The position numbers and the translations under genes were made by a program. A stretch of 64,000 bases of DNA from Gammaproteobacteria bacterium (GTDB taxonomy: Bacteria > Pseudomonadota > Gammaproteobacteria > Steroidobacterales > Steroidobacteraceae), in contig DAHUYP010000008.1 of the NCBI GenBank assembly GCA_027315105.1, positions 1-64,000 on the forward strand, read 5' to 3'. Below, one piece after another: positions 1 through 64,000 of this stretch. Within the stretch, counting starts at the first letter, position 1; the number at the start of each line of letters is the position of its first letter. The notes below the pieces were generated by a model. It saw nothing but the letters and a program-made list of their open reading frames with translations. It was not told the DNA's origin and did not search any database.

Positions 1-280
1 CGCGCGGCCCGTAGAGCCGGTTTCCTTCGAGTACGCGCTCCGGCGGAAACCGGAAGTCCTGCTAGTGCCGGCGCATGAACATCCGCTGCGCCGCCGGCCG
101 GGCGCAAGCGCAGTCGGGCCGAGCGGAGCAGCCCGGTCAACCCGTGTACCCTTCGATCCGGCCCCCGAGGGGCGATGCGCGGGGGGGCGCTCGTCTGCGC
201 GCGGCGTCGTCGCCTGTACTACAATCGCGCCGCCATGTCGATTGACGCGGCCTGGTTCGAACCTGTAGGGAATCATTGGC

Positions 281-1573
281 GTGAATGACTTGCTTTGCCG
301 GCCGGCTCCGCTGCCATCGTTGTCCGCACGGCCGGGAAAGCGTCGATCGATCCTGGCGTATTCGAGCATCCTGGCTGCAGCGATCTGGTTGCTGCCGACA
401 GCGGCCGTGGCGCAATTCGCCATCAAGACCGCTGTCACGAGCCAGTTTCAGTACAACTCGAACGTCTTCGACCTGGAGAACGGGTTTCCGATATACGGGC
501 CCAACAATCAACCGATCGGCGGTCCCAACGAGTTTCGGCACGCGGATACCTTCTACGCCTATTCGGCCCTTGCCGACCTGAACTATCAGTGGAGCCAGCA
601 GCAGTTCTACCTCTACGCGAATGACACGCAATATGACTACGACCATTTCACGCAGCTCACGCACAACGAGTACAACGTCGATGGCGGCTGGAACTGGAAG
701 CTCGGACGCCTGCTGGACGGCACGCTGGATGTCTATCGCAATCGCTCGCTGGTGGCATTTACCAATGTGATACAATCGGAAATCTCCTTTCAGACCGAGC
801 AGCGGGAATCGGCCAAGGTCGACTTTCAATTCGTGCCCGATTGGCGCCTGGAAGGCACGGCCTTTTACCACACGATCGATGAGCCCTTGTACGGCACGCC
901 CAATCTGGTGCTCTACGAGGAATCCGGCACCGCGGCGCTGCTGTATACGGCACGCGCCGGTCTGACCGCCGGCCTGAGCGTGAACTATCTGGCGGGCCAT
1001 TTCACGGGCGCGCCCCAGACCCTCGATCCGGCGTATCAGCAGACGACCGAAGACCTGGTTGCTACGTACAAGGCCACCGGCGCATCGACCTTCAAGGGCG
1101 AGCTTGGCTACACCCGGCGCACCTCCGTGAACGGAATCGACAATCTCAGCGGTCCGACGGGCGCGCTCGACTACAAGAACCAGCTGACCGGAAAGACCTC
1201 GGTCGATTTCAGGGTCGACCGGCAGATCACCAGCTTCATCGCCACCACCGGCTCCCAAATCCAGACCGACGCGTCCGTGAATGCCGACTGGAAGGCCACC
1301 TACAAGATCGACGTGCAGCCTGGCTACACCTGGACCTACCTCTCGATGCCGGGCCAGGGCAACACGCCTGCACAGACGCGCATCGATCATATGCAATACG
1401 CGACGTTGACGATCGATTACGAAGCGCTGCGCTGGCTGTCGATCAAACCCTACGCCAACCTGCTGATCCGCAGTTCCAATCTCATCGGGGCCACGTTCAA
1501 CGCCAATACCATCGGTGTGTATCTGACGGTCAACTGGCAGGAAGGCGGATTTACCAATCTTAGGAAACAGTGA
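281..1573 (+). CDS. epsL: Outer-membrane beta-barrel protein, EpsL-like exopolysaccharide operon protein
   Basis: N-terminal signal peptide (ILAAAIWLLPTAAVAQ), alternating aromatic beta-strand pattern, C-terminal barrel-like end; located in an eps locus. Confidence 0.6.
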   Translation: MNDLLCRPAPLPSLSARPGKRRSILAYSSILAAAIWLLPTAAVAQFAIKTAVTSQFQYNSNVFDLENGFPIYGPNNQPIGGPNEFRHADTFYAYSALADLNYQWSQQQFYLYANDTQYDYDHFTQLTHNEYNVDGGWNWKLGRLLDGTLDVYRNRSLVAFTNVIQSEISFQTEQRESAKVDFQFVPDWRLEGTAFYHTIDEPLYGTPNLVLYEESGTAALLYTARAGLTAGLSVNYLAGHFTGAPQTLDPAYQQTTEDLVATYKATGASTFKGELGYTRRTSVNGIDNLSGPTGALDYKNQLTGKTSVDFRVDRQITSFIATTGSQIQTDASVNADWKATYKIDVQPGYTWTYLSMPGQGNTPAQTRIDHMQYATLTIDYEALRWLSIKPYANLLIRSSNLIGATFNANTIGVYLTVNWQEGGFTNLRKQ

Positions 1574-1694
1574 CGCGAAGCGCGTCGTCGATCGCAGTTC
1601 GATGCGGGTGCAGTGCCGCGCGGGGGGCAATGTTCCTGCAATGGCGGCGGCGGAATCTCGACCGGATTTGGACGCTTCTGATATCGTAGATCAT

Positions 1695-2831
1695 ATGACG
1701 CTCACGACAGGGCAGCCCGGCGCTCAGCAGGCGCGGCCGCGCCTTTCCATCATCGTCCCCACCTACAAGGAAGTCGAAAGCCTGCCGCATCTCATTGATC
1801 GCGTGGCCAAGGTCCGGGACCAATACGGGCTCGACATCGACATGCTGATCATGGACGACGACAGCCGGGATGGCTCCGTCGAGCTGATCGCGGCGCGTCC
1901 CGAGAGCTGGGTGCGGTTGATCGTGCGCACCGCCGATCGAGGTCTGAGTGCCGCGGTGCTCGACGGCCTGCGGCTGGCCGAGGGAGACGTGCTGGTCTGC
2001 ATGGATGCGGATCTGTCACATCCGCCCGAAGCGCTGCCGGCGATGCTGCGCAAGCTGCAGGAGGGCGCCGACTTCGTGGTCGGGTCGCGCTACGTGGAGG
2101 GCGGTACGACCTCCGACGACTGGGGCGTGCTGCGCTGGCTCAATAGCCGCGTCGCCACGTTGATGGCGCGGCCTTTGACGAGCGTTCGCGATCCGATGGC
2201 GGGTTACTTCGCGCTGTCGCGCGCGACCTATCTCGGCGGCCGGGACTTCAATCCGATCGGCTACAAGATCGGCCTCGAACTGATCGTCAAGTGCCGTTGC
2301 GAGCGCGTGGTCGAAGTGCCGATCCACTTCGAGGATCGGCGCTTCGGCGAAAGCAAGCTGACCTTCACGCAGCAGCTGCTGTACCTGCAGCATCTGCGGC
2401 GGCTGTACATCTTCAAGTTCGGTATCTGGTCGCAGCTCATGCAATTCCTGGTGGTGGGCGGCATGGGCACCCTGGTCAATCTTGCGGCCCTCACCGCCCT
2501 GGTGGCGGTCGCCGTGCCGGTGCGCTGGGCGGTCGCGCTGGCCATCTGGATCGCGATGACCTTCAATTTCGTGCTCAACCGCCGCTTCAGCTTCTCGTTC
2601 GCGCGAGGTGGTTCCTGGTGGTCGCAGTATCTGCGATTCGTCGGTGCCTCCTCGTTCGGTGCCGTCATCAACTACGCGCTCACCCTCGCCATCTTGAATC
2701 GGTTTCCGCAGTGGCTGCCGCAATTGGCGGCCCTGATCGGCATCATCGTGGCCACCGGCGTCAATTTCGTAGCCAGCCGCTACCTGGTATTTCGCGCCTC
2801 GCACGTGCGCCTGGAGCGCGACGGCTGCTGA
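1695..2831 (+). CDS. Family 2 glycosyltransferase (dolichyl-phosphate mannosyltransferase-like) fused to a GtrA-like membrane domain
   Basis: PRLSIIVPTYKE, DDDSRDGS, DADLSHPPE and GSRYVEGG motifs, then a 4-TM GtrA-like C-terminus; ORF opens at 1602, ATG at 1695 likely. Confidence 0.85.
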   Translation: MTLTTGQPGAQQARPRLSIIVPTYKEVESLPHLIDRVAKVRDQYGLDIDMLIMDDDSRDGSVELIAARPESWVRLIVRTADRGLSAAVLDGLRLAEGDVLVCMDADLSHPPEALPAMLRKLQEGADFVVGSRYVEGGTTSDDWGVLRWLNSRVATLMARPLTSVRDPMAGYFALSRATYLGGRDFNPIGYKIGLELIVKCRCERVVEVPIHFEDRRFGESKLTFTQQLLYLQHLRRLYIFKFGIWSQLMQFLVVGGMGTLVNLAALTALVAVAVPVRWAVALAIWIAMTFNFVLNRRFSFSFARGGSWWSQYLRFVGASSFGAVINYALTLAILNRFPQWLPQLAALIGIIVATGVNFVASRYLVFRASHVRLERDGC

Positions 2832-2891
2832 GCAATCCGGTCATGTGCCGCAACGTCGCCGCAACATCGCCGCGGCCCGCAGAGCGCAGCG

Positions 2892-4550
2892 TCATTGGCG
2901 CAGTTGTGATTTGAGGTGATCGGCCAGGCGTAGTGCCATCGCGACTATCGTCAGGGTGGGATTCGCCTGGCTCGAGGTCGGAAAGACCGCCGAGCCGGAA
3001 ATATAGAGATTCTGCACCTCGTGCAGCCGGCCATCAGGATTCACGGCGCTGCTGCGCGCATCCCGGCCCATGCGGGCGGTGCCGATGTGATGCCCGCCAT
3101 AGGCGCCGTAGCGCGTCATTTCCATCTCGACGCCGGCCGGATCGTAGTCGAGGCGCCCGATGCGCGTGCGCGCGAACTCCTGGGCGAGCAGTGCGAGTGC
3201 GCGGCTCACGGTGTCGAGATCACCGGCCGTATACCTCCAGTCGACGCGGATCCGCGGTACGCCAAGCGGGTCGCAGTCGCCGCCGAGCGTGACGCGGCTC
3301 TGCGGATTGGGCTGCTGCTCGGCATGGAAGTCCAGGCTGTAGAGATTGGCCCTGGATCGAATGATGATGGACGGAAACTTGCGCTCCGCAAGCTTTCGAT
3401 CGCGCAGCATGTGCCAGGCGAATGCGCCCGCGCCGGCGGGGTCGGCGAGGACGTTGGCGATATGCCGCAACCAGCTGCCGAGGCTTGAGCGCTCTTCGCC
3501 ATACAGGCGTTTGCCGTACTCGTAGGGAATGAGGATCTTCGCCAGGTACAGCAGCGACAGCACGGAGTTGCGGTGCGCCGGATCGGTGATGCGCGGATGG
3601 TGCAGCCGGGCGATGAAGTTGCCGAGGCGCTGCTGCCGCTGCATCTCGGGCCGCAGTGCGATTCGGCGCCGGCAGTAGATTCCTTCATCCGAGATATCGT
3701 AGCCATGGAAAGCGTTGCTCAGCGGTCCATCGATCTGGATCCGGCCGATCGTCCCGGCCAGATGGCACATGTAGTAGCGCCCGATGACATCGTGCCGATT
3801 GCCAATCCCGCTCGGATGCACGTCGTGACTGGCGAGCAGCAGCCGCGGCACCTCGAGCCCGCCCGTGGCGAGCACGAAGTGGCGGGCTCGGACGTCGAAT
3901 TGACGCCCCTGCAGGCTGCGCACGCCGAGCGAAAGCACCTGCTGACCACTCGAGTCCAGGTGGATCGCAGTGACGTTCGCGTGCAGCAACACGCGCACAT
4001 CGCGCGCGGCCGCCAGCCGATGACCATATCGCCGGCCGAAATCAGTCGGGCAGCTGAAGCGCTCCAGGGTATCGGTGCTGAAGCTGGGGCTCTCGAAGCC
4101 CGCCAGCATCGGCCTGAGCGGCGGCGGCAGGGCATCGGCGGCACCGTAGAGGAAGTCTCCGGCCTCGCACAGGCGGTTGGCCTTGGGGTAGTACGGCAGC
4201 AGCGCTTCACGCCCGAAGGGCCAGCCGCTGTGAGGGACGTAGTCGCGGGGCTCGAAGTCGATGTCATCGAACGGCGTGCAGCGCCCGCCCCAGATCGCGG
4301 TGGTGCCGCCGAAGCGGCGCTGCCGATATCGGTCCGGCGGGCTGTGCAGGCGCTCGTCGGCGACCGCGCCGTCGTACAAGGATTGCGATGACTTCTCGAA
4401 TTCGAGGCCGCCGGATTCGAGCAGCAAGACGTCGATGCCGGCATCCAGCAGCTCCAGCGCCAGCGTGATGCCAGCCGCCCCGGCTCCGACGACGCACAAC
4501 TGCGCTTCGAGAGCTTGCCCGTGCGGCAGCTCGTGGGTATCGAGAAACAC
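2892..4550 (-). CDS. GMC-family FAD-dependent oxidoreductase
   Basis: CVVGAGAAGITLALELLDAGIDVLLLESGG Rossmann motif; C-terminal HHIGTARMG and NPTLTIVAMALRLADHL. Confidence 0.85.
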   Translation of the reverse strand: MFLDTHELPHGQALEAQLCVVGAGAAGITLALELLDAGIDVLLLESGGLEFEKSSQSLYDGAVADERLHSPPDRYRQRRFGGTTAIWGGRCTPFDDIDFEPRDYVPHSGWPFGREALLPYYPKANRLCEAGDFLYGAADALPPPLRPMLAGFESPSFSTDTLERFSCPTDFGRRYGHRLAAARDVRVLLHANVTAIHLDSSGQQVLSLGVRSLQGRQFDVRARHFVLATGGLEVPRLLLASHDVHPSGIGNRHDVIGRYYMCHLAGTIGRIQIDGPLSNAFHGYDISDEGIYCRRRIALRPEMQRQQRLGNFIARLHHPRITDPAHRNSVLSLLYLAKILIPYEYGKRLYGEERSSLGSWLRHIANVLADPAGAGAFAWHMLRDRKLAERKFPSIIIRSRANLYSLDFHAEQQPNPQSRVTLGGDCDPLGVPRIRVDWRYTAGDLDTVSRALALLAQEFARTRIGRLDYDPAGVEMEMTRYGAYGGHHIGTARMGRDARSSAVNPDGRLHEVQNLYISGSAVFPTSSQANPTLTIVAMALRLADHLKSQLRQ

Positions 4551-4709
4551 GCGGATCCTGGTGCTGGCCGAGCCGGTGTCGCTATACTACCGGCGCCGCG
4601 CCATGCTGGAAACCGGCAGATTATTCCTGTCGCCGATGGAATTATGTCCGCCGTGAGATCGAGCCGGACGCGCAAGTCGGATCGATCCATGCGCACGTGT
4701 CGGTGGTGA

Positions 4710-5690
4710 ATGCAGCAGCAGATTCTGGTGCTCGGTGCGAGTGGCTTCATCGGCAGGAGCCTGATGGTGCGACTGCGCGCCATCGATTGGGCAAAGCCCA
4801 TCGCGGGGGTCCGGGCCCGATCGCGTGCCGGGCTCGAGGGCGTCGAACACAGGATCGTCGATGCCATCGACGAGGCATCGATCGCGCAGGCGCTTGCGGG
4901 CGTGGATGCCGTCGTCAACTGCGTCGCCGGGGATGCGGCCACGATCAGCGAGAGTGGGCGCGTATTGTTCGCGGCTGCGGCGCGCGGCGCGACGCCGCCG
5001 CGCATCGTGCATCTGAGCACCATGTCCGTGTACGGCGATGCGGTCGGGTTGGTCGATGAGTCCGCTGCGCTGCGCGGCAATCTCGGGGCCTATTCGGCGG
5101 CCAAAGTCGCGGCCGAGCGGTGCGCCGCCGGATACCCGCGGGCGGCGATCCTCAGGCCGGGCTGCGTCTACGGGCCCGGGAGTCCGCAGTGGAGCGCTCG
5201 CATCGGCCAATGGCTGCTGGCGCGGCGGCTCGGCGATCTCGGTGCGGACGGCGACGGCTATTGCAACCTCGTCCATATCGATGACGTGGTCACGGCGATC
5301 CTTCGGTGTCTCGAGCAGCCGGCGCTGGGCAGCGCCGCGATCTACAACCTCTCGACTCCCAGTCCGCCGACGTGGAATGAGTACCTGATCCGCTATGGAC
5401 GCGCCCTCGGGGCCGTGCCGATAAGACGCGTGTCGCATCGACGGCTGATGGTGGAAGGCAAGCTCCTGGCACCGGTGCTGAAGATCGGTGAGTTGGCGCT
5501 GCGCGCCTCGAAGATCCGAAGTCTGCACCTGCCGCCGCCGATACCGCCGTCGCTGCTGCGGCTGATGCGCCAGGAGATCAAGCTTGACGTGCGGCGCGCA
5601 GAGCAGGAACTGGGCCTGCATTGGCAGGGCCTCGACCGAGGTATCGAGGATGCGGCCCGCTGGTGCCTCCGGGCGACATCCGAGGGATAG
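4710..5690 (+). CDS. NAD-dependent epimerase/dehydratase (extended SDR)
   Basis: GASGFIGRSL nucleotide-binding motif, YSAAK catalytic motif, LRPGCVYGPG. Confidence 0.85.
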   Translation: MQQQILVLGASGFIGRSLMVRLRAIDWAKPIAGVRARSRAGLEGVEHRIVDAIDEASIAQALAGVDAVVNCVAGDAATISESGRVLFAAAARGATPPRIVHLSTMSVYGDAVGLVDESAALRGNLGAYSAAKVAAERCAAGYPRAAILRPGCVYGPGSPQWSARIGQWLLARRLGDLGADGDGYCNLVHIDDVVTAILRCLEQPALGSAAIYNLSTPSPPTWNEYLIRYGRALGAVPIRRVSHRRLMVEGKLLAPVLKIGELALRASKIRSLHLPPPIPPSLLRLMRQEIKLDVRRAEQELGLHWQGLDRGIEDAARWCLRATSEG

Positions 5691-6094
5691 TTGCACCATT
5701 GCGATGACGCAGCGCCGGCGTCGCTGGGGGCGCAGGGATTGGTCTGCCGTCCATCGAATCCGGGCGCACCTGCTTTATCGACACGGCTCCCGGCCTTCTG
5801 CTATGGTCCGGCAGGTGACGTCGCTTACAGGACGGCGGCGGTGTGCTGTGCTCGATTCGATTCGCATGGATGCAGATTCGAGAGCTGGCAAAGCGGACGA
5901 TGACCCGACCTCGGGAGATCCGGGTCGGTTGAATTGTCAAAATCATCGCGGCGCCGTCGCATTGGCCTGCGTCACAGGCATTGCCGCTCACATTGCGGCA
6001 GTACCGATCGGCCGGCACTATCGCCGCGCGGATGGCGCGTCCGCGGTACGTGAACCATGTGTGGCCGATCGGCAATACACCGAGAGACATCGCG

Positions 6095-7612
6095 ATGACT
6101 GACATTCCGGCCGGCACCGATCTCAGCCCGCCGGGGGCTGCCGGCGCCGAGCTGCGCATTGCCGCGCTCAGCGTCGCCACCATCGCACTGTACGTTGCAA
6201 CCTGGCTGCTCGAGCGAGCCATGTTTCGAAACGGCATCGTCGAGCCGGCCTCGATCGTGGATCCCGGGTATGCCGCGAGCGGCACGCTGCTGGTGTGGCA
6301 GATGGCGATGTACGTGGTCGTCACCGCCGCGATCTTCCTGGCCTACGGCGCGGTCATCCTGATGTGCCGGCGCGGCGAGCTGAATCACGGTCGGGCCCGG
6401 GTGTGGGCATTGATCGTACCGATATTGCTGAGTCTGGCGTTCGTGGCTCCGGTGCCGAGATTGTCGCAGGACGTATTCAGTTACCTGGCGCACGGTTTCC
6501 TTGGCCAGGTGCCGGGCGGCAATCCGTTCCTGCAGCCGGCCGAAGCGGCGCGCGACACCGCCATCGGCGCGAAGCTCGCGGCGTTCGGCTGGCACACCAC
6601 CCCGGGTATCACGCCGTACGGGATTATCTGGACGCGGCTGGAGGTGGCGGTCGCGGAGCTGTCCGCCGGAAACGTGTTCGCGGCAACCGTTCTGTTCAAG
6701 GCCGTGGCGGTGACCGCCAGTCTGGGCAGTGCCTGGATGATATGGCTGACGCTAGGGCGCATTGGCCCGCCGATACAGCTTCAAGGCACGCTGGCCTTTC
6801 TGTGGAACCCGCTCATCCTGATCGAATTTGCCGGCGAGGGTCACAATGACGCGGTAATGATTTTCTTTGCAATTGCGGCCCTGGCAGCGTGCGCAACGTC
6901 GAAGCCCGCGCTCTCGATCGTCGCGCAGCTGCTCGGCGTGCTGTCGAAATATGTGAGCGTCCTGTTCCTGCCGGCACAGCTGGTCTATCTCTGGCACGTC
7001 CGGCGCAGTGCCGCACGATTGGTCCTCGGGGCCGCATTCGCATTCGCGATCACAGCCGGCATCGCGGCGGTGCTCTATGCACCGCTCTGGGCGGGGCTGC
7101 GGACCTTCGAGGGCGTCGTCAATCGCGGCGCGCCGATCAGCTCGGCGGCGCTGTTCGGTGCCATCGACTGGGTGTTGAGACGCTCGCCGCTCGATGCGAT
7201 CTCCGGTCCGCTGACGACGCTGCTGGTGACCGTGCCGTTGCTCGGGTTCGTAGCCTGGAGCAGTCTGCGCGTAAAGAGCGCCGCCGATCTCGCGCGTGCC
7301 TGCGCCTGGATATCGCTTGCGTACCTGCTGGTGGCGTCGCCGGATTATTGGCCATGGTATGCCTGCATGCCCGTCACGCTGATCATCGTCGGCGACTTCA
7401 GGCGCCTTTTCTGGCTCGCGATTCTGATGAGCCTCACCGGCCGCCTGACCGCGCCTCTGGAAGTCCTGCGCGATCACGACTTCCTGACGATGCGGATATC
7501 CAAGGGGTTGATAACGGGGCTTGGTTCGATGCTGCCGCTGCTCGCACTGGCGGTCTGGAGCTGGAAGCAGAGGCGGCGCGGACCGATCCTGCCGATGGGA
7601 ACGCAGCCGTGA
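6095..7612 (+). CDS. Polytopic membrane GT-C type glycosyltransferase (polyprenyl mannosyltransferase-like)
   Basis: Many TM segments, early PRLSQDVFSYLAHG loop, FLWNPLILIEFAGEGHND; ATG at 6095 (MTDIPAG) more likely than 5981. Confidence 0.65.
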   Translation: MTDIPAGTDLSPPGAAGAELRIAALSVATIALYVATWLLERAMFRNGIVEPASIVDPGYAASGTLLVWQMAMYVVVTAAIFLAYGAVILMCRRGELNHGRARVWALIVPILLSLAFVAPVPRLSQDVFSYLAHGFLGQVPGGNPFLQPAEAARDTAIGAKLAAFGWHTTPGITPYGIIWTRLEVAVAELSAGNVFAATVLFKAVAVTASLGSAWMIWLTLGRIGPPIQLQGTLAFLWNPLILIEFAGEGHNDAVMIFFAIAALAACATSKPALSIVAQLLGVLSKYVSVLFLPAQLVYLWHVRRSAARLVLGAAFAFAITAGIAAVLYAPLWAGLRTFEGVVNRGAPISSAALFGAIDWVLRRSPLDAISGPLTTLLVTVPLLGFVAWSSLRVKSAADLARACAWISLAYLLVASPDYWPWYACMPVTLIIVGDFRRLFWLAILMSLTGRLTAPLEVLRDHDFLTMRISKGLITGLGSMLPLLALAVWSWKQRRRGPILPMGTQP

Positions 7613-7903
7613 CGAGCGGTATTCGGATCTTGCGGGCCGGCGCGAGTCGCGTCTTCCGCGGCCGCCGGTGATCGCATGCGGTGAATCGTAGACGTGCGAC
7701 CCCGGTGTGCGATCTGCAATCATTCCACGACGCTGTAGGGATGCGTTTCTGCCGCCGTATTGTGACGGGCATCGCATTCCACCGGCCGGTGCGCAGCATC
7801 TATCTGTCTCGATGGGGCGACACGTCGCGATCTGGGGACACGTCGCTGCCGCTGCAGATCGCGCCTAATATCCGTCCGCTGCAGCCTATTCGGACGGGAA
7901 GCA

Positions 7904-9193
7904 ATGAAGATGAAAGCCCTGCTACTGCGTGGCGCCTGGTGCGCATTGCTCGGTGCGCTGGCGGCGTGTAACGGCATCGGCTCGAATTCGAGCAGCACCA
8001 CGAGCTCGAGTGGCTCTTCGGGCGGCTCCAGTTCCAGCAGCTCCAGTTCCTCCGGCTCCAGCAGCTCGAGCAGCAGCGGCTCGGGCGGAACCGGTGGCGG
8101 GCTGTCCATCAAGGCACAGGGCAACCGCTTGATCGATGCTCAGGGGGCCACGGTGCAACTGCGCGGCGTCAACGTCAGTGGACTGGAAAGCGGGATCATT
8201 TTCACCGGTGGTACGAATTTCTGGCAGTCGTCGGGTTTTTCGAGCCGGCCGGATTTCACCAAGATCGCGGCCTGGAAGGTGAATGCGGTCCGCCTGCCGC
8301 TGAACGAGGACTCATGGCTCGGGCTGACGGTGACGGGCATACCCGGCAACATCATAGCGCTCGATGGCCCTGCGTATCGCGCCGAAGTCGAGGCCACCGT
8401 GGCGGCGGCCAACGCAGCGGGCCTGTATGTCATCCTCGATCTGCATTGGACCGCGCCTTCGACCTTTGCCGCCAACGCGCAGAATACGTTTCTGGATGCG
8501 GACAATTCGCTCAAGTTCTGGACTTCGGTCGCCACGACCTTCATGAGCAATCCGGCGACCATGTTCGAGGTGTTCAACGAGCCGGTCGTCTGCCCCACCG
8601 GCCAGGGTGCACAGTGCTCGGCGCCGGCAGGAATCATCGCCAATCAGGTCCTGGCAAACGGGGGCCCGGAGAATTACTACTGGGGCCTGAGCACGGGCAC
8701 CTTTGGTGGCTCACTCACTCGGGTGGCCTACACGTACAATATCGTGGGCTATCAGCAGGCGATCGATACGATTCGTGCCACCGGGGCCACCAACGTCATC
8801 ATCTGCGGCGGGAACGATTATGATGACGATCTGACCTGGTGGCCGCAGTATCCGGTCACCGATCCGCTCAACCAGCTGGCCGCAGCGGTGCACCAATATC
8901 CCGGCAATCCATACAATGCTGCCACCGGCCAGACCGCCATGAACGCGATGATGGCACCAATAACGACCAGTCATCCGATCCTGATCACCGAACTGGGCGA
9001 CGAGGTCGGGACCAGCGGGTCGCCGTTCGCGTCGCCGGTGCTCGCATGGGCCGATGCCCAGGGCTATTCGGTGTTCGCCTGGACGTGGAATCCGTGGGGC
9101 GGTCCCAACACGCTGATCCAGAATACGGTCAATTACACGCCGACCGTGGGCTGGGGTCAGACGTACTACAGCTGGACCTTCAATCACCAGTAG
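7904..9193 (+). CDS. GH5-type cellulase/endoglucanase, predicted lipoprotein with poly-Ser linker
   Basis: Lipobox LAAC; Ser-rich linker; LRGVNVSGLE, VILDLHW, FEVFNEPV (acid/base Glu), ILITELGDE (nucleophile). Confidence 0.85.
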   Translation: MKMKALLLRGAWCALLGALAACNGIGSNSSSTTSSSGSSGGSSSSSSSSSGSSSSSSSGSGGTGGGLSIKAQGNRLIDAQGATVQLRGVNVSGLESGIIFTGGTNFWQSSGFSSRPDFTKIAAWKVNAVRLPLNEDSWLGLTVTGIPGNIIALDGPAYRAEVEATVAAANAAGLYVILDLHWTAPSTFAANAQNTFLDADNSLKFWTSVATTFMSNPATMFEVFNEPVVCPTGQGAQCSAPAGIIANQVLANGGPENYYWGLSTGTFGGSLTRVAYTYNIVGYQQAIDTIRATGATNVIICGGNDYDDDLTWWPQYPVTDPLNQLAAAVHQYPGNPYNAATGQTAMNAMMAPITTSHPILITELGDEVGTSGSPFASPVLAWADAQGYSVFAWTWNPWGGPNTLIQNTVNYTPTVGWGQTYYSWTFNHQ

Positions 9194-9203
9194 GGCGGCC
9201 GAA

Positions 9204-9220
9204 CAGGCAGGTCGTGCCTG
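9204..9220 (+). terminator. Hairpin CAGGCA-GGTCG-TGCCTG just after the GH5 stop
   Basis: 6-bp perfect inverted repeat with 5-nt loop, 10 bp after the stop; no T tract. Confidence 0.3.
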
Positions 9221-9293
9221 CTGCTGCGCCGGCCCCGTAAGGCGCTCGGCGTGGCACGACGCTCTGGATGAGGCAGCGCGCGACCCTGCTGCC

Positions 9294-10730
9294 TTGAGCA
9301 GATTCCTGGGACTGGACTGTGCGCCCGAGGTCAAGACGCTGCGGCGGGCTCTGGATCGTCTTGCCGCCCGTCAGTGTGCCCAGAAGATCGGTGGGGAGAT
9401 GGCGCGAGTGCGCGTGGCGCAGCGCGGGCAGCTGATGGGGTTCTTGCCCATCGCGATCGGCACGTACGTGCCTACCACGGCAAGCGCACGATCTCCAAGG
9501 CCTACCTTGCGCGGCGCCATCTGGCCATGCCGGCCCCCAGCGACCACTGGATAAACGACCGCGCTGGGGATCCACTGCTGCTGATCATCGCCGAACTCGA
9601 TACCTCCCTGGTCAAGGCCTTCCCCGAGCTGCTGCGAGAGGTGCGCGCCACCATCGGCGAGCGGCAGGTGACGATCATCTTCGATCGCGGCGGGTGGAGT
9701 CCGAAACTTTTCCGCAGCATGATCGAGCAGGGCTTCGACCTGCTGACCTACCGCAAGGGCAAAAGGCGCCTTATCGGTCCGCGGCGCTTCGTGCACCGCC
9801 GCGCCAAGCTCGACGGATGGTGGGTCAGTTATAACCTGCACGATCAGGCGGTGCGCTTCCTGAAGGGAAAGCTGCGCTTGCGGCAGATTACGCGCTTGTG
9901 CGACGGGGGAAGCATCAGACCCAGATCATCACCAGTCGCTGGAACCTGCGCGACATCGAGCTTGCCTACCGCATGTTCGAGCGGCGGAGGCAGGAGGACT
10001 ACTTCTAGTACATGCGCGAGGAGTTCTTGCTCGATGCGCTCGTGGACTACCGCCTCGAGTCCGAGGACGCCACCCGCAGATCCCCAACCCCGAGCGGCGC
10101 GCGCTGGACAAGCAGATCCGCGCCGCTCGCACGCAACTCGCCGACTTCGAGCGTCAGTTCGGGGCGCCCGCCGCCGACAAACCCGAGCAACACCGTCCCA
10201 GCATGCGTAGCTTCAAGATGACCCACGGCAAGCTCGGCCAAGAACTGCGCGCGGCGCGTTCCCGTCTACGCAAGCTCATCTTGCAACGACGCTGTCTACC
10301 GCGCGCGTCGAGATCCGCGATTTCGGCAAGCACAGCGTGGTCAAGTTCGCCACCGAGCGCAAGCATCTGACCGACCTCATGAAGATGCTCGCCTACCAGG
10401 CCGAGAGTGACCTGCTGAACCTTCTGCAGCCGCACTACCGGCGGGCCGAGCAGGAAGGCAGAACGCTGCTGCATGAGCTCTTCGCCGCCGCCGGCGACAT
10501 CCGCGTTGCCGAAGAGGCACCGCAGATCACCTTGGCGCCGTTGAGCTCGCCGCACCGAACCCGCGCCGTGCACGCACTCTGCGAGCTTCTCAACCAGACC
10601 GCCACTGCGTTCCCGGGGACGCGCCTGTGCCTGCGTTTTGCCGTACGTTCCCCGCTCGTCATCGGGCCCGCCTTCCATGGCACACCAGCCCACCGGGTCG
10701 CCGCCGCGGCCCCAGCTCCGGCCCCATGAC
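9294..10730 (+). pseudogene. Decayed DDE-type transposase with several frameshifts and a premature stop
   Basis: Transposase-like segments (VRAYHGKRTISKAYLARRHLAMP, TIIFDRGGWSPKLFRSMIEQGFDLLTYRKGK, QIITSRWNLRDIELAYRMFERRRQEDYF*YMREEFLLDALVDYRLE, HSVVKFATERKHLTDLMKMLAYQAESDLL) lie in different forward frames. Confidence 0.75.
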
Positions 10731-10865
10731 CACGCCTCAACCGGACATTTTGGACAGGGGCTATGTCAGGAGGTCTGAAATTACCGCCTCGCATCGACAT
10801 CACGCCTCAACATCGCGATACTCGCACGCCTGATCACCAAAACCACATCCTTCATGCATAGTGCC

Positions 10866-10950
10866 GGCTAACCGAGCCCGGACAGACTAAACCGCCGGAC
10901 TGAAGCAGTCTGGGCGTCAAGTCGGTAGCCCGGAAGCAGAGGCGTTCCGG
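10866..10950 (+). ncRNA. Candidate structured RNA/DNA element (three helices), family unassigned
   Basis: GGCTA(A)CCG 10866-10874 pairs with CGGTAGCC 10923-10930; CCGGACTG 10895-10902 with CAGTCTGG 10906-10913 (one GU); CGGAA 10931-10935 with TTCCG 10945-10949. Confidence 0.35.
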
Positions 10951-11185
10951 ACGAACTCCCCTGCGATCACTCACGCGCCGCGGATTGCGCCGCCAGCCGC
11001 CCGCGCCATAGGATGTCAATGCGCGGACGCATACAGCGCCAACGGATCGCTGTGGAATCGGATGACGTGGCCGGCGCCCATGCCAGAGTCATGCCGTTCC
11101 CGCGCTGGTTGTCTCTGGCCTCGATCGCCGGCCAGTGTCCACCTACGGCAGCGACCGATAGCCTTGCCGACCAGAGTGTTTCGCC

Positions 11186-13558
11186 TCAATTAGCCGTGAA
11201 GCCGACGTCGTCTACGTAGAACACGGCTGGCCCGCTCTGGTCCTGGATGTTGAACTTTAGGATATTCAAGTCCGTCAGGTTGAACGCTGACAGCGGAATC
11301 TTGTAGTTGCACCATTGGCCGACTGTCGGGCACCCGGCGGTCGTGGCGTACTGCGCGATGTTGCCGACGCTGCCATCGAACGTATCACCGGACGATAGGA
11401 TGCCCACCGCCCACACAGCACCCGCCACGGTCGGCTTGAGCGCCATGACGATATACTTGTACGGCGAAGTGTCGAAGCAATCCGCGAGATTACTCTGGCA
11501 CAAGGCGTTCTTGTACGGCTGCCAACCGCCCGTGCCGCTGGTCACATCGACGGCGATATCGTAAGGACCGTCGAGAGGCTTTCCCGCCGTGTCCTGGTAG
11601 TTGATCGTCGCCTCCCACGACCAGTCGCCGCCCCAGTTGAAGACACCGTTGTAATAGACCCAAAGGGTGGCCGCGGCAATACTGCCAGTGATAGTGACAT
11701 TGGCGGTGCTCGGCGCGCTCAGATTCGCCCCCCCGGCGGGGTTGGAGAGGGCCACCGTGAACGACCTGCTGCCCGAGAACGCCGTCGCGTTGCTGACAGT
11801 GACCGAGAAGGTCTTGGAGGCCGCATCGCCTGCCGCCCACTGAAGCGTACCGCTCGCGGCCGTGTAGTCGGTGCCGGCCACGGCGGTGCCGTTGGCTGTG
11901 GCGTAGGCCACAGTGACCGCGCCCGTCGAGCCGCCGGTTCGATTGACGGTCACGGTCACCGACCCGCCGCTCTGAGCGACGTTGTAGCTCGAGGCGGACA
12001 GTTGAAGGCTGCCCGCGGCGCTCGCCGCACCGCCGGTAATGGTCGCGGTGGCCCGACTGGGGCTGCCGAGCGTCGCGCCGCCGGTGGGAGCGGACAGGGT
12101 GATGCTGAACGAGCGGCTGCCGGCGAACGGCGTCGCATTGCTCACCGGGACCGAGAAGTTCTTGGCGCTCGAATCCCCGTCGGCCCACTGCAGCGTGCCG
12201 CTGGCGGCCGTGTAGTCGGTGCCGGCCACGGCGGTGCCGTTGGCTGTGGCGTAGGCGACCGTGACCGCGCCCGCTGAGCCGCCGGTACGGTTGACCGTCA
12301 CGGTCACCGAGCCGGCGCTCTGCGCGGCCGTATAGCTCGAGGCGGACAGCTCCAGGCTGCCGACCGTGGGAGCGGCGTCACCGGTGATCGTCACGCTGGC
12401 GCTGCCCGGCGAGCTGATCGTCGCGCCTGCGCTGGGGCTGGAGAGCGCGACGGTGAAGGTCTTGTTGCCGGAGAACGGGGCCGCGTTGCTGACCGGGACC
12501 GAGAAGGTCTTGGCGCTCGAATCCCCGTCGGCCCACTGCAGCGTGCCACTGGCGGCCGTGTAGTCCGTGCCGGCGACGGCGCTGCCGTCGATGGTGAAGT
12601 ACGCAGCCGTGACCGCGCCATAGGAGCCGCCGATACGATCGACCGTGACGGTTACCGAGCCGGTGCTTTGCGCGACTGTCTGGCTCGAGGCCGACAGGTG
12701 CAGGATGCCCACCGGGGGCGAGCTAGTCCCGGCAATCGTGACATCGGCGCTCGCCGCACTGCCGACCATTGCCCCGCCGCCCGCGCCGGTGAGTGTGACG
12801 ACGAACGACTTGTCGCCGGAGAACGGATTCGCGTTGCTGACCGCGACCCGGAAGCTCTTCGCGGTGGCATCGCCATCGGCCCAGGTCAGCGTCCCGCTCG
12901 CGGCCGAATAGTCGGTGCCGGCGACGGCGGTGCCGTTGGCGGTGGCGTAGGTAACGCTGACCGCACCGGAGTCGCCGCCGGAGCGATTGACCGTCACTGT
13001 CGCCGACCCGGTGGCCTGGTCGACCAGGTAGGCCGTGTCGGCCAGCTCCAGGCTGCCGGCGGAAGCGCCCGACGCGGCGCCCGAGATCGTCACGGCGGCG
13101 CTGCCGGGGCTGCCGATCGCGGCGGCGGCGCTGGGGCTGATGAGCACGACGTCGAAGGACTTGTTCCCTGAAAACGACTGCGCATTGCTCACAGGCACCG
13201 TGATGGTCCTGGGAGTCGAATCGTTCTCGGCCCACTGCAGCGTGCCGCTGGTGGCCGTGTAGTCCGTGCCGGCGAGGGCGGTGCCATCGGCGGTCGCGTA
13301 TGCGATTTCCACCGCGGCGGTGGCAGCGCCGGTGCGGACCACTGACAGCGAGACGGAACCCGCGCTCTGGAGGGCCGCGTAGGTCGATGCGGACAGTGCC
13401 AGCGTATCCGCTCCGGCAGACGGTGCCGCACTGGCTGCGGCACCCGCGGGCGATGCGGAACCATTGCCGGCGGTCTGGTTGCACGCCGACAGAGCCAGCG
13501 TGAATATCATCAGCGCCGCCATCCGAACCGGGATCACTCGCCGCGTGGATGAATCCAT
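11186..13558 (-). CDS. Calx-beta repeat lipoprotein with C-terminal carbohydrate-binding-like domain
   Basis: Five repeats of about 116 aa with AYATANGTAVAGTDYTAASGTLQWADGD; lipobox ALSAC; C-terminal jelly-roll-like region. ATG at 13558 preceded by GAGGTAG; the ORF start at 13648 overlaps the riboswitch. Confidence 0.85.
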   Translation of the reverse strand: MDSSTRRVIPVRMAALMIFTLALSACNQTAGNGSASPAGAAASAAPSAGADTLALSASTYAALQSAGSVSLSVVRTGAATAAVEIAYATADGTALAGTDYTATSGTLQWAENDSTPRTITVPVSNAQSFSGNKSFDVVLISPSAAAAIGSPGSAAVTISGAASGASAGSLELADTAYLVDQATGSATVTVNRSGGDSGAVSVTYATANGTAVAGTDYSAASGTLTWADGDATAKSFRVAVSNANPFSGDKSFVVTLTGAGGGAMVGSAASADVTIAGTSSPPVGILHLSASSQTVAQSTGSVTVTVDRIGGSYGAVTAAYFTIDGSAVAGTDYTAASGTLQWADGDSSAKTFSVPVSNAAPFSGNKTFTVALSSPSAGATISSPGSASVTITGDAAPTVGSLELSASSYTAAQSAGSVTVTVNRTGGSAGAVTVAYATANGTAVAGTDYTAASGTLQWADGDSSAKNFSVPVSNATPFAGSRSFSITLSAPTGGATLGSPSRATATITGGAASAAGSLQLSASSYNVAQSGGSVTVTVNRTGGSTGAVTVAYATANGTAVAGTDYTAASGTLQWAAGDAASKTFSVTVSNATAFSGSRSFTVALSNPAGGANLSAPSTANVTITGSIAAATLWVYYNGVFNWGGDWSWEATINYQDTAGKPLDGPYDIAVDVTSGTGGWQPYKNALCQSNLADCFDTSPYKYIVMALKPTVAGAVWAVGILSSGDTFDGSVGNIAQYATTAGCPTVGQWCNYKIPLSAFNLTDLNILKFNIQDQSGPAVFYVDDVGFTAN
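11850..13330 (-). repeat. Tandem Calx-beta coding repeats, period 348/348/348/351 bp
   Basis: The gtgtagtc(c/g)gtgccggc-type segment recurs at about 11862, 12210, 12558, 12906 (gaatag variant) and 13257. Confidence 0.85.
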
Positions 13559-13644
13559 CTGCACTACCTCAGCGTTGCCGATCTTGGCCCCGGCCGCGGC
13601 GGCAGACCGATAGCGGGATTGACGACGGCGCAGCTTTGTCTGCG

Positions 13645-13742
13645 GCACCCGACGGCAACCCCGCTATCTGATGAATCTGACCGATCCCGCAGACCGGAGG
13701 CTTTGCGTCCCCGCCTTTCGGCGGGTTTGCCCTTGTACGTTC
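13645..13742 (-). promoter_or_regulatory. Cyclic di-GMP-I (GEMM-I) riboswitch aptamer upstream of the Calx-beta lipoprotein gene
   Basis: Reverse complement reads acgtacAAGGGCAAACCcgccgaaaggcgGGGACGCAAAGCCTCCGGtctgcgggatcggtcagattcatcagATAGCGGGGTTGCCG, matching conserved GEMM-I signatures. Confidence 0.92.
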
Positions 13743-13863
13743 CCGGCCATTGAACCGTCGTTTGGATTCCGGCGCAAACTGTCGCCAAATTAATACGCCG
13801 CGGGACGCCGACAGCGTTTATGCGCCGGCAGTGGCCGGCGCCATGTCAAGGTCTGATTGACGG

Positions 13864-13880
13864 GGCATATGACATATGCC
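13864..13880 (-). terminator. Inverted repeat GGCATAT-gac-ATATGCC directly after the wzy-like stop codon
   Basis: 7-bp perfect arms with 3-nt spacer adjacent to the stop at 13881; no U tract, could instead be an operator. Confidence 0.3.
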
Positions 13881-15317
13881 TTAGCGAGGTGTCCTTGATC
13901 GCGAAAACGCTCTGCGAGCGGGATATCCGGGCGGCCCGCTAGCTGCGCGGCCGGAACTCTGCGGCTGGCTCTGCGTCTGCCGATCCAGCAACGTTCTGCC
14001 CATGGCGATGGTGGCGATGGTCATGATCACGAATTCGCAGCAGAGCGTGTTGAACCAGCGGGACTCGGACAGGTTCGCGATCAACTGTTCGAACAGCAGG
14101 GTCAGGTACAGGACGCCTTGCGGACGCAGGGCTGCCAACAGCCTCAGTCCCTGGCGCAGAAACGTTACGAGATAGCCGAGCAGGCACAACCCGCCGACCG
14201 CGCCCAGGTCATTGACGACGTCGAGGTAGCCGTTGTGGCCCTCGGTCGGGTAGAAGTACAGGCGCCGCAGCATCTCCATGGAAGGGGAGTTCGGTACCTG
14301 GACCCAGTAGGCGCCATATCCGGAACCGAGAATGGGACGCAGGGCAATGTGCTCCCGCATGATGTTCCAGATGGCCGTGCGTCCGCTGAACGTCTGATCC
14401 TTGCCGGTGAGCATCGTGATCGGCGACAGCAGCAGACCCGAGCCGGGCACCAGATTCAGTACCGCCAACGAGTACAGCAACAACGCGCCGACGAACAGTA
14501 CGATCAGGTACGGCAGATAGCGCCGCAGCCCCGGCGGTGAGCGCAGCAGCGTCAGCAGCAGAAGGATCGAGAACGCCGCCGCCACGATCGAGGTGGAGCT
14601 GCGCGATTCCAGCAGGCACGTCCCTGCCACGGCGATGCCGAGCACCGTCCACCACCAGCGGCTCTCTCCGTTCAGCCAGGCGTGCATCCACAGGATGAGC
14701 GCAATGGCCGACAATGAGCCAAGACCGTTCTTCTGCGTGGCCAGGCCGTGCCAGGCGCCGGCTACGGCCGCCAGGTCGACCTGCTCGATTGCCAGCTGTG
14801 GCGCTGCGAGCACGAAGATGATCGAGCCGATGAGCACGATCGTCAGGATCGGGCGCAGGACGGTCTGAAACCGTGTCGTTCGCCACGCCACCAGCGTGAG
14901 CGCGATCGCATCCAGCACGATCGTCATCATGCGCACGCTACGCCGAACGGTCACCATCGGGTCGATCGACCATACGGCGCTGGCCGCCGCCAAAGCGACG
15001 AACAGCAGCAGATACGGGTTGATCCGGCGCAGCAGCCGCAGTGCGACGCCGGATCGAGACAGCGTCACCGCCGCCCCGAACGCCAGCAACGTGAGCCATC
15101 CTATCCGGCTCATCGTGCTGCCCTCGGTCGGCATGCCTTGCGCAGCCGCCCCGTAGACGAAGCCGTCCGGGACGGTCGAGAACACCACCAGTACCCAGAT
15201 TGCTCCGGCAACGGCGATCGACGAGCCCTTGCGGCGGGGCGCCGGCGAGGTCGCAGCGGTGGCTGTCTGATGGCGCCCGCCCGTCCGACCGGGTCCGAGT
15301 CGAAGGCGCCCGCTCAC
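13881..15317 (-). CDS. O-antigen ligase/polymerase family membrane protein (Wzy/ExoQ-like)
   Basis: Polytopic; WHGLATQKNGLG and LRPILGSGYGAYWVQ...EGHNGYLDVVNDLGAVG motifs; start codon uncertain. Confidence 0.8.
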   Translation of the reverse strand: MSGRLRLGPGRTGGRHQTATAATSPAPRRKGSSIAVAGAIWVLVVFSTVPDGFVYGAAAQGMPTEGSTMSRIGWLTLLAFGAAVTLSRSGVALRLLRRINPYLLLFVALAAASAVWSIDPMVTVRRSVRMMTIVLDAIALTLVAWRTTRFQTVLRPILTIVLIGSIIFVLAAPQLAIEQVDLAAVAGAWHGLATQKNGLGSLSAIALILWMHAWLNGESRWWWTVLGIAVAGTCLLESRSSTSIVAAAFSILLLLTLLRSPPGLRRYLPYLIVLFVGALLLYSLAVLNLVPGSGLLLSPITMLTGKDQTFSGRTAIWNIMREHIALRPILGSGYGAYWVQVPNSPSMEMLRRLYFYPTEGHNGYLDVVNDLGAVGGLCLLGYLVTFLRQGLRLLAALRPQGVLYLTLLFEQLIANLSESRWFNTLCCEFVIMTIATIAMGRTLLDRQTQSQPQSSGRAASGPPGYPARRAFSRSRTPR

Positions 15318-15514
15318 GGCGCAGGTCCCGATGGCGAAAACCGGTGCGGGCGATCTGGGTTGGTGGGCCGGTCGCGAACGATGGGATATGACAGCATTCG
15401 CTGGATGGCAATGTCCGCCAGGTCGGCGCGATTATGACCGTATACGCGGCCCTTAGGGAAGCTGCGCAGACGCGCAGGCGCTCGGAGGCCGCGCGCCCCT
15501 AGGAGCATCCGGGC

Positions 15515-16288
15515 TCACGGCATGCTTGCCGGTGAGTCGGCGAACGGGTTCCTGTATACACCCATGAGCTGGCGCGCGAGCAGGTACAGGAACGGCGGCT
15601 GGTGCACGAAGTAGCGGTGCCAGCGCTGTCGCGGCTCACGCACTACGCGATACAGCCACTCCAGTCCGACGTTGGTGACCCAGGCCGGCGGCCGTTTGAG
15701 GCTCTCCGCTTCGTAGTCGATGGTGCCGCCGAGCGGCAGGAACAGCTTGATTGCCGGCAGCCGGTGCCGGTACTTGAATATGAACTTCTCCTGGCGCGCG
15801 CCACCGAGGCCGATCAGCAGCACGGTCGCCCCGGAGGCGTTGATCTCGGCCAGAATTCGCTCGATCTGGTCGGGGTGACGGTCGTAATCGGGCGCTGGGG
15901 CATTGGTGCCGACCACCATCTCACGGCCTGCCCTGGCATTGATGTTCCGGCGCGCGACCTCTGCCACGCCCGGGCGGCCGCCGCAGATGAAGACCGTCAT
16001 CGAAGGATCGTTCCTGTAGCGCATGTAAAAGCGCGGGAAGTAGTCGGAGCCCGATACACGCTCTGTCAATGGGGTGCCCAGCAGCCGTGCCGCGAGGATA
16101 AGGATTTGGCTGTCGCAGGTGATCACGTCGAATCGCGGCAACAACTGATAGAACTCGCGGTCCTTCTGCAGCTTCATGATCATGTCGACGTGCAGCGTCA
16201 GCATGATTCCCTGTCGAAAGTTCTCGACCAGGTCATCCATCGACACATCGTCGACGTCGACGTTCAGCAGCCTCACCCTGCGGTGCAT
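15515..16288 (-). CDS. WecG/TagA/CpsF family glycosyltransferase
   Basis: FDVITCDSQILILAARLLG, ERVSGSDYFPRF, LLIGLGGARQEKFIFKYRHRLP, GLEWLYRVVREPRQRWHRYF. Confidence 0.9.
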   Translation of the reverse strand: MHRRVRLLNVDVDDVSMDDLVENFRQGIMLTLHVDMIMKLQKDREFYQLLPRFDVITCDSQILILAARLLGTPLTERVSGSDYFPRFYMRYRNDPSMTVFICGGRPGVAEVARRNINARAGREMVVGTNAPAPDYDRHPDQIERILAEINASGATVLLIGLGGARQEKFIFKYRHRLPAIKLFLPLGGTIDYEAESLKRPPAWVTNVGLEWLYRVVREPRQRWHRYFVHQPPFLYLLARQLMGVYRNPFADSPASMP

Positions 16289-16390
16289 TTCCGTGGTCCC
16301 TCCATCAAGGTCAGCTCGGCCGGCCTCCTCGCGTCCGCACCTGGTCCAGCCCTCAGGCGTCCCAGCGCGGATGGCGGCGAGATTGCCAGG

Positions 16391-17269
16391 TCAACGAGGC
16401 GTCAAGCGGTCGATCAATTGCTTTGTCTGTGCGATGTTTCGGCGGCTGGAAGCCCCAAATACGATCGATTCGATGTGCGGAAACCGACAGACATACTCCA
16501 AGGCCTGCTCGGGAGGCACGGCGCCGCTGGCGAACACCGACATTGCGACCAGGCGGCAACGGCCTTGGGCGATCAGTTCCTCGTATGCCTGCATGCCGCC
16601 GCACATCCTGAAGCCGATCTTGTTGATATTGGCGCAGATGATCGGGTTTTCGATGCCGGCTTTCTCCAATCGCCGCTGCAGGAGCGGAGCGTTCATCGTG
16701 ATGAAGCCCGGCTCCGCGCGATAGCGCTCACGAACGTGGCTGGCGAAGATCCTGAACGCCTCGTCGAATCCGAGGCCGAGCAGGAAATCCGTGGCGACGT
16801 TCTGCAGGAAGATCACCGGGGTCTGCAGGTCGGCGAACATCTTCATCTCGGCGTCGATCAGCAGGCTCGCGAGACCCTCGATATCCTTGCGCGCCAGGGA
16901 CACTCCGCCCCGGAACAATGCGCCCAGCTTGTTGTCCTCCGGCAGAAAGCTCCGCAGCGCGCCCAGCACCCCGAGTTCCGCGGCGGCGTTGGCATATTTG
17001 TGCGCATACGGCATGCACGGATAGAACTGGTAGTCGGGAAATCGTTGGCGATTGGCGCGAAAATGCTCGCATACCTCCGCAATGCGCTCATGCGTCGTGC
17101 ACATGAAGGTCTTGATGCCCTCGGCGTAGGCGTCCTCCAGCACCTGGACGATCGACGCGGTGTCCTGAAAGCGCATCGCCTGCGCGCGCGCCTTTTCCTC
17201 CGACATGTGATTCACGCCGAAGAACTGATTGTCGCCGAATAGAACTCTGTCCATCTGGATCGCCGCCAA
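16391..17269 (-). CDS. Conserved protein of unknown function, TIM-barrel-like
   Basis: LFGDNQFFGVNHMSEEKARAQA N-terminus; alternating helix/strand pattern; no clear assignment. Confidence 0.55.
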   Translation of the reverse strand: MAAIQMDRVLFGDNQFFGVNHMSEEKARAQAMRFQDTASIVQVLEDAYAEGIKTFMCTTHERIAEVCEHFRANRQRFPDYQFYPCMPYAHKYANAAAELGVLGALRSFLPEDNKLGALFRGGVSLARKDIEGLASLLIDAEMKMFADLQTPVIFLQNVATDFLLGLGFDEAFRIFASHVRERYRAEPGFITMNAPLLQRRLEKAGIENPIICANINKIGFRMCGGMQAYEELIAQGRCRLVAMSVFASGAVPPEQALEYVCRFPHIESIVFGASSRRNIAQTKQLIDRLTPR

Positions 17270-17313
17270 TTTGATGCTGAATTATGGAGTCGGAGTCTCG
17301 GCCGGTCGCGGCG

Positions 17314-18435
17314 CTACAGCCGGTCCAGCAGCGAGCGCACGAAGGACTTCTCGCGCCGTGTCGCCGGCTGGGTGGCGACGGCAGCCGGATTGCGCGTGCC
17401 ACGCAGGGCGACCGCCGTGCGCGGCTGCATCGCGTCCTCGCGCAGCATGGCGGCCACGAGGATCGTATCGCTGGCGGTGCGAAAGGTGCTCAGCGAGGTG
17501 GCGCCGGTCTTGATGCATTGAACGAAATGATCGATCTGCGCCGAATATTCTTCGCCGCGGACGTAGAACCAGACCGGGCGAGTCAGCTCGGTCGTATAGC
17601 GCACGTTCCATCCCGTGGTGAGCTCACCGGCGGCCGGCGGCAGCGAGCGAAGATAGGTCTGGATCTCCTGTCGATCGACGTTGATGCGGCCGTTGGTGCC
17701 CCAGAAACTCAATTTGACCGACATCTTGCGGTAGCTCTCGTCGCTCCAGTTGGTCGCCAATTGGCCGTGACAATTGCCCGAGAACTGAAATGTGGAGTAG
17801 ATCTCGTCATCGACATCGTTCGAGAAGACGCTGTTGAGCACCGTGCCAGAGACGGCGATGGGGCAGCCGACGATGTAGTTCGCCAGGTCGATGGCATGGC
17901 AGGCGTAGTCGAACAGGCAGCCACCGCCCTCGCTCTTCTGCGAGCGCCAGGTTGCGCCCTTGGGCCGCAGCACCACCGGCCCGTAGGCCTCTATGCGCAC
18001 GTGATGCAGCTCACCGATGAGTTTCTGATCCAGCAGGCGCTTGGCCTCGTTGAAGGTGGCGAGAAAGCGATAGTGATAGCCGACCTGGTTGACGACCCGC
18101 TTGCGCTCCGCCAGCTCGGCGAGGCGATAGGCGGTTTCCGGCTCCAGTCCGAACGGCTTTTCGCAGAACACGTGCAGGCCGCGCTCGAGCGCGGCGTGCA
18201 CGATCTCAGCGTGGTATTTCGACGGCGTGGCGACGAACACGCAGTCCAGTGGCTCCTCGGCCAGCAGCTTCCTGTAATCGGTGTAGCCCTTGACGCCCGT
18301 GTACTTGGAAAGCACGTCGAGAACGTAGCCGGAAGTATCACACACGGCGGTGAGCTGTATTTCCGGATGGGCATTCACCATCGACTGGTGCGACAGACCC
18401 ATCTTGCCTAGCCCTACGATTGCGGCCCTGATCAT
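17314..18435 (-). CDS. Gfo/Idh/MocA family oxidoreductase
   Basis: RAAIVGLGKMGLSHQSM, EEPLDCVFVATPSKYHAEIVHAALERGLHVFCEKP. Confidence 0.93.
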   Translation of the reverse strand: MIRAAIVGLGKMGLSHQSMVNAHPEIQLTAVCDTSGYVLDVLSKYTGVKGYTDYRKLLAEEPLDCVFVATPSKYHAEIVHAALERGLHVFCEKPFGLEPETAYRLAELAERKRVVNQVGYHYRFLATFNEAKRLLDQKLIGELHHVRIEAYGPVVLRPKGATWRSQKSEGGGCLFDYACHAIDLANYIVGCPIAVSGTVLNSVFSNDVDDEIYSTFQFSGNCHGQLATNWSDESYRKMSVKLSFWGTNGRINVDRQEIQTYLRSLPPAAGELTTGWNVRYTTELTRPVWFYVRGEEYSAQIDHFVQCIKTGATSLSTFRTASDTILVAAMLREDAMQPRTAVALRGTRNPAAVATQPATRREKSFVRSLLDRL

Positions 18436-18798
18436 TGTCTATTCCAGTGCGACTGAGCATTCTTCATGCGTTTGCCTGCGATGCCTCGTTGGGTTGAGCG
18501 ACGTCGGGCCCGCTGGCGGCGGGCACCATCCCGTCCAAGGCTTCCATCGGGGTCGCGGGCACGCACCGGTGCTCGCGTGCTCCAGATATCCGCCAATCCG
18601 GCAATCCCGGCAGGACTCGCGGCCACGCCAACGCCACACATCGGCCTGAGGATGTGCACCGGCATGTCCGTGGCGGCAACGCCGTCCGGGCGGAGCGCCG
18701 CGGTCCTCGAAGTCCTGCCGTCGATGCCGGCCTGGCGAGAATGCAGTATGACATAGATTCCAGCTGCGATAAGCGCTCCACAGGCGCCGGCATGCGTA

Positions 18799-20706
18799 TT
18801 ACTGCACGAATTTCGACAACAGCTTCACGTACGCGGATTGGTAATAGATTGCGGGCTCCGTGACCGTCCACGAGCTCTCGGGGTACGCCATGTTCCAGTC
18901 GCGGTATGACTTCTGCGGCGGCTGTCCGGCCGGCGGAACCAGGGAGCTCGGCACGCCATCCCTGACCGCAGTCACATTCGGCCCGCCCGGCACGTAGCCT
19001 GGCGCAGGTCCGCACTCCGATGTCAGGGCGTCGCTCCATTTTGTGCCGTGCCAGTACCATGTGTGGTAGATCTCGTTCGCCGAGCGCGTCGCGCCCGAAG
19101 AGTACATGTTGCTGAGGTATACCATCGCGAACGGATTCACGCCGTGAAAGTAATGCAGGATTTCCAGCGCGCGGGCCTGGTAGTCGGCCGCATGCGTCGC
19201 GTCGAGGCCGTAGACGAGCGCGTCCATGTTGGTGTTGCCATAACCGGCGCGCGGCATATTGCTGCCCCAGTGGTACTGCGGGTCGTGCAGGAAGGCCCGA
19301 TACAGATCATCGTCGGGATTGAAGCGGTAGATCTGATTGCCGGCGCGCATGTCGTTGAGCTTGTCGGCGAGTATTGTGCTGCGGGTCGCAGCATTCGCGC
19401 TCGGCAATGTCGTATAGAACAGCAGCGCGTCGCCTTGCTCGGGCTTGTAGCGCGACCAGCCGATGTCGTGATATGGCTTGAGCTCGCGGAAATGGGCCTT
19501 GATGTAGTCGTCATAGGTCGGCTCACCGGTGACCGCAAACAGGTAGATGGCCGCCACGACAGCTGCCGTGTTCTGATCGTCCTCGGACCAATCGGCAACC
19601 GCGGAGTGGATGACGCCGGTATCGCAGTGGGTCTGCTTGCTGCCGAGATGCTGGTAGTTGTTCCAGGCCGCGACGGCACGGGCCCGGAGGTCCGCCGCGT
19701 CGCCCGACAAGGCTCCGATGCCGGCAAATACGTGTGACGCATGCGCAAACATCCCGGCGACCGCGATCGTGGCGGAGCTGCAAGTGGGGATATAGAAGCG
19801 CTTGTTGTGATCGGAGCTGGGTGGGGCCGCCGAGGCATACACTATTTCGCCGACCTTGAGTGCGGCGCTGCCGTCCGGATTCTGCATCCGTTTGAGCCAG
19901 TTGATTTCCCACCTGACCTCATCCAGCAGGTCGGGAACGCCATTCCCGGACTCGGGGACATTGAAATCGTCGGTGAATGCCGCGGGGTTCTGCTGGAAGG
20001 CCGTCAGCAGCTGATGCACCGCCTGCGCCGCGAACGTGACGTACTTGTTGGTATCTCCGGCGTCGAACCAGCCGCCGCTGAGGTTCCTGACCTTCGTTGC
20101 GTTGTCCCGGTCCGTGATGTCGTGCGCCTCGATGTCCTGAGCGGGGCCGATATAGGCCGGCTCGTCCGCCCAGCAGGCCTCGGCATACGGTCGCTGTTTG
20201 GCGAAGCCGCTGCGCTGATAGAAATACATCCGGACCGCGGAGCGCAGGACCTTCTGGTAGACGAGTGGATCGATCTGGAACGTCGCGGAGCGGACTCCTT
20301 TCTGTACGTCGTAGACGAAATAGCTGCCCGGCGTCGTGAGCGAGGAGAAATCGAACCACCAGCCGTTGTCACCCGAGGATGCCTCGACGGCGCCGCCATG
20401 CCATGCCCTCGGCGAGCCCGAAAATGCGATGCCGCCGTCGTCGGTGCGGCGCACCTGGTAGCTCGATCCCGGCTCGAACTTGGATGCGCTGTCGTAGCCG
20501 GTCTGCGGGTTGCGGATCACGGCGACCTTCGGGTCGCCCGGTCGGTAGCCGAATTGATCGACCAGCAGGTGCGCATTGAATGGAATCGTGCCGCTCATGC
20601 CGGGCGCCGGCGACTGCGATGCCGGGCCGTCCGCGCTGGCGGCACCTTTTCCACAGGCACTCAGCGGCAACCACAGCAGCAGCAGTACTGAAAAGCGTCG
20701 CGCCAC
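18799..20706 (-). CDS. GH9 family glycoside hydrolase (endoglucanase-like) with N-terminal Ig-like domain, predicted lipoprotein
   Basis: Lipobox LSAC; LLVDQFGYRPGDPKVAVI; GGWFDAGDTNKYVTF; DLLDEVRWEINWLKRMQ; HGVNPFAMVYLS; NWMAYPES-like C-terminus (NMAYPESSWTVTEPAIYYQSAYVKLLS). Confidence 0.88.
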   Translation of the reverse strand: MARRFSVLLLLWLPLSACGKGAASADGPASQSPAPGMSGTIPFNAHLLVDQFGYRPGDPKVAVIRNPQTGYDSASKFEPGSSYQVRRTDDGGIAFSGSPRAWHGGAVEASSGDNGWWFDFSSLTTPGSYFVYDVQKGVRSATFQIDPLVYQKVLRSAVRMYFYQRSGFAKQRPYAEACWADEPAYIGPAQDIEAHDITDRDNATKVRNLSGGWFDAGDTNKYVTFAAQAVHQLLTAFQQNPAAFTDDFNVPESGNGVPDLLDEVRWEINWLKRMQNPDGSAALKVGEIVYASAAPPSSDHNKRFYIPTCSSATIAVAGMFAHASHVFAGIGALSGDAADLRARAVAAWNNYQHLGSKQTHCDTGVIHSAVADWSEDDQNTAAVVAAIYLFAVTGEPTYDDYIKAHFRELKPYHDIGWSRYKPEQGDALLFYTTLPSANAATRSTILADKLNDMRAGNQIYRFNPDDDLYRAFLHDPQYHWGSNMPRAGYGNTNMDALVYGLDATHAADYQARALEILHYFHGVNPFAMVYLSNMYSSGATRSANEIYHTWYWHGTKWSDALTSECGPAPGYVPGGPNVTAVRDGVPSSLVPPAGQPPQKSYRDWNMAYPESSWTVTEPAIYYQSAYVKLLSKFVQ

Positions 20707-20828
20707 GGGGAGTTCTCGCCGATCTCGCAGGCTTTCAGCCTACCAGATGGCCGCGATAGCCATCAATCAGCGGCGCCGCCGCCGCGGCGACCGCATGCAC
20801 TGCGGGCCTGTCATCGGCGCAGCAGGTC

Positions 20829-22022
20829 TCACCTCTGCTCTCGCTCGGTGCGTTTCCATTCGTTGAAGTTGCGGCTGCGAAGCAGCAGCAGCACCTTCCA
20901 CAGCAGGAACGCCGGCGCACGCGCGAGATCCAGCAGGCCGCGCAGGCCGATGCCGCTGAGCTGCCAGCCGCGCAGCACGTAGCAGGTCAAGGCGGCGGCG
21001 CAGGCGGCGCCGACCCAGACCCAGTATCGAAGGTCCGGATACCACAGTGCGGCGATTGCCGCGGCCGCGATCAATGCGCCGGTGTCGAGAATGATGTAGG
21101 ACAGTGGCAGGACCAGCAGGTCGAGGGCCAGGTCCAGGCACAGCACGCTGCGCCGCCGCAGTGCCGCACTCAGCAATGGACCGGTCCTGGTACGTATCAG
21201 CTGGAAGCGGCCATGTTCCCAGCGTTGGCGCTGCGCGCGCGCGCTCTGTTCGCTCGACGCCATCTCGGCATTGGAGTCCGCTTCGTCCGCGTAAGCGACG
21301 CGGAACCCCGCCATACCCAGGTCGATTCCAAATTCGACATCCTCCGTCAGCGAGAACGCGCGATAGGGAACGGCCCGGAGCAATTCGTGGGTGACACACC
21401 AGCCGGTGCCGCGGATGCCGCAGGACAATCCCAGACGCTCGCGCGCTCGCGAGCGCACGACGTGGATCGAGCCCTTGGCGATCGTGATCAGGCGCGTTCG
21501 CCACGAGGCCATCGGATTGAGCACTCCGTAGTGAACCTGAACGGCCTGCTCGCCGGCTTCCAACCGGGCGGCGAGGGCCTCGAGCAGGTTGACCGACACT
21601 TCCACGTCGGCGTCGATGACGACCACCGCATCGGCGAAGCCCTCGGCGCGGCTGGTGCGAAATGCGAATTCGAGCGCGTAGCCCTTGCCGCGCTGCGCGG
21701 CATTGTGGCGCTCGAGCACGACGGCTCCGGCGGCGCGCGCATTCTCCGCCGTCGCATCCGAGCAGTTGTCGGCGCAGACCACGACACGATATCGGTCCGT
21801 CGGCCAATCGATGCGACGCAGGTTGGCGACCGTGTGGGCGATCACGGCTTCTTCATTGTGCGCCGGCACGATGATATCGAAACGCCGCTGCCACGATGAC
21901 GGCCGGGGCGGGGCCGGCGCCGATGACAGCAGCGTGAAGAGCAGGAGATATCCGGCCCACAGCACCGCGGGTATCGATAGGATCAACAACGTCAGCAGGA
22001 TGATCAGGTTCGCTACGGTCAT
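20829..22022 (-). CDS. Membrane family 2 glycosyltransferase (cellulose-synthase-like)
   Basis: FDIIVPAHNEEAVIAHTVANL, VVVCADNCSDATAE, DADVEVS, TEDVEFGIDLG, QRQRWEHGRF; TM segments. Confidence 0.88.
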   Translation of the reverse strand: MTVANLIILLTLLILSIPAVLWAGYLLLFTLLSSAPAPPRPSSWQRRFDIIVPAHNEEAVIAHTVANLRRIDWPTDRYRVVVCADNCSDATAENARAAGAVVLERHNAAQRGKGYALEFAFRTSRAEGFADAVVVIDADVEVSVNLLEALAARLEAGEQAVQVHYGVLNPMASWRTRLITIAKGSIHVVRSRARERLGLSCGIRGTGWCVTHELLRAVPYRAFSLTEDVEFGIDLGMAGFRVAYADEADSNAEMASSEQSARAQRQRWEHGRFQLIRTRTGPLLSAALRRRSVLCLDLALDLLVLPLSYIILDTGALIAAAAIAALWYPDLRYWVWVGAACAAALTCYVLRGWQLSGIGLRGLLDLARAPAFLLWKVLLLLRSRNFNEWKRTEREQR

Positions 22023-22563
22023 AGGTAGGCCGGGCTCCCAGGCGCGGCGACGACGGGCAATGGCCCGGCCACGGTCCTGCGGCGGATGGCCCGATAGCGC
22101 GAGCAGCCGACGACGGTCACAGCCGCCGGCGGCGCCGCCAAGTCAACCACCGCACCAGAGTTCGTAGGGACCATGCCGTTGCATCGCCGTGGGTACCAGG
22201 CGCCATCATAGCGGCTCTCGCTTGCGCGGTTCTGAGGATCAATCCGCGCAATGCCGTCATTGCGGTCCGGGGCCGCCACGGTCGCGGGCATCCGGTCGTC
22301 GGCTCAAAGGGGGGACGAGATCGATGCTGATGACTGCGCGCCCCGAGCCCTGGTTGAATATGCTGATGGATCGGGTGATTCTGCGCCGTCCAAGCACGGC
22401 GCCTCGGCGCAGCGGGTGCGCTCTGCCTGGATGGTCTCGTCGCAGGTCGCCGTCGAGGTCGGTTGCGTCGATTGCACCGGCGGCGGTATCCATGGGCCGA
22501 AGTGTCGGCACCGAGGAGCCGGGAACGCGGCCGGAAGTTCCGGCCGCGAATCGTCCGCCGACG

Positions 22564-23868
22564 TCAAGGCGGCGAGGCTTGCGTGGAAACGTCGGCCGGC
22601 GGGGACGGCGCCGTGGCGTCACGAATCGACAACAGGACTATGCCGACGACGTTGAACAACTCCCCGGCGAGCAGACCCATCAAGGCGCCGGTCACTCCGA
22701 TACGGCGCATCGCGAGCAGGCTGCTCGAAATGGCGATCACGGCGCTTACGAGCGTGAGGGAAGAGGTCAGGCGAAATCGCGCCCGGGCGACCAGGAAGTG
22801 CAGCAGCTGATCGCGGCACACCATCACGACGACGATAGCGGACCACAGTGTCAGCAACAGATCGCTCTGGGCGAAGTGTTTCTTCAGGACGTTGGAGAGG
22901 ATCCAGCCGCGCAGCAACCACATGAACAGCAGGTAGCAGCACGCCAGGCCGGCCAATCCGGCGGCCACCAGTGCGAGGCGCCTGAATACCTTCGGGGCCG
23001 CGAAATGCTGCAACCATCGCGAAACCGTCGGCAGCATCAGAGTCGCGATTCCGGTCGACAGCAGGTTGACCGGCATCACCATCAGTCGCGTGGCGGCCAA
23101 TGCGGCAACCGCCGTGACGTCTAGCGTCCCGGCGACCAGGTAGTTGTAGCCCTGGCTGAAGAGCCAATGCACGCCGCTGCCGAAGGCAGACCAGGCGCCC
23201 AATGGGGCTATCTGGCGCAGCATGCCCGGGGGCGCCCGAGGGTTCCAGGGTTCGTGACGCCAGAGCGCCTTGGACAGCAACAGGGTGCCGAGCGCGCAGG
23301 CAAGCGTCAGCGTCAGGGCCGCCGTGGTGGCCGGCAGCGGCGAGAAGGTCGCCGCGAATGCGCCGGCCACGAGCAGAACGCAGTAGAGAAAATCCGACTT
23401 GAGCACGTCGTGCGGAAGACGGTACGCGAACAGGACCATGCGCAGAAACTCACGGTGCAGGGCGGCGATGGTCGCGACCGTGCCCGCACACAGGATTGCC
23501 GCGAGTCGAACGTCCAGGTCGCCTCGAACGCGCAGCACCAGGGCGATTGCCGCCGTCAGCACCGCGAGCCACGGCACCAGCCGACGCTGGTCCCTGTACA
23601 GTCCGCCGATGATGTTCGCGCGTTGCGCTCGGTCCGCGGGCGTCAGGCGAATCACCATCGGCGGCGCGATGAACGACCACTGCAGGCTCGTGGCCAGCAG
23701 GATCGTGGTCGTGATCAGGACGTAGTAGCCGTACTGCGCATCGCTGGTACGCCTGATGAGCAACAATCCCACGATGAAGCTGGAGGCCGAGAGCAGCGCC
23801 TGCACGGCAACGGCGCCGCTGAACATGCGAACGAACCCGCCGCGCCCGCCAGAAAGTTTCCGAATCAT
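22564..23868 (-). CDS. Wzx-type polysaccharide flippase (copy 1)
   Basis: Polytopic, similar throughout to the adjacent ORF (ATRLMVMPVNLLSTGIATLMLPTVSRWL). Confidence 0.75.
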   Translation of the reverse strand: MIRKLSGGRGGFVRMFSGAVAVQALLSASSFIVGLLLIRRTSDAQYGYYVLITTTILLATSLQWSFIAPPMVIRLTPADRAQRANIIGGLYRDQRRLVPWLAVLTAAIALVLRVRGDLDVRLAAILCAGTVATIAALHREFLRMVLFAYRLPHDVLKSDFLYCVLLVAGAFAATFSPLPATTAALTLTLACALGTLLLSKALWRHEPWNPRAPPGMLRQIAPLGAWSAFGSGVHWLFSQGYNYLVAGTLDVTAVAALAATRLMVMPVNLLSTGIATLMLPTVSRWLQHFAAPKVFRRLALVAAGLAGLACCYLLFMWLLRGWILSNVLKKHFAQSDLLLTLWSAIVVVMVCRDQLLHFLVARARFRLTSSLTLVSAVIAISSSLLAMRRIGVTGALMGLLAGELFNVVGIVLLSIRDATAPSPPADVSTQASPP

Positions 23869-23892
23869 GATCGACCGATGCTCCTGCGATCC

Positions 23893-25170
23893 TCAGGCCG
23901 TGGCCACCGGAACGTGCCGGCGGACCTCCAGCACGGTCAATGCCAGTAGTCCGGCGACATTCAGGACTTCGCCCGTCAGCACGCCGAGCAAGGCGCCGAT
24001 CACGCCTATATGCGGCATGGTCAGGAAGCTGATGGACAGCGCCACGACCGCGCTCAACAGGGTCAGGCTGGTGAGCGACCGAAAGCGATGCCGCACATTG
24101 AGCAGGTGCAGCAACTGGTCGCGCAGCAGCATGGCCAGGCCGGCCGCGAACCACAGCAGCAGCAGGCTGTCGCGCTGTGGAAACTGCTTCTTCAGCAGCG
24201 TGCCAAACAGCCACTCTCGCCCCAGCCACACCAGCGTGAAATAGCAGATGGCCACGACTGCCATCAGCAGCGCCAGTGCGACCGAGCGGCGCATGACCTT
24301 CCGCGCTCCATGCGTATTGAGCCAGGCGGCCGTCGTGGGCAGCATGATCGTGCCGATGCCGCTGGAGAGCAGGTTAATCGGCATGATCGTCAGGCGCGTG
24401 GCGGCGATGGCGGCGACTGCAGGCACGCTGAGCATGCCCGCGACCAGATAGTTGTAGCCTTGGCTCAACATCCAATGCACGGCGGCGCCGCTGGCCGACC
24501 AGGTTCCCAGCGGCGTGAGCGCTCGCAGAATGCCCGGCGAGCCGCGGATGTTCCACGGCTCGAAGCGCCACAGGGAGCGCGAACAGAGCGCGCCGCCGAC
24601 CACCGCCGCGGCGGCCATGGCGACCACCGCAACGGCGGCGGGGGCCGGCGTGTGAGTGGCGATCAGCACGCCGAGCACCAGTAGCGCGACGTACACCGCA
24701 TCGGCCCGCAGGACTTCCGCGGGCCGGCGGTACCCGAGCATCACCATGCGGAAGAACTCCCGATACAGCACGGCGACGACCGCCGCCGCGGCCGTCAGGA
24801 TCAGAAATGCCTCGTCGGTATTGATCGCATGGAGGAGCCGAAGCAGCAGTGCGATCGGAACCGCGAGCGCGATGACCAGCGGCCAGAGCGCGCGCTGCTC
24901 GCGGTACAGTCCGCCGATCAGGCCGGCGCGGCCGGCGGCGTCGCAGGCGCTGATACGGGTTACGAGCTGAGGTTGAATGAATGCGAACTGCAATATGATC
25001 AGCAATTGGATCGCATTCTGCATCAGCACGTAATAGCCGTACTGCAGGTCGCTGGTGCGGCGCAGGAGTATCAGGCCGATCAGGAAGCTCGAGCCCGACA
25101 GCAGGGCCTGCATGACGACGGCGCTGCCGAGCAAATGAACCAGCGCGGCGCGGCGGGCCCGCGGTGTCAC
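23893..25170 (-). CDS. Wzx-type polysaccharide flippase (copy 2, tandem paralogue)
   Basis: Polytopic; ATRLTIMPINLLSSGIGTIMLPTTAAWL parallels copy 1. Confidence 0.75.
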   Translation of the reverse strand: MTPRARRAALVHLLGSAVVMQALLSGSSFLIGLILLRRTSDLQYGYYVLMQNAIQLLIILQFAFIQPQLVTRISACDAAGRAGLIGGLYREQRALWPLVIALAVPIALLLRLLHAINTDEAFLILTAAAAVVAVLYREFFRMVMLGYRRPAEVLRADAVYVALLVLGVLIATHTPAPAAVAVVAMAAAAVVGGALCSRSLWRFEPWNIRGSPGILRALTPLGTWSASGAAVHWMLSQGYNYLVAGMLSVPAVAAIAATRLTIMPINLLSSGIGTIMLPTTAAWLNTHGARKVMRRSVALALLMAVVAICYFTLVWLGREWLFGTLLKKQFPQRDSLLLLWFAAGLAMLLRDQLLHLLNVRHRFRSLTSLTLLSAVVALSISFLTMPHIGVIGALLGVLTGEVLNVAGLLALTVLEVRRHVPVATA

Positions 25171-25173
25171 GCG

Positions 25174-26109
25174 TCAGGATCCGCGGGCATAGGCCCGATA
25201 TCGCCAGCCCCAGTAGACCGACAGCTTGCCAATGTTGGCCCAGGCCCTGACCAGCCAGGCGGCGGCATGATGGCGGCCGAACGGCAAGGTCAACAATGCC
25301 AGCGTGGCCGACACGATCAACTGCAGCAGCGAGCGCAGGAAGAACAGGCTGCGACCGATCCAACCGATGGGCCGATAGCGGCCGTCGACTACTCCGCGAG
25401 CGAATCCCTGGCCGCCGCTCAGGGCGCGCAACAGCAGCCATCGCAGCGACAGGCGCTTGGACTCGATCGGTTCGAACACGGGCGCCTGCTCGTACCAGAC
25501 GATCTTCGCTCCCTTGTGCGCAAGTCTGACCAGCAGGTCGCCATCCTCACCGGTCATGAGGCCGTGACGCGGATCGAACGGTCCGGGTTCGGACTTCAGT
25601 CGATCCGCTCGCAGCAGGACGTTGCCGAAGCGCATGCAATCCAGCGGCACCGGCGCGCCGCTCGCCTGATGAGGAAAATCATAGAATCGCCCGCGGCGGA
25701 TCCAGGAAGGGGCGGTCGGCGGCACCTGGGGCTCGACCGGGGCCAGCACCCCGTCCGCGTCGTATCGAATCCCCGCCTGCAAGAGCTCGAGCAGCCATTC
25801 CTCGGGCGCGCGCTCGTCGTCGTCGATGAACGCCAGCCACTGCCCGGTCGCAAGCTCGACCGTGCGGTTACGGGTCATGGCGATATTGGGCTCGGGCTGC
25901 ACGTCGTAGTCGATCCGGAACGGCGCGCCGGCGGCCAAATGCTGCTCGATGAGGGAGCGTGCGCCGCCCGATGCATCGTTGTCCACGACGACCACCTGAT
26001 CGGGAAGGCGCCGCTGTCGTGCCAGATCATTCAGCAGGGCGCTGAGTCGATCGTTGCGCCGGTAGGTGGCGATGCAAACGCTGATTGTCGGCGGCATTTG
26101 CATGCTCAT
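25174..26109 (-). CDS. Family 2 glycosyltransferase
   Basis: TISVCIATYRRNDRLSALLNDL, VVVDNDASGGAR, FIDDDERAPEEWL, GEDGDLLVRL. Confidence 0.88.
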   Translation of the reverse strand: MSMQMPPTISVCIATYRRNDRLSALLNDLARQRRLPDQVVVVDNDASGGARSLIEQHLAAGAPFRIDYDVQPEPNIAMTRNRTVELATGQWLAFIDDDERAPEEWLLELLQAGIRYDADGVLAPVEPQVPPTAPSWIRRGRFYDFPHQASGAPVPLDCMRFGNVLLRADRLKSEPGPFDPRHGLMTGEDGDLLVRLAHKGAKIVWYEQAPVFEPIESKRLSLRWLLLRALSGGQGFARGVVDGRYRPIGWIGRSLFFLRSLLQLIVSATLALLTLPFGRHHAAAWLVRAWANIGKLSVYWGWRYRAYARGS

Positions 26110-27042
26110 TCAGAAGCTGTTGATCACCGCGCCCAGAACGTGAGATCTGGTGCTCGCCAGGCGGCGCAACAATTCCTTCATATCGCTGTAGCTGGTGGCA
26201 TTGGCGCGGCTGACCAGCAACACACGCTCGGCGAAAGACGCAATTGCGAGGCCATCGGCAAACTGAGTCACTGCCGGAGTATCGATGAAGGCGAAGTCGT
26301 AGTGGTTGCGACAGTCCGAGAGCATGCGTTCGAAGCGGCCGTCCGACAGCAATTCCAGCGGGTTCGGCGGTACCTGCCCGGAAGGCAGCAGCGACAGGTG
26401 CGGCAGCCCCTCGACGCCGAGTGGTTGCGGCGCCTCGTTGAACGCAAGGAACTGCGCGAGGCCCCAGGCATTGTCGGCGCCGAACAGGACATGCTGCCGC
26501 GGCCGGCGCAGGTCGGCATCGATCAGCAGCGTGCGGCGCCCCAACTGCGAGAATGCGATGGCGAGTTCCGCCGTCAACAGTGAGCGGCCCTCGCCCGGGC
26601 AAGGACTGAGCAGCGCGACCAGATTGGACTTGCGGCTGCCAGTGTCGAGCAGCAGCAACAGCTCGGTGCGCAGCGCTCGCAGTCGTTCGCAATGCGGGTT
26701 ATCGGGATCGTGCACGAGCAGCAGGTTGTTGCCGGGCTTGACATGTACCGTGTGGCGCACGGTCGCGATGCGTCCATCGCTTTGGCGTCGAATGGCCTTC
26801 TCCACCAGGCTCGAGTGGCTGCGCAAAACGCTCTGCCGCGCCCATTCCAGCGCCTCCGCTGCCTCCTTCGGCGTGATCAGATCGAGCTGCAGGGCCGCAT
26901 CCACGAAATTCAACTTGCGCTCGCCCATCATTGCCATGATGCGCGCGACCTGCTCCTGTGACAGCCGGCAGCTGGCTACCAGCGCGTCGGTCAGCTCCTC
27001 GTCCAACTGCTCCGGCCGCTCAGCGGAGGGATCGACGCTCAT
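26110..27042 (-). CDS. epsG: EpsG-type chain length determinant kinase (CpsD/CapB-like P-loop protein)
   Basis: LLSPCPGEGRSLLTAELAIAFSQLGRRTLLIDADLRRPRQH; immediately after EpsF-like gene. Confidence 0.85.
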   Translation of the reverse strand: MSVDPSAERPEQLDEELTDALVASCRLSQEQVARIMAMMGERKLNFVDAALQLDLITPKEAAEALEWARQSVLRSHSSLVEKAIRRQSDGRIATVRHTVHVKPGNNLLLVHDPDNPHCERLRALRTELLLLLDTGSRKSNLVALLSPCPGEGRSLLTAELAIAFSQLGRRTLLIDADLRRPRQHVLFGADNAWGLAQFLAFNEAPQPLGVEGLPHLSLLPSGQVPPNPLELLSDGRFERMLSDCRNHYDFAFIDTPAVTQFADGLAIASFAERVLLVSRANATSYSDMKELLRRLASTRSHVLGAVINSF

Positions 27043-28505
27043 ACGGTGCCCGGGGCGGGAACGATGGCATCGAGCTGTGCCAGCACCGGTACGCCGAATG
27101 AACGCTCGATATCGTCCCGGCAGCGCAAGCGGCGGTTGAACAGCAGCTCGTAGACGAAGGGCAGGGCGACACCCAGAGCCAGGCCGGCGACGATACCCAG
27201 CAGCAGGAGCTTCACCTTGTTGGGCTTGGCAGCCTTGACCGGCGGGGTTGCCCGGCTCACGAGGCTGACATTGCTATTGTTGCCGGCGGACGCGAACATG
27301 ATCTGGTCGTAGCCGTCGAGCGCACGCTTGTATACCGACTGCGCCGATTCGAGCTCCAGCGTCAGCTTCGCACCCTGACCCTGCTGTTCACGCAGCTTCA
27401 CGACCTTGGCGCGCTGATCGGCGACAGCCTGAGCGTACTTGCTCTCGAGCTCGCGTGCGCGCTGGAGCTGTGTCGCGGTGTTCTGCGCCAGAGTTCGCAG
27501 CTCGTCGTCGAGTTGCCGCGTGGTCAGCGCCAACTGGGATTTGACTTCGATCACTTTGGGGTGATTGGGACCGTAGGTGGAGCTGAGCTGCGCGAGCAGC
27601 GTCTGCTGCTCCGCCAGTTCGGTCTTCAACTTCAGGACCACCGGCGAGGCGAGGACCTCGTCGGCCACCGATTGCTCGCCGGCGCTCTTGGCTTCCAGCG
27701 CCCGGCGCTGGTTCTGCGCGTCCAGCAGGTGGCCTTCAAGGCTCGTCAATGCCTGGGTGTCGGTGTCCGTGGTGTCGCCGGCGGTACTGACGTCGGTAAT
27801 GCCCTTCTGCTGGCGAAAGGCCGTCAGCTTGTCCTGCGCCGCCGCCACCTTGGCACGCAGTTCCGCCAGGTCCTCGGCGTAACGGCGGGCACGATCGCCG
27901 GCCGGACCGCTCAGGCGGCGGTGTTCCTCTTCGATATAGGTGTCCGCGACGGTGTTGGCTATCTCGGCCGCCCGGTCCGGGTACCTGGCTGATGCGGAGA
28001 CGTACAGCAGTTCACCGCCGCGGCCCAATTCAACGTTCAGCGCTTCGGCCAGGTTCTTCTCCGCGTATTCGCGCAAACCGTCCGGATTGCTGCCCGAGTA
28101 GCCGGCGGCGAAGTAGCGGTCCTGCGTGAGCTTCATGCGATCAACGACCTGCAGCAGGATGATGGGGCTTTCGATGATCTCCATCTGGGTCGCGACGTAA
28201 TTGGCCAAGTTGATATCCGGCACGTTCGCGACCGCAAGCGGGTCCTTCTTTCCCTGATCGACGATCAGGGTCGCGGTTGCGATGTAGGTCTTGGGCAGGA
28301 ATTTGATGGTCGCAGCAGACACCGCGGCAACCGCCGCGGCAATCAGCAGCGTGGACTTCCAATAAAACCGCAGAATTGCGACGACCTGGGCCAGCGACAT
28401 GCCGGCTTGCAGCTCGTGCAGCGACGCCGAGGCATCCGCCCCGGGCGACTCGGGCATCTGGTCGCCGGTGCCCGGCGAGTAGGACAGTTGTCGGAGCGTT
28501 CTCAA
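27039..28505 (-). CDS. epsF: EpsF-type chain length determinant (Wzz domain)
   Basis: N-terminal TM, FLPKTYIATATLIVDQGKKDPLA, coiled coil, C-terminal TM; start possibly 28457. Confidence 0.87.
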   Translation of the reverse strand: MRTLRQLSYSPGTGDQMPESPGADASASLHELQAGMSLAQVVAILRFYWKSTLLIAAAVAAVSAATIKFLPKTYIATATLIVDQGKKDPLAVANVPDINLANYVATQMEIIESPIILLQVVDRMKLTQDRYFAAGYSGSNPDGLREYAEKNLAEALNVELGRGGELLYVSASARYPDRAAEIANTVADTYIEEEHRRLSGPAGDRARRYAEDLAELRAKVAAAQDKLTAFRQQKGITDVSTAGDTTDTDTQALTSLEGHLLDAQNQRRALEAKSAGEQSVADEVLASPVVLKLKTELAEQQTLLAQLSSTYGPNHPKVIEVKSQLALTTRQLDDELRTLAQNTATQLQRARELESKYAQAVADQRAKVVKLREQQGQGAKLTLELESAQSVYKRALDGYDQIMFASAGNNSNVSLVSRATPPVKAAKPNKVKLLLLGIVAGLALGVALPFVYELLFNRRLRCRDDIERSFGVPVLAQLDAIVPAPGTV

Positions 28506-29425
28506 AAGATGCTTTCCTTGACGCGGATGACGTCGTCGGGTTGCAGCAAATCGCCGGGCCTGGCATGAATGATGACGTACTTGCCGTCCTTGCCGATGCG
28601 CCTGATGTCCACGCGCCGGTCACTGCCGCGCGGCGTGATGCCGCCGGCGCGCGCAATTGCCTGGATGACGGTCATGCCGGGCTCGATGCGGTATTTGTTC
28701 GGAGTGTTCACCTCGCCATAGATGTAGAACTGCTCGGCGCGCGGGACCAATATCTCGTCACCGCTCTGCAACGTCGTCGCCGACTTCGAGGTCGTCCGAT
28801 CGCCGAGGGCCTTCAGGTTGATCGGATAGCGCTTGACGTTCCCCGCGGCATCCTGTCGCAGGACATAGATGACGTCGGCGCTGTTCTCCGTGGTGCCGCC
28901 GGCCTGCGCCAGCAGGTCGAAGATGCTGGTATTCGGATCGATGACGTAACGGCCGGGCGTGTGCACCTCGCCGAGCACCGAGACCCGCTGACTCTTGCCT
29001 ACCAGGACCGCGATCGTGACGTGCGGGTCGACCAGGAACTGGCCGTTGCGCAGTGCCTCCTCGACACGCTTGGCCGCCACCACCGGGGTGACGCCGGCGA
29101 CCTGCACCGTCCCGGCGAGCGGAACGCTGATGGTGCCGTCGTTACTGACATAGAGCGTGCTGTTCATGTCCGGTTGACCATAGACTTCCAGGGTGATCTG
29201 ATCGCCGGGCCCGAGCTCGATCAAGCGCCGATCTTCGGGTATCGCGCGATCCGCGCCGGTGGCCATGTCGGACGACGACGTCGCGGGCGGCGGCGTCGTT
29301 CCGGCGGCGAGCGCGGTCGTGGCGTGCAGCCCGGCGTAGGCCGAACACCACAGCAGCGCGCCAATCGACCGCCAGGAACGGAAATAGCGCTCGGGGCGCA
29401 ATGCTCGATCCAGTTCTGAGATCAT
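28502..29425 (-). CDS. epsE: EpsE-type polysaccharide export protein (Wza-like, SLBB)
   Basis: LGPGDQITLEVYGQPDMNSTLYVSNDGTISVPLAGTVQVAG; VSVLGEVHTPGRYVIDPNTSIFDLLAQAGG; start likely MISELD at 29425. Confidence 0.9.
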   Translation of the reverse strand: MISELDRALRPERYFRSWRSIGALLWCSAYAGLHATTALAAGTTPPPATSSSDMATGADRAIPEDRRLIELGPGDQITLEVYGQPDMNSTLYVSNDGTISVPLAGTVQVAGVTPVVAAKRVEEALRNGQFLVDPHVTIAVLVGKSQRVSVLGEVHTPGRYVIDPNTSIFDLLAQAGGTTENSADVIYVLRQDAAGNVKRYPINLKALGDRTTSKSATTLQSGDEILVPRAEQFYIYGEVNTPNKYRIEPGMTVIQAIARAGGITPRGSDRRVDIRRIGKDGKYVIIHARPGDLLQPDDVIRVKESIF

Positions 29426-29989
29426 GTGGTTAATGCGTGTCGATCGGGCTGCACAAAAACACCGGGTACGATCCGCCCGACAACACTGTATCTTACTTGA
29501 CCCCTGTGGCATTGGCAGACGAGCGGCCCCGCAGTGTGGGTCACCTCACGTTGCGGGTCAGTGGAGCTGCTATCGCCCCGAGACCATGCGTACGATGCGT
29601 GCGCAAGCGAACGGTGCGGCCGCGCGGGCTGTGCCTGCGCCCAAGTGGCGCAGGCCCGCGTCGCACGACGGCCCAATCCGGCGGCCGCGAGTATGGGGCA
29701 ACAAGGTGCATGACGCAATGCAGCAACCACCTGGATCGAGTCCCGGCAGAGAGCCGGCGGTATCCCGCGGAGGGGCAGTCACGGCGGGTCGGCGCCGCGG
29801 CGCTGATGCGCTTCGGTCGCTGCCTCGATGGGCTGCAGTGCAGGTGCCGCTGCGCGCGGCATTGCCGATCCGCCGTCGTGCCGGCGACGCGGTAGCCGCG
29901 GCAAGCGGCGGTTCGCTCGGCTGGCCAGGCGTGATTTGCGTTCGCACTGACTATATGATGACGTTCGCGAAAAGTAGCGGAGCGAAGGG

Positions 29990-30235
29990 ATGTCCGTAAG
30001 ATCCACGATCACATCGCTGTTCGAAGACGTCGCACGCGAACAAGGCCGCAGGCTGTCGCCGTTGTCCGATGATCTGAAGCTGCTGCAGTCGGGCCTCGAC
30101 TCGCTGAGTTTCGCGCTCATCGTTGCACGTCTGGAGGATTCGCTCGGATTCGACCCGTTCGATTCCGCCGAGGCCGTGACATTTCCCGTCACATTCGGCG
30201 ATTTCATAAGGCTGTACGAAAGTCATCCCCGCTAG
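29990..30235 (+). CDS. Acyl carrier protein (carrier 1)
   Basis: 80 aa, phosphopantetheine site LQSGLDSLSFALIV. Confidence 0.85.
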   Translation: MSVRSTITSLFEDVAREQGRRLSPLSDDLKLLQSGLDSLSFALIVARLEDSLGFDPFDSAEAVTFPVTFGDFIRLYESHPR

Positions 30236-30239
30236 TGCC

Positions 30240-31622
30240 ATGTGGCTCTGGGGGTCAATGACGGCAGCCGGGACGCTGCCTTCCGCTACTCTCCAGGGCG
30301 TCGATACCGTCATCAGACTGGCCGATCTCGCAAGCCAATCCATCTTCGCCGCGCGGCTCGAGCAGTTACGCGGGCGCTGCGTCGTGCTTGCGCCGTCCGA
30401 CCAGCTGACCGCGGCGCTGGCCCTGATCGAACTCGACGGCGTTGCCCGGCGCGTGGTGCTGTGTCCGCCGGGGTTGCCGGACGAACATCTTGTGCTGGTG
30501 GCCAAGGAGGCCAATGCCGACGCATGCGTCGCCGATTCCGCCGTGCCGGACATGAGCCGGCTCGGCGTCGAATCGATCGGCCTGCCCGAGCCGCGCGTGC
30601 TGGCAGGCGACGTCGATCGACGCTGTTCACACGCGAGCGAATGGATTCTTCTGACTTCCGGGACCACGGGTGCACCGAAACTCGTCCTGCACAGCCTCGC
30701 CAGCCTGACCAGCGCGTTTGCGCGGCAGCCACGGTCAAGCGAAACGACGGTATGGAGCACGTTCTATGACATCCGGCGCTACGGTGGCCTGCAGGTCTTG
30801 CTGCGCGCCCTGCATGCCGGCTCGATGGTGCTGTCGAGCGCGGACGAGCCAGTGCCCGATTTCCTCGCGCGCGCGGGTGCGGCCACGGTGACGCATATAT
30901 CCGGCACGCCCTCGCATTGGCGCCGCGCGCTCATGAGCGGCGCAGCCGGCCGAATCGCGCCGCGCAATGTCCGCCTGTCCGGGGAAATAGCGGATCAGGC
31001 GATTCTCGACAGCCTGCGGGCCGCCTATCCGGGTGCGACGGTGGCGCATGCCTTCGCCTCCACCGAGGCCGGTGTGGCATTCGAGGTCGGCGACGGCGCC
31101 GCGGGCTTTCCGGCTGCGCTGATCGGCGCCCCGGGCGCAGTCGAACTCAAGATCGAAGAGGGGACGTTGCGGATTCGATCGGCCGGCAACGCCGTGCGCT
31201 ACCTGGGCGATCCGGCGCCGCGGCTCAAGAGCGATGACGGCTTCGTCGATACCGGAGATCGGGTCGAGCAGCGCGACGGACGCTACTACTTCATGGGTCG
31301 CAGCGGCGGCGTGATCAACGTCGGAGGCCTCAAGGTGCATCCCGAAGAGGTGGAAGCGGTCATCAATTCCCATCCCTGGGTCCGCATGTCGCTCGTCAAG
31401 GCGCGTCGCAGCCCGATCACCGGCGCCGTGGTCACTGCCGAGGTGGTGCCGGCCGACGCCGTGGTGGGTCAGGCCGAGCGGCCGGCCAACGAGCAACTCA
31501 CGCACGAGATCACGGAGCTCTGTCAGCGTGTTCTGGCAGCGCACAAGGTGCCGGCGATGATTCGAATCGTGCCGGCGCTGGCGATGTCCGCCGCCGGGAA
31601 ATTGGTGCGCCCGAATGCATAA
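30240..31622 (+). CDS. AMP-binding acyl/aryl ligase (ANL superfamily)
   Basis: ILLTSGTTGAPKLVLHS P-loop, FVDTGDRVEQRDGRYYFMGR, INVGGLKVHPEEVEAVI. Confidence 0.9.
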   Translation: MWLWGSMTAAGTLPSATLQGVDTVIRLADLASQSIFAARLEQLRGRCVVLAPSDQLTAALALIELDGVARRVVLCPPGLPDEHLVLVAKEANADACVADSAVPDMSRLGVESIGLPEPRVLAGDVDRRCSHASEWILLTSGTTGAPKLVLHSLASLTSAFARQPRSSETTVWSTFYDIRRYGGLQVLLRALHAGSMVLSSADEPVPDFLARAGAATVTHISGTPSHWRRALMSGAAGRIAPRNVRLSGEIADQAILDSLRAAYPGATVAHAFASTEAGVAFEVGDGAAGFPAALIGAPGAVELKIEEGTLRIRSAGNAVRYLGDPAPRLKSDDGFVDTGDRVEQRDGRYYFMGRSGGVINVGGLKVHPEEVEAVINSHPWVRMSLVKARRSPITGAVVTAEVVPADAVVGQAERPANEQLTHEITELCQRVLAAHKVPAMIRIVPALAMSAAGKLVRPNA

Positions 31623-32349
31623 TGTCATCGTCACCGGAGGCAGCCGCGGACTGGGGCTGGCAATGGCGTCGCAGCTCGCCGCCGGCGGCTATCGCGTCAT
31701 CGCGGTGGCGCGCACCGAATCCGAAGAGCTGCGGGCGGCCATCGGCGAAGCGGCGGCCCGGAACCGCGGGGAGCTGCATTTTCGCGCGCTCGATCTGAGT
31801 GCTACCGCAACGATCGCGGGCTTCGTGCTCGCGCTGCGCAAGGAATTCGGGCACATCTTCGGGCTCATCAACAACGCCGGGCTCGGTACTTCGGGTGTGC
31901 TTGCGATCATGCGCGACGAGCAGATCGAGAAACTCGTGCGCCTGAACACGCTGGCGCCGATGATTCTGAGCAAGTACGTGCTGCGCTCGATGATGAGCCA
32001 ACGCTCGGGCAGGATCGTCAACGTGGCATCGATCGTCGCCACGACCGGCTACAGCGGGCTGTCGGCGTACTCGGCCACCAAGGCCTCGCTGATCGGTTTC
32101 ACGCGCTCGCTGGCGCGGGAAGTGGGGCAGCTCGGCATCACCGTGAACGCGATCGCCCCCGGCTTCGTCGATACGGAGATGACGCGCGAGCTGGGCGAGG
32201 GCCAGCGCGAGAAGATAATGCGGCGCAGCGCTCTGGGCCGCCTGGTGGACGCCGCCGACATCGCCGCCGCGGCCGACTTTCTGCTGAGCGACAAGGCGAG
32301 GAACGTCACGGGCATCACGCTGACGGTGGACGCCGGCAACACTGCCTAG
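31615..32349 (+). CDS. Short-chain dehydrogenase/reductase (FabG-like)
   Basis: VTGGSRGLGLAMA, NNAG, YSATKASLIGFTRSLA, IAPGFVDTEMT. Confidence 0.93.
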   Translation: MHNVIVTGGSRGLGLAMASQLAAGGYRVIAVARTESEELRAAIGEAAARNRGELHFRALDLSATATIAGFVLALRKEFGHIFGLINNAGLGTSGVLAIMRDEQIEKLVRLNTLAPMILSKYVLRSMMSQRSGRIVNVASIVATTGYSGLSAYSATKASLIGFTRSLAREVGQLGITVNAIAPGFVDTEMTRELGEGQREKIMRRSALGRLVDAADIAAAADFLLSDKARNVTGITLTVDAGNTA

Positions 32350-32361
32350 CGCCGGCGGCGC

Positions 32362-34158
32362 TCACAGGCGTTGCGTTCCGGCCTGCAGACGCTGGTGCAG
32401 GGCAGTATCCAGCGGTACGTAGCCGTCGCGCCGGCGGTCGTCGAAATAGAGCTCATCCGCGATCCGGGCCGGATCATATCCCTGTCGCGCCAGGTCCTGC
32501 TTCTTGAGCTTGAAGGTGCCCGTGAGCTCGATCGCCGGGACGATTCGGACGAACAGCGGGCGCGCGTAATCGGGCAGGCGGCCCGACAGGTGCCGCCGAA
32601 GCTCAGCGAGGTCGAAGTCCGCACTCGGCACGAGAGCCACCATGCCGGCACGTCCCTCGGTGTTCGGCACGCTCACTCCGTACACGGCGGCATCCGCGAC
32701 ACCGCGACAGGCGGTGATGACGGCCGTGACTTCGGTGGTGGATACGTTCTCGCCCTTCCAGCGGTAGGTATCACCGACCCGGTCGACGAAGTAATAGAAT
32801 CCCTGCGCGTCCTGACGCATCAGATCGCCGGTGCGATACCAGGCGTCGCCGGCCGCAAACACGTCGCGCAGCACCTTCTTCTCCGATGCCGCGGAATTCG
32901 CGTAGCCTTCGAAGCGGCCGCTGGGCCTGCCACTGGCGTTGGTTACCTCGCCGATGGCTTCACCGACCTCGTCCGGCCCGCAGCGTACACAATGGCCGGC
33001 CGGGTCGCGCACCGGCATGTCGGTGTCGGAATCGAACCTGACCAGCGCCACCGGCATGCGATGCGACAGGAACGGCGGGATGCGTCCGATGGCGCCCGGC
33101 CGGCCCTCGCAGTTGTAGAGCGAAAAGCTGCCCTCGGTGGCGGCGTAGTATTCGAGGATCCGTGGAATCCGAAAGCGGGTCCTGAATTCATCCCAGACAT
33201 CGCCGCGCAAGCCGTTGCCGCAGCACATTCGCAAATCATGCCGGGTCTCGTCGGGATCGGGCGGACCGTTCACGAGATAGCGGCACAGCTCGCCGATGTA
33301 TTGGAACAGCGTGCAGCGCTCTTCGACCAGATCCCGCCAGAACTCGCGCGCCGAGAACTTCTCGCGCAGTACCACCGCGCCGCCGCCGACCAGGGTGGCG
33401 CCGGTGGCGACTATGCCGCCGACGCTGTGATACAACGGCAGGCAGTCGTACATGCGATCGCTCGGCCGCGTATCCATCATGCCCGCGAACCAATGGCTCC
33501 ATTGCATGATCCGGAAATGACTGACGTTGGCCGCCTTCGGCAGGCCGGTGGTGCCCGAGGTGTAGATGTACAGCGCCCGGTCCTCGAGCGAAGGGGCGCG
33601 GTATTCGGCCGCCGCCAGGGATTGAGCCGCAGCGCCGGACGCCTCCCGATCGATGCGCGGCCACTGCGCATCGCCGGGTCCGTGTGCCCAGTACTGCACG
33701 GTGGGCGCGATCTGCGCGCGCGCCGCGCGCAAGGCGCCGGCCAGCTGCCCGGCGACGATGACAAAACGAGGCGCGACGATATTGATCGAGTGTGCCAGCA
33801 GATCCCCGGTCAGATTGGTGTTCAGCAGCGAGACGATGCCGCCGATGCGGCTAAGGCCGAGCCAGATCGCCATGTAGTCGGGACAATTCGGCATCAGCAG
33901 GCACACGACGTCGCCGTGGCCCAGGCCCTGCGCCAAGGCCCAGCGCGCATAGCGATTCGACGACTCGGAGAGCGAACGGTAGCTCAAGCCGGCATCCCGG
34001 CCGACGAGCGCCGGGGCGTGATCGAACCGGTCGGCCAGAGCATCAACCAGCACCGGAAATGTCAGCAGACGATCGCGTTCGATTGGCGCGGTCAACTCGA
34101 GTGCGCGCAGCCAGGCCTTGAGAGGTGATCGCATGTTTTCGTCTTTGGGAACAGTCAT
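32362..34158 (-). CDS. FATP/long-chain acyl-CoA synthetase-like AMP-binding protein
   Basis: IYTSGTTGLPKAANVSH, YYAATEGSFSLYN, DRVGDTYRWKGENVSTTEV. Confidence 0.92.
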   Translation of the reverse strand: MTVPKDENMRSPLKAWLRALELTAPIERDRLLTFPVLVDALADRFDHAPALVGRDAGLSYRSLSESSNRYARWALAQGLGHGDVVCLLMPNCPDYMAIWLGLSRIGGIVSLLNTNLTGDLLAHSINIVAPRFVIVAGQLAGALRAARAQIAPTVQYWAHGPGDAQWPRIDREASGAAAQSLAAAEYRAPSLEDRALYIYTSGTTGLPKAANVSHFRIMQWSHWFAGMMDTRPSDRMYDCLPLYHSVGGIVATGATLVGGGAVVLREKFSAREFWRDLVEERCTLFQYIGELCRYLVNGPPDPDETRHDLRMCCGNGLRGDVWDEFRTRFRIPRILEYYAATEGSFSLYNCEGRPGAIGRIPPFLSHRMPVALVRFDSDTDMPVRDPAGHCVRCGPDEVGEAIGEVTNASGRPSGRFEGYANSAASEKKVLRDVFAAGDAWYRTGDLMRQDAQGFYYFVDRVGDTYRWKGENVSTTEVTAVITACRGVADAAVYGVSVPNTEGRAGMVALVPSADFDLAELRRHLSGRLPDYARPLFVRIVPAIELTGTFKLKKQDLARQGYDPARIADELYFDDRRRDGYVPLDTALHQRLQAGTQRL

Positions 34159-34247
34159 AATGCCACGCTGGATCCTGGGCGAGGTTTGAATTTGACATGC
34201 CCGGCGACCGCGCGCATCCGAATCAGATCACAATGTGAGCCGATGCC

Positions 34248-35528
34248 ATGAGAAACGAGACCATCGCCGTGCACGGCGGCTTCGATTCCGACCCGACCAC
34301 CAAAGCGGTCGCGGTGCCGATCTATCAAACGGTCGCGTATTCGTTCGACAGCGCCGAGCACGGGGCGGCACTCTTCAACCTCGAGGTCGAGGGCTACCGG
34401 TACAGCCGGATCGCCAATCCGACCAATGCCGTCATCGAAAAGCGCGTCGCGGCGCTCGAAGGCGGCGTGGAGGCGCTGAGCGTGAGCTCCGGCCAGGCGG
34501 CGCTGTTCTATGCGGCGCTGGCAGTGACCGAGATGGGCCGCAACATCGTCTCCGTGCCGCAGCTCTACGGTACTACGCACACGCTGTTTGCCCATGTATT
34601 GCCGAAGCTCGGAGTGAAGGCGAAATTCGCCCAGTCCGATCAGCCGGCGGCGCTGGCGGAACTCATCGATCAGGATACGCGGGCGGTATTCTGTGAGACG
34701 GTCGGCAACCCGGCCGGCAATGTCTGTGACCTGCAGGCCATCGCCGAGGTGGCGCATCGGGCCGGCGTGCCGCTGATCGTCGACAACACCGTTCCCACGC
34801 CCATCCTGCTGCGTCCGATCGACTATGGCGCGGACATCGTACTGCACGCGCTGACGAAGTTTCTCGGCGGCCACGGCACCACGATGGGCGGTATCATCGT
34901 CGACAGCGGCAGGTTTCCCTGGACCGAGCATGCACAGCGATTTCCGATGCTCACGCAGCCCGATGAATCGTACCATGGGCTCGTTTACACGGAACATTAT
35001 GGGCCGGCCGCCTACATCGGCCGCTGCCGCAGCGTCTTCCAACGCACCATGGGTGCGGTGCTGTCGCCACTCAGCGCCTTCCTGCTGCTGCAGGGCATTG
35101 AGACGGTGGCGCTGCGGATTGACCGGCACGTCGAGAATGCCCGGCGCGTGGCGGAATTCCTGCGCGACGACAGCCGGGTTCAATCGGTCAACTATGCGGG
35201 CTTTCCCGACAGCCCGTATTATCCGCTGGTGCAGAAGTACCTCGGCGGCCGGGCCTGCTCGCTGCTGACGTTTGCGATTCGCGGCGGTTACGACGCAGGC
35301 ACTCGTTTCTACGATGCCCTGCGCCTGTTCAAGCGGTTGGTGAACCTGGGTGATGCGAAGTCCCTGGCCTGTCATCCGGCGTCCACCACACACCGGCAGA
35401 TGTCGCCGGCGGAACAACGCCTGGCCGGGATCGGACCGGAGACGATTCGACTGAGCGTCGGCATCGAGCACATCGACGACATCATCGCCGATCTGGACCA
35501 GGCGCTCGACGCCGCGACCCGCAGTTGA
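34248..35528 (+). CDS. metY: O-acylhomoserine sulfhydrylase-like Cys/Met metabolism PLP enzyme
   Basis: ETIAVHGGFDSDPTTKAVAVPIYQTVAYSFDSAEHGAALFNLE; HALTKFLGGHGTTMGGIIVDSG (PLP Lys). Confidence 0.88.
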   Translation: MRNETIAVHGGFDSDPTTKAVAVPIYQTVAYSFDSAEHGAALFNLEVEGYRYSRIANPTNAVIEKRVAALEGGVEALSVSSGQAALFYAALAVTEMGRNIVSVPQLYGTTHTLFAHVLPKLGVKAKFAQSDQPAALAELIDQDTRAVFCETVGNPAGNVCDLQAIAEVAHRAGVPLIVDNTVPTPILLRPIDYGADIVLHALTKFLGGHGTTMGGIIVDSGRFPWTEHAQRFPMLTQPDESYHGLVYTEHYGPAAYIGRCRSVFQRTMGAVLSPLSAFLLLQGIETVALRIDRHVENARRVAEFLRDDSRVQSVNYAGFPDSPYYPLVQKYLGGRACSLLTFAIRGGYDAGTRFYDALRLFKRLVNLGDAKSLACHPASTTHRQMSPAEQRLAGIGPETIRLSVGIEHIDDIIADLDQALDAATRS

Positions 35529-35541
35529 GCGAGTAGCGCCC

Positions 35542-36960
35542 ATGGAGAGCCGAGACGAATTGCCCGTACCGCCGCCGGCGCTGTTTCCGGCCCGGGAAAT
35601 CCGACTGCGGCTGGATGATCTGCTGACACGCGAGCTCGCGGACATGAACGAGCGGGTCGCCCGCGGGCCCGTGATGCCGGACGCGGACATGAAGCTGTTT
35701 CGCGCGCGGCTGGCCGAATTCGATTTCGCCGCGCCGCGGCCCGTGGAGCCGCTGCTCGAATGGGCCATGGCGCAGCTCGAGCACGGCGTGGTGCACATGA
35801 ACAACCCGCGCTACTTCGGTCTGTTCAATCCGGCGGCGAACTTTCCGTCCCAGTGCGCCGATCGCATCGCCGGCGCCTTCAACCCGCAACTCGCGAGCTC
35901 GGGATCCTCCCCGGTGCCGGTGGCGATCGAAGGCCACGTGATCCGCGCCATTGCCGTGCGCGCCGGCCTGCCGGCGGAGTCGAGCGGCCATTTCACCACC
36001 AACGGCTCGGAAGCCAACTACACCTCGCTGGTCTGCGCGTTGACCCGCCTGGAGCCCCGATTCGGCGAGCATGGCGTACGCGCATTCTCAGGTCCGGTCG
36101 CGATGTACACCTCAAGAGAGTGTCAACCCGCCTGGTTCAAGATCGTGCATCAGGCGGGCGTCGGGCGTGCCGCCCTGCGACTCATCGGCACCGACTCCAG
36201 AGGCCAGATGGACAGCCAGGCATTGGCCGAGGCCATCGCGCGCGATCAGGCGCAAGGCATCGTTCCGGTGCTGATCTCCGCGACGGCAGGCACCACGGGC
36301 GGCGGTATGGTAGACCCGCTGGCCGCATGCGCCTCGATCGCGCGCCGGCACGGCATCTGGTATCACGTCGATGCCGCCTGGGGCGGCGCGGCGTTGTGCT
36401 CGGATCGTTTGCGGCCGCTGCTGTCGGGCATCGAGCTCGCCGATTCGGTGACGATCGATGCACACAAGTGGTTCGCGACCACGATGGGCTGCGGGATGTT
36501 CATCACCCGGCAGCCGTCGGTGTTGAGCGAGGCATTTCGCGTCGCCGCCGATTTCATGCCGTCCAGCGCCTCCAATCTGGACCCGTACCTGACCAGCGTA
36601 CAGTGGTCGCGCCGGTTCATGGGCCTGCGTCTGTTCCTGTCGCTGGCGGCCGCCGGATGGCAGGGCTATGGCGCGCACGTCGAGCGCGCGGTGGAGGTCA
36701 TTGCGCGAATCAGGCAGCGGCTGTCGAAACACGGGTGGCTCACCATCAACGACTCGCAGCTCGCGGTGCTGTGCATGGTGCCGCCCGACGGATTTCCGCC
36801 GATTCGCGAGATCGTGCGTCAGGTGCTGGCCTCGGGGCGCGCCTGGGTGGCGGCGACCACTTTCGCCGGACGCGAGGTGCTGCGGATCTGCGCGACTCAC
36901 GGCGAGACCACGCTCGCCGACATCGACGAGCTGGTGGCGGCGCTACAGGCTGCGCGTTGA
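35542..36960 (+). CDS. PLP-dependent amino acid decarboxylase-like protein (group II)
   Basis: GHFTTNGSEANYTSL, WYHVDAAWGGAALCSDR, TIDAHKWFATTMGCGMF. Confidence 0.9.
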   Translation: MESRDELPVPPPALFPAREIRLRLDDLLTRELADMNERVARGPVMPDADMKLFRARLAEFDFAAPRPVEPLLEWAMAQLEHGVVHMNNPRYFGLFNPAANFPSQCADRIAGAFNPQLASSGSSPVPVAIEGHVIRAIAVRAGLPAESSGHFTTNGSEANYTSLVCALTRLEPRFGEHGVRAFSGPVAMYTSRECQPAWFKIVHQAGVGRAALRLIGTDSRGQMDSQALAEAIARDQAQGIVPVLISATAGTTGGGMVDPLAACASIARRHGIWYHVDAAWGGAALCSDRLRPLLSGIELADSVTIDAHKWFATTMGCGMFITRQPSVLSEAFRVAADFMPSSASNLDPYLTSVQWSRRFMGLRLFLSLAAAGWQGYGAHVERAVEVIARIRQRLSKHGWLTINDSQLAVLCMVPPDGFPPIREIVRQVLASGRAWVAATTFAGREVLRICATHGETTLADIDELVAALQAAR

Positions 36961-37260
36961 CTCGCTGACCTTCAGGATCAGCGTCTCGACCGAGGTAATG
37001 GAGAGGAAATTCTCCGGCGTGATCTCGGCCTGCGGTATCGCGATGTCGAATTCGACTTCGATGGCGAGCATGAGATTGACCATCTTGATGGAACTCATCC
37101 CGAGGTCGCTCAACCGGGCGTCGATCGGCAGCGGCCTGGACGCCGCGGGCTGGCCGAGTATCTGCCGAACCAGACCGATCAGACGCTCTCGCGATGTCGG
37201 TTCGGGGCTTCGAGCGTCACTTATATCGTTCATGGCGTCAGCTATCATACCTGCGAGCAA
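36943..37260 (-). CDS. Acyl/aminoacyl carrier protein (carrier 2)
   Basis: LSDLGMSSIKMVNLMLAIEVEFDIAIPQAEITPENF carrier-protein helix II with Ser; likely start 37233. Confidence 0.85.
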   Translation of the reverse strand: MLAGMIADAMNDISDARSPEPTSRERLIGLVRQILGQPAASRPLPIDARLSDLGMSSIKMVNLMLAIEVEFDIAIPQAEITPENFLSITSVETLILKVSESTRSL

Positions 37261-37607
37261 TCAGCGGCGCTCGCGGCGCACCGGGCGCGCGGCACACCGG
37301 AATCGCAGCGGTGACCCGGCATGCTTGCCGTGATACCCGGCGGCAGGCTGACGGCCAGCGCGGCGCGGGTCGCATCAGGAATATGTCCATATTTTTTTAA
37401 TGCTATACGAGGCGGGGTGCCAGCGCGGTGACGGGGCGCTCATTCCGTGCTGCAGCAATGATGCTCCAGGCCGCGAAATTCGCCGTGGATCGCGTTCGCA
37501 GCGGCCGCGAATGCAATCGGGCCGCGCGTCCCGGAGGCGCTACCACTGCTCGAGTCCGGAGATTGCGAGGTCGGTTGTGACATCGATCAAGACGTCCGCA
37601 AGGGATT

Positions 37608-37638
37608 TTGCATTATGGAGTCTCTTAGGGTATCTAAT
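37608..37638 (+). promoter_or_regulatory. Possible sigma-70-like promoter TTGCAT ... TCTAAT upstream of the acyl-CoA dehydrogenase
   Basis: -35-like 37608-37613, -10-like 37633-37638 (19-bp spacer; a 17-bp alternative is TATCTA) in an AT-rich patch. Confidence 0.3.
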
Positions 37639-37677
37639 GTTCGAGCACTAAAGACTAAAGAAGGCAGGGTCACCCAG

Positions 37678-38886
37678 ATGGAATCGCCATTGATGGTCGA
37701 GGCGCCCGCGGGCGCCGCTGGTATCGCAGCGGGCGACCTGAAAGCACGCGCGCAGGCGGTGGCGGCGATTGCCGCCAAGCACGCGTCGGCAGTCGACGGT
37801 GCGGCCCGATTTCCGGCGGAAGCCTTCGAATCGATCAAGGCTCAGCGCTTGCTCGGCGTCGCGGTGCCGAAGGCCCTGGGTGGCGAAGGTGCGAGCATCG
37901 CCGACGTCGCAGATGTCTGCTATCAGCTCGGTCAGGCCTGTGCCGCCACGGGCATGATCTACGCGATGCACCAGATCAAGGTCGGATGCATCATTCGACA
38001 CATGAAGGGCAGCGCGGCGCTCGAACACATGATGCGCCGGCTGTGCGCCGAGCAACTGCTGCTGGCGTCATCCACCACCGAAGGCGGCGGCGGCGGCAAC
38101 GTGCGCTCGAGCGAGGCACCGGTCGAGTATCACGATGGGCGCATCAGTCTGGAGCGCCGAGCCAGCGTGATCTCCTACGGCGCCTACGCGGACGGTATCG
38201 TGACCACGGCGCGCCGCGCCGCCGATGCCGCCCCATCCGACCAGGTACTGGTGGCGTTCCTCAAAGCCGACTATGAACTCACGCGGCTGCAGGGCTGGAA
38301 CACGCTCGGCATGAGGGGTACCTGTAGCGACGGCTATACCCTCAAGGCAACCGGGACGGCCGATCAGATCGTTCCGGAGCCCTACGAGATCATCCATCCC
38401 CATACGATGGTGCCATTCGCGCACCTGTTGTGGGGCTCGGTGTGGACCGGCATCGCTGCGAGCGCCACCGCACGGGCACAGGCATTCATTCGCCAGGCCA
38501 TGCGCCAGGGCAATGGGCAGTTGCCGCCCGGAGCGCCACAGTTCACCAAGGCGCTGACTTCATTGCGAACGCTGCGCGGCATGCTGGCAAACTCGCTGCG
38601 TACCTTCGAGCGCAGCATGGGAGATCCCAAGGCGCTGGCGTCGCTCGAGTTCCAGTCGATGATCACGATCACCAAGGTCGAGGCCTCGGAGCTGGCGACC
38701 TCGATCGTCCTGAGCGCCATGCGGGCATGCGGACTGTCGGGCTATCGCTGCGACAGCGAGTTCAGCGTCGAGCGCCACCTGCGCGACGTGCTGTCGTCGC
38801 CGATCATGATCAACAACGACCGGATACTTGCGAACCTGGCAACCCCCGCGCTGATGGCTCCGATCCCGGGCTCGATGCGCGATTGA
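37678..38886 (+). CDS. Acyl-CoA dehydrogenase family flavoprotein
   Basis: ACAD fold; C-terminal RACGLSGYRCDSEFSVERHLRDVLSSPIM; start 37678 preferred over 37615 because of an upstream AAGGCAGGG-like RBS. Confidence 0.9.
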   Translation: MESPLMVEAPAGAAGIAAGDLKARAQAVAAIAAKHASAVDGAARFPAEAFESIKAQRLLGVAVPKALGGEGASIADVADVCYQLGQACAATGMIYAMHQIKVGCIIRHMKGSAALEHMMRRLCAEQLLLASSTTEGGGGGNVRSSEAPVEYHDGRISLERRASVISYGAYADGIVTTARRAADAAPSDQVLVAFLKADYELTRLQGWNTLGMRGTCSDGYTLKATGTADQIVPEPYEIIHPHTMVPFAHLLWGSVWTGIAASATARAQAFIRQAMRQGNGQLPPGAPQFTKALTSLRTLRGMLANSLRTFERSMGDPKALASLEFQSMITITKVEASELATSIVLSAMRACGLSGYRCDSEFSVERHLRDVLSSPIMINNDRILANLATPALMAPIPGSMRD

Positions 38887-38979
38887 GCGGCCACTCTCGC
38901 GTGATCGCCAGCGTTGCGTTGACGCTGCGCGTGGAGCGATCCGTTCGCCCAATCGCGCAATCGATGGAGAAGCAATAGC

Positions 38980-39906
38980 ATGAGTCCCGCCGAGCCGCAG
39001 ACCGCCTCTCAAGCGCCCGATCCGGTTGCGCACATCGGCGCCGCGATCTTCAGGCGCCTGGGAGTCGACGGGGTGTATGCCCGCACCGCGCTGTACGAGG
39101 ACCTGGTCGAGCGGCTCGCGGCGTTCATCACGCGCCAGCGCGATCCACGCGCCGAGGTGCTGCGGTTTCCGCCCGTGATGAGCCGCCAGCAGCTCGAGAA
39201 GTCGGGCTATCTGAAGAGCTTTCCCAACCTGCTCGGCTGCGTCTGCGCGCTGCACGGCAGTGAAGCGGAGATTCGCGCCGCCGCGGATTCCCATGAGACC
39301 GGCGGCGACTGGACGAAGTCGCTCGCGGCGGCCGACCTGGTCCTCTCGCCGGCGGCCTGCTATCCGCTCTACCCGCTGGTCGCCAGCCGCGGCGGGCTGC
39401 CGCGTGGCGGTCTGCTGTTCGACGTATCGGCGGACTGTTTCCGGCGCGAGCCGTCGCAATCTTTGAATCGACTGCAGTCCTTCCGCATGCGCGAATACGT
39501 GCGCATCGGATCGCCGCAGGAGATCACCGAGTTCCGCGATCAGTGGATGGGGCGCGCCGAGCAGTTGGCGCAAATGCTGCAATTGCCGTGCACCATGGAC
39601 GTGGCGAATGACCCGTTCTTTGGGCGCGTCGGCCAGGTCATGGCGGTCAGCCAGCGGCAGCAGTCGCTGAAGTTCGAATTACTGATTCCCTACTACCCGA
39701 ACGCGGTGCCGACCGCCTGCATGAGCTTCAACTATCACCGCGAGCATTTCGGCACCGTCTGGGGCATCACCGACGCCGCTGGCGAAGCGGCCCATACCGG
39801 CTGCGTCGCCTTCGGCATGGATCGGCTGGCGGTGGCGCTGTTCTGCATCCACGGTGTCGATGTCTCGCGCTGGCCGGGTCCGGTGCGACAGGCCCTGGGA
39901 TTCTGA
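38980..39906 (+). CDS. Amino acid:[carrier protein] ligase (class II aaRS-like, atypical SerRS core)
   Basis: Motif 2-like FRMREYVRIG, motif 3 VAFGMDRLAVALF, possible Zn ligands Cys (LLGCVCALHG), Glu (MREYV), Cys (HTGCVAFG); no tRNA-binding arm. Confidence 0.88.
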   Translation: MSPAEPQTASQAPDPVAHIGAAIFRRLGVDGVYARTALYEDLVERLAAFITRQRDPRAEVLRFPPVMSRQQLEKSGYLKSFPNLLGCVCALHGSEAEIRAAADSHETGGDWTKSLAAADLVLSPAACYPLYPLVASRGGLPRGGLLFDVSADCFRREPSQSLNRLQSFRMREYVRIGSPQEITEFRDQWMGRAEQLAQMLQLPCTMDVANDPFFGRVGQVMAVSQRQQSLKFELLIPYYPNAVPTACMSFNYHREHFGTVWGITDAAGEAAHTGCVAFGMDRLAVALFCIHGVDVSRWPGPVRQALGF

Positions 39907-39962
39907 ACGAACGCCCTGCAGGGCAGCTGTATCTCTGCCCGCCGGGCGCAACCGCACACCCC

Positions 39963-40898
39963 ATGCCACTCGATCCGTATCTGAAGCGGTTCCTGGACCG
40001 GCTGGCGGCCATGAATCCACCCAGCGCCCTGAGCCTCACGGTCAGCGAGCGCCGCCATGCCCTGCAGCATCTGCTGGGATTTTCGGGGCAGGCGGAGGCC
40101 GTCGGCGGTGTCGAGGACCGAAGCCTTCCGGGACCGAATGGGCTGATGCGTACACGCATCTACACCCCCGCCGATGCGCCATCGCCCGTCCTGGCGGCGC
40201 TCATTTATTTTCACGGCGGCGGCTTCGTGGCCGGCGGTCTCGATTCACATGATGCCATCTGCCGCGCGTTGACCAATGCAAGCGGCTGCCGGCTCATTGC
40301 GGTGGATTATCGGCTGGCACCGGAGCATCCGTTTCCGGCCGCCATCAGCGACGGCTACGCCGCGATCTGCTGGATTGCCGCCCACGCAGCGCAGCTCGGC
40401 ATCGATCCGGATCGAATCGGACTGTGCGGGGACTCGGCCGGTGTGACGCTGGCGGCCGTCGTCTGCCAGCAGGCGGTGCAGCGGGGCGAGGTGCGCGTGG
40501 CGCTGCAGTTCCTGCTGTGTCCGATCATGGATTTCTGCGCCGAGACCGCATCGCGCCGCGCGTTCGCCGAAGGCTACCTGGTCGATAAGGCGACCCTGGA
40601 GCATGATCTCAAATACTATCTTGGGCCCGATGCGGATCCGGCCGACCCGCGCGTCTCGCCGCTGCGCGTGACGCAGGTGACGGGCCTGCCGCCCACCTGC
40701 CTGCATACCGCCGAGTATGACCCGTTGCGGGACGAGGGCGAGGCATACGCCGAACGCTTGCGGCTCGCCGGCGTACCGACGACCTACCGATGTCATTCCG
40801 GTATGATTCATCTGTTCTATGGCATGGGGGCGCTGATTCCATATGCGGCCACTGCCTATAGAGTCATCGGCACGGACATCCGCTCCATGCTCACGTGA
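39963..40898 (+). CDS. Alpha/beta-hydrolase, HSL-family esterase
   Basis: YFHGGGFVAGGLDSHD, VDYRLAPEHPFPAA, LCGDSAGVTLA. Confidence 0.92.
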   Translation: MPLDPYLKRFLDRLAAMNPPSALSLTVSERRHALQHLLGFSGQAEAVGGVEDRSLPGPNGLMRTRIYTPADAPSPVLAALIYFHGGGFVAGGLDSHDAICRALTNASGCRLIAVDYRLAPEHPFPAAISDGYAAICWIAAHAAQLGIDPDRIGLCGDSAGVTLAAVVCQQAVQRGEVRVALQFLLCPIMDFCAETASRRAFAEGYLVDKATLEHDLKYYLGPDADPADPRVSPLRVTQVTGLPPTCLHTAEYDPLRDEGEAYAERLRLAGVPTTYRCHSGMIHLFYGMGALIPYAATAYRVIGTDIRSMLT

Positions 40899-40923
40899 CT
40901 TCAGGCCGCGAAGGAGACCACTG

Positions 40924-41307
40924 ATGCCCGATCGCCTCACAGTCGAGCAGCTGCTCAGGGAGCTGTATGCGGCACGCATCGACGGACCCCTCGACCGCCT
41001 GTGCGGCGTTTTCGCCACAGATGCGCATTTCAGGATCGCGGGCACCAGCGACGGCAAGCCGATCGCGATCGCCGCCCATGGCATCGGTGAGATCAGGCCC
41101 TGGCTCGCGATGATGGTGAAGACCTTCAAGCTAGCGAATCATCAGATCATTTCGATGATCATCGACGGCCCGAGGGCCGCGGTGCACTGGCGTGCCGATA
41201 TTCTTTCCAGGATCACCGGCACCGTTGTGCCGACCCAACTCGTGGACCTGATCGAGGTGCGCGAGACGCGGATTGCCTCGTACATCGAGTTCTTCGTACC
41301 GGGTTGA
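40924..41307 (+). CDS. NTF2/SnoaL-like fold protein
   Basis: Small alpha+beta protein: MPDRLTVEQLLRELYAARIDGPLDRLCGVFATDAHFRIAGTSDGKP. Confidence 0.65.
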   Translation: MPDRLTVEQLLRELYAARIDGPLDRLCGVFATDAHFRIAGTSDGKPIAIAAHGIGEIRPWLAMMVKTFKLANHQIISMIIDGPRAAVHWRADILSRITGTVVPTQLVDLIEVRETRIASYIEFFVPG

Positions 41308-41584
41308 TCATGCCGCGCGCCGGTGGGCGCGCGGTCAGGGGCGCGATCGCCGCGCGCGACGGCGATATGTCAAATGATGCCAGCGGCGCCTCCAGCGAGT
41401 TGCGGTCGGCGTTGCCAGAGGTTCGGCAGCGGACCCGCGAAACTGCGACGCGCCGTGTACCGCCGCACAAGTGTTCGGCGTAGACTTCGGCCGGGCAGGA
41501 GGGTAGGACGCCCGACCGCAAGGTTGAGGCGTGCGGGGCGGCTTTGCAGGGTGTCTGGACTCAGCAGAAGCACATCAAAGAGTC

Positions 41585-43456
41585 ATGAGCGCCGATCCAC
41601 AGGCTGAACGCACCATCGCGCCAGGCGGCGGCGTGGAGCAGCCGCTGTACTTCACTTCCGGCGGCCATAAGCTCTTCGGTTGGCTGCACTGCAGCCCAGG
41701 CGAAGCCAGTTCCAGTGTCGGCCTCGTGATCTGCAAACCTTTCGGCTTCGAGTCGATGTCTTCCTACCTGACCGTGCGCGCCTTTGCAGAAGCGGCAGCC
41801 GGATTGGGCATACCGTCCCTGCGATTCGATTATCTCGGCACCGGCGACTCCGAAGACCTGGATCCGCGGGCCGATCAGATTGAGGCCTGGTCGGGCGACG
41901 TGGTGGCCGCCGTCAACGAATTGCGGCGCCGCACCGGCGTCAAGCGCGTATGCCTGCTTGGGATCAGGCTCGGGGCATTGCTCGCCACCCTTGCGGCCTC
42001 CCGATGCGAGGGTACCTGCGCGCTGATCGCGGTTGCGCCGGTCATCAGCGGGCGCCGCTATCTGCGCGAGCTGCGCACCTTTGACCTGGCGGCATCCGCG
42101 CCCGCGCATGACGGCAAGCCGGCGGAGGCCGATTCGTTCGAAGTGAGCGGATTTTTTCTGTCGGCCGCAACCGTCGCCGCGCTATCCAAGATCGATCTGA
42201 TGACGCAGGGTGTACCGCCGGCGTCCGATCTGCTGGTGGTCGATCGCACCGATCTGCCGGCGGCTCGCGCCTGGTCGGACCAGGCCACCGGTGCCGGCAT
42301 ACGAACGCAGTATGTCGCCGTGCCAGGGTTCATCGAGATGGCAATGCGGGCGCCCAACCTGACCGTCATTCCGCAGGCGATGGTCGCCGCAGTTCGTGAT
42401 TGGCTCGCGCAGCTGCAAGGCGTCGAATCGACGCGCGAGTCGGCCGGCAGCGCGCGGCACCCGGATAGCAACTCCGATCCGGCGTGCGAGGAACTGGTGC
42501 TGGATGGGGAGCCGGGGGCGGCGCCAAGCGAGCGGCCGGTATTCGTTGCGTCCGAGACGCTGCTATTCGCTATCGTCACGGCGCCGCGCAAGGGCGAGCC
42601 CCGGCGCCGGGGCGTGATACTCCTCAACTCCGGTGGCGACTATCACATCGGTCCGCGCCGCATGTACGTCTCTCTGGCGCGGCGCTGGGCGAGCCGCGGC
42701 TACGTCGTATTGCGGATGGACCTGCCGGGCCTCGGTGACAGTCCGACCCCCTCGGGGCGAGCCGGCAACGACATCTTTCCGCCCACGGCGGTCAGCGACA
42801 TCCGGGCCGCGATCGAGTTTCTGCGCCGCCAGTACGGGGTGCGCGAGGTCACGGTCGGCGGTGTTTGCTCAGGCGCCTACCACTCGTTTCGCGCGGCAGT
42901 CGACGGCCTGCCGGTGAATCGCATCCTGATGGTGAATCCGCTGAATTTCTTCTCGGAGGACGGCACCGATCCCGCGGAAGTCCAGGCCTGGGAAATCGTT
43001 CACAAGCCGGCGGACTACCGCGCTCGGCTGCGCTCTGCCGACACCTGGCGTCGGGTATTGACCGGCAACGTCAATCTCTGGCGCGTGGCCAAGATATATC
43101 TCCACAGCCCGCTGATGACCTTGCGCATGACCATGCGCAACCTGGCGCGGCGGCTGCACATCCGCGTCAAGAACGATCTTGGCTGGGAACTCGAAAAGGT
43201 GAGGGCACGGGGGGTGCGGCTGGTATTCGTGTTCTCGCGCGACGACGCCGGCATCAAGCTGCTCAAGTCGCAGAGTGGGCTGTCGGACCGGCGACTCGAC
43301 GAGCGCTATCGCATCCGTATCATCGACGGCGCCGACCACAATTTCACTCGCAGCAGTGCGCGCACGACTCTGGAGCAGATCCTGACCGAAGAGCTGCTTG
43401 CGCGTCACGCCTGGGGCGGCCCGAGCGCCGATCTGGCCCTGCAAGGCGGCGGCTAG
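41585..43456 (+). CDS. Double alpha/beta-hydrolase domain protein with atypical nucleophile elbows
   Basis: Two hydrolase-like halves; elbows GIRLG (41965-41979) and GVCSG; resembles exosortase-locus-associated hydrolases. Confidence 0.75.
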   Translation: MSADPQAERTIAPGGGVEQPLYFTSGGHKLFGWLHCSPGEASSSVGLVICKPFGFESMSSYLTVRAFAEAAAGLGIPSLRFDYLGTGDSEDLDPRADQIEAWSGDVVAAVNELRRRTGVKRVCLLGIRLGALLATLAASRCEGTCALIAVAPVISGRRYLRELRTFDLAASAPAHDGKPAEADSFEVSGFFLSAATVAALSKIDLMTQGVPPASDLLVVDRTDLPAARAWSDQATGAGIRTQYVAVPGFIEMAMRAPNLTVIPQAMVAAVRDWLAQLQGVESTRESAGSARHPDSNSDPACEELVLDGEPGAAPSERPVFVASETLLFAIVTAPRKGEPRRRGVILLNSGGDYHIGPRRMYVSLARRWASRGYVVLRMDLPGLGDSPTPSGRAGNDIFPPTAVSDIRAAIEFLRRQYGVREVTVGGVCSGAYHSFRAAVDGLPVNRILMVNPLNFFSEDGTDPAEVQAWEIVHKPADYRARLRSADTWRRVLTGNVNLWRVAKIYLHSPLMTLRMTMRNLARRLHIRVKNDLGWELEKVRARGVRLVFVFSRDDAGIKLLKSQSGLSDRRLDERYRIRIIDGADHNFTRSSARTTLEQILTEELLARHAWGGPSADLALQGGG

Positions 43457-43481
43457 GCGTCTTGTGGTCGCGTCGGTGCGC

Positions 43482-44504
43482 TCAGGCGCGCTGGCGGCGT
43501 TGCATCTGCTTGTCGGCGGCGATCGTCTGCAGCCAATGGCGATAGAACTGCACGGCTCCGGCGCGCCAGCCGGGGACGAGCTTCGCCGCGGCCGCCTCGA
43601 ATGGAAATTCGCTCATGAGGGCTTCGCGCCGCTGGTCGCGTGCCTGCGCTTCGAACTGCGCCAGGCGCGCGGTGATGGCCGCATCGAAGTAGCCGTACGG
43701 CATGGTGGGGTAGGTGTCGCGCTCGCCGCGCAGGAAGCGCGCCACGTCGCGCTGATATTCCTTGAGCAGGCTGCGCTCGTCGTATTCCGGGTGCCCCTGC
43801 CAGAACAGGAACAGGCTTCCGAGCTGCTTGGCAAACAGATTGACGCCGGCCTGCTCGGAGACGGTCAGGATCTCGTAGCCGCAACTCTCCAGCGCAGCCG
43901 GCGCGACTTCGTTCCAACGCGAATGCGGCGCACTGGTCGGTGCCGCGAGGTCGCGCGTCAGCCGATGGGCGGTGTTGACCCGATGTTCGAACACACCGCA
44001 GCACTTTTGCGCCAGGGCCCGCCGCGGCACGCCGTCGAGGTGCAGCACTGCGGCGTGCGCCGCCAGGCAGGACCAGACGGCCGAGGCGACGTTCGCCTTC
44101 GACCACTCGATCAGTTCCACCAGGCTGTCCCAATAGGATTCCTGTCTGAGGTCTGGGCTGCGCGGTTCGGCACCGGTGACGATCAGTGCGTCCAGGCTGC
44201 CGTTCCAGAGCTGGCGCAATTCCCCATAGGAGCCGGAAATGCGCGCACGCGCGGCGTCGGCTCGCGGAATCTCCGGCAGCGAATAGAAGCGCAGGCGTAC
44301 CGGCAGGGGTCCGGCCGCCGCCGCCAGCAGATTCGAGAACTGCCGTTCCGTGGCCTCGAGAGCCGAGTCCGGCATGTTGTTGACGAGCCCGATCTCGATG
44401 CAGGACGCGCTCGCAGGGTCGTCGGCGGAACCGCCTGCAGGTCCAGGGCGGCCGCCCCTGCCGGCACCGGCTGCGGGCCATCGGTTGTCGATCAATAAAG
44501 GCAT
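43482..44504 (-). CDS. metA: Homoserine O-succinyltransferase-like protein (MetA/HST family)
   Basis: EIGLVNNMPDSALEATERQF; LIVTGAEP; VWSCLAAHAAVLHLDGVPRRALAQKCCGVFEH; QGHPEYD. Confidence 0.88.
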   Translation of the reverse strand: MPLLIDNRWPAAGAGRGGRPGPAGGSADDPASASCIEIGLVNNMPDSALEATERQFSNLLAAAAGPLPVRLRFYSLPEIPRADAARARISGSYGELRQLWNGSLDALIVTGAEPRSPDLRQESYWDSLVELIEWSKANVASAVWSCLAAHAAVLHLDGVPRRALAQKCCGVFEHRVNTAHRLTRDLAAPTSAPHSRWNEVAPAALESCGYEILTVSEQAGVNLFAKQLGSLFLFWQGHPEYDERSLLKEYQRDVARFLRGERDTYPTMPYGYFDAAITARLAQFEAQARDQRREALMSEFPFEAAAAKLVPGWRAGAVQFYRHWLQTIAADKQMQRRQRA

Positions 44505-44702
44505 GCAAACGTATCGGCGGTCCCGTCGGGCTCGGCTTCAATGCTAAGGGGGTTCATCGGCGCTGTCACGCCGGCGACCTTAAGTTCAATCGCCCAGCCA
44601 GCGAACGGCGCGCCCATCCAACCGCCGCGAGCCGCAGGCGCGCGCCGTGCATCGTGCGCCGTGCGCTAGAATCGCGCGCGCCGGTCACAACGACCCATCG
44701 AC

Positions 44703-45431
44703 ATGAGCACCGATACCGCGACGCCGATAATGCTGCCCAATCCTGCCCGCCATGCGCCGGCCCTGGCGCGGCTGTTCGGGCCGGAGGTCGCCGCCAGCGA
44801 GCTGCGCGGCGTCTGTGAGCCGCAGCTGCTGCTGCGTGAGGAGCTGCGGTGCGTGTCCAGGGCGCGGCTGCCGCGGCGGCAGGAATTTGCCGCCGGGCGG
44901 GTATGCGCGCGCCATGCCATGGCGCAACTCGGCATCATGGGCTACGCGCTGGGAATGGCGGCGGACCGTCAGCCCGAATGGCCACCCGGATTGGTCGGCA
45001 GCATCACCCACACGCAGGGCTATTGCGGCGCCGTGGTTGCCGAGCGGCGGCGCATGCGCAGCGTCGGATTGGATGCCGAGGTCGTTGCCGACGTTACTCC
45101 GAATCTGTGGCCGCGAATCTGCGCGCCGAGCGAGCGCGCATGGCTCGGCACGCTGCCGGCGGGCAGTGCGCAGCGCGCCGCGGCGCTGATATTCGCCGCC
45201 AAGGAAGCGTACTACAAGTGCCAGTTCCCGCTGACCGGCGAGGCGCTCGGGTTTCTCGACGTGACGGTCCGCTGCGATGACCTCGCGGCCGATCACGGGC
45301 AATTCTCGATGCTGCCGCAACGCGCGATCGAGCTGGACAGGCGTTACCCGCCGCCGAGCGGCCGTTTCCGCTTCCATGAGGGCTATGTCTGCGCCGGGGT
45401 GGCGGTGCGCGACGTCGGCCCGGATCAGTAA
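44703..45431 (+). CDS. 4'-phosphopantetheinyl transferase (EntD/Sfp type)
   Basis: VGSITHTQGYCGAVV, SVGLDAE, IFAAKEAYYKCQFP. Confidence 0.9.
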   Translation: MSTDTATPIMLPNPARHAPALARLFGPEVAASELRGVCEPQLLLREELRCVSRARLPRRQEFAAGRVCARHAMAQLGIMGYALGMAADRQPEWPPGLVGSITHTQGYCGAVVAERRRMRSVGLDAEVVADVTPNLWPRICAPSERAWLGTLPAGSAQRAAALIFAAKEAYYKCQFPLTGEALGFLDVTVRCDDLAADHGQFSMLPQRAIELDRRYPPPSGRFRFHEGYVCAGVAVRDVGPDQ

Positions 45432-46831
45432 GCCTTGTCGTCGCCGAATACCTTGAGCACCGTCAACAGCAGGATCTTCACGTCCAGCATCGGCGACCAG
45501 TGACGAAGGTAGTCGAGGTCGTGCCGCACGCGCGCCTCCATCTCCTCGAGCTTGACGGTCTCGCCGCGGGCGCCGTTGATCTGCGCCAGCCCGGTGATGC
45601 CGGGTAGCACCTTGTGGCGGACCATGTAGCCCTTGATGAGCCTGCGGTACAGCTCGTTGTGCGCCACCGCATGCGGCCGCGGGCCGACCAGGCTCATGCG
45701 CCCCTGCAGCACGTTGATGAACTGCGGCAGTTCGTCGAGCGAATAGCGCCGCAGGAATCTGCCGATCGGCGTGATGCGCTCGTCGTCGCGCGAGGCCTGG
45801 CGCAGCTCGGCGCCATCCTCGGTGACGGTCATGGTGCGGAACTTGTAGACGATGATCTCATGACCGTCGAGGCCGTAACGGCGCTGCCGGAAGATCGCCG
45901 GGCCGGGCGAGGTCGCCTTCACCATGAGCGCGATCAACAGCAGCAGCGGCGACGCCACGACCAGGAAGCAAGCCGACATGAAGATATCGAACAGGCGCTT
46001 GGTCAGGCCGCGGTAGCCGTAGAAGGGCGTCTCGCACATCGCCACCACGGGGATACCGCTCAGCTCGCTCGAGCGCGCCTGAATCAGGTCGAACACGAAG
46101 ATATCCGGCACGTAATAGATCGATGCGGTGGTATCGCGCAGGTCATCGAGCAGGTCGAGCACCCGCTTGAGATGCCGAATCGGCAGCGCGATGTAAATCA
46201 CGTCGATGTTGTGCTGCTTGGCGAATGCACCCAGGTCGGACAGCTTGCCTACCAGGCGCGTGCCGTGCTCCATCTTGAGCCGATCGGCGCCGCGGTCGTC
46301 GAAGAAGCCCTGCACCTGCAGCCGCAGCGCGGGATCGCTCTCGAGCGTGCGGGCCAGCGCGAGGCTGGTGCGGTTATAGCCGGCGATGATCACCCGGCGG
46401 CTGCCGACCGCGCTCAGCACGACGCGCCGCATGACGAGGTGGATCAGCAGCGTGCTGGCGATCAGTGCCAGCGGCGTCGCCAGGGACCAGGTGATGATCG
46501 CCGGCGCCGGATACAGCGCCAGCGAGCCGGTACCGGAGCCGATGACGAGCAGCACCAGCAGCAGCATCAGCCACTGCAGGGCCGCGCCGCCGGCGGCCCG
46601 CGACGGCTGCCAATGCAACTGGGCGCCCAGGTCGCGGGGCGGGCGGATCAGCATCACGAACATCAAGGTGATTATGACGGCCAGGGTCGAGGCCGAATCC
46701 TGGAACGAGATGCGCCAGATGTGGGTGACGACATAGAGCGATGCGACCGCCACCAGCGCCGGGGCGATGGTTTGCAGCACTACCATGAGCGCGACCAGAA
46801 AGCTGCGCTTGATGAGCACGGGCGCGGTCAT
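45425..46831 (-). CDS. wcaJ: Undecaprenyl-phosphate glucose phosphotransferase (WcaJ/EpsB-type)
   Basis: TM N-terminus, CoA-binding-like middle, KRLFDIFMSACFLVVASPLLLLIALMVKATSPGPAIFRQRRYGLDG; SLVGPRPHAVAHNE; LPGITGLAQINGARGET. Confidence 0.9.
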   Translation of the reverse strand: MTAPVLIKRSFLVALMVVLQTIAPALVAVASLYVVTHIWRISFQDSASTLAVIITLMFVMLIRPPRDLGAQLHWQPSRAAGGAALQWLMLLLVLLVIGSGTGSLALYPAPAIITWSLATPLALIASTLLIHLVMRRVVLSAVGSRRVIIAGYNRTSLALARTLESDPALRLQVQGFFDDRGADRLKMEHGTRLVGKLSDLGAFAKQHNIDVIYIALPIRHLKRVLDLLDDLRDTTASIYYVPDIFVFDLIQARSSELSGIPVVAMCETPFYGYRGLTKRLFDIFMSACFLVVASPLLLLIALMVKATSPGPAIFRQRRYGLDGHEIIVYKFRTMTVTEDGAELRQASRDDERITPIGRFLRRYSLDELPQFINVLQGRMSLVGPRPHAVAHNELYRRLIKGYMVRHKVLPGITGLAQINGARGETVKLEEMEARVRHDLDYLRHWSPMLDVKILLLTVLKVFGDDKAY

Positions 46832-46933
46832 CGATCAGTCTTCCGCCGTCCGGGTATTGCCGGCGCACCGGCGCCGGCCGTTGTATAGAATCGAGTCACA
46901 AGTCCTGCAATCCACGCAGTTGAGGAAGGGTTC

Positions 46934-48136
46934 ATGTCCAAGCCAGCCGAGTCCATGCCGCCGATGGCGGCCATCACCGTGCCATTGCTGGATCTGAAGC
47001 AACAATATCAGACGTTAGCCCATGAAATTATTCCAGTTCTGCAGAAGATTTGTGCGAGCCAGCAGTTTATTCTTGGCCAGTATGTGACGGATTTCGAAAA
47101 AGCGACGGCCGCCTACTGCCGCTGCGCCCACGCGGTCGGCGTGTCCTCCGGCACCGATGCCCTGCTGCTGGCGCTGATGGCTCTGGGAATTGGCGCCGGC
47201 GACGAGGTCATCACCTCACCTTACACCTTCTTCGCGACCGCCGGCGCGATCGCCCGGACCGGGGCGCGACCGCTGTTCTGCGACATCGAGCCCGCGGGCT
47301 TCAATATCGATCCGCAGGCGGTGAGCAGATTTCTGCAGCACGACTGCGAGCGCAGCCGCAGCGGGCTCATCAATCGCCGCACGGGCGGGCGGGTGCGCGC
47401 GCTGATGCCCGTGCATCTCTACGGCCAGTGCGCCGACATGACGGCGCTGCTGGCTCTGGCGCGTGAGTTCGGCCTCAAGCTCATCGAGGACGCCGCCCAG
47501 GCGATCGGCGCCGACGACGCCGAAGGCCGGCGTGCCGGCAGCATTGGGGACGTGGGCTGCCTGTCGTTCTTCCCGACCAAGAACCTCGGGGCCTTCGGGG
47601 ACGCCGGCATGTGCACCGCACAGGACGGCGAGCTCGCCGAGCACATGCGCGTGCTGCGCGTGCACGGCTCGAAGCCGAAATACTACCATTCATTCATCGG
47701 CGGCAATTTCCGCCTGGACGAGCTGCAGGCGGCCGTGCTGGGAATCAAGCTGCCGTTGCTCGATGGCTGGACGGCGGCGCGGGCGCGCAATGCCGCCTAC
47801 TACGCCGCCGCCTTCGAGCGTGCGGGTCTCACCGCCCGCGTCAAGCTGCCGAGCGCACTGAACGGGCAGCGGCACACCTGGAATCAATTCGTGGTCCGCG
47901 TCCCGCGCCGCGACGAGCTGCGCGCATTCCTCACGCAGCGCGGCATCGGCAGCGAGATCTACTATCCCGTGCCGCTGCATCTGCAGCGATGCTTCGACTA
48001 TCTGGGGCATGCGAACGGAGATTTTCCACAGGCCGAGAAAGCGGCCGCTGAGGTCCTGGCGCTGCCGATCTTCCCCGAGCTGCGCGGCGAGCAGCTGCAG
48101 TCCGTGGTCGATCAGTTCGCTGCGTTCTACTCCTGA
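46934..48136 (+). CDS. DegT/DnrJ/EryC1/StrS family sugar aminotransferase
   Basis: VPLLDLKQQYQ, GVSSGTDALLLALMALGIGAGDEVITSPYTFFATAGAI, EDAAQAIGA, FFPTKNLGAFGDAGM. Confidence 0.93.
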   Translation: MSKPAESMPPMAAITVPLLDLKQQYQTLAHEIIPVLQKICASQQFILGQYVTDFEKATAAYCRCAHAVGVSSGTDALLLALMALGIGAGDEVITSPYTFFATAGAIARTGARPLFCDIEPAGFNIDPQAVSRFLQHDCERSRSGLINRRTGGRVRALMPVHLYGQCADMTALLALAREFGLKLIEDAAQAIGADDAEGRRAGSIGDVGCLSFFPTKNLGAFGDAGMCTAQDGELAEHMRVLRVHGSKPKYYHSFIGGNFRLDELQAAVLGIKLPLLDGWTAARARNAAYYAAAFERAGLTARVKLPSALNGQRHTWNQFVVRVPRRDELRAFLTQRGIGSEIYYPVPLHLQRCFDYLGHANGDFPQAEKAAAEVLALPIFPELRGEQLQSVVDQFAAFYS

Positions 48137-48220
48137 GGCCGCAGCGTCCGGCGGTGCTGGCGTCAGGAATAAACCGTTAGCAAGCAATATCTTACGTAGA
48201 CAAGGATGATCCTGCCGCGC

Positions 48221-48247
48221 GGCCGGTAGCGGCGTCGGATGGCACCG

Positions 48248-48256
<9 letters not shown>
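48221..48256. terminator. Perfect 12-bp inverted repeat between convergent genes, overlapping the glrR-like stop codon
   Basis: GGCCGGTAGCGG (48221-48232), 12-nt loop, CCGCTACCGGCC (48245-48256). Confidence 0.55.
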
Positions 48257-49590
<1,334 letters not shown>

Positions 49591-49594
<4 letters not shown>

Positions 49595-50223
49595 TGATGG
49601 GGTCCCTCGGCACGATGCTTTCGGTCGGTCAAATTGCGCTCGATGTCCGCGATGGCATTGAGCTTGGCCTGCGCCTCCTCGAGCTGCCTGCGCAGCTTGG
49701 CGTTCTCGTCCGATTCGGCCAGCAAGCGTCGCTGCATGGCCGCGATGCGCTCTCGATCGGTGCGCAGCGCGTCGTTCTGCAAGCGATCGTTGTCGGCCGC
49801 CAGACCGAGCTCGCGGTCGAGCTGCGCGAGCTGCACCAGCGTCACGGCGCGTTCAACCGGCACCAGGGTTTCCGGTTGCGCGGCCAGCTCGCGCAGCAGG
49901 GTCTGTGCGAGGGCAGGGTCGCGTCCGGGGTGCCCCGGCGTCGCCAGCAGCAGAGCATAGCGCAGTTGCGCTGCGCCTTGTGGCGAGCGTGTATAGGTCG
50001 CCCGAGCCGCGGCCAGGATCTCCGCCTGCTCGGCCGGAGGCGATTGAACCAGGCGCTGCATGCCCTGGAAAGTGCTGGCGAGCAGCAGCGCAGCGGTGGT
50101 GTCGCGATCCTCGGCGGCGTTTTCGCCGCGCTGCGCGGGCAGCGACGCATGGCGCCCGATGAGCGGGAACGCATCGCAACCGCACAGCATGAACGCCAGC
50201 ACGAGGCAGCTGCTACGCCGCAT
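49591..50223 (-). CDS. Predicted lipoprotein, QseG-like
   Basis: Lipobox MLCGC, C-terminal coiled coil, between HK and RR genes. Confidence 0.6.
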
Positions 50224-51679
50224 CGGCCTGCTTCTTGGAGTCCGCCGGCGGCGCGACGCGCAGCGGCATACGGATGCGAAAATGTGCGCCCGGGAACTCG
50301 CCGTCGACGATCTCCACGGTGCCCTGGTGAACGTGGACGAATTCGTTCACGACCGACAGCCCGATCCCCGTGCCCTTGACGTGGCCGCCGGGGGCGCGGC
50401 CGGTATAGAAGGCTTCGAAGATGCGGGCCCGATCCTGGGCGGGAATCCCGGGTCCGGTATCGGCCATCTCGAGCACCAGCTCGTCACCGCGGGCGGCCGC
50501 ACGCAGATAGATGATGCCGCCGCGCGGCGAGTATTTGATGGCGTTGGACAGCAGGTTCTCCAGTATCAGGCGAATCTTGCCGCGATCGGCGGCCAGTGTG
50601 ACGTCGTCCACCAGCACGTCGAGCCGCACTCGCTGCGATACCAGCGTCAGCTGTTGGTTCTCGAGCACCTGCTTGACCACGGGCCGCAGGCGGAATTCGG
50701 AGATCTCCAGTCCGGTGCTGTTGCTCTGCCAGGCGCTGAAGCTCAATAGGTTCTCGATCAGGCGCTGCAGCTTGATGCCATTGTCGTGCAGAATCGCCGT
50801 CACTTCGCGCTGTCCCGAATCCAGCTGCCCGACGGCGCCGTCCATCAGCAGCTCGGTGCCCTCGCGGATGTTGGCCAGCGGCGTCTTGAGCTCGTGCGAC
50901 ATGTGGCGCAGGAATCGATTGCGCTCCTGCGCCAGCTCGAGCAGCCGATGGCGCAGCCATTCGAGCTGATGCCCGAGGCGCTCCAGGTCGACCGGCCCGG
51001 TGACGACGATATCGTGAGAGAAATTGCCGCGGCCGAGCTCGCCGATGGCGCGATCGATCTGCCGCAGCGGACGGCTCAGGCGCAGCGCGAACAGCAGCAC
51101 CACGATCAGCACCAGCGGCAACAGCAGCGCCGACTCGAGAAACAGCTGCCGGCGGGCCTTGTCGATGTGAGTCTGCAGGGCGGCGACGTCGGCGTCGATC
51201 TGCCGGTTGTTGATCGCCGCCGCGCCGCTGGCGAGATCGCCCAGGCTCACGAACGACTGCGTCAGCTCGGCCGACTGGCCGGCGGGCGGATGCTCCCGCA
51301 GCACCAGCGCCCGGATCTGGTCCTGCACGTCGCTCAGGCGCTCGAGCTGCTCGCGCGCCGGCGGCGCGCGCAGCTCGCGGCGCAAAGCGGCGACGATGCC
51401 GCTCAGCCGCGCGTCATTTTCCCTGAAAGCCGCCAGGACCGGGGCGCCGCCCAGCACCTGATAGAGCCGCGCGGAACGCTCGAGGCTCGCAATCTGCGCG
51501 TACAGGTCCTGCGACAGGCGGGTGGTCTGCACGCTGTCGGCCACCAGTTGCTGGCTGGTAGCGGCCATGTGTCGCATCTGCACGGTCGCATTGAGAATCG
51601 CCAGCAGCAGCGGTCCGGCCAGGATGCCCAGACCCAGCAGCAGAAAGCCGTTCAGTGACTTGGGGAGCAACCAGCGCAT
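50213..51679 (-). CDS. glrK: Sensor histidine kinase (GlrK/QseE-like)
   Basis: Two TM segments, HAMP, HMSHELKTPLANIREGTELL H-box, NLLSNAIKYSPRGG, DTGPGIPAQDRARIFEAFY. Confidence 0.87.
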   Translation of the reverse strand: MRWLLPKSLNGFLLLGLGILAGPLLLAILNATVQMRHMAATSQQLVADSVQTTRLSQDLYAQIASLERSARLYQVLGGAPVLAAFRENDARLSGIVAALRRELRAPPAREQLERLSDVQDQIRALVLREHPPAGQSAELTQSFVSLGDLASGAAAINNRQIDADVAALQTHIDKARRQLFLESALLLPLVLIVVLLFALRLSRPLRQIDRAIGELGRGNFSHDIVVTGPVDLERLGHQLEWLRHRLLELAQERNRFLRHMSHELKTPLANIREGTELLMDGAVGQLDSGQREVTAILHDNGIKLQRLIENLLSFSAWQSNSTGLEISEFRLRPVVKQVLENQQLTLVSQRVRLDVLVDDVTLAADRGKIRLILENLLSNAIKYSPRGGIIYLRAAARGDELVLEMADTGPGIPAQDRARIFEAFYTGRAPGGHVKGTGIGLSVVNEFVHVHQGTVEIVDGEFPGAHFRIRMPLRVAPPADSKKQADAA

Positions 51680-51787
51680 CGAACCATTCTAAGCCACCGC
51701 GTCCGCGGCTGCTGCGCGGCAGGCCCCGGACCGTGATGCGAATCGAGCCTGCCGCGCGTCCTGTCGCATGGATCGTACATGCTCCGC

Positions 51788-52831
51788 CTACCACGGCGCG
51801 CGCAGCAATTGGCGCTCCCAGCGCAGCGAGCTGTCGACGATCAGGTCCAGATCGTCGAGCTTTGGCGACCAGCCGAGTTGTGCACGGATGCGGTCCGCGC
51901 GGGCGACCAGCGTCGGCGGATCGCCGTCGCGCCGCGGCTCTTCCTTGATCGTTAGCGCCTGGCCGGCGACGCGCCGCACGCTGTCGAGCACCTCGCGTAC
52001 GCTGTGGCCGTGGCCGTAGCCGCAATTGCACACTGCCGATGGGCCGCCGCGGCGCAGATAGTCGAGCGCGTCCACGTGGGCGCGCGCCAGGTCCTCGACA
52101 TGGATGTAGTCGCGCACCCCGGTACCGTCCGGCGTGTCGTAGTCGGTGCCATAGATCGACACGTGCGCGCGCCTGCCGACCACGGCTTCGCATGCCACCT
52201 TGATCAACAGCGTTGCCTGGCGCGTCGACTGGCCGATGCGGCCCTGCGGGTCGGACCCGGCAACATTGAAATAGCGCAGGCTCACGTAGCGCAGTTCGCT
52301 GGCGGCGGCCAGATCGCGCAGGATCCACTCGGACATCAATTTCGACGTGCCGTACGGATTGATGGGGCTGAGCGGCATGTCTTCGCTGGCGAAGCCGCCG
52401 GCCGGGATGCCGTACACTGCGGCAGTGGACGAGAACACCAGCTGCCGTACCTCCTGCTGCAGGCAGACCTGCAGCAGGTTGCGCGTCGTGCAGGTGTTGT
52501 TGCCGTAGTATTTGAGCGGCTCGCGCACGGATTCCGGGACCACCGTATGGGCGGCGAAGTGCATGACCGTGTCGACAGCGTGCTCGCGGACCAGGTGTTC
52601 GAGCAGCGCCCGGTCGCCGGCGTCGCCGACGATCAGCGGCGCATCGCGCACCGCCTGCCGAAAGCCGGTGGACAGATTGTCGAGCGCCACGACGCGCTCG
52701 CCGCGAGAGCGCAGCTGCAGCAGCACGTGGCTGCCGATATAGCCGGCACCGCCGGTGACCAGGATCGACCTTCGTGACACGGCGGCGGCACCTCTTATGC
52801 TAAATCGATGATTCATAAATGATAACTGCAA
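51788..52831 (-). CDS. galE: UDP-glucose 4-epimerase
   Basis: ILVTGGAGYIGSHVLLQL, NPYGTSKLMSEWIL, TPDGTGVRDYIHVEDLARAHV. Confidence 0.93.
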   Translation of the reverse strand: MQLSFMNHRFSIRGAAAVSRRSILVTGGAGYIGSHVLLQLRSRGERVVALDNLSTGFRQAVRDAPLIVGDAGDRALLEHLVREHAVDTVMHFAAHTVVPESVREPLKYYGNNTCTTRNLLQVCLQQEVRQLVFSSTAAVYGIPAGGFASEDMPLSPINPYGTSKLMSEWILRDLAAASELRYVSLRYFNVAGSDPQGRIGQSTRQATLLIKVACEAVVGRRAHVSIYGTDYDTPDGTGVRDYIHVEDLARAHVDALDYLRRGGPSAVCNCGYGHGHSVREVLDSVRRVAGQALTIKEEPRRDGDPPTLVARADRIRAQLGWSPKLDDLDLIVDSSLRWERQLLRAPW

Positions 52832-52861
52832 TCGAAGTCGTCGTCTGCGCAGTCACCGGCG

Positions 52862-53908
52862 ATGTGCACTGAGCCGCGTCACGACGGTGCACCGCCGCGG
52901 GGCAAGGGCGGGGCCGGCGCCGGGCAGGCCGCGCCGTTCGCGACGCTGACCCCGGACGCGGTGCTCGATGCCGCGGAGGCGCTCGGACTGGCGCCCGATG
53001 GGCGCCTGTTCGCGCTCAACAGCTACGAGAACCGGGTCTATCGGCTCGGGCGGGACGATGGCGAGCCGGTGGTGCTGAAGTTCTACCGCGCCGGGCGCTG
53101 GTCGGATGCGCAGATCCTCGAGGAACACGCGTTCGCCGCCGAGCTGGCGGCGCAGGAGATCCCGGTCGCGGCGCCACTCGTGATCGCCGGCTCGACGCTG
53201 CATCGGCATCACGAGTTCCGCCTGGCGGCATTCCCGCTCTGCGCCGGCACGGCTCCGGAGCTCGATCGGCCCGGAGCCCGGGAGCTGCTCGGCCGCACGA
53301 TCGCGCGCATTCACGCGGTCGGGGCTCGGCGGGCGTTTGCCCATCGGCCGGCGCTCGACGGCGAGCAACTCGGGGGGCGCGCGCGCGCGCGCCTGCTGCG
53401 CTCGCCGCTGCTGCCCGAGCACATGCGTCAACGCTATGCCGAGACCAGCGCCGCGCTGGTGCGCGGGATCGCGGCCCTGTTTGCCGAGGCTGCGCCCTTG
53501 TCGATGATCCGGCTGCACGGCGACTGTCACCTCGGCAACATCCTGTGGCAGTCGCGCGGTCCGCTGATCGTCGATCTGGACGATTGCCTGACCGGACCGC
53601 GGATGCAGGACCTGTGGATGTTCCTGTCCGGTAATGCCGACGAGCAGCAGCGGCAGTGGATGCAGATCCTGGAAGGCTACGATCAGTTCGCCGCGCTCGA
53701 CTTCCGCGAATGGCGGCTGCTCGAGGCGTTGCGCGCGGTACGCATGCTCAACCACGCCGCATGGGTGGCGGAGCGCTGGGCCGATCCGGCGTTTCCGCGT
53801 GCCTTTCCCTGGGCCGGCGAGGCGCGCTTCTGGGAAGGCTACGTGGGCGATCTCATGCAGCAATGCCAGGTACTGGAGGAGCCGCCGTCGCTGCTGCGAG
53901 CGCGCTGA
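52862..53908 (+). CDS. srkA: Stress response kinase A-like (YihE/SrkA) protein kinase
   Basis: LNSYENRVYRLG, VLKFYRAGRWSDAQILEEH, LHGDCHLGNILW, VDLDDCLTGPRMQDLWMF. Confidence 0.88.
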   Translation: MCTEPRHDGAPPRGKGGAGAGQAAPFATLTPDAVLDAAEALGLAPDGRLFALNSYENRVYRLGRDDGEPVVLKFYRAGRWSDAQILEEHAFAAELAAQEIPVAAPLVIAGSTLHRHHEFRLAAFPLCAGTAPELDRPGARELLGRTIARIHAVGARRAFAHRPALDGEQLGGRARARLLRSPLLPEHMRQRYAETSAALVRGIAALFAEAAPLSMIRLHGDCHLGNILWQSRGPLIVDLDDCLTGPRMQDLWMFLSGNADEQQRQWMQILEGYDQFAALDFREWRLLEALRAVRMLNHAAWVAERWADPAFPRAFPWAGEARFWEGYVGDLMQQCQVLEEPPSLLRAR

Positions 53909-53941
53909 GCCGCTTCCGGACCCCGCCCGGGACCTGTGATA

Positions 53942-54502
53942 ATGTCGGCAGCGATGCAATGGACAGCGACGGGTAGGACGGGCGTGGCACGGGGTTCGAG
54001 TGCGGTGGCCGCCGTGGCGCTGATCGCCGCGCTTGCGGCCTGCGGCCGCTCGACCTCGCCGGATGCCGCGCACGCGGGCCAGGCGGCGGCTGCCGCGGCC
54101 AGGACCGCGCCCAGGTCGAGCGATAGCGTCGACCCCGATATGGTGTCGGCCGTCAGCCCCGGCGGTTCGACGACCCCGATCGGCATGAAATTCCGGCTCC
54201 AGGCCAGACCGGTGGTCGGCAGCCCGCTGCGCATCACGGTGGCGCTGATTCCGGCCACCAACGTCGAGATCACCCACATTCACGCCGAATTTCAGCCCAG
54301 CGAGGGCTTGCAACTTCAGTCTGGGCGCACGCTGGATATCAACGACCCGCGTTCCGGGGTCGCCTTCGAGCAGGAGGTGACCGTGCTGCCCCAGCAATCC
54401 GGCGTCCTGAGCCTCGGTGCCACGGTGGTCGTGGACCAGGACAGCGGCTCGATCGCGCGCACCTACACCATCCCGCTGATCGCCCGCGACGGCACCCCCT
54501 GA
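53942..54502 (+). CDS. Hypothetical lipoprotein
   Basis: LIAALAAC lipobox, beta-rich C-terminus; start uncertain. Confidence 0.6.
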   Translation: MSAAMQWTATGRTGVARGSSAVAAVALIAALAACGRSTSPDAAHAGQAAAAAARTAPRSSDSVDPDMVSAVSPGGSTTPIGMKFRLQARPVVGSPLRITVALIPATNVEITHIHAEFQPSEGLQLQSGRTLDINDPRSGVAFEQEVTVLPQQSGVLSLGATVVVDQDSGSIARTYTIPLIARDGTP

Positions 54503-54532
54503 GGCGCACCGGCCCGCAGCCGGCGCCTCGCT

Positions 54533-57500
54533 TTGACAGAAATCGGTACTGCTTCACACGGGTCCGGGATGCTGCTTCGTATGATGCAGGCAGTCCTGCC
54601 GAATCATTACGTTATGTCGCACGAGCCGGTGGCAATCGAGGCCGTTCCGATCCTGCAGCCGCTGCCGTTGCCGCTGCGGCGGCAGTCACCGGCCATGCGG
54701 GAGCTGCATGCGCGCCTGCGCGAGCAGCTGGAGCAGTCGCGCCTCGGCAATGGCGGTGAGCTGGATCTGGCGCGGCTGCTGTCGCTGATCAGCGACCATT
54801 ACCAGCAGATCGATGATGAGCGCCGCGGGATCGTGCGCTCGATGCAGCTCATCGCCGATGAGGCGCGCTCCTTCGGCGAGGGCCTCGCCGGCGCGGACAC
54901 GGGGCACCTGCAGGCGATCCTCGACCACATCAAGGACGTGGTGATCTCGGTCACCGCCGATGGGGCCGTCAAGATCTTCAACCCGACGGGCGAGCGCGTG
55001 TTCGGCTATTCGCGCTCGGAAATCATGGGCCAGTCGATCACCCGCCTGCTGCCCGATCTGGCGGTACACGGCTCGATCGAGCAGGGTCTGCGCGCGCTCG
55101 CGTTCCGGGTCGAGGCCGACCGCGGCGACCTGCGGCCGCGCGAATGCGAGGCCCGGCACAAGGACGGACATTCCTTTTCGGCCGAGCTGATCGCCAGTCG
55201 CGTGCGCATCGAGCGTCGCGATGTCTACGTGATCTGTCTGCGCGACACCAGCGAGCGCATACGCGCCGAGCAGGCGTTGCGCGACAGCGAGGCGCGCTAC
55301 CGTACCCTGGTCGAGAGCGCGCCGGAAATGATCGTGCTGCTCGACCGCGAATCCGGTCACTACGTCGACGCCAACGAAAACGCGCTGCGATTCTTCGGTG
55401 TTCGGCGCGAGCGGCTGCCCGAGCTCACGCCGGCGGATCTGTCCGCGCCGCTGCAGGCGCATGGCGAGCAGGCCTCGCAGCTGTTCGCCGGTCTGAGCGC
55501 GCGCGCCGCCGCGGGGCAGCCGCAGGAATTCGAGTGGCTGCACCGTGATGCCGCGGGCGAGCAGGTCGAGACCGAGGTGCGCCTGATGGTGCTGCCGGGG
55601 GCCAGTGGCCTGCTGCGCGCGAGCATCACCGACATCACCGCACGGCGGCGGGCCGAGAAGATCACGGCCGGCGAGCGCGATGTGTTCGAGCGCATCGCCG
55701 CCGACGCGGCCCTGCCGGCGGTGCTGGAATCGATCGTCGAACTGATCGAATCGATCAACGGCAGCTTCACCGCGGCGATCAGCCGCCTCGGGCCGGAAGG
55801 CCAGGGTTTCGTCGAAGTCGTCGGCAAACGCCTGCCGGCGCGCTGGCGTGCGGTCGAGGAGCGCATGCCGATCGATATCCGCAACGGCTCGAGCGCCGCC
55901 GCGGTCTATCTCGGCCGGCAGGTGCTGGCCGCGGATATCGAGCGCGATGCTTTCTGGCAGCGCCGACGCGAGCTGGCGCTGAGCGCCGGATTCAAGGCCG
56001 CCTGGGCGGTGCCGATCAAGGCCGCCAGCGGGCGCGTGCTCGGCGCGGTGACCGTCTATCGGCCGGCGATCGGCGCGCCGCAGCCACGCGACCTGGACCT
56101 CATGGTGCATGCCGCGCGGCTGACCGGAATCGCGATCGAACGTCGGCGCGCCGAGCAGGCGCTGCGGGCCAGCGAAGCCAAGTTTCGCCGGCTCTACGAG
56201 CGCGTGCTCGAGGGTGTCTATCAGTGCGCGCCGGACGGCCGCCTGCTGGAGGTGAATCCGGCGTTCGTCAAGATGCTCGGCTACGGCAGCGCCGAGGAGA
56301 TCTACGCACTGCCCGGCATCGCGATGCTGTATCGCAATCCCGCCGAGCGCGCCGAGTTCGAGCGCGCTCTGGAATCGCAGGGGGAGATTCACAACGCCGA
56401 GTTCGTACTGCGCTGCCGCGACGGCTCGGAGGTCGTGGTGCTCGAGAGCGCCCGGGTGGTGCACGACGAGGAGCATCGCATCGTCGCCTACGAGGGCACG
56501 ATGGCGAACATCAGCGCCCGCAAGCGCGCCGAACAGGCGATGTTCGCCGAGAAGGAGCGGGCACAGGTGACGCTGCAGTCGATCGGCGACGCCGTCATCA
56601 CGACCGACCGCGATGGCCGCATCGACTACATGAATCCGGTGGCCGAGCAGCTGTGCGGCTGGGCCGGCCCGCAGGCCCGGGGCGAGAAGCTCGGCACGGT
56701 GCTGCGGCTGCTCGATGAAGTGAACCACCGCGAGCTGGAGAATCCGCTGGTGCGATGCCTGCGGGAGGGCCAGCTGGTGCATTTTGCCGAGCACAGCGTG
56801 CTGCAGAACCGCCTCGGGCAGGAAATCGAGATCGAGGACTCGGCGGCCCCGATCCGTGACCGCAGCGGCGAGATCGTCGGTGCGGTGGTGGTGTTCCGCG
56901 ACGTGACCAAGGAGCGACGGCTCAAGCGCGCCTTGTCGTACCAGGCGAGCCACGATGCGCTCACCGGCCTGATCAATCGGCGCGAGTTCGACAATCGATT
57001 GGCCGACGCGCTCCAGGCGGCGAAGGACGGCAACGGCCCGCACGCGCTGCTGTACGTGGACCTGGACCAGTTCAAGGTCGTCAACGATACCTGCGGGCAT
57101 TCCGCCGGCGACCGCCTGCTGCGCGACGTGACCGGACTGCTGCAGGCGCACGTTCGCAGCGCCGATACCATCGCGCGCCTGGGCGGCGATGAATTCGGCA
57201 TCCTGGCGCGGCACTGCAGCGTCGAGCAGGCAGCGAAGATCGCCGACAACATCCGGCAGGCGATTCGCGATTATCGATTCGTCTGGGAACACAACGGCAG
57301 CAGCATCGGCGCGAGCATCGGCGTGGTGGAGATCACTCGCGATACCGACAGCGTCGCGAGCCTGCTCAGCGCCGCCGACATCGCCTGCTACGCCGCCAAG
57401 GACGCCGGGCGCAACCGCGTGCACCTGTACGACTCGAGCGAGGTTTCCGGCCGCCACCGGGAGATGTACTGGGTCGGCCGGGTCACGCGCGCGGTGGACG

Positions 57501-58252
57501 AGGAGCGGCTCGAGATCTACTACCAGCCGATCGTGCCGACCGGCTGCGATGCGCCGGCACTGCCGGCGTTCTACGAGCTGTTGGTGCGGCTGCGCGGCGA
57601 CGATGGCGAACTGGTGATGCCGGCTGAGTTCATCCCCGCCGCCGAGCGTTACAACGTGGTCTCGCCGATCGATCGCTGGGTCGTGTGGCGCGCGGTCCAG
57701 GTGCTGCAGCGGCATGCCAGCGGCGCCGAGCCGCCCTTCCTGTTCGCGCTCAATCTCTCCGGGATGTCACTCAGCGACCGCAGCTTTCTCGACTACGTGC
57801 TGTCGCTGGTGGAGGATCCGCGCATCGCACGCGGCCTGTGCTTCGAGATCACCGAGACCGCGGTCATCACGAGCATGACGCAGGCGGTCAATTTCATGCA
57901 GGAACTGAAGAAGCGCGGCTGCCGCTTTGCCCTCGATGATTTCGGCAGCGGCCTGTCCTCGTTCCATTATCTGAAGAACCTGCCGGTCGATTTCCTCAAG
58001 ATCGATGGTCAGTTCATCGGCAAGGTCACCAGCGACGCGGTCGATCGCAGCATGGTGGAGGCGATCAGCCAGGTGGGACGCGCGCTCGGAATCGCGACCA
58101 TCGCCGAGAAGGTCGAGTCGGCCGCCGTATTCGGCGAGCTCAAGGGCCTGGGGGTGCAATTTGCGCAGGGTTATTTCATCGCCCAGCCGTGCCCGATCGA
58201 TTCCCTGGTCGCGGAGAATCCGCCGCGCGCCGGCGGCGTGGCCGCGGCCTAG
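54533..58252 (+). CDS. Multidomain PAS/GAF GGDEF-EAL c-di-GMP signalling protein
   Basis: Repeated PAS motifs; RSADTIARLGGDEF (GGDEF plus RxxD I-site); ELLVR, FEITETAVI, LDDFGSGLSSFHYLKNLPVDFLKIDG, QGYFIAQP; start uncertain (54533 or 54569 or 54614). Confidence 0.93.
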   Translation: MTEIGTASHGSGMLLRMMQAVLPNHYVMSHEPVAIEAVPILQPLPLPLRRQSPAMRELHARLREQLEQSRLGNGGELDLARLLSLISDHYQQIDDERRGIVRSMQLIADEARSFGEGLAGADTGHLQAILDHIKDVVISVTADGAVKIFNPTGERVFGYSRSEIMGQSITRLLPDLAVHGSIEQGLRALAFRVEADRGDLRPRECEARHKDGHSFSAELIASRVRIERRDVYVICLRDTSERIRAEQALRDSEARYRTLVESAPEMIVLLDRESGHYVDANENALRFFGVRRERLPELTPADLSAPLQAHGEQASQLFAGLSARAAAGQPQEFEWLHRDAAGEQVETEVRLMVLPGASGLLRASITDITARRRAEKITAGERDVFERIAADAALPAVLESIVELIESINGSFTAAISRLGPEGQGFVEVVGKRLPARWRAVEERMPIDIRNGSSAAAVYLGRQVLAADIERDAFWQRRRELALSAGFKAAWAVPIKAASGRVLGAVTVYRPAIGAPQPRDLDLMVHAARLTGIAIERRRAEQALRASEAKFRRLYERVLEGVYQCAPDGRLLEVNPAFVKMLGYGSAEEIYALPGIAMLYRNPAERAEFERALESQGEIHNAEFVLRCRDGSEVVVLESARVVHDEEHRIVAYEGTMANISARKRAEQAMFAEKERAQVTLQSIGDAVITTDRDGRIDYMNPVAEQLCGWAGPQARGEKLGTVLRLLDEVNHRELENPLVRCLREGQLVHFAEHSVLQNRLGQEIEIEDSAAPIRDRSGEIVGAVVVFRDVTKERRLKRALSYQASHDALTGLINRREFDNRLADALQAAKDGNGPHALLYVDLDQFKVVNDTCGHSAGDRLLRDVTGLLQAHVRSADTIARLGGDEFGILARHCSVEQAAKIADNIRQAIRDYRFVWEHNGSSIGASIGVVEITRDTDSVASLLSAADIACYAAKDAGRNRVHLYDSSEVSGRHREMYWVGRVTRAVDEERLEIYYQPIVPTGCDAPALPAFYELLVRLRGDDGELVMPAEFIPAAERYNVVSPIDRWVVWRAVQVLQRHASGAEPPFLFALNLSGMSLSDRSFLDYVLSLVEDPRIARGLCFEITETAVITSMTQAVNFMQELKKRGCRFALDDFGSGLSSFHYLKNLPVDFLKIDGQFIGKVTSDAVDRSMVEAISQVGRALGIATIAEKVESAAVFGELKGLGVQFAQGYFIAQPCPIDSLVAENPPRAGGVAAA

Positions 58253-58322
58253 CCGTGCCGGCGCCCACGGCCGGCCGCGGTGCCGCATTAGAATGGCGCG
58301 GCAGTTCGGAAGGAGCCTTGGC

Positions 58323-58817
58323 ATGCCGATTTCGGGCGACATCTACCGACGCATAGGCCGCGCCGCCGCGGGCGCGGTGTCCGTGGTGGCCGTCGGCGAC
58401 GGCCGGAGCGAGGCCGTCATGGCACTCACCGTGTCCTCGTTTGTGACGCTGTCATTCGATCCGCCGCTGGTGATGTTTGCGATTCAGCACGCGGCCGACA
58501 GCTTTGCGTCGATGGTCGAGAGCAAGGCTTTCGGCGTGAGCCTGCTGCGCGCCGAGCAGACGGGCATCGCGCAGCGATTTGCCTGCAAGGGGCGCGACAA
58601 GACCGCCAATGCAGTATTCGATTGGGGAGAGCGCCTGGGCGTGCCATTGATACCCGAGGCTCTTGCCCAGATCGAGTGCCTGACGAATCAGATCTTCATG
58701 AGCGGCGATCATGCGATCGTGGTCGGGCTGGTGGAAGGCGCCAGGACCCGCGACGGGCAGCCGCTGCTCTACTACGCCCGGCAGTACGGCTCGTTCAGTG
58801 CCATCGGACGCGCATAG
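58323..58817 (+). CDS. Flavin reductase domain protein
   Basis: VSVVAVGDGRSEAVMALTVSSFVTLSFDPPLVMFAI; start at ATG 58323. Confidence 0.88.
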   Translation: MPISGDIYRRIGRAAAGAVSVVAVGDGRSEAVMALTVSSFVTLSFDPPLVMFAIQHAADSFASMVESKAFGVSLLRAEQTGIAQRFACKGRDKTANAVFDWGERLGVPLIPEALAQIECLTNQIFMSGDHAIVVGLVEGARTRDGQPLLYYARQYGSFSAIGRA

Positions 58818-59004
58818 CCGGCGCCAGGATCTCCCGGCCTGACAGCGCGGCGCGGACTTCAGGCGCTGCCGGGGACACGCGCCGGCAATCCGAGCTTCGG
58901 GAAGGACGTATCGATGGAGCACACGATCGTCCGCCCCGGCGTTGCGGGGCTGGTGTCGATCTATAATGGCCGAACCGACCGTCTGCCGGGAAACTCGCCT
59001 GTAA

Positions 59005-60033
59005 ATGACTCAGTTCGACTGCCGCGTCAGCGTCGCCCCGATGATGGACTGGACCGATCGGCACTGCCGCTTCTTCCTGCGCGGCTTCTCGCCGGCCGTG
59101 CGTCTGTACACGGAAATGATCACCGCAGCCGCCGTCGTCCACGGCGATCAGGAGCGGCTGCTGCGCTTCTCGCCCGAGGAGCGCCCGCTGGCGCTGCAGC
59201 TCGGTGGCAGCGATCCGGCATTGCTGGCGGCGGCGGCGGCCGCCGGTGAGGGCGCCGGCTACGACGAGATCAATCTCAACTGCGGCTGCCCGAGCGATCG
59301 GGTGCACGCCGGGGCCTTCGGTGCGTGCCTGATGCAGCAGCCTGCGCAGGTCGCCGCCTGCGTCGCAGCCATGCTCGGCGCGGTGAGGATTCCGGTGAGC
59401 GTGAAGATGCGCGTCGGGGTGGTGGGCGGAGCCGGCGCTCGCGCGCAGGTGGGGCACTATGACGAGCAGGACTACGAGCGGCTGCGGCATTTTACCGCAA
59501 CCGTGTCCGAGGCCGGCTGCACGTGCTTCATCGTGCACGCCCGCAAGGCCGTGCTCGGCGGACTGTCGCCGCGCGAGAACCGCGAGGTTCCGCCGCTGCG
59601 CTTCGACGTGGTGCAACGGCTCAAGGGCGAGTTCCCGCAGCTGTCGATCGGCGTCAACGGCGGCCTGCGCACCGTGGCTCAATGTCGCGACGCCTTGCGC
59701 TGGTCGGACGGCGTGATGCTCGGGCGCGAGGCCTATCATCGGCCCATGGTGCTCGCGCAGCTTCACCAGGAAGTATTCGACGACGGCTGGTGCTGCCCTC
59801 CGGCAGGCGCGCAGCTCGAGCGCATGGCCGCGTATGCCGAGCGCGAAGTGGCGGCCGGCGAGCGCCTGGGGGCGATTACGCGCCATATGCTGGGTCTGTA
59901 CGCCGGACAGCCGGGCGCGCGCCGCTACCGGCGCTGGCTCTCGCAGGGCCAGAGCGAGGCGCCGCCGGCGGCGCTCGCGGGGGGCGAGGCTGCTCGGCTG
60001 CTGCGTGACGCGGCCGCGCTGTGCGCGGCCTAG
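59005..60033 (+). CDS. dusA: tRNA-dihydrouridine synthase A
   Basis: VAPMMDWTDRHCRFFLR, LQLGGSDPALLAAAA, NLNCGCPSDRVHAGAFGACLM, HARKAVLGGLSPRENREVPPL. Confidence 0.94.
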   Translation: MTQFDCRVSVAPMMDWTDRHCRFFLRGFSPAVRLYTEMITAAAVVHGDQERLLRFSPEERPLALQLGGSDPALLAAAAAAGEGAGYDEINLNCGCPSDRVHAGAFGACLMQQPAQVAACVAAMLGAVRIPVSVKMRVGVVGGAGARAQVGHYDEQDYERLRHFTATVSEAGCTCFIVHARKAVLGGLSPRENREVPPLRFDVVQRLKGEFPQLSIGVNGGLRTVAQCRDALRWSDGVMLGREAYHRPMVLAQLHQEVFDDGWCCPPAGAQLERMAAYAEREVAAGERLGAITRHMLGLYAGQPGARRYRRWLSQGQSEAPPAALAGGEAARLLRDAAALCAA

Positions 60034-60085
60034 CGGCACGCGCGGCGGGCCGACGAGCCCTCATAGCCGTTCCGCGACGCTCGCG

Positions 60086-60091
60086 TATAAT
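60086..60091 (+). promoter_or_regulatory. Possible -10 element (TATAAT) upstream of the cyclase-FHA gene
   Basis: Exact TATAAT in the dusA-cyclase gap; no convincing -35. Confidence 0.3.
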
Positions 60092-60161
60092 CTTCCGCAG
60101 CGCCGACTTAATGGGCTTTCCGCCAATGCTTCACAGCTCCTTCAAGTAACATCCGGAAAGC

Positions 60162-61067
60162 ATGGGCAAAGACATCGAGCTTGCGATCCTGTTCGCGGAC
60201 GTGGTCGGATCGACCCGCCTGTTCGAGGTGATGGGGGATCTGCGCGCCCGCGACATGGTAGCCACCTGCCTGGAGGTGATGCGTGAAGCCACCGAACGGC
60301 ACAACGGCACCGTGATCAAGACCATCGGCGACGAGGTCATGTCGACCTTTCCGACCGCGGACGATGCGCTCAACGCCGCCGGCCAGATGCAGAAGCAGAT
60401 CGCCGCCCACACGGAGTTGCGGGTGGAAGGCCAGCCGGTGGCGATCCGGATCGGATGCCACTTCGGCCCGGTGGTGCTCGAGGCCCGCGATGTGTTCGGC
60501 GCCAGCGTCCACACCGCCAACCGCATGACCAGCCAGGCCAAGGCGGGCCAGATCATCACCACTGCGGCGACGGTCGAAAGACTCTCGCCCGAGTGGCGCG
60601 CATCGGTGCGGCAGATCGACGTCGCGACGATCCGCGGCCAGGGCGGCGAGGTGGCGCTCTACGAGGTGCTGTGGCAGACCGAGGACGTCACCAGCATGCT
60701 GCCGGCGATCGCCCTGACCGGGCGCGACAATCGCAGGCCGCAGCGGCTGCGTCTGTCGGTGCAGGACCGCGAGGTGATCCTCGATGAGTCGCGCCCGCAC
60801 GTCGCGATCGGACGGGCCGACGACAACGATATCGTGATCCGCGGCAACCTGATCTCGCGCCTGCACGCGCGCATCGAATTCAGCCGCAATCGCTTCACGC
60901 TGACGGATCAGAGCACCAACGGTACCTTCGTGCAGATCAGCGGCGAGGAGGAAGCGTTCGTGCGGCGCGACAGCATGCCGATCAAGGGCGAAGGCCTGAT
61001 CGGGCTGGGCCGCATTCCCGATCAGGACTCACCGCTGACGATTCACTTCGTCTGCGAGGATTGCTGA
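60162..61067 (+). CDS. Class III nucleotidyl cyclase domain fused to an FHA domain
   Basis: LAILFADVVGSTRLFE, KTIGDEVMSTF; FHA: VAIGRADDNDIVIRGNLISRLHARIEF...LTDQSTNGTFV. Confidence 0.9.
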   Translation: MGKDIELAILFADVVGSTRLFEVMGDLRARDMVATCLEVMREATERHNGTVIKTIGDEVMSTFPTADDALNAAGQMQKQIAAHTELRVEGQPVAIRIGCHFGPVVLEARDVFGASVHTANRMTSQAKAGQIITTAATVERLSPEWRASVRQIDVATIRGQGGEVALYEVLWQTEDVTSMLPAIALTGRDNRRPQRLRLSVQDREVILDESRPHVAIGRADDNDIVIRGNLISRLHARIEFSRNRFTLTDQSTNGTFVQISGEEEAFVRRDSMPIKGEGLIGLGRIPDQDSPLTIHFVCEDC

Positions 61068-61119
61068 GCACGGGGGGCGCAGCAGCACGGCTGCGCCGGT
61101 GTACCAGCGCCGATTCTGC

Positions 61120-62907
61120 TCAGTGAGCGGGCGCTGCGGCCAGCCGCCGCGAGAGCTCATCGACCTGCGCCAGCATTGCGCCCGGCAAGCGCGCGCCGAA
61201 TTGCTGCAGATAGGCGCGCAGGTCCTCGGCCTCCTTGCGCCAGGGGCCCACGGGCACGGCGGTCAGCTCGGCGAGCGCTTCGGCACTGACGTCGAGGCCG
61301 CTGGTATTGAGATCCCCCGGGTGCGGCATGTGGCCGATCGGGGCGTCGATGGCGCCGACACGGCCGCTGCAGCGATCGAGGATCCAGGCAAGCACGCGCA
61401 GATTTTCGCCGAAGCCCGGCCAGAGGAACTTGCCGCCGGCGCTCTGGCGGAACCAATTGACATGGAATACGCGCGGCGGGTGCTTGAGCCTGGCTCCGAC
61501 CCTGAGCCAGTGCGCCCAGTAATCGCCATAGTTGTACCCGGCGAAGGGTTTCATCGCCATCGGATCCCGGCGCACGACGCCGACCTGGCCGGCGGCGGCG
61601 GCCGTGGTTTCGGAGGCGACCGAGGCGCCGACCAGAACGCCGTGCTGCCAATTGCGGGCTTCGTAGACCAGCGGCGCGAGCTCGCGCCGGCGGCCGCCGA
61701 AGATCAGCGCCGAGACCGGCACGCCGCGCGGATCATCCGCGGCGCGGGCGAAGGCCGGATTTCGCGCCGCACTGACCGTGAAGCGCGAATTCGGATGCGC
61801 GGCCGGGCCATTGCCGGCATCGAACGGGCGCCCGCGCCAGTCGATCGCCGGCTCGCCCTCACCGCGGCCCTCCCACCAGGGCTCATTGTCGGCCGTCAAG
61901 CCGACGTTGGTGAAAATGGTATCCCGGCGGATGGTCTGGTCCGCATTGCGGTTGGTCCTGGCGTTGGTTCCCGGCACGACGCCGAAATACCCGCACTCCG
62001 GGTTGATCGCCCACAGGCGGCCATCGGCGCCCGGTTGCAGCCAGGCGATATCATCGCCGACCGTGAACACCTTCCAGCCCGGCAGCGAGTCGGGCGGGAT
62101 CAGCATCGCGAGGTTGGTCTTGCCGCAGGCGGACGGGAATGCCGCGGCCACGTAATGCGTCTCGCCGCGGGGGTTCTGCAGGCCGACGATCAGCATGTGC
62201 TCGGCCAGCCAGCCCTCGTCGCGCGCCTGCCAGCTCGCGATGCGCAGCGCGTGGCATTTCTTGCCCAGCAGCGCATTGCCGCCGTAGCCCGAGCCGATGC
62301 TCTGGATCGAGAGCTCCTCGGGAAAATGCATGATGAAGCGGCGCGCGGGATCCAGATCGCCGACCGAGTGCAGGCCGCGCACGAACGTGCCTTCCATCGC
62401 GATGCGCTCGAGCGCGGCGCGCCCCATGCGCGTCATGATGGCCATGTTGAGCACCACATAGGCGCTGTCGGTGATCTCGACGCCGCAGCGCGCGTAGCGC
62501 GAATCGAGCGGCCCCATGCAGTACGGCACGACATAGAGTGTCCGGCCCGTCATGCCGCCGCGGAACAACGCGCTCATCCTGGCCCTGGCCTCGAGCGGAT
62601 CCATCCAGTTGTTGTTCGGGCCGGCATCCTCCTTCGACTGCGTGCAGACATAGGTCAGATGCTCGACGCGGGCGACATCGGTCGGATCGGAGCGATACAG
62701 GTAGCAACCCGGGAAGGTCTTTTGATTGAGCTCGCGCAGCTCGCCTTTGGCGAGCAACTCGTCCCGCAGGCGCTGGAATTCGCCCGGCGAGCCGTCGCAC
62801 CAGTGGACTTTGTCCGGCTGTGTCAGTTCCCGCACGCCGGCGACCCACTCCGCGACGCTTTTTGAGATTTCGGACAAGGATGCGAGAGTGTGGGGAGCGG
62901 TCGCCAT
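61120..62907 (-). CDS. pckG: Phosphoenolpyruvate carboxykinase (GTP)
   Basis: AAAFPSACGKTNLAMLIPP, GDDIAWLQPGADGRLWAINPE, NFRxxxGxFLWPGFGEN-type segment (SAGGKFLWPGFGENLRVL). Confidence 0.95.
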   Translation of the reverse strand: MATAPHTLASLSEISKSVAEWVAGVRELTQPDKVHWCDGSPGEFQRLRDELLAKGELRELNQKTFPGCYLYRSDPTDVARVEHLTYVCTQSKEDAGPNNNWMDPLEARARMSALFRGGMTGRTLYVVPYCMGPLDSRYARCGVEITDSAYVVLNMAIMTRMGRAALERIAMEGTFVRGLHSVGDLDPARRFIMHFPEELSIQSIGSGYGGNALLGKKCHALRIASWQARDEGWLAEHMLIVGLQNPRGETHYVAAAFPSACGKTNLAMLIPPDSLPGWKVFTVGDDIAWLQPGADGRLWAINPECGYFGVVPGTNARTNRNADQTIRRDTIFTNVGLTADNEPWWEGRGEGEPAIDWRGRPFDAGNGPAAHPNSRFTVSAARNPAFARAADDPRGVPVSALIFGGRRRELAPLVYEARNWQHGVLVGASVASETTAAAAGQVGVVRRDPMAMKPFAGYNYGDYWAHWLRVGARLKHPPRVFHVNWFRQSAGGKFLWPGFGENLRVLAWILDRCSGRVGAIDAPIGHMPHPGDLNTSGLDVSAEALAELTAVPVGPWRKEAEDLRAYLQQFGARLPGAMLAQVDELSRRLAAAPAH

Positions 62908-63009
62908 GACGTATCCTCGAGTCAAAGCGGAGTAGCAGCATGCAATTATACCGGCCGGTCCGGATGACGCGGGAATTTCCCGGTCGCCGTGCGCCCAGTG
63001 CGCCGTAAC

Positions 63010-64000
63010 ATGCCGGACTTCGAGGCGATCATGGGCGCCGACGGCCCGCTCGAACGCGCTCTGCAGGGCTTCAAGCCACGTCCTGCACAGCAGCAGATGG
63101 CGGCGCGCATCGACGCCGCGCTGCGCGCGCGCGACACGCTGCTGGTGGAGGCGGGTACCGGTACCGGCAAGACCTTCGCGTATCTGGTCCCCGCGCTCCT
63201 ATCGGGCCTGCGAGTGCTGATATCGACCGGTACGCGTACGCTGCAGGACCAGCTCTTCCATCGGGACCTGCCGCTGCTGGCCGGTGCCCTGGGGCGCCCG
63301 GCGCGCGTCGCACTGCTCAAGGGACGGTCGAATTACCTGTGCCTGGCGCGGCTGGCGGAATTCGCACGGCAGCAACCGTTGCTGTCCGCGCCGGCCGGGC
63401 CGATGCTGCAGCGTGTGCTCGAATGGTCGCAGGCGACCCGGAGCGGCGATCTGGCAGAGCTGCCGCAGTTCGCCGATGCCCACCCGCTGCGACCGCACAT
63501 CAGCTCCACGCGGGAGAACTGTACCGGTCCACGGTGCGCTGATTTCGCACGTTGCCATGTGTTCGAGGCGCGCCGCGCCGCGCAGGAAGCCGACATCGTG
63601 GTCGTCAATCATCACCTGCTGCTGGCGGACCTGGCGCTCAAGGAGGACGGATTCGGCGACCTGTTGCCGAGCGTGGATGCGGTGATCCTGGATGAGGCGC
63701 ACCAGCTGCCGGACCTGGCGAGCGAATTCTTCGGCGTCAGCTGCAGCAGCCGCCAGATCGAATTGCTGATTGCGGACATGAAGCAGCGGCTGCGGGCGGC
63801 GGGCGTGCCGGCGCGCGAGTCGGCCGCAGTCGGCGCAGATCTGGAACACGCACTCGCCGCGGCGCAGGCGAGCGCGGGCGGCGGCGAGCGGCAGCGCGGC
63901 TGGCAGGAGCTGGGCCCCGATGCGCACGAGGCCTTTGCAGCGCTGCAGCGCTGCCTCGAGAGCGCCCCCGGCGTGCTCGAGCCGATGGCCTCGGATCCTG
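63010..64000 (+). CDS. ATP-dependent DNA helicase, DinG/YoaA-like (truncated by window end)
   Basis: Frame 1 from ATG 63010: RPAQQQMAARIDAALRARDTLLVEAGTGTGKTFAYLVPALL, STGTRTLQDQLFHRDLP, VVNHHLLLADLALKEDGFGDLLPSVDAVILDEAHQLPDLAS. Confidence 0.93.
   Translation, partial: MPDFEAIMGADGPLERALQGFKPRPAQQQMAARIDAALRARDTLLVEAGTGTGKTFAYLVPALLSGLRVLISTGTRTLQDQLFHRDLPLLAGALGRPARVALLKGRSNYLCLARLAEFARQQPLLSAPAGPMLQRVLEWSQATRSGDLAELPQFADAHPLRPHISSTRENCTGPRCADFARCHVFEARRAAQEADIVVVNHHLLLADLALKEDGFGDLLPSVDAVILDEAHQLPDLASEFFGVSCSSRQIELLIADMKQRLRAAGVPARESAAVGADLEHALAAAQASAGGGERQRGWQELGPDAHEAFAALQRCLESAPGVLEPMASDP

Follow-up and report, generated by a model that had tools for sequence, protein, structure and literature searches.

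A candidate two-carrier biosynthetic pathway built around a Bll0957-type amino acid ligase within an exopolysaccharide locus of a Steroidobacteraceae bacterium

Gene content of the locus

The window, that is, the whole stretch of 64,000 nucleotides analysed here, carries a block of carrier-protein and enzyme genes between those for an EpsE-like export protein and WcaJ (Table 1). Profile searches of the window ORFs located between these two flanks all the enzyme classes that a preliminary description of this DNA had named. Of the three hydrolase-type genes listed there, an esterase and a two-domain alpha/beta hydrolase were retained, and the third encodes a SnoaL-like protein, which is not a hydrolase. 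Carrier 2, MetA and FATP had to be reassigned to the minus strand, and a plus-strand ORF (37400-37651) was rejected as carrier 2, since it has no family match and lies on the wrong strand.

Table 1. Features of the block and its flanks, with the profile or structure supporting each assignment (bit scores are given against curated cut-offs)
Feature	Position	Strand	Support
EpsE-like polysaccharide export protein (flank)	28502-29512	-	TIGR03028/PF02563
Carrier protein 1 (ACP1), 81 aa, GLDSLSF phosphopantetheine site	29990-30235	+	PF00550
ANL-superfamily adenylating enzyme, 460 aa	30240-31622	+	PF00501/PF13193
FabG-type short-chain dehydrogenase/reductase (SDR)	31615-32349	+	PF00106/PF13561
FATP-type long-chain acyl-CoA synthetase	32362-34158	-	NF006134, 759 vs 625 bits
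MetY-like O-acylhomoserine sulfhydrylase family enzyme (gamma-substituting PLP enzyme)	34248-35528	+	TIGR01326, 593 vs 495
Group II PLP decarboxylase	35542-36960	+	PF00282
Carrier protein 2, aminoacyl carrier protein (GMSSIKMVNLML)	36943-37233	-	PF00550; 4h2s_C, E=1e-17
ACAD-like flavoenzyme without Glu base	37615-38886, start probably 37678	+	PF02771/PF00441; model mad88370630de
Stand-alone amino acid:[carrier protein] ligase, class II aaRS-like	38980-39906	+	NF005479, 455.9 vs 357 bits; 3mey/4h2s
HSL-type alpha/beta hydrolase/esterase (abh3)	39963-40898	+	PF07859
SnoaL-like NTF2-fold protein	40843-41307, likely start ~40924	+	PF12680
Two-domain alpha/beta hydrolase (hydr2_PEP-like, then hydr1_PEP-like)	41531-43456	+	TIGR03101/TIGR03100, both below cut-off
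MetA-like homoserine O-acyltransferase, long type	43482-44504	-	NF003776, 404 vs 358
Sfp-type phosphopantetheinyl transferase (PPTase)	44703-45431	+	PF17837/PF01648
WcaJ undecaprenyl-phosphate glucose phosphotransferase (flank)	45425-46831	-	TIGR03023, above cut-off

The ligase (308 aa) consists of a class II aaRS-like core without a tRNA-binding domain, with which the seryl-tRNA synthetase SerRS (3w3s) aligns only from residue 223. It exceeds the curated cut-off of NF005479, the Bll0957-type family, matches the Bll0957 structure 3mey with E=1.5e-142, and is 64-70% identical over its full length to the ligases of the Bradyrhizobium loci. The best PDB match of carrier 2 is aminoacyl carrier protein 1 (4h2s_C). 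By sequence, the two proteins stand close to Bll0957 and aminoacyl carrier protein 1, the pair crystallised from Bradyrhizobium. Ser48 of carrier 2 is invariant in the carrier alignment, as are C127, E172 and C275 (Cys/Glu/Cys zinc ligands) in that of the ligase, with the same spacing as C131/E176/C279, presumably the zinc ligands of Bll0957. Biochemical work has established that enzymes of this type load amino acids onto carriers, and glycine, which we take to be the substrate of Bll0957, is most likely the substrate here as well, as predicted from homology to this relative of ~70% identity. An ACAD gene, bll0958, adjoins bll0957 in Bradyrhizobium (PMC10888616). The locus shares with the crystallised pair (3mey, 4h2s) a class II aaRS-like ligase, a homologous carrier and an adjoining ACAD, but differs in that the ligase lies in one cluster with ANL/ACP1/SDR, MetA/MetY, FATP and the PLP decarboxylase.

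The structural model of the flavoenzyme resembles most closely the monooxygenase DszC, followed by ACADs and nitrososynthases. In profile alignments, the position of the Glu376 base is occupied by Ile399 and that of the isovaleryl-type base (Glu254) by His270, both within conserved motifs; on this mapping, which rests on weak alignments, neither position carries the glutamate of a desaturating acyl-CoA dehydrogenase.

Carrier 1 belongs to a separate line, and in relatives it always accompanies ANL and SDR; the ANL motif FYDIRRYGGLQ and Asp177 are invariant in the ANL alignment. MetA Cys146, His238 and Glu240 are likewise invariant in the MetA alignment, and MetY is 66-86% identical among clusters. 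Both enzymes score above the curated cut-offs for methionine biosynthesis, and the score of MetY as an ordinary sulfhydrylase counts against a dedicated pathway. They are not the only such enzymes in the genome, which has two MetX-like genes and, besides MetY, three full PF01053 genes, MetA itself being single-copy.

Conservation of the gene set in other genomes

Neighbourhood analysis of the ligase and the ACAD, recommended in the preliminary description, revealed the ACAD gene in all 80 related GTDB loci and carrier 2 near the ligase in 72 of them. MetY, MetA, FATP, ANL, SDR and ACP1 are linked in 22-28 of the 80 loci, in many different gene orders. Six genomes from the family of the window carry near-complete clusters, and in alphaproteobacteria the cluster is rearranged or split. 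Bradyrhizobium carries it at three unlinked chromosomal sites, comprising carrier 2-ACAD-ligase-GNAT, FATP-ACP1-ANL-SDR, and MetY-MetA. In an order-level sample, ANL occurred in eight of 246 genomes, seven of which also possess the ligase. Among 398 Pseudomonadota genomes sampled across the phylum, ANL was present in all 13 with a cluster-type ligase (Fisher P ~2e-23; 5/5 at genus level, P ~2e-9), and so was long-type MetA (13/13, P ~8e-17), which also occurs in 16 sampled genomes lacking the ligase. Absence of co-conservation, the observation that was to count against a common pathway in the preliminary description, is clearly contradicted by this reshuffled linkage and by the 13/13 co-occurrence. 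Since the genes are co-conserved in other genomes, the set is more than a chance assembly, and its reading as one co-conserved pathway built round carrier-protein amino acid activation is supported. In the same phylum sample, carrier/ligase pairs of ~50% identity exist without ANL, and the ligase module may therefore serve other pathways too.

Several genes have a narrower distribution. The PLP decarboxylase was detected in 16 of 22 gammaproteobacterial loci and in none of the others, and represents a gammaproteobacterial variant only; the SnoaL-like protein is present in 19 of these 22, and the HSL-type esterase in 31 of 88 ligase loci. The two-domain hydrolase (E=1e-28 for TIGR03101 and 1e-39 for TIGR03100, below the cut-offs) was found in only four related loci, and at the threshold applied none of the 80 related loci showed a PPTase homologue. 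Neither is a conserved partner, and both were rejected as core parts, so that the PPTase leaves the pathway set in which it had been placed, although it may serve both carriers. Tandem GNAT acyltransferases occur in many related loci, and none of cluster types F3 and F44 is encoded in the window. The methionine salvage genes MtnA/MtnP lie beside most Bradyrhizobium core ligase loci; they are not beside the ligase in other lineages and were therefore regarded as mere neighbours, not as pathway genes.

Polysaccharide genes of differing types adjoin the cluster in at least seven gammaproteobacterial genomes and in three alphaproteobacterial f54 genomes, and an HfsH-like deacetylase lies beside MetY-MetA in five Bradyrhizobium. 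EPS genes are absent nearby in about half of the related gammaproteobacterial loci and in nearly all Bradyrhizobium loci. Because polysaccharide genes recur in several unrelated lineages, the EPS link is better founded than a chance placement would be. The proposal of an EPS decoration, made from the window, gains from this recurrence and is weakened by the many Bradyrhizobium loci without such genes.

Proposed pathway and comparison with known systems

Taken together, we consider it an even call whether the block encodes a single dedicated two-carrier pathway that occurs intact or fragmented in Alpha- and Gammaproteobacteria and has the steps and EPS role proposed below. The observations concern gene content, homology, co-conservation, co-occurrence of unlinked genes and altered catalytic residues; substrates, step order and product are all inferred, as is the EPS role. 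In the first line, the aaRS-like ligase would load glycine or, less likely, another small amino acid onto carrier 2, and the ACAD-like flavoenzyme would then oxidise the resulting thioester, at Calpha-N or on the nitrogen itself, and not by Calpha-Cbeta desaturation. In the second, ANL would load another acid, probably amino-bearing, onto carrier 1, where the FabG-type SDR may adjust its oxidation state. MetA and MetY would make a gamma-substituted homoserine unit, in the simplest case homocysteine, whose carboxyl group would be removed by the PLP decarboxylase in gammaproteobacteria and by a class IV aminotransferase together with a TPP enzyme in alphaproteobacteria; FATP would supply a fatty acyl-CoA. 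Release or transfer could be performed by the hydrolases or, in other loci, by the tandem GNAT acyltransferases, yielding a modified acyl group or a small metabolite that in several lineages would probably be linked to a surface polysaccharide or exported along with it.

Several known systems share parts of this arrangement. The XrtA/exosortase-A set (TIGR03098-TIGR03101) likewise combines a carrier, an AMP-forming ligase, a PLP decarboxylase, hydr1/hydr2-like hydrolases and EPS genes, but the decarboxylase of the window belongs to PF00282, and the aaRS-like ligase, ACAD and MetA/MetY are additional. TIGR03099 was not among the window profile matches, and a canonical exosortase-A ACP pathway was rejected because TIGR03098 (49/592 bits), TIGR03100 (136/168) and TIGR03101 (100/203) scored below their cut-offs. 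N-acyl amino acid synthase (NAS) loci linked to PEP-CTERM/exosortase systems are cited in PMC7293339. These also place genes for amino-acid-derived small molecules beside EPS/exosortase genes, and GNATs recur in many of our related loci; in the window, by contrast, an aaRS-like ligase would activate the amino acid, with a carrier protein as acceptor. In Caulobacter, the holdfast is modified by the HfsH deacetylase and the tandem-GNAT acyltransferase HfsK (PMC5362036). Tandem GNATs and an HfsH-like deacetylase are found in related loci, neither being in the window itself, and acylation of a deacetylated polysaccharide is therefore a workable model. The presence of MetA, MetY and a decarboxylase also led us to consider a vinylglycine/rhizobitoxine/AVG-type pathway (MetY coupling plus desaturation), which was discarded, as no matching cluster was found in the literature searched and the ACAD lacks the desaturase base. 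A full-text literature search for Bll0957 and the full gene set retrieved no described pathway, in agreement with the initial impression that none with this set was known.

Alternative explanations and significance

The product might instead be a free secreted or intracellular metabolite unconnected to EPS, such as an amine or heterocycle containing sulfur and built from homocysteine and oxidised glycine; EPS genes would then adjoin the cluster because variable regions of the genome harbour both. The cluster has no EPS genes next to it in Bradyrhizobium or in six further cases (L026, G237, L036, L035, L042 and L095), and in L035, L042 and L095 it adjoins the same GlrR/GlrK locus as in the window, with no EPS genes between. 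However, the recurrence of differing polysaccharide genes in at least seven gammaproteobacterial and three alphaproteobacterial f54 genomes, the HfsH-like deacetylase next to the MetY-MetA pair of five Bradyrhizobium, and the tandem GNATs argue against it, and we hold this explanation to be possible, at rather less than even chances.

A close parallel with aminomalonyl-ACP formation, as drawn in the preliminary description, is not supported. An adenylating enzyme, a carrier protein, a dehydrogenase and an ACAD-type enzyme for oxidation of an aminoacyl thioester are present as in zwittermicin A biosynthesis, in which the loaded amino acid, oxidised by SDR and ACAD, would be used by a PKS/NRPS. 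That system has one carrier line and a 3-hydroxyacyl-CoA dehydrogenase type enzyme and feeds a megasynthase, whereas the window has two carrier lines, a FabG-type SDR (PF00106) and an ACAD without the Glu base, and no PKS/NRPS megasynthase was found in it or among the large ORFs scanned in its flanks, which makes such an extender pathway very improbable. It is also improbable, if slightly less so, that a Bll0957-type module, a MetA-MetY methionine pair, fatty-acid activation and EPS genes merely lie side by side with no common product: MetY and MetA do score as standard methionine enzymes and FATP as a standard long-chain acyl-CoA synthetase, and the ligase module stands alone in other lineages, but reshuffled co-linkage in two classes, the joint presence of ligase, ANL and long-type MetA in 13/13 genomes, also where they lie unlinked, and the further MetX-like and PF01053 genes elsewhere in the genome speak for a common function.

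The proposed two-carrier pathway is directly testable by gene deletion, since it is present, split over three loci, in easily cultured Bradyrhizobium. From its co-conserved partners (ANL/ACP1/SDR, FATP, MetA/MetY, and GNAT or decarboxylase), a likely pathway context emerges for the Bll0957-type ligases. In its fullest form, which we advance tentatively, a new and widespread pathway would start from glycine placed on a carrier by the tRNA-synthetase-like enzyme, oxidise it with a base-less ACAD-type flavoenzyme and combine it with a second carrier-bound acid and a unit derived from homoserine; the resulting amino-acid-derived group, not known before, would decorate surface polysaccharides. Should the EPS link be borne out, polysaccharides would be decorated here in a way that is new.

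Co-conservation of the gene set

Gene calling from codon-position GC and protein families placed all the listed enzymes between EpsE and WcaJ, as the preliminary description had it (table). Of its three hydrolase-type genes, one encodes a SnoaL-like protein, which is no hydrolase, and a 641-aa protein turned out to be a hydrolase fusion whose two alpha/beta domains resemble exosortase-A-associated hydrolases 2 and 1 with scores below the cut-offs. Like carrier 2, the FATP and MetA genes lie on the minus strand, correcting the earlier gene list. The hydrolase fusion lies in the window; the sole exosortase found in the source genome sits on another contig (C75).

Features of the window, positions on the forward strand
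Feature	Position	Strand	Remarks
Calx-beta protein	11186-13648	minus	820 aa; at least five Calx-beta domains
EPS-locus protein	22564-23868	minus	~430 aa; related to the next; no Pfam/NCBIfam match
EPS-locus protein	23893-25170	minus	~430 aa; no Pfam/NCBIfam match
EpsE	28502-29512	minus	cluster flank
Carrier 2	36943-37233	minus	between PLP decarboxylase and ACAD
Hydrolase fusion	41531-43456		641 aa
WcaJ	45425-46831	minus	cluster flank
GlrR/QseG/GlrK-like two-component locus	48248-51679		adjoins cluster
PAS/GAF-GGDEF-EAL protein	54533-58252		1239 aa; near EPS locus

The ligase was found in 12 of the 246 sampled genomes of the source's order. In six ligase genomes of the same family the cluster is all but complete, with MetA adjoining carrier 2 in five, whereas the ligase is absent from all four sampled siblings of the source's genus, indicating a patchy distribution. 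Scanning GTDB contigs for the ligase yielded 80 gamma- and alphaproteobacterial loci, and these neighbourhoods show co-conservation: ACAD adjoins the ligase in every locus and carrier 2 in 72, while MetY, MetA, FATP, ANL, SDR, ACP1 (carrier 1) and abh3 (an HSL-type esterase) each occur in 22-28, in differing orders and orientations. This reshuffling of gene order with content kept argues for selection on linkage.

Co-occurrence extends to unlinked genes. ANL was present in 19/19 ligase-bearing genomes reached through the loci; Bradyrhizobium keeps it apart from the ligase, in an FATP-ACP1-ANL-SDR locus, with MetY-MetA in a third locus. Among 398 Pseudomonadota genomes, 13 carry a cluster-type ligase (at least 59% identical), and the genomes with ANL (E<1e-100) are these same 13 and a single further one, whose ligase reaches 52%; long-type MetA accompanies every one of the 13 and turns up in 16 other genomes. 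Fisher P values for co-occurrence with the ligase, which ignore relatedness, were ~2e-23 (ANL) and ~8e-17 (long-type MetA); at genus level, again ignoring relatedness, ANL accompanied the ligase in 5/5 (P ~2e-9). It is very likely that the cluster genes serve one shared pathway. A second ligase clade of ~50% identity (genome groups f34 and f67) is found without ANL, implying that the ligase module has other uses as well; this clade probably serves another pathway.

In some Bradyrhizobium genomes the split core locus is accompanied by a full cluster at a second site (locus pairs L055/L088 and L060/L093), pointing to acquisition or duplication more than once.

Predicted chemistry on the two carriers

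The stand-alone ligase is a member of NF005479 (456 bits against a cut-off of 357), with Bll0957 (3mey) as its closest match (E=1.5e-142). Carrier 2 most resembles the partner of Bll0957 in its crystallised complex, aminoacyl carrier protein 1 (4h2s_C, E=1e-17); Ser48, the pantetheine site of carrier 2, does not vary across 22 sequences. Bll0957 is reported to load glycine. Carrier 2 is likely loaded with glycine or another small amino acid, and the resulting aminoacyl thioester is a probable substrate of ACAD.

The ACAD-like enzyme shares 56-77% identity with 33 relatives. In alignments to solved structures, the usual catalytic Glu376 position is occupied by Ile399, within the conserved stretch RDVLS(S/A)P(I/L)MINNDRI, and the isovaleryl-type base position by an invariant His270, a placement based on the 7p98 alignment and on known ACAD structures. 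Its AlphaFold2 model (pLDDT 84) best matched the monooxygenase DszC, followed by ACADs and nitrososynthases. These residues and the DszC-like model point away from ordinary Calpha-Cbeta desaturation, and a non-desaturase chemistry is somewhat favoured; imine formation or N-oxygenation of the aminoacyl thioester would fit.

In ANL, an invariant Asp177, followed by two invariant Arg, would correspond to the position holding the amino group in amino-acid-adenylating enzymes; loading of an amino-bearing acid onto carrier 1 is conceivable at slightly under even chances. MetA keeps Cys146, His238 and Glu240, and its acyl-donor loop reads Glu-Pro instead of the usual acetyl or succinyl signatures. 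Outside the window, the source genome encodes three more full PF01053 proteins and two MetX-like proteins, so MetY and MetA of the cluster are probably not the sole route to homocysteine.

Variable genes and published traces

The PLP decarboxylase occurs in 16/22 gamma loci and in none elsewhere; a class IV aminotransferase (15 loci) and a TPP enzyme (8 loci) occur only in non-gamma loci, never with the decarboxylase. Both routes would remove the amino-acid carboxylate, perhaps from the MetY product. A tandem GNAT is present in 53/64 non-gamma loci, and some gamma loci hold another GNAT-like protein (by eye; no family match); in the window the hydrolase fusion stands in its stead.

In most Bradyrhizobium (L044-L083, e.g., L154:5805-7900), the methionine-salvage genes MtnA and MtnP adjoin carrier 2-ACAD-ligase on the carrier's strand, an adjacency that may be functional or due to chance. 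After MetY-MetA in Bradyrhizobium (L158-L160, L164, L165) come an HfsH-like deacetylase, RecQ and an ACC-deaminase-like protein (last two by eye).

Bll0957 and Bll0958 were tabulated with MetZ (bll1105) among proteins raised in a phaR mutant (PMC10888616), a co-listing that is suggestive at most. In the full text searched, with subscription journals largely outside it, this was the only paper naming Bll0957, and no description of the cluster gene set was found.

Exopolysaccharide context

In the window and in a number of related genomes and loci, polysaccharide genes are found no more than ~10 kb from pathway genes. Among these, G227 has EpsE, F, G and U; G110 carries an XrtA-type chain-length protein (above cut-off) and a kinase, G164 Wzz and WcaJ, G225 WcaJ beside ANL, and loci L031 and L034 an XrtA export protein (above cut-off) and WcaJ, respectively. 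The alpha genomes G415, G535 and G431 have Wzz, the first two also a VpsF-family protein and a glycosyltransferase; L088-L090 give a weaker signal, and the HfsH-like deacetylase adjoins MetY-MetA in five Bradyrhizobium genomes. A seed-protein search, which makes absence weaker than presence, found no EPS genes near the cluster in G229, G237, L035, L042, L095, L036, L049 or the Bradyrhizobium ligase loci.

Both ~430-aa EPS-locus proteins of the window have a match in a single protein close to the G227 cluster (L176:6948-8261). The cluster adjoins the GlrR/QseG/GlrK-like locus in several gamma genomes (the window, L035, L042, L095), whether EPS genes intervene or not, which suggests a common insertion site.

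The location inside an EPS locus, part of the original proposal, is best read as a recurrent, not obligatory, link, the comparison being among cluster loci alone. Tentatively, the product may, at least in some lineages, be tied to a surface polysaccharide.
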